Positions 1-64,000 of a stretch of 64,000 nt of DNA are shown here, in pieces. Under the pieces are notes generated by a model. It saw only the letters and a list, made by a program, of their open reading frames with translations, did not search any database and was not told where the DNA came from. The stretch is from Turritopsis dohrnii (lineage: Eukaryota > Cnidaria > Hydrozoa > Anthoathecata > Oceaniidae), in NCBI GenBank assembly GCA_027922465.2, contig BQMF02000063.1, positions 1,116,001 to 1,180,000 of the forward strand. The letters run 5' to 3'. How positions within the stretch are numbered: position 1 is the first letter of the stretch; each line of letters begins with the position of its first letter. Made by a program: the position numbers and the translations under genes.

Positions 1-143
1 ATCTGTTTTGGTTACTGCATTGGTTTCAGGCGTTTCTTCTATTATGGCTATCTTCTTCATTTTGTTTTGAACTACCTTGCTATCACTTTCATGGGAAGTT
101 TCTGTTATTACCGGTGCTTTTCTCTTTTCCTGTGGATTCCTTC
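1..143 (-). CDS. Possible internal exon of an unidentified gene, cut by the left edge
   Basis: On the minus strand a pyrimidine-rich stretch ending in CAG (acceptor at 144-146) is followed by one frame with no stop up to the window edge, about 47 codons. The product is rich in Lys, Glu, Thr and Pro, reading for example PGRNPQEKRKAPVITETS, and looks like a disordered segment. The other frame checked hits a stop soon after the acceptor. It is on the same strand as exportin-4 and beyond its stop codon, so it would be a separate gene or a chance frame. No family was recognised and no upstream exon was found. Confidence 0.3.
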
Positions 144-1026
144 CTGGAATAAGTGAGGCTATTAAAAACGTCCAATCTGTTTACGAAATGGTCGAGAATC
201 CCTTTAGAGCGTAAAGAATAAACAATGAACATCATGAAAACGAGCGTTAGTATTATTTATCAAAACACTTTAACCACTTTAGAAATTGTTTATTTATGAC
301 TAAGTCATGTAGAAATATTGTATTCGTTGGTGAGCAAAAAGAAAAGTCATAAAGAAATTATAAATATTGAAAATTTTGTAATTAAACTGATAAGAAGAAG
401 AATTTTGAAAAAAAAAAAATGATTTGGACCAAATATTTAGTCGGACATAATAATTAGTCGGACAAAATTATTAGTCGGACAAAATTTTAGTCACTTCCAA
501 AAAAATTAGTCACTTTTGTCCGACTAAGTTTCGTCCGATAAGGTAAAGGAACTATCATAAGGTCGAGAAAAAAAGTGTGTCAGCAGTTTTCTTATGAGAT
601 GATCTCCACGTGAGAGCCAATCATTTTTTTTACTTTGTTTGAGCGCTTTGTTAGTAATAAACAGCTGCTCTTTCCCAGACCATTTCACGCTATTTCTACT
701 GACATCAGCATAGTGCAACACTCAGCTCTACAATAACAGTTCACTATCCCAGCATGCATAGATAAAGACAAAGAAATAAACAAGCCATTCTTTATAAGTC
801 ATCTTGTTTCCAAAATAGGTTCAATAATAAAATTTTCATTTCTTGTAAAACCTAAAAATGTACATTTATAATTGATAGATCGTCTCTTTTACGCCATAAT
901 TACCACCGGTATCATGGAGATCTCCTTATTACGAGAGGCACAGAGCCTTACGCTGACATTGGTTAGTCCGTTCGTTGCTGTGATACGCAAGGATATACCA
1001 ATAGCTGATTGGTCCACATGCAGCTG
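144..1026. other. Spacer downstream of exportin-4
   Basis: AT-rich sequence between the exportin-4 stop and the possible left-edge exon. It contains the inverted-repeat element at about 425-545. No other gene was seen. A plus-strand open frame at 872-1237 overlaps the last exportin-4 exons on the opposite strand and is a shadow. Confidence 0.5.
425..545. mobile_element. Short inverted-repeat element with repeated GTCGGACAAAAT motifs
   Basis: The motif TTAGTCGGACA occurs three times in the left half, and its complement (TGTCCGACTAA) occurs in the right half, followed by a degenerate copy. The centre holds AAAATTTTAGTCACTT facing AAAATTAGTCACTTTTG. This architecture matches the element at 31980-32173 with different letters. 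It looks like a non-autonomous foldback element. The ends are approximate and no target-site duplication was fixed. Confidence 0.5.
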
Positions 1027-4000
1027 CTATTTGAAGCACAAAAATCCTTTGACGTTACGTAAAAATATCTCTAGATTTTTGCGGAACTGTTTCAAACTTT
1101 GCCTGTTGGACGTTAACTGTAGATTTGCCGGAGTTAAAACCTGTACAAACAAAGAAAAACAGAATGAAATCCGTCTCACCAACATCGTCATGGCGACCGC
1201 ACCTCATAATAACAACAAGCTGGACTCTCGTACCTGAAAAGCTTCAATAAGTCTCTCCTTAAAATGCTCATCAGTCACGTGCTGTTGGGCGATCAGATTA
1301 TTGGCTAATTTTAAATATTCTTGCTGATGACAGCATATTAAGAGGAAGAGTGATTCTGCTGACGGTTCGATCAAATCCATGTTGAAATGACCCAATACAA
1401 TATATTGAAAAACTATCTGAAGAACGAAGCACAGTTAAAACATTAACGAATCAATCTCAATCTCTGGAACCATCTTACATCTTGCTACTTTGAATCGTTG
1501 CTTAACTTACAACATCTTGCTACAGTGAATCGTTGCTAAACTTACATTCAGAAACTGCTGCAAGGCATTGAAAAGCTGTTTGTTCGTACTATCATCATGG
1601 TTACATTCATTCAGATAGTATTTAGCTAGCGAACTCAATGCATCTAGGGCGCACTTTGCTGTGTCAGCACCATAACTGTTACTATTGAACGGTTGTTAAA
1701 AAAATTTAAGAGTAGTGGACAAAATCGTCAACAAACCACTGCGATGAAGAGCATTTTAATTGAAATAGTGTGTATACATCAATAGTAATGCACTCCTTCG
1801 CGATTGGTTTTTAAACAAATCTGCCCACTGGATACGATGTGTTTAGTATGAATATGAATGGACCTGATACACTCCACATAGTTTCAAACAAACTTGACTA
1901 ATATCTTAGTGCTGTGATTGAGAGAAGTTGCGAACTAGGTTTTTCTCAAACGAAACACACCTAAACAGGTGTGATCGAGAGAAAGGGTTGCGAACTACGC
2001 AGGAGAGTGTAAATGAAAAGGATACTCAGCAATCGCCATTTGTATGGATGCCATGAAATTTCGAAACAATGACTCGGGCAAGTCTTTAATTTTTTCCGGA
2101 TAAACTTCACAAACAAACGTGGCAAGCTTAAAGTATTCGTTGCTCAATTTGGGATACTAAAAAAAACATGAACGATCTTGACTAAAAAAACGAACGTCCA
2201 AAATACTGTTTGTGATCACCGTTCACTTGCGAACGAAACTGGATTGAGTAAAAGCCAAAAATCAAAAGGGCGTTTGCGCCAGTGAACTCAAGCAAATACA
2301 GGTGATGTGTTGGAGCAAATACAGGTGATGTGTTGGAGATAAAACCAGAGTTTCTGGTAGTGCGGAGGTTACCTTCATTAGTTCTTGGTTGATCAGAGGA
2401 ATGAGAAGATGAAAGCCAAACAACACCACATCAACTGGATGGTACGTTTCAGTGTTGTTGCTATGCACCGTTGCTATAAACAGAAAAATCATACTCAAGT
2501 CACCATGGAATTTTTTTACATTAGAAAGGTATACACAACAAGAAACGACAACAACGAATTCCAAAATCGCAGGTCCACAAAATTTATAACTTTGACGATC
2601 CCTAAACTTCGTTCTCAGAGTATCACAAGGTCCTAGATTTTCTCTAATATGAACACCTTGCAAATTTAAAGGAGATTGACAGACCCGTAAAACAAACCTT
2701 ATTACTTCACACACAAAATACCTATCCTTCTTCCCCTTCCCATTAAGAAAGCGATTACAGATTTTCATTGCCTACCATCGATATCCAGGTAATCCTTTGA
2801 TAATATATGCGTCAACAGCTGAACAAGCAGCAATAAATCATAATACTGGTCCTCTTCTTCAAACTTTCCCAATCTCGTTTTACCTGAATAAACAAATCGA
2901 ATACAAATCTTGCAAGGCGAAGTTGTCGGAATTTCTTTTGTTCCGACACGTCAGTGCTCACGTATAGAATTATCATGTCGGTAAAAAGTCCGTCACTTGA
3001 TGAAACTATCGTCACTTTTTACCTAATAAAATTTAAAAACCTAATATTTGTTGACATTTTGTCGTGCATTTATTTTGACTTGACATTTTAACGATCTTCA
3101 ACTACAACAGGTGTGTCTACATTATACATCAAAATCAATTCCGGCTTCTATCATTTTCTCCATGTTTCTCCTTTCCAGGGCTTACAGGGTCTTCCTCGCC
3201 AATGTCTAGCGTCAGAAAATTATTAACATCCTCACCACTTTCATTGGAATGCAATTAGACCAAGAAAGTATTTTTGGTAAACATATTCATCCGTAAAGAT
3301 TTTTCATCAGCAGAAACGTTCGTAAATTTTTGTCGGTGGGGGTTTTACAAATAAGAGGTAAAATGGTATATGTCTCGTTTAATGTCCGCTAACGTTAAAA
3401 GGCCCAGCAGAAGAAATACATTTTATCGTGCAGGAGAAAGATAGCTAACAGTGTAGTTGGTATGAGATGAGCTTTTATCGTGCAGGAGAAAGATAGCTAA
3501 CAGTGTAGTTGTATGAGATGCGCTTTTATCGTGCAGGAGAAAGATAGCTAACAGTGTAGTTGTATGAGATGAGCCTTTATCGTGCAGGAGAAAGATAGCT
3601 GACATTGTAGTTGTATGAGATGAGCCTTTATCGTGCAGGAGAAAGATAGCTAACAGTGTAGTTGTATGAGATGAGCTTTTATCGTGCAGGAGAAAGATAG
3701 CTAACAGTGTAGTTGTATGAGATGTGCTTTTTGGAAGGCTGTACTCATTGAAGAGAGCGCGGTTTTCCAGATTTTTTTGAATTTATTGGAAGTAGAGAGA
3801 AGGCTTTTGATTATTGAAAGAGGTGAATCGTGGATTATTTTTGTACATACCTAAGTTAAACTGCGAGTAACTTTGCATCATTTGAAGGCATAGTTTACAT
3901 AGCGTATTTGAGTTTTCCTAAAAAATAGTAACAACGAACGATCTTATAAGTGCCTCGCATTTGTGGTTTTCATAGGACGCACTTTCACTGTCTGTCTGTC

Positions 4001-7000
4001 ACTTTAGGAAGATACAGATTACTTTTACAGTAAGTTAGTATGTCATTGCAATATTGACCTGTGTTAAACATTGAATTATTTGAAGAACATTTTAACCGAG
4101 TGGGCAAAATCTTAAAAAAAATCACTGCGATGAAGAGCAATTTTTATTGAAACAGTGCGTATATTTCTATAGAAACGCACTCTTTTGCAGTGATTTTTCA
4201 ACAAATTCAGAAATTTAGAATTTTCTTTTCACAAGATTTTTCAAGACATACCTTGTTTAAAATGCATAACAAAGAATCCACAACATCCACATACATCTCC
4301 AGAACTGACACGGTTACTTCAGGATAGTTGTGATACTGCTTCATCAGGGTAATGGCATCTTCGAGAACAGGCGCGGAAAATTCAAACAACAAAACGGAAT
4401 TGGCTGAAACTGTGGCTCTGGATATACCACGGACGCACTCGAACGTGCGAATCACATCGTTGGACACGGCATCAAAGTTTTTGTGAGTCCGAGCAGCTTG
4501 GTATTCAGACAACAGCGGCTTCAGTAACTAAAAAATTATTTACAATTTCCAGCAACAAAAAATAAAATAGAATATATTTTGGCAAATATTGGTGCATAAT
4601 AAAAAAACTCCTTTCAAGAATTCCTGTCAAGTGAGTATCCATGGAAACGAAAAAACAAACCATATGTATAATTATCATAAAATAAAGTTCAACAATGGCG
4701 CGTCATTGCAATGATAATTCTAAATTTCCAGGCCTTTTACGCAAGTTAAGCACCTGTGCATACATTTTTATTGTGAAAATATTACAAAATGTCTGCTTTT
4801 GGGCGATCAAACCAGAGATATGTCTTTTTTACATATCTCCGATCAAACCGTGAAGTTTAGCTAGCTACGTAAATATGATTATGGAGTGATAAGCAAGAAA
4901 ATGTCATTGTTATACCTTGAGCAGTTTACCTTTACTAGAAATGAAATCACAAAAGCTGCGAGTACCAGAATTGCCTTACTTACCTGGGATTGCATCTGTT
5001 CTTTGGTCTCTTTGTCGGGTACCTGACAGCAAGCTCTCATTAGACATTCAACAAGAAGCCGATGAACCGAAGGTGATAAAGCAGATATTTCTGGAGAACG
5101 CACAGAAAACTTTTTTGCTATATTCCATAAGTTAGGAAAACTTAAACAGACTTCAGCTCTAAAAAATATTCAGATTATTTTATTTTATAGGCAAAAAATA
5201 CCTTACCCTGTGGACAAAAATCGTCAAAAAGCCTCAATGACATTTTCATTGAAATTGTGTGTATATTTCTGTAGAAATGCACTCCTTCGCAGTGATTTTT
5301 TTTACAAATGTGAGTATACGCTGGGTATACTTAAATTTTGTATATTTTCAAGGTTCACCTTTTCTTATCACTGATTAGTTGCAGAAGCAGTTTGACAACA
5401 TCTTCAGAAACTTGGGGTTCCGCTGTCCAACCACTTAAGTTCAGTTCCACAACATCCATCATCAACTTGATAAAAAACCTCCCACAGTCATTGTTACAAT
5501 CAAAACATGCCTTCAACGTTGGAGTCAAGGAATTGCCTTTTTCTGACGTGAAGTAACTTTTACACAGGCGTTTCAAAAACCATAACAGTGTTGATGAAAC
5601 TTCAGGACTAAAGGACATGGACAAATTGTTTTTGAGAAATTCCATTTCGATTTCGATAATCTTCATAATGGCTATCACTATAGCAACAACGGGATCAACT
5701 GGAAATAAAGATTTTAAGAAATAATAATCGCTGAGAGTCAATAACACTTCCAATGAGGAGTATCACAAGCCAGTGGGCAAATTTGCTAGAAAATCACTGC
5801 GAAGGAGTACATTTCTGTAGAAATACACACACTATTTCAAAGAAAACGTTCCTCATCGCAGTGGCTTTTTTTGACGATTTTGCCCACTGGGAGGCTCTAT
5901 GAGAAGAAGGACAACTGACAAAAAGGGCAACACATATCAGTATCTCATAAGTTCAACAGAGATAATGAAATACTGAACCAACTTTGCGTGCAAACGGCTT
6001 ATTGGAAATAGAGAGCAAATTTTTAATCAACAATTCTGTGCTCACCTTCTTCAGTTGATCCATTTTTACCAATTGACATCACATATTTGACAGAATTACC
6101 AACTGTTCGCGGATGCTTTGTCAAAAATAAATTATTATAATCCATTATTTCAGTTGGTACTTGTGGACTCTCACCAGTATTGTCAATTGTCAAAATGAAA
6201 GTTGATATCAAAACTAGCCAATGAACGTCTTCAAATAGTGTATCTGTAATATTACTTTCTAAAAAATGTAAACAACCTTTCTAATTAGAATTTTCAAAAA
6301 CAGAATAAAATGCTACTGAAATAAAAGGACGGTGAAGTCATATCTATTTTGAATTTCACATAGTTTTACTGGAAGTGTATTATTTGAAAGAACCTTGCTG
6401 ATATCATACCATTAGGTTGAGAAACTGCACCAGATTTTTTGTGCTGCAAAAAATTCCTCAGATGAACTGCTCTTGCTTCAATCTTTATGGTCAGACTGAC
6501 TAGAACTTGTGAAAGGCATTGCCGAGCAAGATGACCGATATCTGATAATTCATCCTGACAAGCTTCTCGATCGTCTTCAACAATGTCATAATCGATCTCA
6601 TTTATGTCTTTCTATGAGGCAGATAAATGTTGTCTGTAACAAGGAGTTAACATTGCTCCAACTGCTACATGATATTCTTCAGGCATTAGACATGACACAA
6701 AGATAAGAAATAATAAAAAAAATACACTGTCACTGTCTGCCTTTCGAATTCCATCAGTTGGTGCAAGGTGTGCCTTTAGGAAAATATCAAAAATCCGTAA
6801 ACTGTAGTCAAGAAAAAAGCCAGCCTTGAAATCTTCTGTGTGAGAGACGACGCTGATCCATGCATCTAGCAGCATGTTCCCAGCTTCCAAGTACTCATTA
6901 TCATCCAGGTCATTCTAAAATAATGATAACAACTGTTTTGTTATCCCTGTTCACAGAACCCAAGCTTGTGAGGGTTATACCAGTGAGTATAGACAGGACT

Positions 7001-10000
7001 GATCTCACAAAGCTAAGTTACAGCCATATGGCATTATGGGTAATAACAGAATGCATTAACCTACATGTGAAATAACTGCTAAGATGGCTACAAGCAAAGA
7101 TGAAACCTTGGGGTAATGAAATCTCAAGCAACATCATCAGGAAGCAAGGCTTAAACTTTTGCATTGGATATCTTTTGTCAAGTTAACTTTAGCTGTGAGA
7201 ATAACCTATTAACTCACCTATACGGACTTGGAAACAACGCAATCTCCACAACTTACATGGTAGAAGAAATATTTTAAAACTGTACCTCTTTAAGGAGAAC
7301 TGCTGCCTCCTGAAATTTACAAGTTAGGTAAGTCATTGCCTCGAAAAATGTTGCCAGTGTGTCACTTGACAAAGATTTGATAATTTGTATTGGGAAAACA
7401 TCGACCAATCGAAAAATAACATTGGATAAGCCAAATGCTTGGTGACTACTCCATTCATGGCTATTAATAACAAAAAGTAATGATTATTAATTATTATTTT
7501 TATAATGAGTAATTTCTAACCATGACAATGAAGACCAGCAAAATATCTCACAACAGAAACAGCTGAATATGACATACCAATTTATGATACCTAATAAACA
7601 TTTGATGTAATGATTCAAGTATGCTAACTGGTTTTGTTCGTTTATGTAAACGCTTCCGGCCATTGAAGCCAATTGGATTAAACACTGCATATTGTGATGC
7701 GATAACTCACTGTTGTGTACACTGACTTGCAGTAGCTAGAATTTGATAATTGCAATAAAAATGACTGAAACCCTTTGAAATTCATAACTATCAGGTTAAC
7801 ATGAATAATCTTATAAGGAAATAGTTGCACACAAACAAAGAGTAATATTCTTACTTTAAAGAAGAGTTCCAAAAGGCTGGGATTGAGAACAACAGAATTC
7901 CAATTCTTGTGTGGACGAAATAGAATCTTTTGAGCAGTTTCGTTATTGCCAGGAAACCGTAGCAAAGATAAAGGTGATGAAAATGTTAAGAATGACAATT
8001 GAAAACTTGTGAATAATGAATCAAGAACATGAAAATAAAATAGAATAGAAGAAACAAAATGTAAAAGCTTGTAATTGCTTGATGAAAATGTTTGACAGTG
8101 TAGAGAAAGGATATGATTTCCTCGCATGAACTCCCAATGAAGGACTTGCTCTGCTAAAGATAGATATCGGTTGAAAACGGCAATATCTTGTCGAGAAAGG
8201 GAAGCCATTTGAATGTTCATGAATTTCTGAAGGGTTTGTATTGTGAGGACAAAAATATTTAATAAGTCTTTTTCCTGCAAGATGAAAAACAACAAATGTC
8301 GTGAAACAAGGGATACGAATCACCGCAATCAGAAATGAAACTCGAGGCATAATTAGGTCCCCAATGCTGACCGCCACAACTGATTGAAAAACTTTAGTCA
8401 AAAAATAGGTCTCTCTCTATGATCATTCCTTTTCAAGGATGAATGTTTTTTTAATTCCTGGCAAAAAATAAAAACTAGTTTGGCCAAAGTTTCCCAACAA
8501 TTAGTTAATCTTTAAACACTTCCATTTTGAAAACATTTTTTTGTTGACATGAGGGTTATGAGAAAACTACAGTCAGAAGTTTTCTAGGCAGGAATCTGTT
8601 TGGGAGAGTCATTTTGTTCAACATGTTTGTTTGTTATTTCAGTATTTGTGAGCTGTCCATTTCCAGAAACAAATAGTTATTGTTCTAATGAGGGAATCCC
8701 ACCGCTGGCATCCCAACATTTTAGTCCTGTTCGTAACAGTTCGTTATCTTTATTATTCGTTAATTACCGAGTACAGTGTACCAACAAATCTTATCTATAA
8801 ATCAGCATCAAATTTTCTGTTTAAATAAACATTTTAGGTAAATGTCCTCCACTTAGGATGATGACATTTTTTTTTCACAAGAACAGGATGTTTTGATACA
8901 AAAAATGGTCAAACCTCAAAAGCCTTTTTACATTTGGCATGAAACTCTAAACTCATTCCAAAATTTGTGGATTGACTGGTCGTGGAGTATTCTGTCAGCA
9001 ATGCCTTCATTATTGAACAAGAAATAAGTTCCTGCAACAAAAACAGTATTTCACAACAAAACAAAACATTATTAGAAAAACATACACTATAATGCATATT
9101 TTTCATCCTAGTGGTATGAGAAGTAATGTTACCATGTTTCTGTTGCCAGAGGATAGGAATTGTGACAAGCCAGATATTAAATTGGTTCTTGATTTTGAAT
9201 CGTCTAATGTGCCAAGTTTGAAAATGATGGCAACTACCTGCAAAATCTGTTCACGGACGTAATTTTGAAGACTGTATATATAAAATAAAACAGAAATAAA
9301 ACAGAAAAAATGAAAAATGAACACAATACATTGGCTAACAAAACAACAATTTTTTCAAACAAGGGACTGATTACTACAAGAAGGAGAAACCCCAAATGAA
9401 AATGTTCCTCGTCTAGCCAAGGTGGAAAGTCAGCCAGCTTTAAGTTTTCCAAAAAGCTGGAGAAACCTTAAAAAAAGCTTCTCCTATTTCACCATTTCAC
9501 CCTGATTCAAAAACTTTTCACTGAAATTCGTGGAAAACATCAAGCTGTGAAGATCGTCCACTACAATAAATCATGCAGAATATGATCAACAGAAATTGAA
9601 TTTCATACATACTTAGGCTTTTCTGTAGCACAACAGAGAAGAAAATTACATATAGAATCAATTTCCTCTTTTTTCAATAAAGTCCATTCACGTATTATGG
9701 CTTCTCTGATTGTAGTGGCTGCTTCAAATAAAAGATAATCAACTTCGCATTTTTCTACGAAAAAAAAAAACATTATCAAAATTTTAGGTAAAATAGTTCC
9801 CAAATCCTTTCTTAAAGGATTGGTTCACTCAAAATTGAAACAATTTATTTGATTTGATTTTTTTCTTTTTAAACGCCTTCTATTCTATTCTAAGTTTTTT
9901 CTGAATAGGCTAGCTATTAAAACTTATTAAATTTGCTTTTTAAATAACACAATTGCTACCTAAGATTTCTTTACATAATTTGTATGGGTTTCGTGTTTTT

Positions 10001-10277
10001 CGAAAATCTAAAAGTAGTTGCTCTGCTTGATTTCTTTCTGTAGATGACACAGCACCAGGATGGGCCTAAACACAAAGAAGTACGTTATTAAGATACCAAA
10101 AAATTTCAGCAGTCAATAAAATGTCTCGATGTTCTGAGTACCCTACAAGTATGTCGACATTGAAACAGGTAAAGGCAAAAGGCAAGTCTTAAACGTTTGA
10201 AATTAATAAAAAAAATTAGAAAGAAAACTAACCATCAACACAACTGCAGCTTTTTCCAGTTCAACAACACCTTCCAT
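1027..10277 (-). CDS. XPO4: Exportin-4, complete, 22 exons, 1,134 residues
   Basis: Exportin-4 is a karyopherin-beta family nuclear transport receptor that works with RanGTP; in vertebrates its cargoes include eIF5A and Smad3. Exons, 5' to 3': 10233-10277, 9960-10065, 9613-9754, 9133-9271, 8915-9031, 8132-8274, 7855-8005, 7578-7735, 7286-7460, 6726-6914, 6410-6611, 6046-6258, 5359-5698, 4984-5158, 4252-4527, 3851-3917, 2776-2883, 2373-2473, 2026-2156, 1546-1675, 1234-1416, 1027-1140. All phases agree and give 1,134 residues; human XPO4 has 1,151. Collinear landmarks include EVDYLLFEAATTIREAIIRE, NYVREQILQVVAI, NFGMSLEFHAKCKKAFE, SPEVSSTLLWFLKR, DVVLFGFHLLIPLI and the tail FLRNVKGFLCFK. The start MEGVVELEKAAVVLM aligns with the human N-terminus. 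The gene is HEAT-repeat-like throughout. Four copies of a short MITE and a 51-bp minisatellite lie in its introns. Confidence 0.95.
1713..1830 (+). mobile_element. 118-bp foldback MITE, copy 1
   Basis: The copy starts AGTGGACAAAATCGTC, ends CTGCCCACTG and has an internal arm CACTGCGATGAAGAGCAT facing ATGCACTCCTTCGCGA. Eight related copies are in this window. It lies in an exportin-4 intron. Confidence 0.75.
3421..3727. repeat. 51-bp minisatellite, 6 copies, in an exportin-4 intron
   Basis: A 51-bp unit beginning TTTTATCGTGCAGGAGAAAG is repeated head to tail about six times, with starts near 3421, 3473, 3524, 3575, 3626 and 3677. Copies differ by single bases, such as an extra G in the first and TGACAT for TAACAG in one. 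The unit length is a multiple of three, so the minus strand reads as a 17-residue repeat (LLAIFLLHDKSSSHTTT type). It is placed between exportin-4 exons 2776-2883 and 3851-3917, so it is not coding. Confidence 0.9.
4098..4205 (+). mobile_element. 118-bp foldback MITE, copy 2
   Basis: Begins AGTGGGCAAAATCTT and has the internal arms TCACTGCGATGAAGAGCA and GCACTCTTTTGCAGTGA. The right terminus is degraded. It lies in an exportin-4 intron, just downstream of exon 4252-4527. Confidence 0.75.
5208..5310 (+). mobile_element. 118-bp foldback MITE, copy 3
   Basis: Begins CTGTGGACAAAAATCGTC and has the right arm ATGCACTCCTTCGCAGTGAT. It is shortened in the left arm and at the right end. It lies in an exportin-4 intron. 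Confidence 0.7.
5771..5889 (-). mobile_element. 118-bp foldback MITE, copy 4, both termini intact
   Basis: Starts CAGTGGGCAAATTTG and ends GACGATTTTGCCCACTG, with internal arms in the reverse order to copies 1-3. It is one of the best-preserved copies and shows the terminal inverted repeat clearly. It lies in an exportin-4 intron. Confidence 0.85.
8006..8131 (-). other. In-frame 126-bp intron of exportin-4 (exitron-like)
   Basis: This intron is 126 bp, a multiple of three, and has no stop in the exon frame, so its flanking exons read straight through it. Splicing it out joins exons at a phase-2 junction and gives HWDF, matching the conserved WNF of vertebrate exportin-4. Retaining it would add 42 Ser/Phe/Leu-rich residues with no counterpart in the family. 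The donor is GTTCATG and the acceptor CACAAG; both are weaker than those of neighbouring introns. Confidence 0.6.
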
Positions 10278-11052
10278 TATTGTTAAATTATTTTAGGTTC
10301 TATTATTTATAGTTATATTTCTAAAAAAACAGCATGTAGGATTTTGATTACACATAATGGCAGAAGCAGGATCTTTCATTTTCCTGTTGAAATAAAACAA
10401 AGTTAACAGGATGAACTGGGTTTCAATGCCACAAACAATTGCCTAGTATTGGAACAGATATTAATGTTGGTCTTTATTAAAATCTAACGCCAGAGGTTTC
10501 TTTACCTACATATTAGTACTATATCGGATTGTATTATGGTCTTTGAACATTTATTTGGGAATTTTAGTACCAACATTGTAGAGTTTTCCCATATAGACTA
10601 CTATGTCTTATTAATTGACGTTGCATGATGAGAAATTCTTTTCCCAATTATTCCCAAGTAACATAGATTTCTTTATATAAAACAAACACTAATATATTAT
10701 AATTAAGGATAATAACACAATATTATAATGAGACATCTACATCATGAGCCTATAGCCAATCTGCAGTGCAACATTGCTCAAATTTGTGTATGTTAATAAT
10801 AAACCAGAGTATTGGGTTTCAGAACTTTTTTCGCTTGACATTAAAATGCTTTTATTAGGACATCTTCAACGAAAAAATTCCAGATAAAAGAAATCAGAGA
10901 ATGCTATTTATTTTTGTTCACATGGTTTCCAATCTCTTTTGATGGTGCAGAAAGAATTTACAATGTATACATCACTCATGAATATGTATTAGCCTATAAT
11001 ATGCAATTATATTAAGCAGTTTTCTTGATATTGATAAAAAGTATAAAACATT
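10278..11052. other. Spacer between CPLANE2 and exportin-4
   Basis: AT-rich sequence that should hold the exportin-4 promoter and the CPLANE2 3' UTR, since both genes are on the minus strand. No repeat or further gene was recognised. Confidence 0.5.
10851..10856 (-). terminator. Possible polyadenylation signal of CPLANE2
   Basis: AATAAA on the minus strand about 200 bases past the CPLANE2 stop codon. The motif is common by chance in DNA this AT-rich. Confidence 0.35.
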
Positions 11053-11892
11053 TTAACAAAAAGTTACTTTGGTTGAGGTCCATTTTGTTTGAGATGTATT
11101 TGACGAAGCATTACTGTCTAATTGTTGACATTCACTCCCATCAAGGAAACAGTAGTCAACCAAACTCTGCTGTATCAACCCAGCTTTAACTTGATCTCTG
11201 TACCACAGGAGTTCACAAAGTTTGTTTAAAAACAATGCAACATCCCTGAATTGATCCATTTGGTTATGTGACAAAGGTGTTTTTGTATTAGCAGCTTTGA
11301 TTATAGGGCATTTCCATATTTGTTCAAAGTCTCCTATCATAGCATTTGTTATTTCAATGTCATTCTTTAAATCCGAGCGAGTTCCAACACATATTTTGAG
11401 AATCCTGTCATCGGCATCGATTCGAGTGATCAGTTTTGGGAGATCCTCCCACAATGTTTTATTTGTTAGAGAAAACACATATAAAACACAGTCTGTGTCT
11501 TGTAAACAGGATGGTAAAATGTGGTTGTATGCATTCAACATCTGCTCGCCAACATCCCAAAATGATAACTTAAACAAGACTATTTTTTCTGTCTCTATGA
11601 TCCTGACAGGCCAGTAGCAGTTCGAAACCTGAATGCCAATCGTTTCACTTGGACCATCAAGTGACTGTGTTCCTGTTACCTTGGAAACAATGCTTGTTTT
11701 ACCAACACCTGCCTTTCCACAAAGAAATATTTTATAAGATACTTCACCATCATAATTACCGGTAGACGTTGCAGGACTTTCGAGCAGCCCAAATTGCTTT
11801 CTATTATGTTTCTTAAGCAATGATGAAAAGCATGTAGGGGCTACATCAGAATCAATGAATGCATAATCAATCAAAGATCCATACTTCATCAT
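11053..11892 (-). CDS. CPLANE2: CPLANE2 / RSG1-like small GTPase, single exon, 279 residues
   Basis: Resembles REM2- and Rab-like small GTPase 1 (CPLANE2). In vertebrates this protein works with the CPLANE complex (FUZ, INTU, WDPCP) at the basal body in ciliogenesis. The P-loop GKAGVGKT is at residues 59-66, the switch-I-like ETIGIQ at 83-88, WDVGE in place of DxxGQ at 112-116, and GTRSD in place of NKxD at 170-174. The family-typical LxxYxHxLxxCxxxTD, SLTNKTLWEDLPKLITRI and LWYRDQVKAGL stretches follow. It is intronless. The reading frame has a TAA directly before the first ATG pair, which supports the start unless a 5' exon exists. The N-terminal 50 residues and the Ser/Thr-rich tail are not conserved with vertebrates in my recollection. 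Confidence 0.88.
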   Translation of the reverse strand: MMKYGSLIDYAFIDSDVAPTCFSSLLKKHNRKQFGLLESPATSTGNYDGEVSYKIFLCGKAGVGKTSIVSKVTGTQSLDGPSETIGIQVSNCYWPVRIIETEKIVLFKLSFWDVGEQMLNAYNHILPSCLQDTDCVLYVFSLTNKTLWEDLPKLITRIDADDRILKICVGTRSDLKNDIEITNAMIGDFEQIWKCPIIKAANTKTPLSHNQMDQFRDVALFLNKLCELLWYRDQVKAGLIQQSLVDYCFLDGSECQQLDSNASSNTSQTKWTSTKVTFC

Positions 11893-12009
11893 TTAAATCG
11901 CTATGGATAAAGAGAGTTAATTACAAAATAGTAAATTGAACAACTCAAACACTATGAACCTGTCTAGTATATAGAAGCTCTTAAAGTTTTGTCAATTTTG
12001 TTTTTGTTT

Positions 12010-12243
12010 TTTTAAATCACTCGCCACACTCAAGGCCGAAGCCACTACAAGGAGTGGGGTTACATATTCCGGATGTTCATCATAGCATTAATCTCCCCGT
12101 CCAGCCTTCATTTTCCCTGAAATACATCAGGAAATTGAGCTAGTTACAGTCGTGACCTTTTCAACACCCGGCCACAGCGGGGTTTGAACCCTCAATATTG
12201 GGTTCCTAAAGCTCAATGCTTTAACCACTAAGCCACTACTGCA
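12010..12243 (-). mobile_element. tRNA-derived SINE, minus strand
   Basis: Read on the minus strand from 12243, the head looks like a tRNA gene. It has a box-A-like TGGCTTAGTGGTTAAAGC and a box-B-like GGGTTCAAACCCC about 45 bases apart, followed by a non-tRNA body and an A-rich end near 12010. Polymerase III promoter boxes plus a longer body fit a SINE better than a functional tRNA gene. The family is different from the SINE at 60445-60778. Confidence 0.65.
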
Positions 12244-12532
12244 TAATGTAAATAAATCAAAAGCTGCCTCATACAAGAATACATTGTATGGCCACCAGAA
12301 AGCAGAAATATCGTAATCTTTGAGATTGTGGATAAACAAAAATTTCCAAACAATATACAGACCAGCAAAGATCAATATGCAGCAGGGAATCTCAAATGTG
12401 ATTGGACATTATAATGTTGGAAATCCACTTTTGAAATATAATAACACTATAGAAATCGGAGAAATAATAAGATGAATAAGTTAGCTATTATGATTCCTTG
12501 GTACTGATACAGAAATTATATACAAAATACTT

Positions 12533-12931
12533 TAAGAGAAAAAATTTCTTTCTGGCAAAAACAAAATTTTTTTGGAACCACCAAAATTAATTTCTGCCAA
12601 ATTTGATTTTTTTAAAGTAAGGTTATTTATTCATTTTTAAGATGGCTTATGTTTATCTGTCAAACTAACCAATGTGTACAATATTTTAATTTTTAAGTTC
12701 GCTTGTATAAACAATGTTTATAGCTACACAAGCTACAAAAAGATTTTTGTCTTCTTTTTTTCCCTATCTATACCCCTCTTCTAATAAATATATACATTAC
12801 TCAGTGATCCACCAAAATTAATTCTGTCAAAATTTGATTTTTTTCTCTTATCTGCCAAAATTAAAAACCACCAGTGTTGGATTTAGCAGGTTAAGACAAA
12901 ATTTCTTCTTGCCAAAAAATTTCTTCCCTTG
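12533..12931. mobile_element. Inverted-repeat element with CCACCAAAATTAATT repeats
   Basis: The left end AAGAGAAAAAATTTCTTTCT faces a degenerate complement ending GAAATTTCTTCCCTT-like sequence near 12931. Internally CCACCAAAATTAATT(T)CTG is repeated at about 12577 and 12809. No coding capacity was seen. It looks like a non-autonomous foldback element; the ends are approximate. Confidence 0.4.
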
Positions 12932-13375
12932 GTTAAGCACTTGAACATTTTCGTCAGATACTAAACCAACCCCAGTACCTCTTGATCTTGTGGCCACAAA
13001 TAACCAAACTTTTCCCAGCTAAATATATATTGCATCAAAGCTAAACAGAGAACGAAAAAGTGGAAAAATTTTGTTCTAGTTTTAGCTATAGCAGGATTCT
13101 GTCTCAAAAAAATCCTACTCTCCCTCATCTTGAAAATAAGTGAAACAATAACTAGTTTATCGTTCGGTGTGAACTGAGCGTTAGAACATCTTAATTTTAA
13201 ACTAAATTATCCATGAAAATCCATCTAGCTCTGTTCTATGGTTTGATTGTGGCATAAACGTGGGTAACTGATGAAATATCGAACATCGTATTTCTCCATG
13301 TTTCAATTTCACGAATTTCGTGTCGCATTTCGAATCAAACCCGTAAGTAAATAAATAAGATAATAGGGAGCTTGC

Positions 13376-13766
13376 TTAAGCATTCGCAACGGCAACACGA
13401 AGACGGCGACGTGTTTAACAAAAGCTTCGTTTTCTATGTGGAATTTGTTTTGAAAGGGAGTCTACTACTTATGAGACCATTGGGAAAACTTTATAAGGTA
13501 ATTACATCATTAACATATTTGCACGTTATATGCACAACGTGAAAAGTCATGATTTGAAGTCGTACTGACAACGGAGACGTGATTACAGAGAAAGTCTTTT
13601 TCTCTTATGTAGATTTTATATAACTTTCTAGTCGTTATAAGTTTATCAATTGAATAATTTCTCCAATAAAAAGAAGTTCTTCAAAATACTATTCACAAGT
13701 AATAATTATTTTGTTCTTTTTGCTCACGTCGTCGTCCACGTTGCCTTCGTAGTTGCTTAAGCTCAC
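13376..13766. mobile_element. TA-flanked MITE, 391 bp
   Basis: The left end GGGAGCTTGCTTAAGCATTC and the right end TAGTTGCTTAAGCTCAC are imperfect inverted repeats. They extend inward through the GGCAACACGAAGACGGCGACGTG arm facing CACGTCGTCGTCCACGTTGCC. Both ends abut a TA dinucleotide (13374-13375 and 13767-13768), as expected of a Tc1/mariner-type target site. No open frame is present. Confidence 0.65.
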
Positions 13767-13768
13767 TA

Positions 13769-14863
13769 ATAACCGATTAAGCGCCCCCCCCCCCCCCCCC
13801 CCCCCACCCCCAGGACTCGATTAAGCGCCCCATCCGATTAAAGGCCCGGTTTAGAGGAAAAAGTTTGTAATAAAGCCTAGTTCCCCATGACGAACATAAG
13901 TTCAGTGCTTATTGGCTCCCGAAAAGTTCGTCGCTTTTCTTTTCCCATTGCAAAGAACATATAAAAAGACACGGGAAAAAAATCACTAACCACAGGTGAA
14001 TATGGATTAAGCCAAGATGCAGACAGACAGGCTTTTTGCACTGTATGATGTGATTTCGCAAAGACGGCGAGAAAAAAGATCGAAGTGAAAAAGAATGGGA
14101 AGGAAAGTCTGAGTCAAGGAATTTTTTAAAGAGAAAGCAAGCATGTGATGATGAAGGGGACGAATTCTGCAGTTTTTGGCATTGTAGCTAAATTTCACAC
14201 AATTCGAAAACACTGCATGCACTGAAGCGTTAAAATAGTAGTTTACTTTTGAAGGCGTAACTGAAAAAAAATTACTAGAAACTTAAAATTGTTTTCAGAA
14301 ACTAAAGATTCTTTTATCTCGTTATGCAGTGCCTTTAGTGCTAGATTTCCTGATCACATGATCACCAAAAATAAGTTCGTCGCTTTTCACGAGAAGAAGG
14401 AAAATTTTTGAAAATGAAAAGTGACGAACTTATAGAAATCCGTTCTTTGCCGAATAAGCGATGATATTCTGTTCCGACTAGAACGAATAAGTTCTAAAAA
14501 ATAAGCGAGGAACGTATTTTGCGTCAGTAGTAGTGGGAAAAACTACGCTTAAATGGCAGGTTCCGATTAAGCGGCCAGGATCAAAACTGAAACTGGGGCG
14601 CTTTTTCAGCAAAAACATGAAATATCGAGAAAAACATGGTTTTTAGTTGAACATAATACTTCAGGTATACATATAGAAGGGAAAATTAATAACGCGGGAA
14701 TGAATTATCTCAAAGTGAGAGTTATTTATCGAGCTTTTTTTTGAAGTTGCTCGAGCAGACACGAGCAATTCTTTTATCAGCATTCAGTGAAAAGACATGT
14801 ATTAGTGATTTCAGTGATTTTTTATTAACCCCTCGGGACTCAATTAAGCGCCCCGTCCGTAAT
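13769..14863. repeat. Composite repeat with poly-C and GATTAAGCGCCCC motifs
   Basis: The motif CGATTAAGCGCCCC or a close variant occurs near 13774, 13817, 14563 and 14842. Just after the first copy is a run of about 23 C with one A break. AAGTTCGTCGCTTTTC is also repeated (about 13924 and 14373). No gene or clear terminus was seen. The neighbouring 427-bp MITE has inserted at its right end. Confidence 0.5.
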
Positions 14864-14865
14864 TA

Positions 14866-15292
14866 GGACAGCTTTATACAGCCACATAATCGCCGCGTCG
14901 AATTAAATTCTTTATTAAATGCGACGAAAATTCGACTGTATAAAGTGAAAAATTAATTAAGTGTAACATAATGAATTAAGTTCAGCAGAGTTTGTCGAAT
15001 AAAACGGCAATCTTCGACATAAATTCGGCATCACTTTATACGGCCGCATAATCGTCGAATTTAATAAGAGCTTGATTGAACTTTGTGAAAAAAGTGCGCG
15101 AAAGTAGTGACGCGTGTAAGAAACACACGATAATAAATTCATTCGACACTTATGCGGCTGTCTAAATCCATGTCGAATTTGATATGCGGCAACAAAACCT
15201 GTATAAAGTGACGGTCGCATTTTTGTCGAATTTTACCCGAATAAAAGTAATTTAATTCGACACGGCGATCATGCCGCTGTATAAAGCTGTCC
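14866..15292. mobile_element. TA-flanked MITE, 427 bp, long inverted repeats
   Basis: Starts GGACAGCTTTATACAG and ends CTGTATAAAGCTGTCC, a perfect 16-base inverted repeat. The similarity continues imperfectly for about 60 bases (GTCGAATTAAATT-type arms). TA duplications sit on both sides (14864-14865 and 15293-15294), pointing to the Tc1/mariner group. It has no coding capacity. Confidence 0.85.
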
Positions 15293-15294
15293 TA

Positions 15295-17783
15295 AGTGTT
15301 CAAAAGTTTTACGTTCTTTTACAGGACAACGGTTCTAAATATATCCATTCTCTAGAAATTCTCTGAAATGCGAGAATTTATTACCAACAAAACATTTTTA
15401 TTTAACGTGCTAAAACGTTATTTCATAGTACTAGGTCCTGTATTCTACCAAACATCGCGCCAACAGAATATTGGGGACCTTTTACACATTGTATGCACGG
15501 CCTTTTCTCAGAGCTTAGATAAACCCATATGGATGACGCCAGGTCTACTTAAATCATCGAAAAGAAAACAAAGACTGTACGAAAAATTTCTAAAGAGCAA
15601 AACATACAGAAATGAAAGTAAATATAAAACTTACAAAAATCTATTTGATAAAATTAAACAAAATTCTAAAAAAGAATACTACTCAAAACTATTGATCCAA
15701 AATAGTGCAAATACCAAAAAAACGTGGGGCGTTATCAAGGAAATTTTAGGGAAAACAAAAACTTCGAAAAGTAGCTTACCAAAATTTATTGAAACTAATA
15801 AAAAACTTGTATATGGTAAAAGGGAAATTGCAAGTGCTTTTAATGATTTTTATGCAAGAGTAGGATGTGATTTAGCTGAAAAAATCCCAGCTTGTAATAA
15901 GTCACTGATGTTCTTTCTTGAAGAGTTCGAGAACATCATGCAAGAGTCCAACTTGACAGAAACTGAACTATTTGACGCTTTTAAAAGTCTTAAATCCAAT
16001 AAAAGTCCAGCGTAAATGTTATTAAACACACCTTTGATATCATCAAAGTTTTTCGACTTTCTCTCAATACAGGGAAATTCCCAAATAGTATGAAGATTGC
16101 AAAAGTCATTCCTAGCTTCAAAGCAGGAGAAGAGTCTAATATCTCGAATTATAGACCGATATCCATACTTCCTTGCTTTTCAAAAATCCTGGAGCGCATA
16201 ATGGACAATAGACTCTATAAATATCTTATGTTGTACCAGAAACAATTTGGGTTTCAGAAAGGGCATTCTACCGACCATGCATTATTAAACCTAGTGAACG
16301 ATCTCAGTGATGCTTTTGATAATAATCTATACACACTAGGAGTCTTTATCGATCTCTCGAAGGCATTTGATACAGTAGATCATAAAATTCTTAAAAAACT
16401 ATGGTGTACGCAATAATAACTTCTTGTGGTTTAAAGACTACCTCACTAATCGAAAACAATGTGTTTCGTGTGGAACGAAAAGAACATCTCTTAAACATCT
16501 CTCAAGTACCCATTCTTGGCCCTTTGGTCTTTTTATTATATGTAAATGATCTCTACAGAGCATCTAATACTTTAAACTTCATTCTTTTCGCTGATGACAC
16601 TTACCTATTTTATTCACATATATAATCACTCTTTGATATCGTGAACAAAGAGCTTAGATATATTGAAGAATGGTACAGAAGTAATAAACTTTCTCTAAAT
16701 ATAAATGAAACTAAATATATTTTGTTTTGTAAGCCTTCAAGTGTGGATGATTTGCCATTGAAATTACCGAAACTGTTAATTAACCATAATGAAATAAAAA
16801 GAGAAAAATTCATCAAATTCCTAGGAGTTCTTCTTGATGAAAATTTGACATGGAAGAATCATATAAATGTTATCCAAGATAAGATTTCTAAAAACCTTGG
16901 AATACTTCGCATAGCAAAACCATATGTCAACTTAAAAACCTTGAAACTACTATATTTCTCATTTATACATAGTTACCTAACCTATTGCAACATAGTATGG
17001 GCAAGTACTAACCAAACAAAGCTTAAGAAACTTTACTGCAAACAAAAGCACGGTTGCAGGATTATTTTCGGTGTAGATCGATTTACACACTCCGAACCTT
17101 TATTTATTAAACTTGGGATTCTTAGTATCTACAAATTAAACATATACCAAGTATTAACCTTCATGTTTAAAAATAAGATCGAGCTTACCCCAGTAACTTT
17201 CCGTAACCAATTTTCCAGAGTCCAAAATAAAAATAATACTAGATATTCAAGGAATAACTACAAAATTCCTCAAAAACGCCTTAAAGTAACAACCTTTTCC
17301 ATCGCCCATCGTGGCCCAACCCTATGGAACAATATCTTGCAAAATGCAGAAAAGAACACTAGGTCTATTTACCATTTCAAAAGATCTGTAAAAATAAAGT
17401 TGCTTAATAGTGACATTGATTTTTCTCAGTTTTTTTAGGCTGTTATATTTCAACAGCGCCTAGCACACCATTTTTCCTCTCTAGTTATGTTGGTATCTTT
17501 CGTTTGTTTTTCATTTTTATATTTGTTTTTTCCTTTTCATTTCACACTGTACATAAGTTTTCCTTTTGCTTTGTAAATATTTCTGCCCAGATAGGTATTT
17601 TGTTTTCATGTTTTTGTATACATTATATTATTAGTAGTAGTATATTGAAAAAGTGAACTAGTTGCTATTACACGGGGCTTGATGATAAGGCACTTCTGCC
17701 TTCTGCTTGCTCCAGCCATTATATACGATTATATTTGAGATTTGTATATGATATTGGCGAAATAAAAATAAATAAAAAAAAAA
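15295..17783 (+). mobile_element. LINE (non-LTR retrotransposon), 5'-truncated
   Basis: A non-LTR retrotransposon copy holding a reverse transcriptase and ending in an A-rich tail at about 17760-17783, as LINEs do. The endonuclease part is missing, so the copy is 5'-truncated. It begins right beside the 427-bp MITE. The 3' UTR (about 17439-17760) holds no further frame. The family could be CR1- or jockey-like judging by the reverse transcriptase motifs; this was not resolved. Confidence 0.85.
15368..17438 (+). pseudogene. Broken LINE reverse transcriptase
   Basis: Reverse transcriptase motifs appear in order: KIAKVIPSFKAGEESNISNY, RPISILPCFSKILERI, FGFQKGHSTDHALLNLV, FIDLSKAFDTVDHKIL, ILGPLVFLLYVNDL, the catalytic FADDT, and a C-terminal region with KFLGVLLDENLTWKNHI and a YCNIVWAST segment. 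The frame is broken at least four times: a stop after KSNKSPA near 16012 with apparent loss of several codons, a shift near 16395, another near 16500, and a stop at about 16623. It cannot make a working enzyme. Confidence 0.85.
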
Positions 17784-18478
17784 CTTAATAAGTTTTAGAC
17801 TAGACGTGTAATTAGGATACTGCACATTGCGCACTGGCCTTCCGGCAAGTGTTAGAGCAATGCTATACGTATCTCTAGCGGTAAGTCAACTCATAGTTGC
17901 AAGTCGGCGGGCGGAAGAACCAACCATTACGGATGGAAGCCCAAGGACTAAAAACTCCCGGTTACCTTACTTACTATTAGGATGGCGGAATATTGGAAGG
18001 GTGGCATCTGGTTCGAGGTGGATATGAGTGGGAAAGTTAATCTGCTTAGGAAAAAATGATGAAGACTGGTTGAACACACTTGATTTAAAAGGGTAGACTA
18101 GAGAGTGGATCCTTCTACGTCAAACATTCGCTTTGTTCAGCCGGTGCGATCAAGTTACTGGATGCTCTAAGTGTTTGGTACCAGCTAACAAACCGACGCT
18201 CCAATGTCTTGAGAAAATGCATTAAGTATAGCTACAATCAATAAGCTTTGGACCTTCAGAATCTTACAAAGTTCATTCATACCGTATGCTGCACAAAAAG
18301 GAGAATAAACCGTAAAGAAAATGAGAAACATTTTTTTGGTAAAGTTTCAACAAACAAAATACGTATCACCAAGACACCAAAAAACAAAGTTCGAAATTTC
18401 AAATCAAAGATGAAACGCATTCAGCACAACGACACAACATCATTTACCACCGTGATAAACTACTTGTCTTCCTATTCA
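17784..18478. other. Unassigned sequence
   Basis: GC content is higher around 17820-18030, with an open frame of 66 codons reading SRRAEEPTITDGSPRTKN. I do not recognise it; it may be a remnant of another repeat. No gene was supported. Confidence 0.4.
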
Positions 18479-18481
18479 TAA

Positions 18482-18652
18482 AGGCCGGTTTTCAGCTCAT
18501 TTGCTGTGGTCGCACGAATGGACGATCTGATTTTTGATTGGCTGACGCAATCTCATTCGCCTGGCAGTTCAAATCATTTCAACTACTGAGCGAATGAAAA
18601 AGCTGTTCGCTCAGTCACGCGACCGCGCAGCGATTGAACTGAAAACCGGCCT
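18482..18652. mobile_element. Harbinger-like MITE, 171 bp, with TAA duplication
   Basis: Starts AGGCCGGTTTTCAGCTCA and ends TGAACTGAAAACCGGCCT, an 18-base inverted repeat with one mismatch. A 3-base TAA duplication flanks it (18479-18481 and 18653-18655). The short size and 3-base target duplication fit the PIF/Harbinger group. It is non-coding. Confidence 0.8.
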
Positions 18653-18655
18653 TAA

Positions 18656-21600
18656 CATTGGCCAAACTAGCTGTAGGTTACAAAAATGAACAAATCCGAT
18701 AAAAAATAACGCCTGCTGAAGCATGATGACAACACAAACCACCACAAAGTTTGGTTGGAAGATTTCAAAATATTAGGAAAAAATTATAAATCTGCATTCA
18801 AAAGAAAAATCGGTGAATCGCTATTTATAAAAGAACATAAGCCGGACTTGAATATTCAAAAAAAAATGCATACTGACTGGCTAAAACTTTATCAATGAAG
18901 TCATACGTCACAAAATTTACGTTAACAATGTAATGTCTTCATGATTTTCATTCAAACGATGTTTTGCGGGATGTTGGACGAAATATTGATGAGTAATCAA
19001 AAATGAAACTTCTCGTTATTCTCTTTTTAATAAAACCGAAGGACAGCTATTTGCACTACACTACAAATTAAAATTCATGCTGCTATTATTTCAGCGATTC
19101 TCAAAAGATGGCATTTAGAGATCATGGAATATGTGTTTGGATGGATGGTGTTCCAAGTGACTGAAGAATGTAACCATGTGTTACGAAAGGCTTCGTGAAT
19201 AATAAAATAAATATTAATGAAATATTAAAATAATAATTTAAACAAATAAATAAATGTGTTTTTACGGTAATGAAAGGTGAAAATTGTTGGCTTGCTTTTC
19301 TAGAAGAGCAAAGTCGGCAGCAGGGTGGCTCCCTCCCCCATAAATTTTCTCGGTTTAGGCCATTTTCTAATCCAATAAAATTCTTGGCCCTAAGTAGTAG
19401 TCAAACAAAATCTTGCTCCGCGGTCCCTGTGATGACGTGAGACACATACATACACTGTTCCAAAATAATTTTCATCAACAAACGCACAGAGTTCCATATA
19501 GAAAGAAAAAAATCACAAGGATTACCATCGGAGAAAATTAATCTTGCATTTAGTATTGCTATACTCAAGGTAGTTTTATTACTGTGTGATAAAATTGTTG
19601 AACTGCTGAAAATGAAGATTTGAACCTGCTGCTTATTCTTATGAAGAATTTTAATGTTTACTATCAACACGAAGGAGAAGAAAACTACCAGAAAGATGTT
19701 AATCATTTGGTAACGGTAATTTGAACAGTAATGATAATTTCTCATTGCCAATAAAGGATGCCCTCAGACCTCTCCTCAGTCTCCTCTTTTATACAGATGG
19801 CGAAGGTGATATTAGTTTTGTAAAAACAACACGACGGTCAATGCTTCACAATCGTCTTACTTTTTCATATAATCAATAAAATTAGTTAATGAAATCGCTA
19901 TGATGAACACGTCATGGAAACATTACAGTTATGCTTGTATAACATAGACTAAAGTCCATCGAATACTTCCCTGCGTATTTATCCTAAATAGCCGCCGCCC
20001 TCCTAGCGCGGGGGGGCACACACAGGAAATGGCAATGCAAGACGACGATGGGCGGACATTTTCTTCGGGCGCGAAATTTGTACAGATCGTCATACTTGGT
20101 GACAGGATCTAATAATCATTCGTTCAAACACTGAAAAAGAGTTTTGTTTTTCTACATTTTGAGGAAAGGTTGTTTTCTTTGTATTTTTTTGCCAGGAAAT
20201 ATTCTGTTCAGTATTTTTAAGAACCTAAAGCCAGATCTTAAATTATATTAATAAATTTTGGTTTATATGTTTTCTTTCTTCGAGTGCACTTTTTGCCCAC
20301 TTTTTGTTTCTATGTATGACGTAAAGAGAAACATCTCGCTAATGAATGGCTAACAATGATGAACAACATTGGTCAAAGTATGGAACAAGATTTTTGTTAA
20401 ATTGTGTATTTTTATCCTGGTATTTTGTAAAAATGATGGAGTTGTTTCATGTTTCATGTTTCATCTTTTTGGGAGATAAATTTAATATTGTGTTTTGAGT
20501 TTCCAAGAAGATCTTGATAATCTTGTTGTAATATTATTATTGTTACTATTATATTGTTGAATGTTATTTATTAAGTCATTTTCCTATGAACACAACCCAT
20601 CACAGGTAATATTACCATATATATGATACATAACATATCCTGATATAACATATGATATGTATGTATGGAATATAACGTTTATTTTTGTGATAAATGACAT
20701 GGATTTTTACAGGGGGTAAGCAGAGAGGGGGGAGGGTGTAAAAGTGCTTTTAATTAACATCAGAAACTTGTCTGTGATCTGTACCCGTGTCAACCTCCTA
20801 TTACAAAATGTAAAAAATAAGCAAAGATTGGCTATGTGTAGGATGTGTCATGTTTTGGATTATAATGGTGGGGTAGTTTCAATCAATGGAATTCCTTTAT
20901 AGACAAAATAGATTTTTCATCTAAACTTTTATATTGAATAATTTCACAGTTAGCTTAATTTTCTAGATTAAAATAAAGGATGAAGAAGCATTAAAACTAC
21001 AGTTTTTATTTTTATGAAAAAACCCTCACAAATTCCCAAGTAATTATTATGGACGTTTCTCCTCCAATTTATTTTAAAGATTTTTTCTTTTGAGTCAGGT
21101 TTTCTGCACAATTTGTGAAAAATTCTGTTCAAATAAACTGCAAACAAATGTAATTTATAAAAATCACATTTTTACTTGACAATAGAATAAATCCAAAAAG
21201 CTTTGTATATGAAATATTATTGTTTTTATTTTGAACCTTTTATATATATAATTTGAATCTTTAAAAATGATTATTATAATTTTATAATTTAAGTAAAGAA
21301 ACACAACAAAATGTACAAAATATTGTTAGAATAAAGTATGATGTATTATGATGAATAATATTAGTGAAAAGGTAATTTAACAGTGCCGAATCCAGAAGTT
21401 TTTTTGGCATAACATTTTCTTTATTGAAGGCATGGTTTAGTGTCAAACAGGTGAAATTTACGAATTTGATCAAGCAAAAATAAACAATGTGCTCGACTCT
21501 CTATTTTTACTTCCTTTTCTTCTTGTCATTGTATCAATATTTCAGAACTGTGAAGGAGAGAGATAATGTTCGATATCAATCCCTTGAGAGCTTTTATCTC

Positions 21601-22299
21601 TGTATAAGTTTGTTAAATAACTTTAACAGTACACTTTAAATAACCTTAAATATGCAAACAAACCCTTAAAAGCCCTTTAACTTAAATTTTTTGGGCACAT
21701 TTTTTGGGCGCCCATAACGGTTCAACGTCGTCAAAAACCCTCTGGATTTGCCACTGTTTAAAGCCTAAAAAAATGCAATTGCAACTGACACACAGTTACA
21801 GTTTTTTTGGATATTTTCCTCTACAATTTGATGTAATAAAAGTTGTACTGATGTTAGTCACTCTTAATTCATTTCTTACTCTTGTAACTAATCTAGCCCT
21901 TTTTGAAGGTAATATACAACAGAGAAGACTCAGTTATTTCTTTACTATTCACATAGTGAAGATTCACCCAGTAAATGCTTATGTGAAATTTTTTGTTGGT
22001 TTGACCAGCGCTTTTATGTTTGTTCCCCATCTTTGATATAAAATAGCATTAGGTTAGCTACAGTTACTTTAAGTAACCCTTCAATGGATTTTTTTTGCAA
22101 ACATGGATGTGGAATGTTGTAATCTTGATGTTATAGTTTCTTCCTAGTTATTGTACTTTCCCCTGTGTTTGCTACTATTAAAATGGAGAATATGCTTAAG
22201 GTAGAGTAACAAAGACATTCTTCTTGTCTGCTTTTATATTCATGATTTCTATTTAGGTAAAAAAAACCCCTGATATTATTATATTTTGTTAATATTTCA
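18656..22299. other. Gene-poor spacer upstream of DENND6
   Basis: AT-rich sequence without recognised genes, apart from a weak candidate at 19401-19745 (minus). The last part should contain the DENND6 promoter and 5' UTR; a possible splice acceptor TTTCTATTTAG ends near 22257. Confidence 0.5.
19401..19745 (-). CDS. Weak candidate small gene with TATA box and membrane segment
   Basis: From the ATG at 19745 the minus strand is open for 114 codons. Residues near the start contain a hydrophobic stretch (MINIFLVVFFSFVLIVNI) that could be a signal anchor or signal peptide. A TATAAAAG lies at 19786-19793, about 41 bases upstream of the ATG. No family was recognised, and the rest of the product looks like translated AT-rich DNA. 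It may be spurious. Confidence 0.2.
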   Translation of the reverse strand: MRNYHYCSNYRYQMINIFLVVFFSFVLIVNIKILHKNKQQVQIFIFSSSTILSHSNKTTLSIAILNARLIFSDGNPCDFFLSIWNSVRLLMKIILEQCMYVSHVITGTAEQDFV

Positions 22300-23994
22300 A
22301 TGGCATGTTCATCTACGTATTATGATGATATTAAACGCCAACATTCTGTTGATGGATCTGATGTTTATTCAATTCCTTCACATATACAATCTAAAATTCC
22401 TTGGGATGCTTTTAATTCGTGGATATCATGCTTTTGTGTAGTTACTTTTGATTTGGAACTTGGTCAAGTTATTGAAAAAATATATCCTGAGCATTATCAC
22501 TTAACCGAAGTGGAGAAGGCCAATATTTGTTATTTAGCTTTTCCTGATTCTAACACTGGTTGCATGGGTGATACGCAATTTCACTTTCGTATTCGATCCA
22601 AATTAAAATCTGATAGAAGTTCTAAACAACTTGATTATGTGTTAAAAAAGGATCGCAATCATTACTATGGTTATGTGTCCTTTCGGCAAGTCAAGGACTC
22701 ATCTATTAAGAGAGGTTACTTTCAAAAATCACTTGTATTACTGTCTCGTTTACCGTACATTAATCTTTTTCGATACCTTGTCAAGAACATTGCTCCAGAG
22801 TATTTTGAAAATGGTGATGTTGCCTTGGAAACAGTTTGTTGTCAAATTGATAAATGGGAAAATCCTTTTCCGGGAAGAACCTTGCAACTTCCAGTTATAG
22901 GAAATGTTTTGCAAATTACAATTCCTGAGAACAGACGATTTGGAAATGGAAAACGGCCATGTTTACCGACTGAGCTAAGTCCATCACCTACTGAATTTGT
23001 TAATCTTTACCAACCAAAGATTTGTGAATGTTTTAGCTCCATGTTACCACATCTTCATTTATTGTGGGAGTTGGTACTTCTGGCTGAACCACTCGCTGTC
23101 ATGGCACCATCCCCTGCAATATGTTCTGAAGGAGTACAGTCATTGGTTAGTTTAATACAACCGTTGCAATTTGTATGTGATTATCGACCTTACTTTACCA
23201 TTCATGATAGTGAATTAAAAGAATACACCACCAAAACCCAAACGCCTCCTAAAGTAATCCTTGGTGTCACGAATCCCTTCTTCGCTAAAACACTGCAACA
23301 GTGGCCACATATTATACGAATTGGAGAAATGCCTTCGTTAACTGTGATGAGAAATGGCAAACGATCGCAAGATTTAAAGCCTGGGATTTATACTAAGTAC
23401 AAGCCATGCCTAGTTCGAGATAAAGTCTTCTTCAAAATGTATCATAAGAGTGCAAATGGAACTAGACCAATTGAGGTTCAAAATACCTTGTTAGTCAATC
23501 ATATGCTTGAATTGACACAAAGTTTTATGATACCATTAGAAAGATATATTGGCAGTTTAATGCCATTGCAAAGAAGTATATCCCCATGGAAAGCGCCACC
23601 AAAACTTCGAAGATTCAATATCGAGGAATTCATCCAAACTCTACCTGCATATGGACCGCACCTTACGTCAAAATTGAAAGGGAATTGGCAAGCATTATAC
23701 CGCAAATTCTTCAAATCACCAAATTTTGAAAATTGGTTTGATCAAAAGAAAGAGGAGGTCAATATCAAGCTAGAAATCTTATACCTAGAAGCAATCTGTA
23801 AAGCTGACTTCGAAGCATGGTTGAGAGATAAAGATGAAGTAGAAATAATTGACTTATACATTCAGTTAATGGCTAAACTGAAAAAATCAAAGTGTATGTC
23901 TATGGAGATTAGGAGAAAACTTAGTGCACAGTCTCTTTATATATTAAAGGCTTTACCTAGTGATCTGCAAGTTCTCATACAAAAGAGTGTCTGA
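22300..23994 (+). CDS. DENND6: DENND6 (DENN domain protein 6), single exon, 564 residues
   Basis: DENND6A is a guanine-nucleotide exchange factor for Rab14 on recycling endosomes, and the family acts in endocytic recycling. The product is collinear with vertebrate DENND6A/B (608 residues in human DENND6A). Landmarks include CVVTFDLELGQVIEKIYPEH near residue 47 (upstream DENN), NICYLAFPDSNTGCMGDTQF, KKDRNHYYGYVSFRQVKD, RGYFQKSLVLLSRLPYI, LWELVLLAEPLAVMAPSP, RPYFTIHDSELKEYTT, VILGVTNPFFAKTLQQWPHI, LELTQSFMIPLERYIGSLMP and FKSPNFENWF. No introns interrupt the coding region, whereas the vertebrate genes have many, so intron loss or retroposition is possible. The ATG at 22300 is the first in frame; the human N-terminal disordered stretch is shorter here. 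Confidence 0.93.
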   Translation: MACSSTYYDDIKRQHSVDGSDVYSIPSHIQSKIPWDAFNSWISCFCVVTFDLELGQVIEKIYPEHYHLTEVEKANICYLAFPDSNTGCMGDTQFHFRIRSKLKSDRSSKQLDYVLKKDRNHYYGYVSFRQVKDSSIKRGYFQKSLVLLSRLPYINLFRYLVKNIAPEYFENGDVALETVCCQIDKWENPFPGRTLQLPVIGNVLQITIPENRRFGNGKRPCLPTELSPSPTEFVNLYQPKICECFSSMLPHLHLLWELVLLAEPLAVMAPSPAICSEGVQSLVSLIQPLQFVCDYRPYFTIHDSELKEYTTKTQTPPKVILGVTNPFFAKTLQQWPHIIRIGEMPSLTVMRNGKRSQDLKPGIYTKYKPCLVRDKVFFKMYHKSANGTRPIEVQNTLLVNHMLELTQSFMIPLERYIGSLMPLQRSISPWKAPPKLRRFNIEEFIQTLPAYGPHLTSKLKGNWQALYRKFFKSPNFENWFDQKKEEVNIKLEILYLEAICKADFEAWLRDKDEVEIIDLYIQLMAKLKKSKCMSMEIRRKLSAQSLYILKALPSDLQVLIQKSV

Positions 23995-25450
23995 GATTAT
24001 CGCCGTTGCTATGGCCACTTTTTATGACATTCATTATGCATCATGGATTTTACAAATCATAGACTTTTAGTTTTAAAATTGAAAACTACACATTTTACTA
24101 ATTTGGAAATTTTCTGACGATCACGAAAGTTACAAAAAAGGAAATTTTTGCTATTATTGTTCATTTAAGGATAACATATTTTAACGATATACCACATGCT
24201 TTTCCCTTAAAAATTTTATTTGCAAGTGTCATTTGGTTATTTCATGTCCAACAGTATATTGATTCAATCAAACTGCATTATTAATTTCTATATTAGAAAA
24301 GCAATTTTGTAGATGAAAATTATGTTACTTCAGACCAATATTACATTATAAAAATGATATTGAATTTAAAACAATGCAATGCTATTGAATATAAAAACAG
24401 ATGCTTGTTAAATTATAACTATAGATTTATTTTACAGCTCTTAGATTCACCTTCTGATTTGTATGTAGATTTTTAAACCTAGACATTTTTAAATGGTTTG
24501 AAGATTTTTCAGATGTTCTTCCCTCGAAACATACAAAACTAGGTGTCCATCACACATAGACAGACAGCAATGTTATTTCGTAGAATATTGCCTTTTTAGT
24601 ATAATTTAGTGGTGTATCTGGGGGGAGGGGGGAGGTTGTGTCGGATTTAGGGTTGTCCTTTTTACTAAATTCATATAAATCATTAATCTTTTTAACAAAA
24701 AATTGCATAAAATAGCTTTGTTTGCATGTTGTTGCTATGGAACGAAGTGTGTTATTGCTTTATGATTATATGTTTAGGCCCAAATATGTGAATAGCACCT
24801 GTCCTAGTTCTAACTCAGTTACACTATAATTGGGTTAAAGAGATCTCCTTAATTATACTAAAATGGAAATGTCATATGACTATGAATTGTTTTTAAACCA
24901 ATCAAATTAAAGTGACTACAACGTTGTTTTTTTTTTCAAATTCTATCTTGGCTGTTGTAAGTGTCTCTAAGGTAATTCTAATGTATTCTTGTAGTATTTA
25001 TATGTATATATTTTTTATCCGGATTTGACAATGATTCTTAGATTTCTGCCACACTTCTACGAGTAATCACTTGAAGATAGTAATCCTACATGAACAGTTT
25101 CAGATTTAAATTTCATGCAATTAATATTGTATGTTGGAACATTAATCACAACAATATTCTAAGTCTATCCTTCTGGTTTTTCATGCTCAATTCATCATTT
25201 TCTCTTTTGACAAATTGCTCTGAGTAAAGTTATTCTCATGAATGCATTATGGACTATGGAGCATTTATCAAAGGTTTCTTTTATGTATTGTTATCAGAAA
25301 TAACTATCTGTATCTTTTTTTTCTTGCTAACTTTTTTCATGCCAATTTCTTGTGTATAAGCAAAACAGATGTTTTACTATTTTGTGGTTTCTTTTAATGA
25401 AACCTTCTGTTCCCAGTCTATGATGGAGAGTGTAGAAATGCGTTTTTTTC
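23995..25450. other. 3' flank of DENND6 and spacer
   Basis: AT-rich sequence with a G-rich patch near 24610-24645. It probably holds the DENND6 3' UTR. No gene or repeat was recognised. Confidence 0.5.
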
Positions 25451-25452
25451 TA

Positions 25453-25604
25453 TAGTGGAGTCTCTCAAATCCGAACCTCTATAATTCGAACAAATTACCC
25501 TTAATCTATCATTTCCTTGTAAATGAACTTCAATATCTTGAACTTTCCATTAATCCAACCATTTATTTGGTCTCTTCAATGTTCGAATTACAGAGAGTCT
25601 ACAG
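25453..25604. mobile_element. pogo/Tigger-like MITE, 152 bp
   Basis: The left end GGAGTCTCTCAAATCCGAAC and the right end GTTCGAATTACAGAGAGTCT are imperfect inverted repeats with TTCGAAC-type cores. TA dinucleotides flank it (25451-25452 and 25605-25606). This is the shape of non-autonomous pogo-group elements. It lies just upstream of PPIL6. Confidence 0.6.
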
Positions 25605-25714
25605 TATAAAGTTTCTGGTACTTTGACACCTGATGTAATTCTCATTAATTATTTTCTTTATTGGTACTTTTTTTCCATTCACAGTGTGATAGCACACCAT
25701 CAGTCAAAATTAAC

Positions 25715-27919
25715 ATGGCACCTGCAAAACAATTAATACATATTTATGGGTTAATCAAAGAACCAGAATTTTTCCAAGCTAAAGTTACAGCTGAGGTAAG
25801 TTCCGAATGTTGAAAATTAGGTCATTTATTTATCACACCTTGAATGTGTCTCTCCACACATTTCCACACATGCTCCACACGTACAGCATGTCATTAATTT
25901 CTTTCCTGCAAAATATTATGATGTATATACAAATACAACCAATATATACAAATAATTTAGAAATGAGGTTTGATGTGTTTTTTTTTTAATCATCATATTT
26001 TCTCATATTTTTTTTATTTTCTCCTGCCATACCATAGGTGTGATTTTACCTGTGGCTTTGACTGTGGACTTTGAATGCGTCGTGTGTCACGTATACACAG
26101 ATATTTTGTGTCAAACCAATTGTTTCTATAGTATTTTGGTGCGTAAAATCCAAATCTAATATCCATTGGACTTTTTTTACACAGGGTCTCATGCAGAAGT
26201 ATTCCGACATTTTTGAAGAGCCGAAGTGTGTCGGTATGATCGAAAACAACTGGCTACATTTCTTAGAAGAAGCTAAACAGGTATGTTTATCATGCTTGTC
26301 ATGGAAAAATAAATTCATTTTAATACTAACAATGACGAAACATAATTATTTAGAAATATGGTGGAAAACTGTGGTCCTATCAACATACAACGCTGGTGTT
26401 GTTAGATGATAAAGTTTTAGGTTCTGCAGAGGAATTTCTGAAATGGTCAACTACTGAACATGACTTCCAAGACTTTCGGTAACTCATTATGTTGCAGGAT
26501 ATCAAATCAGTTAATTGTGTATTTTGATCATAATAAACTGTTAAACGCTTGTTTCCCAGCAGGCAAAATCGTCAAAAAATCACTGCCACTGAGAGCATTT
26601 TTATTGAAATTGTGTGTGTATTTCTTTAGAAATGCACTCCTTTGCAGAGATTTTTCAACAAATTTGCCCACTGGGTTTCTTATTCTTATTTTCTGACGTA
26701 ATAATGTCCAAGTAACATATGTCTCTTTCAGGCCTTTACCGCTTTTTCATGCATTAGCGAAGCAAGAATACAAGGAGCATTTACTGAATACCAAGGTAAA
26801 TTATATTGAATTGTGTGTGATGTTAAGTGAATTATATGGAATTATATAGAATTATATGGAATTATATGTGATTTATTTTCATCGTACTAATCACCTCATA
26901 TCATCTGTGTCATTTTTTAGCACGAGTTCGTTTTTATGGACATAAGTATTGGTAAAGGAAAACCTGGAAGATTATTGATCCAGGTATATTCCTTGTTGAG
27001 GATCTGCATTAATTCTAATCCTACCCTCTACATTTTTTTCTAACATACTTGTTCATTTCCTAGTTGTTTAATGATATGCTGCCGAAGACGTGCGAGAATT
27101 TTAAGCAGTTAAGTATAGGGGATAAAGAAGAGAAGGAAAGTCACCAACCAGCGATAAAATTGTCTTATAAGAACACAGTTTTTCATCGAATCGTGAAGAA
27201 TGGATGGATACAGGGAGGAGGTGAGCCAAGTTTACTTCTCCAGATCTTTAAAAAAATTTTTCCCTTTATTTCCTTATGAAATATATCTGGGGTTTTTATA
27301 TTTTCCAGATATTGTCCATGGTAAAGGAAATGATGGTTGGTCTATCTATGGAGAAACATTTGAAGGTGCATTGTTTTACAGGCATATGAAAGCATCCCAG
27401 TGGGAAACATTTCTGAATCTGTATCAATTAATTTTATTTTCGATATTTCAGATGAAAACTACTCAGTCAAACATGACAGGCGAGGGATTGTTGGTATGGC
27501 GAACAAGGGCAGGCATAGCAATGCATCGCAATTTTATATCACATTGCAAAAAACGCCGTGGATGGATTGCCAGTATGTTGCTATTGGGTGAGAATTTCAT
27601 TCTCCTTCTGAGAAAGGATAAACTTTAAAGAAACTTTTTGTCGGAAAATCTTATTGAATCTTTAAGAAAATCGATTAGAGTTTGAAATTCGAATGAAAAA
27701 TAGTAGAAAATGGTGTGATACTACGAGGCTAGGCTTGGATTATTGGTTGTCGTCTCGACTTCTTTCAATCTGAAAGTTTTTGTTTAATTTAGGGAGGTCA
27801 TAGAAGGCTACCATGTTCTAGACCAAATCGAGATGGTTGAAACATACAATGAAAGGCCTTTGCAAGATTGCGTCATAACAAAATGTGGGGTGTTTGATGT
27901 GAAAAGTCTGTACACATAG
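25715..27919 (+). CDS. PPIL6: PPIL6, cyclophilin-type protein, 9 exons, 301 residues
   Basis: Probable peptidyl-prolyl cis-trans isomerase-like 6. Exons: 25715-25795, 26185-26280, 26354-26478, 26732-26795, 26921-26983, 27064-27220, 27309-27365, 27452-27587, 27793-27919. Phases agree and give 301 residues (human 311). The N-terminal half aligns with the PPIL6-specific region. The cyclophilin domain starts at HEFVFMDISIGKGKPGRLLI and includes PKTCENF, FHRIVKNGWIQGGD, VGMANKGRHSNASQFYITL and TPWMDCQYVAIG. Against cyclophilin A, the catalytic Arg and Gln are kept and the Trp of the cyclosporin site is present, but the His of the active site is Tyr and the Phe after FHRI.. is Trp, so isomerase activity is uncertain. 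A splice acceptor (TTCACAG) 31 bases before the ATG implies an upstream non-coding exon or a trans-spliced leader. Confidence 0.93.
26557..26673 (+). mobile_element. 118-bp foldback MITE, copy 5
   Basis: Starts CAGCAGGCAAAATCGTC and ends AAATTTGCCCACTG, with the internal arms of the family. It lies in a PPIL6 intron between exons 26354-26478 and 26732-26795. Confidence 0.85.
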
Positions 27920-28356
27920 AGTGAACGTCATCTGCAGTGGTTATGTACCAGATCACCAAAATATCTGCTGGTTTTTCGCCACATTGATCATCAAGTGTTT
28001 TTTTTTAACTGAATTTATTTTTCACTTTTGTAAATTTGAGTTTGTAAATGATGCTTAAGTTAAACGTGTCCATATTACTAGAGTTTAATATTATGGTGGT
28101 TTTGTATTATATGAAATTTTTACGCCGTTTCTGAATCGATGTATATTGTTGTGATGAGTAATATATTATGGTATTTATTCCATTTCATTTTATGTCATTC
28201 ATACTGTCACATTTGTCGTCTGTGTTGACGTCTATGACGCTCAATCAGTTTGTTTTTCTTCTGATTAGGATTCGAAGGTGTACCTAACGGAAACTTCATT
28301 TCCTTTAAAGACGTTTTTTTTTAAATTGACTTAGTAGTTCAGAGAACATTTGTGGT

Positions 28357-29551
28357 ATGGCTGTTCTACCATTTGGATTGTGGGATGTTGGTGAATCTTT
28401 TAACGAGGCGATAGATTTTGAAGAAGAAGAACACGATCAGTACGAAGTGGAGGATATCACCAAAAGAACACAGTTCACATTTATAAATCATTCTACAACC
28501 CGGTAAACCATCTGCTTTTTTTTAAATACAATTTTCTGGTGGAGATAAGACAAGCCTAATTTGTTTATATCATTTTGGTTTCCAGGTTATCTGGAGAAAC
28601 GTTTGTGCTTGCTTGCGATAACGCCGCCAATGCCGCCCTTGAAACATACTTTAACCTTCCGGAAACGCCCGTGGCGGAAGTTTGCGTATGTACGTCAGAT
28701 ACTACCCCGTCATCGAAAGAACGAAAACAGACATGTTATATATACGAATCGTCGAATCACTTGCTCTGCTCTTGTAAATTATCGATTCCTTCGCAAGATA
28801 GCTCGTTGTGGGTCGAAGAGGTAAAAGCTGATCTTGTCAAGGTGGATAGTTGTCAAGGAGATTAGTTGTCAAGGAGATTAGTTGTCAAGGAGATTAGTGT
28901 TGTCAAGAGAATTCTTGTTGTCTGTTGCTTAAGAGTGTTGTTTACATATACGCTTGTGTAAATTTTCCAGGTGCTTAAATTCATTGATGTAAAGAACGTT
29001 TGCATTTTATCAGCATCATCGAAAAGTACCTTTCAAGGTTGTGATGAAGTCAAAGCTTCTGATATGGATGTTCTGAGATACTTGAAATCGTCAACCTGTC
29101 ACATCAAATCAACCAATGTACAGGAACTTGAACATGGAAATATGGTGCAAAATCTACCCGCAGCAGGTAATCTCATCAACATAATTTCAATATCAATATA
29201 TATTTGTTCTTTCATCCTCACTTCATGGTTTCATTTCAGTGTTGTCATTTTGTGAGTTTAAGCACGTACCGGCCATGTTATATGTGAATTTAACGGCTTC
29301 TCATTACATTGACACGTTTTCATTGAAAGCATACCAACAAGCGTTCAACGATGAACTTTTGAAATCCATACCCAAAGTTAGTCTATTATTTCTTTCTTTT
29401 TCCCATTTATATTTTTTTTTTATTTATTTTTTTTATATTAATTGCTGTGGTTTTTTTTGTGGTTATTTTCCAGGCGTCATCGCAAACCATATCCCACCGT
29501 TTAAAAATGTTTGCAGGTATTGGTGTGGCCGACAAGAACCTGTATATCTAA
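28357..29551 (+). CDS. PSMG1: PSMG1 (proteasome assembly chaperone 1, PAC1), 5 exons, 263 residues
   Basis: PSMG1 pairs with PSMG2 to help assemble the proteasome alpha ring. Exons: 28357-28502, 28586-28820, 28971-29166, 29240-29376, 29474-29551. Phases agree and give 263 residues (human 288). Collinear features are an acidic N-terminus (FEEEEHDQYEVEDI), FVLACDNAANAALETYF, VEEVLKFIDVKNVCILSA, VQNLPAAVLSFCEFKHVPAM and the tail VADKNLYI. The last three residues, Leu-Tyr-Ile, fit the HbYX motif with which the yeast PAC1 and PAC2 counterparts dock into alpha-ring pockets. The gene starts 438 bases after the PPIL6 stop on the same strand. Confidence 0.88.
28848..28912. repeat. 16-bp tandem repeat in a PSMG1 intron
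   Basis: The unit AGTTGTCAAGGAGATT is repeated three times with a degenerate fourth copy. It lies in the PSMG1 intron after exon 28586-28820. Confidence 0.8.
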
Positions 29552-29683
29552 CCAGCCTACTTATGAACTGCGATATGTGCTACTTTCGAACTGCGATATG
29601 TGCTACTTTCAAACTGCTATTTGATAGGACGGGGAAATAACAATCTCACTTATACCCATGATGACGTCATCGAATTACCTTTA

Positions 29684-29689
29684 AATAAA
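29684..29689 (+). terminator. Possible polyadenylation signal of PSMG1
   Basis: AATAAA 133 bases after the PSMG1 stop codon, on the gene strand, followed by a mostly non-coding AT-rich stretch. Confidence 0.5.
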
Positions 29690-30020
29690 TGTACAAAAGG
29701 AATAGGCTTTGTTCTAAGTTGATATTTCGGCACGCTATCTAACCCCGTGTCTCGTTTTGATGTGATCATTTCATCAAAGTTATCAAAAATTGTCCCCTGC
29801 CAGCGAGTAAATAAAGATGTGAATAAAATGCAAGCCAACGATGTATTTTATACATTATTTTGGCGGGACAAATAGGGAGATGAAAGAGTGATAGTGAGGA
29901 ATGATTGAGCATGTATTTTCTTAACTTTCAAACACGCATTATGATGAGTGTTTACCACGTATTCACGTCTCATGATTTCTGCTAGCGCGATTGAATATAA
30001 ATTCCTTCCACCGATAAATA

Positions 30021-30166
30021 CCGTAATCTCTTGAAAAAGTGCCTGGCGCTCATTTAAGTTTTGGCTTTCGAGAAGGGGCGCTTATTCGAAAGGGGTGCTT
30101 ATAAAATTATTTACTCAAAAAAAGCGGGCGCTTATTCAAGAGGGACCCTTTTTCAAGCGAGTGCGG
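30021..30166. mobile_element. TA-flanked inverted-repeat element with GGGCGCTTATTC motifs
   Basis: The left end CCGTAATCTCTTGAAAAAG faces the right end CTTTTTCAAGCGAGTGCGG, and both abut TA. Inside, a GGGCGCTTATTC motif is repeated. It is non-coding; the inverted repeat is imperfect. Confidence 0.5.
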
Positions 30167-30247
30167 TAATATCACTTTTAAACTAACGCATCAATGTGGA
30201 AATGTTTTTCATTGATTCTGGACTTTCATTGGGGTTCGTGTGGTGGA

Positions 30248-30430
30248 TTGATGGTGGAGATGAGTTAGTAACTCGACTTTATTTATTTGAAAAAGTAATT
30301 TCGAGTTAGTAACTCAAGTTAAGCGAGAAATATATTTTCGAGTTAATAACTCGAAGTGAAATCGAAATACGTGATTATGACGTCATAACCTGTAAATCGA
30401 CTTTGTAACTCGATTTTACAACTCGGGTTT
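30248..30430. repeat. Clustered palindromic GAGTTANTAACTC motifs
   Basis: The self-complementary motif GAGTTAGTAACTC or GAGTTAATAACTC occurs at about 30261, 30303 and 30339, with GTAACTCG and ACAACTCG variants to 30430. It can form local hairpins. It may be part of a foldback element; the ends are not clear. Confidence 0.5.
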
Positions 30431-31080
30431 TTCGGGTCTCCATAGAAATACGTAAATCCATGCTCCGTCTGAACAACCAATTCCTACATCATCTAAGCAA
30501 GAGTTCATGTAAGAGTGGAAAAACAAAAGATTTGGCTGCTCGTTATGTCAATGGATAGTATATGAGCGCAGAGATTTCGTCGCTTATAACACTGAGCTAG
30601 TGGTTCGTATTTCATGTAGCTATTTGACATGTGTATTTGAACTGCTTACAAGTGGTTGTTTTTTTTGTTTTTTTTTTTGCGTCGTCCGTATATCAAAAAG
30701 TCAAGAAGCCCTGGGAACGAGGTTGGCTTTTTTTGCAATTTCTTTTCTACCTTATTTTCTGCCAATTTCTAAAAGTTCTTCTCCCTGATGATTGTATAGA
30801 TGCTCGAGTCTTGGATCTCAACTCATTCTTCTTACGCAAGTGCCACTGACTCGTGGAACCTCAGGGCGACTGATATTCCCGCCCCTTTCTATACTCTTGG
30901 TTATATATTAGTACGATTAATCAGTTCAAATTAGTCTGAGCGGATATTGCTACATCGTTGTGCTTCATTCAGTTTTTTCATTTCAAAACCGGAGGTGCTT
31001 TTCTAGAGCTATACTCGTTGATGTATCTGTACAAGAAAAGAACTGTATGGTCGATTCTGCATCCATTATTGCAACGAACC

Positions 31081-31197
31081 CAGTCGGTACATTTGTTGAA
31101 AAGCCTCTGCGAAGGAGTACATTTCTATAGGAATATACACACAGTTTCAATAAAAATGCTCTTCATCGCAATGACTTTTTGACGATTTTGCCCACTG
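31081..31197 (-). mobile_element. 118-bp foldback MITE, copy 6
   Basis: Reverse orientation, ending GACGATTTTGCCCACTG. The left terminus CAGTCGGTACATTTGTTG is mutated. It is intergenic. Confidence 0.8.
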
Positions 31198-31979
31198 GGG
31201 ATGTTTCTAATTTGTTATGAAAGCGTTATAAGACGGCATTAGAATCCGATTGTGACGTTAACCGACACAGCGCCATGCGAAACGCCCATAGCTCAATTAC
31301 AAATGGAAAAGAGAAATAGAATGCTTACAACGAGAGAGTACGGTGCGTGTTGAATTGCAAAGGAACTACTTGGTGAGCTCCCTGATGAAAAGAGAAATCA
31401 AAAAATTGAAAATATCGCAAAGTGTTTGTTCCAAAAACCATCGCCTATTCTCGTGAAATGAATCACTTTGTGCTGAGTTTGAAAGATGTGGTGTTCAAAC
31501 CAGCTGATAACGTCACTATCAAAACTCTTATGGAAATCAAATTCATGCCAAAACGTGAAAGCACCACGTAGTCACAAGACGTTGGTGAAAATCGATAATC
31601 TGCTACGTATGTTTTTTTCAGTTTTGGAATGAAATGATTCAGTTCTCGGCTTGTTCTTACCAGCTGTTTAAGCCAGTCTCACACTTCCCTGCAACTCTGT
31701 AAAAAACAAGAATATTATTCATAGTGAAGCTTTTTGGAAAGGAAAACAGGAACAACAGCAAATAGCATTTAATATGATTATTAATTTTTTCTTTATTTAT
31801 AAATTTACAAAGCTTTCGGAGGTTCATCTTCTTCCATCATGATCACGTATATATAAAATTGTTTTTGTCGAGTTATAGGTAAAAAAAAGAGGAAATATGT
31901 TGTCGAGAGGACATAAACTAAAAGGTTGCCAAAAAATAAACTTTCAAAAAGAAAACTAATCAAAAAATTATCAAAGTAC

Positions 31980-32173
31980 CTTATCGGGGATAAATTCGTC
32001 GGGGAAAATTTACGTCGGGGAAAATTTTTCGTCGGGGAAAATTTCGTCATTTTGCAAAATTTTACTAATAGTAATACTTCCTTATAAATTTCACTTTTTA
32101 AAGATTTTCGTCGGGGAAAATTTTCGTCACGAAGCAAAAATTTCGTCACTTTTCCCCGACGAAATTATCCCTA
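31980..32173. mobile_element. Inverted-repeat element with repeated TCGTCGGGGAAAAT motifs
   Basis: The left arm has CGTCGGGGAAAAT three times; the right arm ends CACTTTTCCCCGACGAAATT, its complement. The outer ends GGGGATAAATTCGTC and GACGAAATTATCCC are inverted. The core AAAATTTTCGTCAC parallels the core of the element at 425-545. It is non-coding. Confidence 0.6.
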
Positions 32174-32199
32174 ATTCAAAATAATTCAAGCGGTATACT

Positions 32200-32584
32200 T
32201 TACGGGGAGAAAGTTTCGCGAAAAAAAACCCCGCGAAATTTTAGGGATTTATTTTCGCAAATGAGTGACTAAATCTATTTCGCGTAAAATAATCTTTCGC
32301 GTTCAACTGGAAAAGTGAATTTCGCGTGGGATTAGCTTTCGTGATTTTCGATTTTTGTGCAATTTTTTTCTCTAAATATTTTGAAATTTTGACAGATAAG
32401 ACAGGTCGAAAGAAAAACACGTGAAAGTGGGTTTTTGTTTTTTTTCTTCAATTTCACTTTGGCGAATCGGCTTCCTGGGCCATTTCGTGTGGGATAAACT
32501 TTCGCGAATCCTCAAGTCAGCCCTTTTCGCGGGGACTTACTTTCCCGAAAATGACCAAAAAACTCGAAACTTTCTCCCCGTGAA
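32200..32584. mobile_element. MITE with TTYACGGGGAGAAAGTTTCG ends, about 385 bp
   Basis: The left end TTACGGGGAGAAAGTTTCG and the right end CGAAACTTTCTCCCCGTGAA are near-perfect inverted repeats of about 19 bases. The interior has several TTTCGCG motifs. No open frame is present and the target duplication was not fixed. Confidence 0.7.
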
Positions 32585-34496
32585 TGTTCCTATTAAGAAT
32601 AGGTTTGTCACGGTTTATTAAAAGAGACTCTCCTTCAGTGTGAGTTGAAGTTATGGACTCACGTGTCAAAATTTTATTGGGTTGTAGAGTCTTCTTCTTA
32701 CCAGATGGTAAGATGAGAAATACCTTAGGTGCTCATACACAGATCCGAACTTTGAAATGGCGTTAATAAACAAGTTCTGATTGTAATAACTTAGGCATTC
32801 TTTAAAACGAAAGAGAGATTGTAGTCTAACATCAGCTGGAAAAATTAAACTCAAATTACAGTGTGGTATAACTTCTCACACGAAATAAATTGTACAAGGA
32901 AGAAGAAGAATAACCTCTTTCTTTATGTTCTTAGGGACCAGGGATATGTTAAAGCGTAGCAAACATGTGTTATGTTAAATGTGATATGTGATATGTTAAA
33001 GCGTAGCAAACATGTGCACTCAAAATGTAAATCTATAAATTTAAATATTAACAATCAGCAGTTTTGGCCAATATCCAGGAAGTAGCCAGATTCAGATATG
33101 GATTCTTATACTTTTTATTGCTCTATTATTTTTGATGCTCTGTATCGAAATAGTACAACTTTGCAACTTTAATTTTTCACCTTGCCTAAACTATGACTTC
33201 ACGTCACGTGACAACTGGGTCCTGACCATTCAGGACAAAATATCAATCATAAAATAATTGATCACACAGGTGACGTGTTTATAATAATGTTGAAAAGAAA
33301 AGCTCCTCAGTTTTTACATGAAATCTACACGACCTTAGCATTTTAATTTTTTCCTTTCGCAAAGGTATCTTTCAGAGTGTACGGCCGCCTTAATGAAGTG
33401 TTCAGCTGCGCCCAACAACTTCGAACCCATGGCTGAACATAGAAGAAAAGTAAGGAGTCTTTACCTGGGTAGACCTCTCTCTCATTTTAGCCGCCCCCTC
33501 CTGGCTGCACACATGATTTGTCTGCCGGAACTATCAAAATGGCAGCTTGTATCATCAAAACAACGAAAGATTAATTTGATCACATCCACCGAAACATGTT
33601 CTTTAAACTTGCATCCATCTAAGTTTCCAAATTATTCAGTATTCTGATTAATGAAAGTGTCATCTTACTTGCATTGCTATTATAAGTAAGTATTCACAAG
33701 TACTTTGTTTAGTTTTTTGTGAGTGTGGACGAAGGAAAACACCTCGTACTAACTACACCTCCCAACTGTTCCACTGTTCTGCCGATAGCTATACATCCAA
33801 ATTCTCTTAATTACTTTCGTAACTGTTTTTCTTAATGTTAATCTTTACATTTCACGTATATGATACAGTATCATTTAACTAGATATATAAACAAAGCATT
33901 TCGAAAAAAACTTTATACTGAACAAACCTTTTTATGGGTGGTGGGGTGGTGTAGCATTATATAACTATAGCATAGCTTTTTAGGAAACAAAGACAAACAT
34001 GATGTTTATAATTCAGTTGTTTAGTCCTCGACCATGACTTCATCTAATCCTGTATTTTAGAATTATAATCCATTTTTATAGATAACATTGCTATTTAAAG
34101 GTATCCTCCAGCTCTTCTACAACTTTGAATAATATAAATCTATTCAGTAAATCATTTGAGAAACAAAAACTTTATTTTCATAACAAAAACTTTTAATACA
34201 AGATTCATCAAAAATAAATTTCTTAATTTCACAACACGCGCTACCAACACATGTTCCATCGCTCATCTTCTTAAAAACAAACATTTTCATAATGGCTTTT
34301 GTGTGACGTAGCAAGTTGATCCGATCTACAAGTGCGCACAATGAAAAGCAAACTCATAGTGGTTTATGAACTATAACTACACCCGTCGTTCTCTTGAAAA
34401 GTGTTTCACTCATTCTTTTCTCACTTATTTTGTGTATGTTTAATACTTAAAACAAGAAGAAAAATTGTTTTTTAATGATTATTAAATTTATGAATT

Positions 34497-35302
34497 ATGG
34501 CTTCTTATAGACGTGAAACAGTATTAGGTTTTCAGTTTGAACCAAAACGAAAAAATATAAACAGCGATAATAGAAATAATAGATACGATGTTGACAGTGA
34601 CGAGAGTGTTAACAAACCTACTGTAAAGAAAATAAACAGATTGGATGATTTTTCATGGTGTAAGTGTAACCAATGCAGCATAATGACCGCTTATGGGTTT
34701 TTGGACGAAGCCGAATGTCTTTGTTGTAACGAGCTTCCTGCGGCGAAAACACCTTACTTTAAACTTGAAGGTAATCTATCCACTGTTTATTTTTCTTATT
34801 TATCTTATTTATTATTCTTATTTTTCTTATTTTTTATAAGAATTTACTTTTATGAAATTTTTGTTTTTTAGAAATCAGATGTATCTGCAACCATGATGAC
34901 TTTGAGAGGCTAATATTGAACGAAGGAAATCTATATATATCTCTGGTTAGCATGCATGATAATTATAGCGCACATTTACCGCCAAGAGATAACGTTCCAA
35001 ATAAGTGAGTATTCACAAAGAATGCTGATAAAATCGAAATTACTGTTAATTACTATTTATTTTGCCTTATCTCTAGAACGTATCGGTATGCAGCTTACCG
35101 ACATTTTACATGGTGGGTACATGCAAGGCTTGGAAAGAAAATACGCCGAAGAATCCCAGCATGTGCCTTACGAAACATAAGAGAAAAATTTCCATCCCCT
35201 GACGGTGTTTATGTTGGGTATAAAGAAGGCGCGCAAGTCAGTGACGTCATGGCTTCGTGGGATTACGGTGCAGAGGGAGATGAATTTGAAGATGATGACT
35301 AA
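34497..35302 (+). CDS. Stand-alone P2X7 C-terminal (ballast) domain protein, 3 exons, 210 residues
   Basis: Exons: 34497-34770, 34872-35004, 35077-35302; phases agree. The product resembles the cytoplasmic ballast domain of the P2X7 receptor, which binds zinc through cysteines and a guanine nucleotide. Shared features are WCKCNQCS, ECLCCNELP, the CICNHDDFERLILNE segment, and YRYAAYRHFTWWVHARLG...IPACALRNIREKFPSPDG followed by YVGYKE. No membrane helix or channel domain is present, so it is not an ion channel. The first 50 residues are basic and Asn-rich; the tail is acidic (EGDEFEDDD). It lies wholly inside the TTAA-flanked unit. Its biochemical role is unknown. Confidence 0.8.
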
Positions 35303-35353
35303 ATCTTAAATTTGTAATTTGATTGTAACTTGATTTTCTATGTACACCGTTAT

Positions 35354-35359
35354 AATAAA
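35354..35359 (+). terminator. Possible polyadenylation signal of the P2X7-C gene
   Basis: AATAAA 52 bases after the stop codon, on the gene strand and still inside the TTAA-flanked unit. Confidence 0.5.
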
Positions 35360-35830
35360 TATGTAAAAAATGATGATCATGTTGACTTTGAAAGTCTCGA
35401 AAATTTTGTACTTGCTTCAATTATTTCCGGTCGTGATGGTCTTTCATTAATCACCTCGTAGAATCTTTTGTACCATTACATTGGGCACAGAAACGGGGGT
35501 TAAGAAAGTCATACTTTCTGAATGATAGGTGGTTCCCCTTTCCAGCTGAAATGCTTTCTTTTTACAGCCTTCGCGATCGCGCGGATCAATATTAACTCAA
35601 CTTGTGACGTCACTGATCGACTTTCTCGGCTATCGGCAAAAAACTGCGTTTTCAAAACAAGCATGTAATGGCGGTCGAAGATCGAGTGTGTACTGAATGT
35701 GATGTATTTTTTGTGAGTTTTGTTATACATAAGAAACGAATTTAGACAGAATAAAGTATATTTTCATGTTTACTTGGGTTAAAAGGTTGTTTTTAATCGA
35801 ACTTTTTATACTACTGGAGGATACCTTTAA

Positions 35831-36421
35831 AATATTTCCTGCCTTTTATCAAACATGCAAAAATCTATTATTCTTTACATATATAAGGTTAAAAGTTCAT
35901 CAATTAGGTTCCTGCCTTTCACAAATAGAATAAAATAAAACATTTGCATTTGTATTTCATGTAAATATTTTTATTGAGCACAAAAAAGCAACTCAAATGT
36001 CAAATTTATTCGTTGGAATTTATTCATTGGTTATTGTATAACAGAGAAATGCATGACAAACCGTAGGTAAACAAAGTATTTTACAAATCTTTAATAATAA
36101 GTCAATGTATTTTTTCTTTAAAAATTATGATTTTATTAAGATTAATTTTATTATGTATACGTATAATGTACATATCTCTTTTATAAATTAATTATGATAC
36201 TATTACTTAAAATTTGATTGATTTCTGCATTTTCATTAGTGACAAACTTTTTTGGTCTGTTTATATAATTTTATTCACATTATAAATTCTTGAAAAAAGA
36301 CTAACTTAAAAATAAATATCAAAAGTTCTTTACCCATCAAAAGTAAAAGTTTAAAAACTCAATATGTGACAAAATTATTGATTACCATAAAAATGTGTAT
36401 GTAATATTAATTTCTTTTTTA
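35831..36421. other. Spacer upstream of dystrophin
   Basis: Very AT-rich sequence with no gene recognised. It ends in a pyrimidine-rich acceptor (TTTCTTTTTTAG) directly before the short first coding exon, so a non-coding dystrophin exon must lie further upstream. Confidence 0.5.
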
Positions 36422-36431
36422 GAGATCAATA

Positions 36432-36465
36432 ATGGCAAACCAAACCAGAAGTGGACAATATATAT
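36432..36465 (+). CDS. DMD: Dystrophin alternative first coding exon, short form
   Basis: The sequence after a strong acceptor (to 36421) reads ATG plus ten codons ([11 protein letters not shown]) and one base, then a consensus donor GTAAGT. Spliced to 40268 it gives [14 protein letters not shown], restoring the conserved Tyr of the vertebrate CYEREDVQKKTF. The short length matches the 11-residue leader of muscle dystrophin. The upstream acceptor implies a 5' untranslated exon. Confidence 0.7.
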
Positions 36466-39400
36466 GTAAGTAAATGTAGAATTGAGAAAGTTTTTCTAAA
36501 CAAGCTTTTTAGTTTACCGAAGCTTATTATAATCCAATTTGAAAAGAAAAGCTTTCAAATCTATTTTAAAAATAAAGTTTATATTATCAATTTTTTTCCA
36601 TCTAGTTTACACTGTCGCATAAAGCAGAGAGTAGAAAATGTTACCTATCTTAATAATTTATTATGAACGAAACAAAAACAAAAAGTAAAAAGAATTTTGG
36701 TCCCATTCTTGTTTTCAGTTTTCTGCTAGCTAAATATTATTATATACCATATAATTTCAATTGAATATAATACATTGATTTGATACAAGATAGTATAGAT
36801 ATTCTAGGAAAACATTAAAAAACTAAGATACTCAATACTTAGGTTAAGGTATTTCTATGTAAGTTTTACTTGAGATGTAATATTCTTTTACACAAACATG
36901 CAATATTTTGATAAGTTCTTCACTGCTACCTGACTCAAGTTTTATATGAATATTTCCAGATACCTTTTTTAGCACCTCTCAGGCAAAGCTGGTGGCCACA
37001 ATGGGCTCAACAAATCTATATTACTGAAAAAAGGCCCCACCATGGTTAGCACTCAAAATCTATAATTTCAACATGAGTTTCAATTTTTAGGAAAGGCAAA
37101 CAAAAATTCCTCATAATTGACAAAAAAGTTGGGCCCAAGCCCCCCTTAATTATGCGTCCTTGGGAAAAATTTGCACTTACAAAAGTTGCCAATCAGAATT
37201 GCCATTCAACTCATGCCAATAAAAAGAAGTTCCATTTAAATAGTAGATGATCAGTTAATGTAAACATGTACGTGATCCAACAAAAATTCAAAACTAATGG
37301 ATGGTGATTTTGTTTCTTGTATCATTCCCATTACATTGTTTCACGTTCACAGTGATATTGCTGCTATAAAAGTAGAACTTTGCTGGATATGTCTTAGATT
37401 ACATTTTTTAGTTTTGCAACTTCTAGCAGTTCTATGACAGTCATCTAGAAGAGAAGAATAATGGTTAGAATGTATGCAAGTCTAATAGATGTTTCTGTTA
37501 AATACATCAGATTTCTCTTCATTTCTAGTCTCATTCTTAAATGAAAGTAGGTTACTGGCAATGCAACCATTGCTACATGTATTTTAAAAAAATGTGTTTT
37601 TTCCAGCTGTGAATAAAATGAAACATTTTCAAGATTTATAAGAAAACTATTGTGGAGAAACATAATATCAACTAACTTCAGAAATATTTTTTATTAACCA
37701 AGGGTTCTTCTAAGCTACTTGTTTCTTTATGCTGATATCTTTCAATCTCTTATCCTTCATATAAAATGGCAGGTGATTTTTTTTCTTGTCTACTTTTTTT
37801 TCTTTTCAAAATTTTATTTGATAGCTTGTAATCCCCCTAATAAACTGAAAATTTCTATTTTTTATTTTTTTGTGATGCAAACTGCCACATAACTATCCCC
37901 TTAATCGTAATCAATCATAATGAATCTATTGCATGTTATTCCTTGTTGTAAAATTACCTCTAAAATATTCTTTGTTATTTTAAAAATTTGTACTTGTGAA
38001 AATCCATTCTGTGTTAGTTATCTCTGTGATAATTGTTGATTTTATTTTTAGTACTCTTGTGCTATCAACTTCTGTTTAAAGTTAATTGTATTCCGTTTTT
38101 CTTTTAATATAATGTTTTGCATTCAGATAGCTATGTATTAGACGTGCAGACATTTCTGTGCAAGATAACCAACAAAACATCCTTAGCATGTTATTGAAGG
38201 CTTTCACATTTGTTAAGAGCTTGCTTTCATAAATCAGTTTTTACCTTTGGTAATCCAATGATGAAACATATTAAAAATTGGTTGATGCAAAACTCAGAAC
38301 AGGGTAATGTTTATTTTGTTTGTTCATAATGTTAACACAGATTGATTTTACTTATTGAAATCCAGATAAGAATGAATAGAAATGTTTCATTTTTAAAAGA
38401 AAACATAAAAATTTTTTTCCAGTTTTTGGTCTTTATTTACTTAACTTCTTGAATAAATGCTGTTGTTGTTTTGTTTTGTTTTGTTTTTTTTTTCATTTTG
38501 GTAATTTAGATTTGGTTCCTGAATTGTTGATTGGTTAAAATTCTTTTTTTAATGATTAACATTTAAGAAATGGATTGAAGTTTGGGATATTCATTCGTTT
38601 GATTTCCAAAAGTGTTTTTTGCAGATAAACAGAAGACTTGATTATATACTTGTCTTTTCCAATTTTGAGGTCAGATGTGATAGTTGTAGTTTGTTTCTCC
38701 TGTCAGTTTATTCGTTGATGTAGACACACTAGTTAGGTTATTAATTAGTTATTTTTTCTCAATAATATTCTAAATAAAATTTAAATTCTTTCAGCCTTGT
38801 ACAATTTTAATATGAGACCCAACATAGAAAAATTGATTCAAGAACATAACGTTTTAAGGTTTCATCACTTGCTCGTTTTCATTGGTCACTTGATGACTTA
38901 TAAGTATTACTGCTTTATTTATAGTTTTTTTTTCTGCTTGTCATCTGTTTTGGTTTTTCGAACTTAAAAAATGGTCTGAAAATTCCATAAGCTTGGACTA
39001 TCAAATGTGGTCGTGATATTTTGTATTTTTCAATCTATGTATAAAACATCTCATGATCGTTTTCCCTTAGAATATAAGAATAGTTCAGAAATAGATGCTA
39101 CAAAATTTAGACCAATAAAACATTGATTAAACTTTGATCTACATATGTGGCTGCATATGTATGTGGGGAATTTCAGTTGTGTTCTTTGTTGTCTACTCTT
39201 ATGTAAGTGATATGACAAATAAAAATATTGAAAAACAAAATAGTGATGATAATCTAGAAAACTCCTGTACTTACATTTGTGGTGAACCCTAATCAATAAT
39301 TTCAGTTTAAAAGCCATCAGGTCAGCCTCTAACATGATCATTGACCTTATTGGATTTCCTATGTATTGAATAAATAAAGATTATAAAGGAACCATCATTG

Positions 39401-42400
39401 TCTTGATGGGCACCATGAACAAACTACCAGGTGTTCATACCTTTCGAATGAAACTTAAAAGCTTTTTGCTTCTACTCAATTGATGGAGAGTTACAAAGAA
39501 CAAGAGCATTGTTTTTGTAAAAGCCATTATGTCACCGTTAGCGTTAGCAATAGTTGCCATAATGTTAGGAAGAAGAAACTTCTGGAAGATATGCGAAGAC
39601 GAAGTCTCGGCATTTCGGAATTTCGTGCTTCCAATCAAGAAACATCTATACCGAAAATAAATGAAGTTGTAGCTGAAGATTACTTCATCAAATTTGATAA
39701 AGATAAGCTTCAAAGTTCTCTGTACAAGCTTGGAAAATTATCTCCTGTTTTCCCTAAGAGCAATACCAAAGCAGCTAGTGTCCGTAAAAGACCAGTTCTT
39801 AAAAATAAGGACTACTTCTTTGAAGCCAGTCCGAGGTTGCTTAGTGCCAGTGGGAATGGAAAACCAGTCACATCGAAAAAGTTAGTTGCACAAACTGTGG
39901 TTGATAGTGTTAAAACAAACTTCCATCAAACTTCCAGTTTTACAGAATCTAACAGTAGTGCTGTCGATAGTAACTTGAAACTAAATGAAATTAGCAGACA
40001 TAGCTGGTCATTTACTGCTAGCTCGGCAGATCTAATCTGTATTTGCCATTCTTACCGTAAGTCTTGGCTTTACAGACAGCTAGTCTATACAAATTTGATT
40101 ACTGAAATAAAGTATGAATATATAAACTTAAGAATGTTTCTTATAGAATGACTGTATTGACGGTGAAAATGAAACACTACCTCTTCTGCAATGTCTATTA
40201 CTGATCTTTGTAATTTTCCAGATCAGATTTTATTTTTGTGAGATATTGATTGTCATTTTTGTACTAGATGAGAGGGAAGACACTCAGAAAAAGACGTTTT
40301 TGAAATGGATAAATTACATAATGAGGAAGGTAAAAGACCATATACAAGTTATATGAATTTTATTTGGTTTTTAAATAGGAAAAATTCTACGAATTATACT
40401 GAATTTTAAATTTATAAATTTTTTATGATGATTGATATGTTTTTTTGCCTGAGTGATTTTGCTAACAGCCTTTATTTTTATTAATAATTATTTTCTCTGG
40501 AATTATCTTAAGGGCAACAGAAAAATTGAAGTAAAAGATATTGTGATCGACCTTCAAGATGGTTCTATTCTACTTGCATTGCTGGAAGTTATAACTGGAA
40601 AGAAACTGGTAAGCAAGCAATGTAAACAATGTATTGACAGATAAGGCGTTGTGGAAGTTTCCCTTGTTGGAATTTGCTTTATGTAATGCTTCAATAACCT
40701 TTTTAAGCGCCAAGAAAAGGGCCGGATGCGTGTCCATAAGATCAACAATATCAATCGTGTGTTGGAAGTTCTGCAGAAATATGATGTATGTATTTGCTTT
40801 GTTTTCAATGATTGTGAAACGATGAGCTTTTTGCTACCAATGTTAACATACAGTTCAATTTTTTTCCCTTTCCTCATATTTTTGAAAATCTTCTATAAAA
40901 TCTGTATTTTCTTTGAAAGCTTGTAGGAAATTGGACAATAATTAAATATTATAGGTTATAAAACTTTTTTAAAATTATGCTATCCTTATCGAGGTTCTTT
41001 AATAGTTTCCAGATGTCATCAATGAATGGATGTTATTTTTTAATTGTCACCAAAACATTTTGTTTGGTCTATTGGTTATACTTAATTCAGTTAAAATCAA
41101 ATTACGTGCAATTAAAAAAGTTATTGAATACAATAATTATGTTACGTTCTGAAATGTATAACCTGTACTTGTGTCTGATTATTATTCTTCTTAAATAACA
41201 TTTAACAATCAAGATTCAAGAGGCGAAATCAAAAACTTATCAACATACAAAGAAGGTTTTGCAAACAGTATACAGTGTGACACTTGAAAATGATCGTGAA
41301 TGATTTGATTAATAAGTTATTGCCACCAACCATAAGGACGCTGAAGTTAAAAAATCATCTCATAAAATTGTTAGGATACTTTTGTAAGCTGTACTTTCTT
41401 ATTGTTTCAGACAAAACTAGTGAATATACGCAGCGAAGAGATTGTTGATGGCAACACAAAACTCATTCTTGGTTTAATATGGAGTATTATCATGCATTTC
41501 CAGGTAATTTAATACGAAAAGCAGAACTTACTGCCAATACCTGTCCCATTGTTGATGATTATTTGGCTTAAATATTTGCCAAGTGTGAATCATGCCCTAT
41601 TCTTTCAGGGTTAGATGTTTACAACAATTAAAAGTATGTCTGCATAATTTCTATTAACAATCAGCAATTCTTGAAGTATATAAACAGTATATATATATAT
41701 ATTATAATTTTTCTATACACAATTTTATAAAAGTCAAGATTTCCTTTTTTCAAAAACGTAAGCTGCTCTTATCTTTATTGTTAAGTCGAAATAATAGTTT
41801 CATCTAAATGATAAAAGCAGTGATCTGATTTCTGTAAAGTTTACATTTTCAAAATAACCTCATTTAAAAGAGCTCTTTATCTTTTTAAGTCGCTTTTATC
41901 TAGAACTCAGTAATGTCAAACTCTATTAACACAACGAAACAAAATTTTCTTGCTCTCTACAGTTTTGTCTCGAAACAATGTTTCTCCAGTATCATTGTAA
42001 CGGATAAATTACTGCTGGTGTTCATTTATTATACATGGCACTGAAATGTGTCATGGATTTTCTTAATTTCAGTAATTACTTATAAATGTTTATTCTAATT
42101 AGCCTGATCTATGAAAGTATTCAAATCATTAGAGCTGTGTATCTGATGTGTAATTATTGTGGTTCAAAATTCGAAATCAAGTAATTTACTTCATGTTATT
42201 TCTTTGTTTCTATTGGACTGTAAGCCTCCTCTTGGTGACTATGCTCTTCTTTTTTCCTATGTTATTGACTTCTTCGTATCAGCTTGTGAAATGGATGTTT
42301 TGCTTCATACCTGTTTATTTTAAAAGATGCTTTCTGTGGATATAATACTCTCATGACTATTTGTGCAAGCCTTCGTGAGACGATAGTTTTTAACTATGAA

Positions 42401-45400
42401 AGTCATTTTTCATGTTTTTTTCTTTCATTCTTTGTATTTTACAACTTTAAATTTGAATGTTTTGTAAAGGTTTTCACTTTACCATGCTCTTTTCACTGAG
42501 AAATACTTGGTGTTCATTATTTTTTTGCAAGGTGAAGGTCTTTGATTTTTATGTTTTGTTAATCTTGTCAACTTATATTCTATAAAACGTGGAAGAACTG
42601 TTAATATCTCTTTTCTTGTCTTATGGTTTGACACTGAGCATCTTAAGTTGAAATGAGAAATCAAATTAACTTTTATAAACAGAGCTGACCAGATTGTACC
42701 TAAAACGTTAGCAGACAGCTGTTAATGACAAAATACCTTTGATCTATTGTTATTTGTTTTGTTTCTTATACACTTACGTTATTATTAGAGAATTGAAAAA
42801 CAAACCTTTATATGTTTGGTTTTCTCATTGACGAAATTGAAACTGTCATCTGGAAAGTACTGAAAACCTGCTTCCTCAAATGTCTTTGTGTTGTGCGCTA
42901 TGTTTTAATTATGTTTATTGCAAAGTTACGATTTCTACACAATTGATATGTTGAATCATAAGTATTTTCATTCTTTGATCAACATAAACAGAACAATGTT
43001 TTTTCAATTATAAATAGTCGTAGAACACTTGAAATTTGACAGAGAATTAATGTTTTGTAAATTCGTATGTAAATGTTGGTTTACTAGATGTCCAGCGGAA
43101 CTTTAGCCCAATGTCAACACAACTGCTCCCTGTTTTTGTTTTGTGATGGGAGAGGAGGGGGGATTGGTAGGCCACAATCCAGCTTAATACAAGGAGGTAT
43201 CATGATCATGTTAAGTTGATGTCTTGTAAATATGATTGGAGAATGTCACTGTGTTTTTTGAGTTTTGTGGCAGTCCAAATTTGGGGTCCCTTAGTAGGAA
43301 GGAAATGCTAATGAATTGTATCGTTATTTTTATGGTGTTTGGTCCACTTTTTTATTTTCAAAGTAAATATGTTTTTTTGTTTGTTTTTTTTGAAATCGAA
43401 AATATGTTTACTAGTTCGTATTTCAATCGTGTGAATTTTCAATTGGAATGATAATTTTGTTTTACGTAAACCTAATAGATTTGGAAAATATGTTTAGGTG
43501 AAAGGAGCTATGCATCATTCTACAAGTGGAACAAAAACAAATTCCGAGTTAGAAAGTAGCATACTAAACTGGTGCAGACAATGCACTCAGAGGTGGGATT
43601 TTTTTGTTGATCAGTTTGTTTGGGCTCCATTCGCTTTTGTTTGAAATCTTCTAAATTTTTGTAATCTGCGTTTTTCATTGGTCTTCACCTATAACTTTTT
43701 TTTCAGGTATAAAGAAGTAGACATTCGTAACTTTACATCATCCTGGAGGGATGGACTGGCATTTAATGCCATTCTTCATCATCATAGGTGAAATTTCGTA
43801 ATTGGTTCATTATTGCATGGAAGCAACATCCAATGTAATTATATATAAACGTTAATAAGTTAATCAATTAATTTTTAGGCCTGATTTATTTGACTACAAT
43901 AAATTGTTGGGACGACCCCCTAATGCCAACTTGTCTCAGGCATTTGAAAAAGCCAGAACACATTTTGGAATAGCACCTCTTTTGGATCCTGAAGGTAAGG
44001 TAGTTTAAGGTAAATTCGTTCAATATGAAAACTTACTGTTGATTTTGTTGTTATTGAATTTCAGTGTTTTCAAAGTGTGTTGTCTTGACATCTTTTTAGA
44101 TGTGAATATTGACCATCCAGATAAAAAATCGATCATGGTGTATGTCACAACAATGTATGAAGTGCTGTCTAAGCTGAAAGAAACAGAAAGTGATCCTGGG
44201 TCTGAAATCGAACAGGTATGCAAAGCTTGGGAAAAAATTACAAACGTCACTAACATGAAATTAAGACTCAATCAAAAATGTTCTAATATTGAATTTATAA
44301 ACCTTTTGTGGTTTGGTGGTTTGTGAAATATTTACAGTTGAGATGAATTTTAATATGATTTTGAAAAAAAAATTTTTATCAGCATATCACTCAAAATTTT
44401 TGCTGAAGTCCCTTTACAATAGTTTTGACGAAAAGTAAAGTTAAAAAGTCATTCAAGGAACATTTTTTAAATGGTTTCTTTTCCTATTGGTCACATCAGT
44501 GATGTATGATGTTACTTAGGCAGTTACTATATGTCTAGTAGAGTTATTACAGCTTTTTTGTTAAATAATTAAAATGTTTCTTCTTTTGATTACAGCTATA
44601 GATAGCTCTAGGTGTTGTGTGGTATAAAGAGTCGCTTCAATGTGCTATCTATTCCACAATCAAGCAAATAACGATTAATGCAAATCAGTAGAAATAACAA
44701 TTGATTGTGTATGGAAAAAATGATTGTATTCGATTAAATTTTTGACATGTTATAATCTGATCAATGAATGGCATTAAGTTAAAATGTTACGAGTTCTCAA
44801 TGTTGCTTGAATGTATAAGTAATCAAAAGTTATCACTGTTATTATACAAACAACATTTTGTGACGTACAGAATGAGTAAGTTACTTCTTGAGCTTGTACG
44901 GCAAATTTTGTTCCATTATGTGTAACATTGTTTTGTGTTTCTTAAAAATATTAAGTATTTTTATTATTATGAAATTATTATCCTCTAGCGCAGAAAAAAT
45001 CTTGTTGTGTTCAACCTCCTATAAAATAATCCACTTTTTATATAAAATTGATCCAGATTGGATTACGAAACTGATTGGTGCTTAACTTTTTATTTTTTTA
45101 TTATTTGTGATTTTCGATATTTCTTAAAGATTTTCAGAGAAGTTTTTCTGCAGCAAAGACATTAAAACATGGTGTCTTTGACATTCCCTTAGTTTCAAGT
45201 CTCTTTGAGTAATGTCTACGGAAAATAAAAGTAGTTAGTGAGGCAAAGTTCTTTGGTTTTTACGGTGTCAATGGAATGGCCTTTTTCAAAAGATTAAAAC
45301 ATGGTAGAGAATATCTGAACCAGTCTTTCAATTTTACTTTCACCAGTATGCTAACCTGTTAAAAGGTACTTTCAAACAGCCATGTGTTAAACTTCAAAAT

Positions 45401-48400
45401 CATTAAGTGTGAAATAGACACTATAGACAAAACCATACTTTCTAGTTGAACATATTTTTCAGAATCTTCAAGTAAATGTTTGTTGCTATTCTGATAAGTA
45501 GGCATTAAAGAAATAAGTCATTGTGGTTTCTATAATATTTTTTATTGGAATGAATTAACGTTCAAGTGACTTTTTGTTCAATTCAATTTTTAACTTCAAA
45601 AAACAACTTGTGACTCGTAGTTAAAAAAAAACATTCAAGTTTTCTCTTCTCCCAAGAGTTTACAAATAATATTTATGTTATGTTACTACAACTTTTATTA
45701 TAATTTCAAGAACCAATAATACTGTGGCTCACCTTTTCATTGCTTTCCATGGATAGGAATGAAGTAGCTAGGGAGTGCTCTTGGTCCCTAACAGCTTTTT
45801 TTGTTGCTCTTTCCAACCTGGAAGTGTTTTCTATTTTTTTGAAATGGCTTATTATAACTTAAGTTGCCATTCTATAAAAAATATTCAAACTGTGCCAGGC
45901 TATTGTTTAGCAACTTTACATTTCTCATCAAACGCACGACAGGTATAGTTAATTTTTTATTGTCTTTTTGAGGTGTTCTCGCTATTTCTTTGAGTCATTT
46001 CGATCCACTGTTTTAAAAAGTACGCCCAAACAAAATAGTCTCTTATCCCTTTAGAACAACTCTTTCTGAGATTACTTCAGCCCCTTACTCTTTCCCGGTA
46101 ATTTCTGTTGCTAAGTGATTATATAATTGTTCTTCTTCAAATGTTTCCTGAAACCTCAAGGATTTTTTTATCTTTTCTTTTTGTTAAAGTGACTACCTTA
46201 GTGTTTACACAAACAATCAACTTGATCTCTGTTATCAAATATTGATAATTGCAGTGATACTACTGTAAAAAGTGATAGATGATTTTGGAGAAATAAATAC
46301 CAAATCATTCAGAAAATTCTCTAATCCATGTGTTCAGGTTGATTGCTGCAACGAAAACCCATGTTTTTTTCATTTTTAAAAAAATCTCTCTTTATAATAG
46401 ATTAGTGATCCTTGTTGTTATCTGATTGTAAAATTGATTAATTCACAAAATGACATCAATTCATATAAATCATTGTCATGCGGGACTGTTATTATCAACG
46501 GTTTTCGTCACTACAATAGAACTTTTGTGATGTGATGTTGGCAGTAATACATCTCCAGAGTGAGTTTTCTAAAACTTTCTCTTGAAATATTTGAGCATTT
46601 GCATGTTTTTATCGAGTGCTGAGGCATTTATTCATGTACTCTTTTCCACTTTCTTGTTAGTAATGATATGGAAATAATTTTGCTGGAAGTTACCATTGTC
46701 ATCTGTGTAGATTATTTTCACTTCACTGTTGTTATTTGATCACGTTGTTATGAAAAACTATGAAAAATATTCAATGTTATTTGACCATTATTCATCGTCA
46801 CATCATTGTTTTGATTTCTACAAATAAGATGTCGTTTAATTAAATTTATTGTTTAAAAGTGATTTGGTGTGGTTTTCACACGTAATCACATATGGGTACA
46901 CTTGGCCTACATTCGTTTACATTTTCTTGCATGTTTTGGAGATATCATTAATCTGTGTTTATATATTTGTGTTTGTTTTTTTTTTTAGTCACTAGTTTTT
47001 TGAGTTGGTGATCTTTTTATTAAGCCATTACAAATGTCAAACATATGGCTTAGTCTATAGGTTGATATAATGTTAGCTCTTAAAGAATTATGGTAAATGT
47101 AAATATTGACACTGCTTTATTGAGTTTCAAATGTGCTATTGGTCATTACTTGAAAGGATTGTTTACAAATGAATTATGTTCACAAATAGACTTTTCTAGC
47201 TACTAGATAAAGTGGAATATTTTTTTTTTTTTTCATGATATATCTGAATTGCGATTGGAATTCTTTGTGCTTTTCAACTTGTAGCAGATTTTTTAGTGAA
47301 TAGCTTTCTAGTGGAGAAAATAGTTACTGTTGCATCGTTCGGTTTGTTTGTGAAATATTTAAATGAAGAATATTGGCAGTTAAGAAGCCTTTATGTTATG
47401 CTAATACCTTGGCAAGATGGTATGTTTTGTAAATAATTGTCTTTCTGTGTAGCATTTATCTTCTAAAATGTTAAAAAAAATGTGACAATATCTGTTGTCA
47501 CACTTTTTGCCAAATTTCCATTGTTCAAAAACACCTGTGATTGGATTTCTGAATGTAATTTTTCAAATTCTTTTTTTTTTCGTTTTGTACCACTCAATAC
47601 TATCCAAGTACTTTTTGTTTCAATTTGCAACTTCATAAAGTTTTTTTTGTTGTTGTTGTTTATTTTGTGTTTGCAAAAGAAATTTGTTTCGACCAATTTG
47701 ATTTTCAAGTTAATCTTGAAGTGTTGTCACTCGTTCTTCTAGACAAACATGATTTTATTATAGAACACAGTTAAATGAAGGGTGTTGTAGAAAATATCAG
47801 TGGTGGATAAGCAAAAATAAATTATTCAAACATGAATTAAAAGTAAATCATTGGACAGTAATTACAAGCATTTGATCATAAACCTATTTCTGTTAAAGGA
47901 ATAAATCCTATAGACTATGGAAAAAAAATTTAATGCGATGTGCAATCAACTTTATTATAGAGACTAATGAGCAGCTCAAAAAACATTATAATTGTGACTT
48001 CAACGAGAAATGTTTTTTTTTTTTTAAAGATTCTTGTTTTTTGAACTTTTCGCAAAGTTTTCATCTAGAGATATTATTGGATTATAGGCAGTGTAGGCTG
48101 AATTAGTACTTTTACTCCACGCTTTTGTTTTGCTTGAAATAGGCTGCAAGATCAGATAGTCCGACGCCATCATCAGTATCAACAATGTCAGAATGGGATG
48201 ATTATAACGAAACACTGACACAAGTGTCAACATGGTTGCTGCAAGCTGAAACCCAATTGAAGCAGCAAGAACCTGTTTCAGCAAATGTCGACCAAGTTAA
48301 AGAACAATTTCGTGAACATGAAGTGAGAATATTTTTTACCTTGGAGTTTTCTTGTTTATAAACATTTATTTATACTTTTGTTCCTGTTAATCTAAAGACT

Positions 48401-51400
48401 CTACTATAACGGATGTTTATAGTATGTGTTATCGAGTTTAACAATATCTTTCCAAATCATAGAAAGTACGACCACTTTTTTGCTGAAATGTTTACTAGGA
48501 ATTATTAGCAACATCAATTGAAATTTGTTATTTATGGTATCCACTTTTTTTTCCGACTTTTATTATGATTTCTATAAACAACAACCTTGAAGCCATTAAA
48601 ACGTTAAACTTAAAAGATAATAGTTCTTTAATTAAGTAAACTAACCAAGGACAATCAGTTTTAATTACCTTAACATTATCAGACTGACTTCGTTATTAGC
48701 CATTTGCTTTTTAACTGCGGCGAGATTTAAAACATTTGTTTTGTTTCCAATGTGCAATTTGCTGGATAGATTGTGTTGATTCATCAGTTTTGTCACCAAA
48801 ATTATTAAAGTTTGTGCATCTGAGGATCTTACTCCCTGCTGAAAAACTTGAATCATTTCATCTTATTTTTCTGATTGTTGTATACACAAAAAGTTTTAAT
48901 TATCTATAGTTTGAGGTGGTATTAAACCCATGAATGGCTCTTCGTTTTCCTCTAAACATTTAAGTATTGAAGAACAATTTATAACTCTAAATTTCCTTTA
49001 TTTCTACCACATGTTTAATATTGTTTGAAATACTGTGAAGTAGAACTTCCGTTTTTTGGCTAACGTTTCCTCCGATGCAAAATTACACAACAACTTTTGT
49101 AGGAATTCATGATGATTCTAACATCGCACCAAACTAGTGTCGGAAGTGTTTTGGAATTTGGAAGCCAACTGATAAACGAAGGAATAGTGGTAGGCAAAGA
49201 AGAAAAAGATATACGGGAGCAGATGGCTGTATTAAGTGAAAGATGGGAAAACTTGCGTGTATCTGCCATGCATCGGCAGTCAGAGTGAGAATTTTTCTTT
49301 TTTATCTGAACAGATTTTGTTTTGAAGGTAAACTGTTGAGTGATCAAGTATAGGAGACACCAATGTACAATGATTTGCAACACATAATTTGGGATAACCT
49401 TTTTTAAAGATTGCACCAGCACCTGATGAAACTGCAGCAGCAACAGTTGAAAGAGTTAGATGACTGGTTAACTAAAGCCGAATACAAAATGAAAACTGCT
49501 GGTGCGATTGGCTCAGATCTTGATACTGTCAAGAAACAAGTAGAAGAACATAAACATTTTCAAGAAGATCTTGAAAATCAGCAACAGCATGTGAATTCAT
49601 TGAGCCATATGGTTGTTGTTGTTGATGAATCAGAATCTGAAAATGCAACAGCAGATCTTGAAGAACAGCTGGCCTCACTTGGAGAAAGATGGTCAGCAGT
49701 ATGTAAATGGACAGAGCATAGGTATTTATATTATAATATGTTTTCTAATATCTGCAATTGTTTTTTCCAATGTTTTCCAACAATATTGATTTTCCTAATA
49801 TACTAGTACTTTTTTTTTGTACCATTCAAAGTTATTGTTGTGAAACTTTTTGTAAATAATTGTGTAACATTTTTAGATGGGCACATTTGCAAGAAATTCT
49901 AACGAGTTGGCAACAATATCGGGATGAGGAACAGAGGCTGAGTAAATGGCTTCATGAGAAAGAAAGAGCATTGAAAGACATCTCAGTGATTGATATGGGT
50001 GACAAAAATGAAGTTGAAAAACAACTACAAAAGCTGAAAGTTAGTTCTAATTATTTATTTCTATTTTTTTTTCGTAAAGACTTTTTAATTACCCTGTATT
50101 AACTCTATGATTTGTTCAGGATCTTGAGGAAGAGCTGACCCTGCAACAAAACTCATTTGGTGATTTTAATCTGGCTGCTCAGCGAGTTGCACAGACATTA
50201 GAGGAAGACTCACCTGCAATTGCCAGTATACAAGACACTATGGAAGATTTTAATCAACGCTGGAATCTAATTGCCAGCATGTTGAATGCTAAAACAAAAC
50301 ATGTAAGATGTTATTATCATCCTATAATTATTCTTTCATGAACCCTATTTCATTATCTTCCAAATGATTATTTACATTTCTGTTTTAGTTTAAAGGCATG
50401 GAAGATCAGTTGCAAACCTTTCTTCGAGAATTAGAAGAAAATATATCATGGTTGAATGATACAGAAATGTTATTGAAGCCGCAAGCCAATCCTGAGAGAA
50501 AGTTAGTCGAGGTTGGTCAAGATATATTTTTCTTCCATGTTGTTGTCGATGCTTGCTTGACCGTTGCTTAGTGGTTGTTCACTACTACCTATTGTTTTGC
50601 AGAGTCTTGACCAAGCCATGAAAAAAAGACGAACTAGCATAATCGAGTTGACTCGGCAAGGAGAAGAACTATTGAAACAAAGTGCATCCGCTGGCCAGTC
50701 CGTAGCTGGTTTGAAACAATACATTAATAGCTTCAATGATCGCTGGGAATCTGTCACTCACATCTTAGACAATCAAAAGAATGCTTTGAGTTTTTCAGAA
50801 AGGAAGAAAGCTTTTGTAGATGAAACCCAACGAATTCTAATCATGATTACAGAAATCACAACCTACGTGGAGAACATCTTCATTGACATGAAGAACAACC
50901 CCAAGGAAATGTTAATCAAAATTGAGGTAAATAACATTATAACAAAAAATCTCTCTACATGAATGCAGTATTTCGATGTTATTTTTGTTCTCTGTTAAAG
51001 ATAAAGCAAAAAGAATTATCATTGTGTGAAGAGGCATTGGAGAAGTTATGGCTGGACTGTGGCAAAGTCAGTGATCCAGCATTAAAGTCTGCTTTTGAAG
51101 CGGAGTACAAGGATGTCTCCAGTAAAGTCAAGACAGTCGAATCACTGATTCAGGAAAAACACAAGGCAGCAGTAGAAGCTGTTCAAAGTACACCTCCGGC
51201 AGAATTTTCTGACAAAACTAAACTTGTACAAGCAGTTATTGATGAGACCTTTCCATTTGTTAGCAAAGATTTTAAGTACGATGAGATAAAAAATATGACA
51301 GAATTAGCTGATGTTTTGAAGGTATTATAACCCATTGAAATAGAATAATTTTGTTGTCAGGGGATATCAAAAGTCATTACGATGAAGAGCATCTTTTTTG

Positions 51401-54400
51401 AAATAGTGTGTATATTTCTATAGAAATGCACTCCTTTGCAGTAATTTTTCAAGTTTTGCCCAGATAAATTTGAAATTCATAACAGGTTATATTTACTTGA
51501 TTTTAGGAAAAACTTGACAATTTAAATACACATGAAGTCCACCTGAAAACGTTATCAAAACAACAGAAGGAAATGTTGAAAGCCTTATCAACAGATAAAG
51601 CTCAGAAGTATCAAAAGCTTCTGGCTGATCTGACAAGGCAATGGAATAATTGCAAAAAAGTTACTGAAGCACGTTTACAAAGAGTCAATGAAGCAGTGAC
51701 ACAAACGAAGGAATTGGAGGTAGCGATGAGAGAAACTTTTAACTGGATGGATGATGTTGATAAATTCTTGGAGGAGATCACCGGAACAATAGCTGAAGGC
51801 GATGCAGAAACTATTGATTCCCAAGTTCAGGAAGTTGAAGTAAATTATCACTATAATTTTAGCTTGTTTGTTGTTGTTTTTTTGGTTGTTTTTTTTAACA
51901 TTTTATTTTGACTGTTTCTGAATAATTTTTTCAACATACTTCAGATAAAAATGTCTAATGACTAACATCAGTTCAAAACTACTTTACTAGTAGGTAAATG
52001 GCGTTCTACCTTTAAATCATAGGCATTACAAGAAGACATTGCTACTGTACAGAAGAAAGTTGATTCCTTAATAGAAACATGTTCTCTCATTATTGACCGT
52101 GCTCAGCCAAATTATGCTGAAACAATGAAAACGAAATTGACAAGTCTTCAGCAACGTTGGGGTGTTATTATAAGCACGACTGATAAGCAGAAAGAAAATT
52201 TGAAAAATGCTGGACTGAAATTCCAAGAGGTGGATAACGGAGTAAAAGAAATAATCGAGTTCCTAAAAGGGCTTCAGATCACTATACAGAATGATACATT
52301 TAATAAGCTAGATAAAATTACACTGGAAGCAAAGATTCATGAATATGAGGTTTTTTTCCTTAATATCATAATATATATAATTTTGACGTCAGTTAACAAG
52401 TCTTTTTATTATCTTGTGTTAATGTTTTAACTACAGGACATGGAGAAGACAGTTACTTCAAAAGGAAACACCATCACTGAATTCACAAATATCGTCACTC
52501 ATCTAATTTCAACGGCACCTAGTGATATGGAAACTCCACCAGTTTATAAGGAATTACAATCATCCAGCAGCATGGTTTCATCTGTTTCACTTTCAATCAA
52601 GTAAGTCTGTAAACAAGGGTTTCCTTTTGGTTGAAGTGTTTAGCTTTCTGACAGTTCAGTTATTTGTTCCTTGTTGACATGAACCATGATTATGATGTAA
52701 TTTCAGTGGCATTCTTCAAAGATTGAAAACAGCTCAGAAGCAGTTTGACGAATTCGAAGGACTAATCCGAAAAACGTATCATGCAATGGAACTATTGGAT
52801 GCTGCAATCTCTAAATCATCTGAGAAGTTAGATGGAGATGATGAGGAATTAAAAAATTGTTTGGGAGTAAGTGTATAACCCACTTTATGCTGATGTCAAC
52901 GACACGACTTTTTTGCTATGGCTTCCATTCAAATATTTTTAGGTCCTCGATGAATTGCTAAGAAAGTTTTCTGGTGAAGACGTCAAGCAGATTGATGAGT
53001 TAGGGAACTTGTTGATATCAAGTGATGTTTGTGTTACCAAAACTAAAGACATGATTGGTGAATACAAGGCCAGGTTAGATGACACAAAAGAACGCTGCAA
53101 AAAGGTATTATGCTATGTCTTCTAAACAGTGATCTGATTGGGAATGGACAATTGATCCTACTCTTCTCAAAATCTGTACACTATAAGCTATAACAAAAGC
53201 TACTCAATTCATATTTGTTTCCTTTTATATTCTTTTGTAACCATAGAAACACATAGGCTTCAGTTAAATAATTGTTTGACTTTTTAGATTTTCATCGATA
53301 TACTTTGTTTCATCTGATAATCCTTCCACCATTGCATTTCCACTTTGCCTACCATTTTTATATGCTGTTTTTAGGTGCAATATATTCTTGAAGGAGAGTT
53401 AATGAAAAGACAACAGTTAAGAAAAGATCTGGTTCAGATCGGTGAATGGCTAGACAGGATGGAAAAAGACACGTCTGATAAAATTAAAGAGAATGCTGAT
53501 ATATCAGATGAATACATTGATGTAAGGATATTTTCCTTGTTTACTATCGTGTAGGTTTGGTGCAGTTGAATTCAAAAGTTGTCAGGACAAAGAATTTCAT
53601 GAATACCTGGTTTAATTATGAAAGATGAGTTTGTGAGATTGTCTAGATGTTAAGGTAGCAACATGCTTAGAGAAAGTGTTTGTATTCTGCATCATTCTAT
53701 GTGATTCAACCATAATGTAGTTGTACTATCTAATCACAATCAAATAATTTAATCACTGCAAAGGAGTGCATTTCTATAGAAATATACATACTTTTTCAAT
53801 AAAAATGGTCTTCATCGCAGTGAATTAATTTGTTTATTTTAGAATTTAAAGGAGGAAATTTCTTTGAATGAAGCATTGGTATCTTCTGCAGAACGTTCAG
53901 TAAAAGAATTGATTAACACAGGACGACCAGAAAACCACAAAGATTTAATAAGCAAACTTGAAGGTATTCAGTCACGCTGGGGTGGTTTACTGAAAGCATA
54001 TGAAGTGGTCAAATCAAAACCAAAACAAAAAGAGTTAGAAAACAAATTCTTTGCGTTAGAAGGCAGTATACTTTCTGATATTGATAACCTAAGAAGAAAA
54101 ATCAAAAAGGTGAAGATGACGTCACCAGAGGTGTTGGACATCCAACAGGCCGTTGAAACGTTGGAGGTATGGATCAATATTAAAGGGATTTCAGTCTTAT
54201 TATTCGTAACCACGATTTTCCTCATGCAGTTTAATTATATCGCTAATTATGATCATGAATTTGCCTGGGGCTTTCTGAAATGGAATTCCATAGTATTGAT
54301 GAAATATTTATGCAGAAAGACCAAACTGTAGCATACAAAAAATTTTACATGTATTTCCATCTATAAATTTCAATGGACAATTATGTATATTGATATGCTT

Positions 54401-57400
54401 TCATTTTTTCAGGATTTGTCCAAAAGTAGCGATTCTGTTCATGTTGACATTCAAACCTTGACGCAATATGCAGAAAGTCTGACGAAGAAAGATAGCAGTA
54501 AAATTGACCAGCAAATAAAAGAAATTCAAAATGAGTACAACGGTGTAAAAGACTTACTTAAAAGTAAAGAAAAGGTAATGTTCTCTATTAGGTTAACTTT
54601 CATGATCAATGGTTATACATACATGATTCCATAAACAATAATAATAGGCTTTGGTGTTTGAGTATTTGCCATAAAAGGTGTATACAACGGCTTCAATTTT
54701 CAGGTACTCGCTGATGCATTGCCTTTGTCCGAAAGTGTATTCGCTAATCTTGAAACGTTTGATAACTGGCTCAAAGTGGTTAACGAAAATTTGCAAAATA
54801 TATCTGTGAAACCATTACCAGCTACCCCAGAGGAGAGTATCATTAAAGTTGATGTATGTCTACTTTAATTCGACTTTTATATTTTTTGATATTTAATATT
54901 TTATTTTGTATGTAAAAGTAAACTGTTGAAACTTGTATTTTGCCAATTTTTTTTTTTTTTAACAATAGATATTGTTTTGGAAGTTTCTTTATAAAAGGTA
55001 TTTTTTCAAACTTTAGAATATTTTGAAAGAGATTACTGAAAAGGCTGTTGATATTCAGCAACTCTGCAGTAATGCTGGGAACTTGGGGCAAATGTCTGAA
55101 GAGCCAGCATTTCAAGCTATGGAGACAAGAGTTCATGATATTCGAGAAGTGTATGGAGAAATCAAACGAGATGCGCAAGATAGGAAAGATACATTCCAGA
55201 GTTGGCGTAAACAATTGGACGAATATGAGAAAAAGGTTGATGACCTTAATGCATGGATAGATAGCAGATTCAGCACCTTGGAATCTATTGGTGGTTTGTC
55301 AGCTCGCTTAGATGTGGAAATGGAACTCGATAAGCTTAAGGTATTATTGTTAGATCAATTAATTTTGATTTCATGTGTATTACTAGTTATATCGTAATCA
55401 TATTGGTTTTATAGAAACTCATTTTTCTGATCAACTCAAAAGAGTCAGAGTTAGACAATTTGAAGAACCTTGGTGACGACATTGCTATGAAAGGTCATCA
55501 GAGTATAGTTGACCCATACGAAAAGCAAGTATACCAACGATGGGATGAGCTGGAGAAAAAATACAAAAGTGTTCAGTCATTACTGGAAATGAAGTTGAAA
55601 GAAGTTTCATATCAACCCCCCAAAAAGACAGCAAAAATAATTTCCGAAGAAGAGGTGCAATATTTTTGTTTTGACTCAATGATAGAATTCTTAATCGCCT
55701 ACAGGGTATTTGGTTTTATTGAATAGTGACTTTTTGTGATTAGGTTATTGTTGATGAGCCTATAAACATCTTGGAAGTTGAATCAGCACCACCAAGTTTC
55801 TTGGATAGCTCCGATATTGATATTGTGCCACAGGTTGCAGCACCGGTTGAGTCTACTCCAATAATATCAACGAGAGCACCCACAAAAAAATATAAAAGAG
55901 AAACAAAAGGTATTGTTAAATCTTGCCTATATATAGCTTAGTGCCTGTCAACTTATTATTGAAAACAACTAAACTTGTACTACCTGAAACAGCTTTAAAG
56001 ATGCTGAAAGTTGGCTTTTGAATTTTCAAAAAATCATTTTTTGTTCTTGAGATATTGGTGTTTAAAGGTTTTATCCAAAGCATGATCTCCATGGCAACAT
56101 GATATCACAACGTTCAAGAAGATATTGCTGACATACAAATATGTGAATAACTCAGAATGTTTTAATGATAATTGTTAGAACATTGCATGTAGGGTGGTGA
56201 ATAACTGCAGTTGTGAAAATAGCAAAGAAGTTTATGGCCATTGCTACTTTGGCTTGGTTCCAGGTCTCTATTATTTTTTGCTGACAAAGCCATATATCAA
56301 CATCCAACACTGTCACTATGGCAAATTTTGCTTTAACTTACGTCCAGTGAAAACTGTTCCATTTTCTAAAGTTTCGTTTCCCTTACGTGAGCAGATCTCC
56401 ATTTATTAGTTTGTCAGCAAAAAACAGGGGAGACCTGGAAACAAGCCAGGGTAACTAAGGCAATAAGTATTTTTAGTGATTCGATACCTATAGGTGTTTG
56501 CCACTACACACCAAATTCTAGAAGTGTATCACTAATATTTCTTCAGTTATTTACATATTTGTATGTCAGCAATTTCTTTTTGAACATTGTGATGTCACGT
56601 TGCCATGGAGATCAAGTTTTGAGGAGAAACTTTAAATGGCAATATCTCGGGAACGAAAAATGATTTTTTGAAAATTCAAAAACTGTCTTTCATCATTTTT
56701 AAAATTCTTCCAAATGGTACAAAAAAATCAATTTTGATTTTTTTTAGTTTAGTTTCCCTTTAACTGTACCGACTCATTCTTATGATCTTTATTTGTAAAA
56801 TACTCAAAAGAAACACTCATAATTAAATTTGATTAAACACCCCCTTAAAATTGTTTTCCTATAAAGAATGATTCTAGGGATAGCTATTTCTCTAAAATAT
56901 CATTTCAAACTATTTGTAAGAATAAACATAATTATCCTTTTCTTTTTTCTGTAGAATAAATAATTTAGTTTGATTTAAAATTGAAATGAATTACGAAATT
57001 CTGAATGAATATATATGTAAAATGAATAGTGTTCAGTTTTGTTCACTCTAGTAACTCTACACATTCAGAGACGAAACTGACAAAACTGCTTCAGCTTATG
57101 ATCTATCTAGTTTTATCTTTCGTGTAACATGGATAACCTTGTAAATTACGTTCTTTATAGTGAACCCAATAATGAAGGTTGTAGAACTAGCAGTATTTCA
57201 TTTTCTGTTCTTACCTAATGTGTTTATGCTAACAAATTTGTTTTCGCTTCATTGCAGCCAGTTTACAACAGAGTGTTGAAGATATGATTTTGGAAATTGA
57301 GGCTATTGAAGCGTCCTTGCCGAACTTGAGAACTGACAGTGAAAACGGACTGAAAACTATTCAAACTAACGTCGAGGTGAAGATTTTTTTCTGCACGTGG

Positions 57401-60400
57401 AGCTAGTTTTGAATTTCTGTGCAATCCTTCATTGTGAATTCTTGTTCTATAGAAAATTGAAGATCATTTAGGAGAACTTCAACCTGATTTTGAAAACATT
57501 ATTGAAGAAGCAAAAGATACATTGCAAGAACTCAATAATAATGATTCCAACCGAGAGCCGATATTGAGGCTTTCCAAAAAGTTTAGTGATGTTCATGCTG
57601 ATCTAATGATCAGAAGGCAAAGTTTACAAGATGCAGATTTCAAATTTTCGCACATGAAAAGCTATCTCTCCGATTGTCAGATGTGGTTGGCAGGAGCTGA
57701 GAAATTACTACAATCAGAGAAACAACTTGAAAATCTGAAGGTATGCTGATAACACAGGTTCCAAATTTCTTTTCTTTGTTATTCTGGTGTTCATTATTTT
57801 CTCTTATTTCTAAAGGAAATCGAGACAAGTATTGAGCAATATTCTGCTCGATTGGAATCAGTTAATATTCGTGCTGAGCAGTTAGTGGATGTCTGCTCAG
57901 AAACCTTGATTCCTAAGAAACAAATTGCCCTAGTCAATAAACGATTTCATATGGTAGCTCACCATTTTGAAAAGTATCAACAACCTGAAGAGAAAGGTAA
58001 CATTTTTGTTATTATTTTTACTTCTTTTAATCAAACTTCAGGTACATGATGAGATCAAAATAAAAATATTTTTTCATTATATTTAGTTTTAATTCACTAT
58101 ACACTTGTTTTAGTTACATCATATCGAGTCAGTGTTGAAACAGGTGATCGACCTGATGCTGAAACAAAGGCGAATGTATACATAAAACTATTTGGTGAAT
58201 ATGGCAACAGTGACCAGTTGCAACTTCGTCAATCCGAGACTAAAAGAAAAAAGTTCCAATCTGGACAGGTTGATTTGTTTACATTCAGGAATCAACCATG
58301 GTTAGGAAAGCTTTCGAAAATTCGTGTTTGGCATGATAACGAAGGTTTGAATCCTGCATGGTTTTTAGCGAGTATTTATGTGTTAGATGAATTATCTGGT
58401 CGTTTGTTTTGCTTTGTGATTGATACTTGGCTTAGTAAAGAGAATGGAGCAGTTTTGAAAGAAATGCCGGTTAGTGCAGTCGCACTAAGCCAAGAAGCTT
58501 GTAAGTTGCCACATCTATTGAAAGCTTTTTGTTATTATTTCTTGACTCAATTATGGAAAGACTTGTTTTTTACTAAATTTAAATTCAATTTCAATTCAAT
58601 TTTCTTTTCAGCACCGGACATCATGGTGAAGCGACACATGATAAGTGATGTACATTGGCTTTTTGACACATTTAGTTCACAGCCTAGTGAACCTGATTTA
58701 AAACCACGTGAGGAGCTTATAGAAGACATCAAGAAAGAAATTCGAACGATCGAAGAGATTGAAAATAGATTGAACCATCCTTGTTTCACTGGAAAACCTT
58801 TTGATGATTTCAGTCGACAAGAGGAAATACTCCAGGTAAACAAGACAGTTTTTTTGATGTTTTTTCAGGACCGAATTTTTCTGAGCTTATCGTTTTTTTA
58901 AAAATTTTGGTGATTGGTTGTTGGCATATTCTATTTCGATAACAAAAACACACACATGGTATAAACTGATTTAGCTTTGCTTTAAGTACATTTATCTCAC
59001 ACATTGGCAATATTTCAACTTAAGATTATCTGATGAGATTATGATCTTTCCTTGTGCTTTCTAACAACCATGTTTTTGGTCCATCATTGCTTTGACCTGT
59101 AATGCCGAAGTGAAAAAAACCATGTGTCTAACAATAAAACACTTATTTTTATTATTTTCTTTATACATTTTTTTTTTAAGTTGTCACTTTGTTGCTAACT
59201 TGAAATTCCTATTCTCTATGCATGTAATACTTCTTTGAGTTATATAAGAAAAAGGTTAATTCACATTTTTGCTTTATAAAATCTCCTTTTGAAATAGTAG
59301 CATGTACTTAAAGAGAAAATCCTTGTATGGTGTTATTATAAATTGATTAAGATACATAATTCATTTTTATGAGACAGTGTTTTTAATCTCTTCTGGAGGA
59401 AAGAAAGTAAAAGGAGTTCTGTTCTCCATCCATTGGTTTGAATACACAGTTAGTTAGAATGAAAGATTGAGTAAAATGTAAAGGGAAATTTAGTATTGAA
59501 CTATGCACTGGTTACCTGGCTGCCACGTGTTTTCAAACACTTTAAACGAGACTAGATTAAGAAGTCATGTCTTTGTTGTTGTAGAAGGAATTGCTTGTGT
59601 TGATTTCTTTCTTTATAAAATTTTCTTTCCCCATGCTTGTTTTTAAGTAAATTCCAGTGCCATATACCAATGAAGATTATCAATCGTATCTCAGAGATAA
59701 GAACAATGTAATTAACGACATTGTCATTGATAACATAGTTGGAGAATTAGTTTTATTAATTTAAATAAATTTTATAGATTATGTTTTCCTTGAAAAACGA
59801 AACTTAAAAAAAAACTCTCCCTATATTGTAAGTATTAAAAAAATGTGAAAAATCCATTTCAATGTTAGTAGCAGGTCTTTCTTTCCATGATTTTGATAAG
59901 TTTTTTGTTTTTAGGATGTCGAGGCACAAATCACAAAAACTAATCATGCTGTTACACATTTCATGATGATACGAGAAAGATATTTGGCAGAATGCACTCA
60001 GGAGGAAATGTACGATATTGATGTCAATCTAACTGGGATGCGTTCTAGGTGGAATGCAGTCAACAAAGAGTTTAAAAGTCGTTATGTTGCTTATGAGCGA
60101 AATGTGGAATTGTGGAAGCAGTTTCATGACGATCTTAATACTCTCACACTCTTTCTCTCTGGTGTCGAGAACCAACTCTCAAATAATGAACTGTCAGAAA
60201 CGGAAATTAAGGTAAAATATTGTTTGCCATAAAAACAGTTGTGATCCATTGGAAGACTTAACTCATTTGCAGCTACAGCGAAAATCATCTTTCATGATCA
60301 TTCAATATTTTTTATTTTTCCTGAAAGCTTATCAAAGTTAGATAATTGTTTTTATGACACCCTTTTACAAGCTCTGTGCATAGGGGTAGTGATTAGGTAT

Positions 60401-63400
60401 GTGAAGTGGTTAGGTCAGATTGAAAAGAAAATAAACTTCTTCCTTATGGCACCGTATTATAGCGGTTATCACTCTTGGAATTCATGTGAGAGGTTGGGGT
60501 TCAGTTCCCCTTGGCGGCGATTCACCATGCGCAAGTGAATGTACCATAGCGCTGGGTCGATTCATGCCATGTGAGGGAAATTGGGTAGATTATACATCGG
60601 AAGTTGCAGGAGGTCATCCAGGAGAGCACGGGCCCTTGGTTGGGTTCGTGTCACTCATGAGAGTGTTAAATACTTCGGAGCCTCCAACCTAAGCCGTGGC
60701 CCCATCTGGAAAACAGATGCAACAGCAACTGAGTGTGACCATCCACGTAAAATAATACCTAATAAATAATAAATAAACTTCCTCAGATAATCTGATCTTT
60801 ACTTTGAACAGTAGTCTTTCTATTTATAACCGCAACATGATCATTTCTCAGTGAAGCTATATCAAAGATGTTACAGATTAAATCATTAGTTCTGCTGCTT
60901 AACTGGATAATGCTATTTCTGATTTGAATCAAACTAGCTTGTACGTGATTCTATGAAAGAGTCATGATGTTCTTGCAACGAAATGTCATTAAAATGCTTT
61001 GGTAAAAAGTGTAATACTGTGATACTGTTATTAGTAAAAAACTCACCATTGATAACATAGGAGCCAACTCTACCAGATAGCTATATTAGTTAACATTAGT
61101 GTATTAGTTTCTCTAGAAGAGCAAGGTTAACAGATACTTATTTGGTTTTTTCGTTTCAATAGGAAATACAAAATGAGATTTATCTGCATCAAGAAAGATT
61201 GAATGGATTAAATCGAATTGCGAGTGACATTATCCTACAGTCATCAGAGAACAATGGAAAGGAACTGCAAAATAAGTTAGATACAGTGAATAGTAAATGG
61301 AACAAAATCACTGGTGAAATCACTAACCGTAAAATGAAGTAAGTCCCCTTAAACATTTTTTTGAGGAAAATCACTCATTGTTTATTATAATAAAAAAATA
61401 TACACGCTTTTCTTTTTATAAGAATGGTGTTTTTTCGTTTCATGACGAATATTCTTAACTTTTTAGTCAAGATCATCCTAATATATTCTTAAGACATTTT
61501 TAAGGCCGTACCTAACTTTTCGTTCCCAGTAACAAAAGATAAAACTCAAAAGGCATAAAAGGGTAAAACATAGCACCTGCAGCAATGGAGAGCCACATGA
61601 GAGAATGTTTGCATTGATAATTACAAAAAGATAGCACGTACATATAAAACAAAATGAATAAAATTTATTCTTAAGACATTCTTAACTTTTTGGCCAATTT
61701 CATCTTGAACATCCTTATAAAGTGTATTCTTATAAAAACAAAAGCCTGTATTAGAACCAAGTCCCAATTCCATGTACACCTTGCACATAGTTGAAATTTC
61801 AAGGAAGGCATTTGAAGCATTTTAAGAAATGAATTGCTATTAAACCAATCTGTTCTTTTATATTAATCTGTTATAGAAAGCACTGCAAAAAAAAAAAAGC
61901 ATTATAAGTAAAATGTAAGATATCCTGCTGAAAAAATCAAATCTCCAACTGAATGTTTGTAAACATAAATATGTTATTAACAAAAAGGAATCCTTTTTAA
62001 GGGGATTTTGAGTTTAACATATTGGTCTTGTAAACGTTTTTGAGAATGCTTCATAGTTTATCACTTTACTCAAGATAGAGGAAATGCCTGCCACAAATGT
62101 CTATGTGTCATCAACTATATTCTATAAGAAACCTCGTATAACTATCCATGCAAACAGAGCAAAAGGAAGGTTTGTTATTAGATCAATTAAAACCACTTTT
62201 TATTAGCTTTAATTAAACTGAAATTTCAGGTTCTAATTAATATTTTCCACTTATGATAATATGAAATGACTTTTTTACTGGAAGCTATATATACACAGTT
62301 GTGTTTTGTTTTTTTTTATTAAACGTTCAGATGAAATAAATTCAGTATATATAATATATATGATAAATTAGAAGACCTATTATAAGATCACTTTTGTATG
62401 ATTTCAGGGACTTGATAGATGACCATGAAATCAAGAAGTTTATGAATGGTTGCAGTGCACTTCAACAAGCTTTGGATAAGTTGCGCACTACTTTATCGTA
62501 CCAGAAACCACATCCGATCGATGCAGAAGAACTAAGAAATTGTCTTGGTGAACTGCAGGTACCAAGTTGTTCAGAACATGAAAAATATTTGTATATATTG
62601 ATGAGGGAGGAAGGAAAGGAAACTTTATCTTATTCTTTCAATTGAAATGGAAACAGTTTTTCTGTTTTTTCAGTGAATTTTTTATATCATTATTTTACTT
62701 CAGAACTACGATGACGAAGTGTCTGAGTTACAGAAGACAATGCATAATCTAAACAATGATGCCAAGAAGATACTTTCTCGGTCAGACCTTTCTCCAACAC
62801 AACTCGATGAAATCAAGTCACGGTCAAATTCCCTTGATAAGTACTATCAGGAAATAACTCTTAGTTTTGGTAATACACAATTTAACGAGTACTTTATGAA
62901 TAGTAAGATGGTTGATTTACAAAGCATTTTACTTTTTTTTTGCTATTCTCCACTTTACAGAAAACCAAAAATCTTCCCTTCATGATAAAATCTCCCGTGC
63001 TGTTAAGTTTCTGGATGAGTTGGCAGAGTTATCAGCTTGGATGTCTAGGACAAGAACTCTCCTTGAGGGAAACAACGAAGGGAGACCTGGGTGCCAGGTG
63101 GATCCAGAGGTTTGTGAGTTTTCAAAGCAAAGAAGCATTTCTTTTAAATCGATATTTTGAATTATAGAGTAAAACAGGAGAGTAATTATGTACTGGCTGT
63201 TAACAGATAAAACTAGCTTATGTAGTTAAAACTCTATTAGGTGAAACTAGCTTTCTTTGACTCTTCCCGCAAGATAAGGGATTTTTTTCATTCTTGTTTA
63301 ATATTAGATGATTAAATCATCGCTGGAAACAAGAAAAAGTAATGTTGAATCTATCAACAAATTACTGAAGGAGTTCAAAGCTGAAGGCGAGTTAACTAGT

Positions 63401-64000
63401 GGACAATTTCCTCAAGATGTTGGAGAGAAGATTGCTCGGTTAAATACTGATTGGCAAGTGATTATACGATTAGCAGTTGCCTTGAAAGACAGACCTATCA
63501 GTGAAGAAATGGTGGTTGCTGAAGCAATGCAACAAGCTGAATCATCAGTTCCTATATTCGAGAACGGTGAGGATTATTGATGAAGTAGTACAAGTCAGTT
63601 GCTTACTTGTACGATTCAGATGTTATTTAAATCTCCTTGTGTGTGTTTTTTTTTTACCTTAGATACAACGGACAGTGCATCTTCAACTAATACATTGGAT
63701 AAGAATTCGGCTCAGCTCCACGATTGGTTAAAACTGGTGGAAAATAAATTGAAAGGCCTGTCTGTTGTTGTTGGAGATGATGAAGACATGGAATCAACTC
63801 TAAAAAAATTAGCTGTAAGATTCAATCATTCATCTTTCGAGTCGATAAAGTTTGTTTTGTTTGCTTTCATTTCACCAATTTTTTTTTTAAAAATTTTTTT
63901 GTTTTTAGATTATTCAAGTTGATTTGGAAAATCGAAAGAATGACTTGGAAGATGTTATTGAAATGGCGGCTGCCATGAACATGGAATCAACTGATGAGAG
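36432..64000 (+). CDS. DMD: Dystrophin, 5' part (actin-binding CH domains and rod), with embedded PLAT domain; runs off the right edge
   Basis: Dystrophin links cortical actin to the dystroglycan complex. The window holds two alternative first coding exons and 41 shared exons, about 2,800 codons for the long form. In order: N-terminus, CH1 and CH2 (long-form residues about 192-437), spectrin-like repeats from about 450, a Pro/Val-rich hinge-like exon (about 1865-1919), more repeats, a PLAT domain (about 2116-2244), and further repeats to the edge. The opening [15 protein letters not shown] and the rod segment [12 protein letters not shown]...[13 protein letters not shown] match vertebrate dystrophin and utrophin closely. 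All 41 junctions agree in phase. The WW, EF-hand, ZZ and coiled-coil C-terminus should lie beyond 64000. Utrophin versus dystrophin cannot be separated outside vertebrates, where one gene is usual. Confidence 0.93.
36466..39482. other. Dystrophin first intron and likely second promoter region
   Basis: AT-rich sequence between the two alternative first coding exons. The promoter of the long-form exon should lie in its last part, since an in-frame TAA precedes the ATG at 39483. No repeat or other gene was recognised. Confidence 0.5.
39483..40056 (+). CDS. DMD: Dystrophin alternative first coding exon, long form (191 residues)
   Basis: An open frame of 191 codons plus one base starts at ATG 39483 and ends at a strong donor (CGTAAGTC), phase 1. 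It joins 40268 to give [13 protein letters not shown]. The product is rich in Ser, Lys and Asn, with [18 protein letters not shown] near the start and [19 protein letters not shown] in the middle, and has no hydrophobic segment. No family was recognised. Codon structure and the exact fit of the donor phase support it as real coding sequence. Confidence 0.7.
40268..44215 (+). CDS. DMD: Dystrophin exons for the paired CH (actin-binding) domains
   Basis: Exons: 40268-40329, 40513-40608, 40708-40785, 41411-41503, 43498-43592, 43707-43787, 43879-43994, 44100-44215. CH1 runs from [11 protein letters not shown] through [20 protein letters not shown] and [12 protein letters not shown] to [16 protein letters not shown]2 runs from [20 protein letters not shown] through [20 protein letters not shown] and [20 protein letters not shown] to [17 protein letters not shown]. 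These are the conserved actin-binding signatures of the dystrophin/utrophin group. Confidence 0.95.
44216..48142. other. Large dystrophin intron
   Basis: A 3.9-kb intron between the CH2 and first rod exons, by far the longest inside the shared part. It is AT-rich. No exon, repeat family or gene was recognised. Its size leaves room for an internal promoter, but no ATG exon with a matching phase-0 donor was found. Confidence 0.5.
48143..55654 (+). CDS. DMD: Dystrophin rod exons, first block of spectrin-like repeats
   Basis: Exons: 48143-48322, 49103-49284, 49410-49721, 49877-50039, 50120-50302, 50389-50511, 50603-50926, 51001-51321, 51507-51839, 52023-52349, 52437-52600, 52707-52866, 52943-53104, 53375-53521, 53843-54166, 54413-54574, 54704-54853, 55017-55340, 55415-55654. 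Several are near 324 bases, one spectrin repeat long, and most junctions are phase 0. Conserved Trp positions (for example [43 protein letters not shown]) mark helix A and C of successive repeats. The first three repeats align best with vertebrate R1-R3. Confidence 0.92.
51357..51463 (+). mobile_element. 118-bp foldback MITE, copy 7
   Basis: Internal arms TACGATGAAGAGCAT and ATGCACTCCTTTGCAGTAA are clear; the termini are mutated. It lies in the dystrophin intron between exons 51001-51321 and 51507-51839. Confidence 0.75.
53751..53825 (-). mobile_element. 118-bp foldback MITE, copy 8, core only
   Basis: Holds the core TCACTGCAAAGGAGTGCATT facing AATGGTCTTCATCGCAGTGA in reverse orientation. 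Both outer ends are missing. It lies in a dystrophin intron, ending just before the acceptor of exon 53843-54166. Confidence 0.75.
55744..55909 (+). CDS. DMD: Dystrophin hinge-like exon
   Basis: This exon encodes about 55 residues rich in Pro, Val, Ser and Ile ([39 protein letters not shown]) and ends in a basic KKYKRETK. It lacks the Trp and heptad pattern of the rod. It ends in phase 1, unlike the phase-0 rod exons before it. By analogy with the Pro-rich hinges of vertebrate dystrophin it probably breaks the rod; its equivalence to a particular vertebrate hinge was not established. Confidence 0.75.
55965..56750. mobile_element. Long nested palindrome (foldback element) in a dystrophin intron
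   Basis: The arms at about 55965-56160 and 56540-56750 are inverted copies over about 200 bases, sharing for example TTTGAATTTTCAAAAAATCA, GATCTCCATGGCAAC and TTGCTGACATACAAATATGT. Inside, a second inverted pair (about 56252-56300 and 56405-56452) shares TTTTTTGCTGACAAA and CCAGGTCTC. It has no coding capacity. It lies between exons 55744-55909 and 57258-57376. Confidence 0.8.
57258..57996 (+). CDS. DMD: Dystrophin rod exons directly before the PLAT exon
   Basis: Exons: 57258-57376, 57453-57740 and 57816-57996. They continue spectrin-like helical sequence after the hinge-like exon, for example [20 protein letters not shown] and [19 protein letters not shown]. The last one ends in phase 1 after YQQPEEK, the junction at which the PLAT exon is attached. 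Confidence 0.88.
58114..58500 (+). CDS. DMD: PLAT domain exon embedded in the dystrophin rod
   Basis: One 387-bp exon, 129 codons, with phase 1 at both ends. Upstream it joins exon 57816-57996 (AAA G + TT) and downstream exon 58612-58835 (T + CA), so the rod frame is kept on both sides. The product is a whole PLAT (LH2) domain: [80 protein letters not shown] and a closing [13 protein letters not shown] domains are beta-sandwich modules found in lipoxygenases, lipases, polycystins and RAB6-interacting proteins, where they bind membranes or proteins. Its partner here is unknown. The symmetric exon carrying one complete domain suggests exon shuffling. Confidence 0.93.
58612..64000 (+). CDS. DMD: Dystrophin rod exons after the PLAT exon, cut by the right edge
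   Basis: Exons: 58612-58835, 59915-60211, 61163-61338, 62408-62558, 62704-62869, 62961-63109, 63308-63566, 63663-63814 and 63909 onward. They return to spectrin-like helices, for example [26 protein letters not shown] and [12 protein letters not shown] with the expected Trp residues. The last exon is still open at 64000. Confidence 0.88.
60445..60778 (+). mobile_element. tRNA-derived SINE, plus strand
   Basis: The head reads like a tRNA gene: TATAGCGGTTATCAC as box A and GGGGTTCAGTTCCCC as box B, about 40 bases apart. A non-tRNA body of about 250 bases follows, ending in an AATAAATAATAAATAAA tail. It lies in the dystrophin intron between exons 59915-60211 and 61163-61338. The higher GC content sets it apart from the intron. 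Confidence 0.75.

What the first reader, a model, noticed from the sequence alone, without database searches (positions are those of the whole stretch)
58114..58500. A complete PLAT domain built into the spectrin rod of dystrophin
Seen: a single 387-bp exon encodes a full PLAT domain. Its phase 1-1 boundaries splice in frame to spectrin-repeat exons on both sides. Established: vertebrate dystrophin and utrophin have CH, spectrin, WW, EF-hand and ZZ parts and no PLAT; PLAT domains commonly bind membranes or partner proteins. Inference: an exon-shuffling event gave this lineage a dystrophin with an extra membrane- or protein-binding module in mid-rod. It would be a second anchor point along the rod, and I know of no description of it.
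Basis: partly seen in the sequence, partly recalled or inferred. Interest (0 to 1): 0.92.

Follow-up and report, generated by a model that had tools for sequence, protein, structure and literature searches.

The report
PLAT domain inside cnidarian dystrophin rod
The muscle-membrane linker protein dystrophin of jellyfish, hydroids, sea anemones and corals carries a conserved extra domain of a membrane- and partner-binding type in the middle of its rod, where human dystrophin has only a short linker of unclear role.

Summary
Confirmed and extended. Exon 58114-58500 encodes a full PLAT/LH2 domain (PF01477, E 8.4e-21; AlphaFold pLDDT 90; lipoxygenase-PLAT fold). It splices in frame (phase 1-1) between spectrin-repeat exons of a genuine dystrophin gene: CH pieces, R1 matching solved dystrophin/utrophin, and downstream DNA co-linear with the WW/EF/ZZ end of Hydractinia dystrophin. 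Assembly size and contig number match Turritopsis dohrnii. It is not one species' quirk: ten dystrophin records have the PLAT in the same slot (Hydractinia, Hydra twice, Rhopilema, Nematostella, Dendronephthya, Acropora, three unnamed contigs that look like cDNA). In the one animal-wide listing, 9 of 120 rows have a PLAT; the other 111 show none (best 3.3 bits), and the named ones among them are bilaterian. The slot is the R15/R16 linker of vertebrate dystrophin, beside the R16-17 syntrophin/nNOS site. In three medusozoans the PLAT is the best-conserved block of the modelled rod beyond R3. Searches of the held papers found no description. Most likely it is a mid-rod anchor to lipid or a membrane partner, fixed before the cnidarian classes split. 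Ligand, donor gene and gain-versus-loss are open.

The parts
58114..58500 (+). PLAT exon, 387 bp, phase 1-1, 129 aa
57816..57996 (+). exon before the PLAT: end of the spectrin repeat that aligns with vertebrate R15
58501..58611 (+). intron after the PLAT exon, 111 bp, without an in-frame stop
58612..58835 (+). exon after the PLAT: about 30-aa linker, then start of the repeat that aligns with vertebrate R16
55744..55909 (+). proline-containing hinge-like exon about 200 aa before the PLAT
57258..57740 (+). two rod exons (57258-57376, 57453-57740) between the hinge-like exon and the PLAT neighbourhood
59915..60211 (+). rod exon after the PLAT neighbourhood
40267..44215 (+). N-terminal CH (actin-binding) region: tblastn pieces 40267-40350, 40528-40812, 41414-41506, 43534-43788, 43877-44215 (some span introns; exact exon ends only for 43879-43994 and 44100-44215)
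48143..49721 (+). exons of R1 and R2 (48143-48322, 49103-49284, 49410-49721), the part that identifies dystrophin/utrophin
49877..64000 (+). rest of the spectrin rod inside the window; the gene goes on to about 82552 in window numbering (adjoining genome DNA). The splice model misses at least two rod exons near 52433-52600 and 52720-52869

Best explanation
Shown: a single-exon PLAT domain lies between the spectrin repeats equivalent to R15 and R16 of a full-length dystrophin gene here, and a PLAT lies in the same slot of dystrophin records from hydrozoans, a scyphozoan, hexacorals and an octocoral. Shown: it is more conserved than the blocks beside it in all six relatives compared, so it is under constraint of its own. 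Inferred: it works as a mid-rod anchor. The rod already holds actin at its CH end and dystroglycan at its WW/EF/ZZ end; the PLAT, tethered closely to R15 and by a flexible ~30-residue linker to R16, docks the middle of the rod onto the plasma membrane (inner-leaflet lipid) or onto a membrane partner, probably without calcium. It was fixed before the living cnidarian classes split.
Against: No binding, localisation or RNA data from this species. PLATs can also serve protein binding (recalled; a Rab6-R6IP1 complex is among the fold matches). Net charge of the PLAT is -3 to +3 in 9 sequences, so there is no obvious basic lipid-binding face. The KRKK cluster of the medusozoans is missing in the anthozoans. 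Against anthozoans the PLAT is not exceptional within the rod: 14-19% of 118-aa windows do as well. The relative placing of PLAT and repeats is not resolved (pTM 0.36). PLAT-skipping isoforms cannot be excluded.
Confidence: 0.55

Rival explanations
1. The PLAT is a protein-docking module rather than a membrane binder: it recruits a signalling or adaptor partner to mid-rod, the role that R16-17 (syntrophin, nNOS) play at the same place in vertebrates.
For: It sits at the R15/R16 junction, next to the SR16-17 syntrophin/nNOS site (PMC6403485 passages). Near-neutral net charge and loss of the AGTD-type acidic residue do not suggest classical Ca2+/lipid binding.
Against: No partner is known; the closest fold matches are lipoxygenase PLATs, a type linked to membranes (passages). 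Polycystin-1 also has T, not D, at that position, yet a phosphatidylserine pocket is ascribed to its PLAT (passage).
Confidence: 0.3
2. The PLAT was present in the common ancestor of Cnidaria and Bilateria and was lost in Bilateria, leaving the short R15/R16 linker.
For: The nine bilaterian rows aligned have a linker at exactly this spot, with 4 to 32 aligned residues in the PLAT slot; cnidarians keep a similar stretch after the PLAT.
Against: No recognisable PLAT remnant in the nine aligned linkers or in 111 listed PLAT-less proteins (best 3.3 bits); one gain in the cnidarian stem is equally parsimonious; no placozoan sequence was examined, and the longest sponge dystrophin is reported to begin at SR20 (PMC10293626, passage).
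Confidence: 0.25
3. A passive spacer: a tolerated insertion at a domain boundary without a binding role.
For: It lies at a repeat boundary where an insert costs little; skipping it keeps the frame.
Against: It is more conserved than the blocks beside it in all six relatives compared and is kept in ten records.
Confidence: 0.07
4. Gene-model artefact: the PLAT exon belongs to another gene or is never spliced in.
For: No RNA reads from this species were available (no call could test it).
Against: Independent protein records and 12-13 kb contigs filled with coding sequence carry it in the same slot; phases match on both sides.
Confidence: 0.02

Closest known systems
Vertebrate and other bilaterian dystrophin/utrophin
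   Same: CH pair, spectrin rod, WW, EF-hands, ZZ; R1 clearly homologous to solved structures; linker at R15/R16
   Different: No PLAT in the 111 other rows listed; only a short linker in the nine aligned
LOXHD1 (tandem PLAT protein of hair-cell stereocilia)
   Same: Its repeat that ends 264-294 residues before the C-terminus (repeat 15 of 17 in four numbered proteins) is the best match of the dystrophin-PLAT profile in 35 of 36 LOXHD1-type proteins (97-136 bits)
   Different: A chain of some 17 PLATs and no spectrin repeats; repeat 15 is split by an intron in this genome and keeps the AGTD Asp
Polycystin-1 family PLAT
   Same: Best sequence match among solved structures
   Different: Part of a membrane-spanning receptor/channel protein; lower profile score (65 and 79 bits in two proteins)
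Animal lipoxygenase PLAT (coral 8R/11R-LOX, 5-LOX, 15-LOX-2)
   Different: N-terminal to an enzyme; some are Ca2+-dependent (PMC7436259 passages); coral 8R-LOX keeps the AGTD Asp that the dystrophin PLATs lack

Membership tests
Dystrophin/utrophin | N-terminal pair of CH domains | tested here: met
   tblastn of an anthozoan-type dystrophin N-terminus and of Hydractinia gives ordered pieces 40267-44215; the CH2 end matches utrophin and dystrophin structures. CH1 of this species was not scanned with Pfam
Dystrophin/utrophin | Dystrophin-type first spectrin repeat | tested here: met
   utrophin and dystrophin R1 structures, E 4.7e-32 to 1.3e-27
Dystrophin/utrophin | C-terminal WW, EF-hands, ZZ in the same gene | tested here: met
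   Hydractinia residues up to 3627 map in order to 82552; EF-hand_3 hit at G000:C63:1196556; WW, EF and ZZ found by Pfam in the Hydractinia protein. WW and ZZ of this species were not scanned on their own
Dystrophin/utrophin | Binds actin and dystroglycan | not testable with these tools
   -
PLAT/LH2 domain | Profile match over the curated cut-off, near full length | tested here: met
   75.3 bits against 23, profile 1-107 of 117
PLAT/LH2 domain | C2-like beta sandwich | tested here: met
PLAT/LH2 domain | Lipid or membrane binding | not testable with these tools
Ca2+-dependent PLAT | Acidic residue at the AGTD position (ligand role recalled) | tested here: not met
   K, R or Q in all 11 dystrophin PLATs seen (9, 2 more); D in 4 of 4 LOXHD1 repeat-15 rows and in coral 8R-LOX. 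Other ligand positions were not tested
LOXHD1-derived PLAT | Clade with LOXHD1 repeat 15 | tested here: inconclusive
   dystrophin PLATs group together (SH-aLRT 93); joining them to LOX15 (p-AU 0.766) or to polycystins (0.681) is not rejected

The most novel reading that the evidence does not exclude
The 20-residue R15/R16 linker of human dystrophin, next to the syntrophin/nNOS site, marks the place of an ancient third anchor: eumetazoan dystrophin had a PLAT there, cnidarians keep it, and bilaterians lost it and moved mid-rod docking onto R16-17 and its partners.
Probability: 0.2. Interest if true: 0.85.

Novelty: new variant of a known kind. Interest (0 to 1): 0.72.

Why it matters
Dystrophin is among the most studied proteins in medicine, and a 2023 review of its evolution (passages read) says that the human arrangement is already found in cnidarians. 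These records show that cnidarian dystrophins have an extra conserved domain in mid-rod, at a spot where human dystrophin has a 20-residue linker beside its syntrophin/nNOS site. Nematostella, Hydra and Hydractinia are laboratory animals, so a mid-rod anchor can be tested directly, and with it the question whether the middle of the rod needs its own attachment.

Tried and rejected
Artefact or separate gene: rejected. Other spectrin-rod proteins (plakins, nesprin, spectrin): R1 and the C-terminus settle dystrophin; single rod exons alone gave only weak Spectrin or Spectrin_SYNE1 scores below cut-off, and the two exons next to the PLAT gave neither. Polycystin as the obvious donor (best in the PDB search): weakened once LOXHD1 sequences were compared, since no LOXHD1 chain was among the listed PDB matches; the donor stays open. 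LOXHD1 repeat 15 as a shuffled exon: it is split by an intron in this genome (C30 and C240). Basic-patch lipid binding: no net positive charge. Recalled, not from a call: human DMD intron 41 falls at codon 1974/1975, close to the mammalian slot 1975-1978, but is phase 0 while the flanks here are phase 1, so a simple insertion into that intron is not supported. My gene model missed two rod exons and the CH1 exons; first chose the acceptor 58087; one exon end (62869) was set by hand. The Hydractinia record lacks CH1 and the Rhopilema record lacks both CH domains. PLAT-skipping isoforms cannot be excluded, since the protein records are clustered at 90%. Placozoan and sponge dystrophins could not be reached: one search lists only 120 of 1859 hits, and its 2444 scored candidates are themselves a selection. 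dN/dS was not possible without relatives' DNA. A search of the whole genome with the PLAT peptide did not complete. PADLOC, PHROGs, NCBIfam, Rfam and the phage, plasmid and E. coli collections were not used. The paper on the coral 11R-LOX structure is not held.

Full report

Which gene. A script that chains exons by codon usage and splice sites gives 33 coding exons from 43879 to 64000 (one end set by hand). The piece from CH2 to R2 matches dystrophin (9c3c, 2.7e-46) and the R1 structures of utrophin and dystrophin. The Hydractinia 'utrophin-like' protein P0028 maps in order along one strand from 43534 to 82552, the last 18.5 kb lying in adjoining genome DNA; an anthozoan-type N-terminus places further CH pieces from 40267. 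A genome search for EF-hand_3 matches two loci, this one and one on C53, so there is one dystrophin plus probably a dystrobrevin (inference). The model misses at least two rod exons near 52433-52600 and 52720-52869, which does not touch the finding.

Which animal. The genome is 435,911,712 bases in 891 contigs. Turritopsis dohrnii TUR_r2.0.1 is reported as 435,923,997 bases in 891 sequences (PMC9835754, passages). That is very probably the source; it is a hydrozoan.

Not a quirk. A search with the PLAT and its flanks gave 33 hits, four of them dystrophin/utrophin-like records with PF01477: Hydractinia symbiolongicarpus (71% over the region), Hydra vulgaris twice (63, 61%) and Rhopilema esculentum (48%); the other 29 are LOXHD1-type or polycystin-type by domain list. 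A search with the C-terminal region of the Rhopilema protein scored 2444 candidates and gave 1859 hits, of which 120 were listed: 9 have PF01477, namely those four, Nematostella vectensis, Dendronephthya gigantea and three unnamed 'lgn' contigs. The other 111 have none; the named ones among them are bilaterian (lancelet, acorn worm, starfish, vertebrates, tick, centipede, oysters), some are unnamed. As a control I ran a profile of the dystrophin PLATs on all 120: the same 9 hit, and the best of the other 111 scores 3.3 bits. A third search, from the first unnamed record, added Acropora cervicornis 'Dystrophin'. Octocorallia and Scyphozoa are confirmed by taxonomy look-up; the placing of the other named genera is recalled. 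The three unnamed contigs are 12,248, 12,534 and 13,233 bases long and encode 3,855, 3,877 and 3,898 aa, so coding fills 88-94% of them; with some 42 kb and over 30 introns in the gene here, that points to cDNA (inference), so the PLAT is in spliced messages of those animals.

Where it sits. In an alignment of 18 dystrophins the PLAT of all nine cnidarian-type rows falls between the end of the repeat equal to vertebrate R15 (FAQFRRL in a mammal, FEKYQQP here) and the stretch before R16 (STYLTEI in the mammal). Hydra P0030 and Acropora P0160, added later, have it in the same slot. The nine bilaterian rows have 4 to 32 aligned residues there. In human dystrophin a 20-residue linker between R15 and R16 is recognised, adjoining the SR16-17 syntrophin/nNOS site; the same paper concludes that this linker does not work well as a hinge (PMC6403485, passages). 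The R15-PLAT-R16 model (a P0028 piece, six sequences) shows helices, the PLAT strands 157-281, a linker 284-313 under pLDDT 50 and helices again; mean pLDDT 74.9, pTM 0.36, so the relative placing of the parts is unknown.

Constraint. Against Hydractinia, Hydra and Rhopilema the PLAT is 81, 78 and 70% identical, the block before it 66, 58, 34% and the block after 60, 40, 26%; no other block of the modelled rod beyond R3 (to the window's end) reaches these values. Against three anthozoan-type proteins it is 40, 37, 47%, with 24, 17, 21% before and 33, 23, 30% after. Of all 118-residue windows of the modelled protein, 14, 6.5 and 6.4% do as well in the three medusozoans and 19, 18, 14% in the others; the maxima lie in R1-R3.

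Source of the domain. A profile of the dystrophin PLATs scores highest on the repeat that ends 264-294 residues before the C-terminus in 35 of 36 LOXHD1-type proteins, at 97-136 bits; this is repeat 15 of 17 in the four that I numbered. Two polycystin-type proteins score 79 and 65. A tree of 101 PLATs groups the ten dystrophin PLATs in it (SH-aLRT 93) and leaves their neighbour open; holding them with LOXHD1-15 or with polycystins is not rejected (p-AU 0.766 and 0.681). Repeat 15 sits on short branches, which may alone explain its score. In this genome LOXHD1-15 and two polycystin-type PLATs on C29 appear split by introns, unlike the dystrophin exon. That exon is the only 1-1 exon among 31 modelled internal exons, the classical mark of a shuffled module (recalled).

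How it may work. PLAT domains of lipoxygenases are linked to membrane association, some with Ca2+ (PMC7436259, passages), and a phosphatidylserine pocket is ascribed to the polycystin-1 PLAT (PMC11918491, passages). In all 11 dystrophin PLATs seen, the acidic residue of the AGTD motif is K, R or Q, while four LOXHD1-15 rows and coral 8R-LOX keep D; polycystin-1 has T. That this Asp binds Ca2+ is recalled. I therefore favour a Ca2+-independent mid-rod anchor to lipid or to a membrane partner. Shown: domain, place, conservation, spread. Inferred: binding, anchoring. Not shown: ligand.

Literature. 'dystrophin' with 'PLAT domain' is held by two papers, the one listed being on dog genomes; 'dystrophin', 'PLAT' and 'cnidarian' as whole words are together in none; the listings show no title or abstract start that points to it. 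In the 2023 review 'plat' occurs 0 times. The 2015 dystroglycan-evolution paper (passages) has 'plat' only as the start of other words. Only open-licence PMC text was searched. The combination does exist as automatic domain annotation in protein databases.

Noticed in passing
G000:C30 (L015-L017) and G000:C240 (L018-L020): Two LOXHD1-like genes with matching order of PLAT repeats, either paralogues or leftover alleles.
   Followed up: partly
G000:C29, L024 and L025: Two polycystin-1-type genes some 56 kb apart (GPS-like motif, PLAT, membrane spans by eye); among the stretches fetched, their PLATs are the closest to the dystrophin PLAT, 42 and 37% identical.
   Followed up: partly
window 16003-17438: Remains of a retrotransposon with reverse transcriptase (PF00078 at 16003-16413), LINE-like.
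   Followed up: no
window 22261-23994: Long single-exon frame of DENN/Avl9 type (PF09794 over, PF02141 just under cut-off), like DENND6 (recalled).
   Followed up: no
window 11053-11892, minus strand: Ras-like small GTPase frame (PF00071), resembling the ciliary RSG1/CPLANE2 (recalled).
   Followed up: no
window 3423-3782, minus strand: Tandem peptide repeat around SSHTTTLLAIFLLHDKG in an open frame, perhaps a translated minisatellite.
   Followed up: no
window 34494-34871: Frame with a weak match to the P2RX7 intracellular domain (PF20478, E 0.001, below its cut-off).
   Followed up: no
window 58501-58611: 111-bp intron after the PLAT exon without an in-frame stop, so its retention would add 37 residues in frame.
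   Followed up: partly
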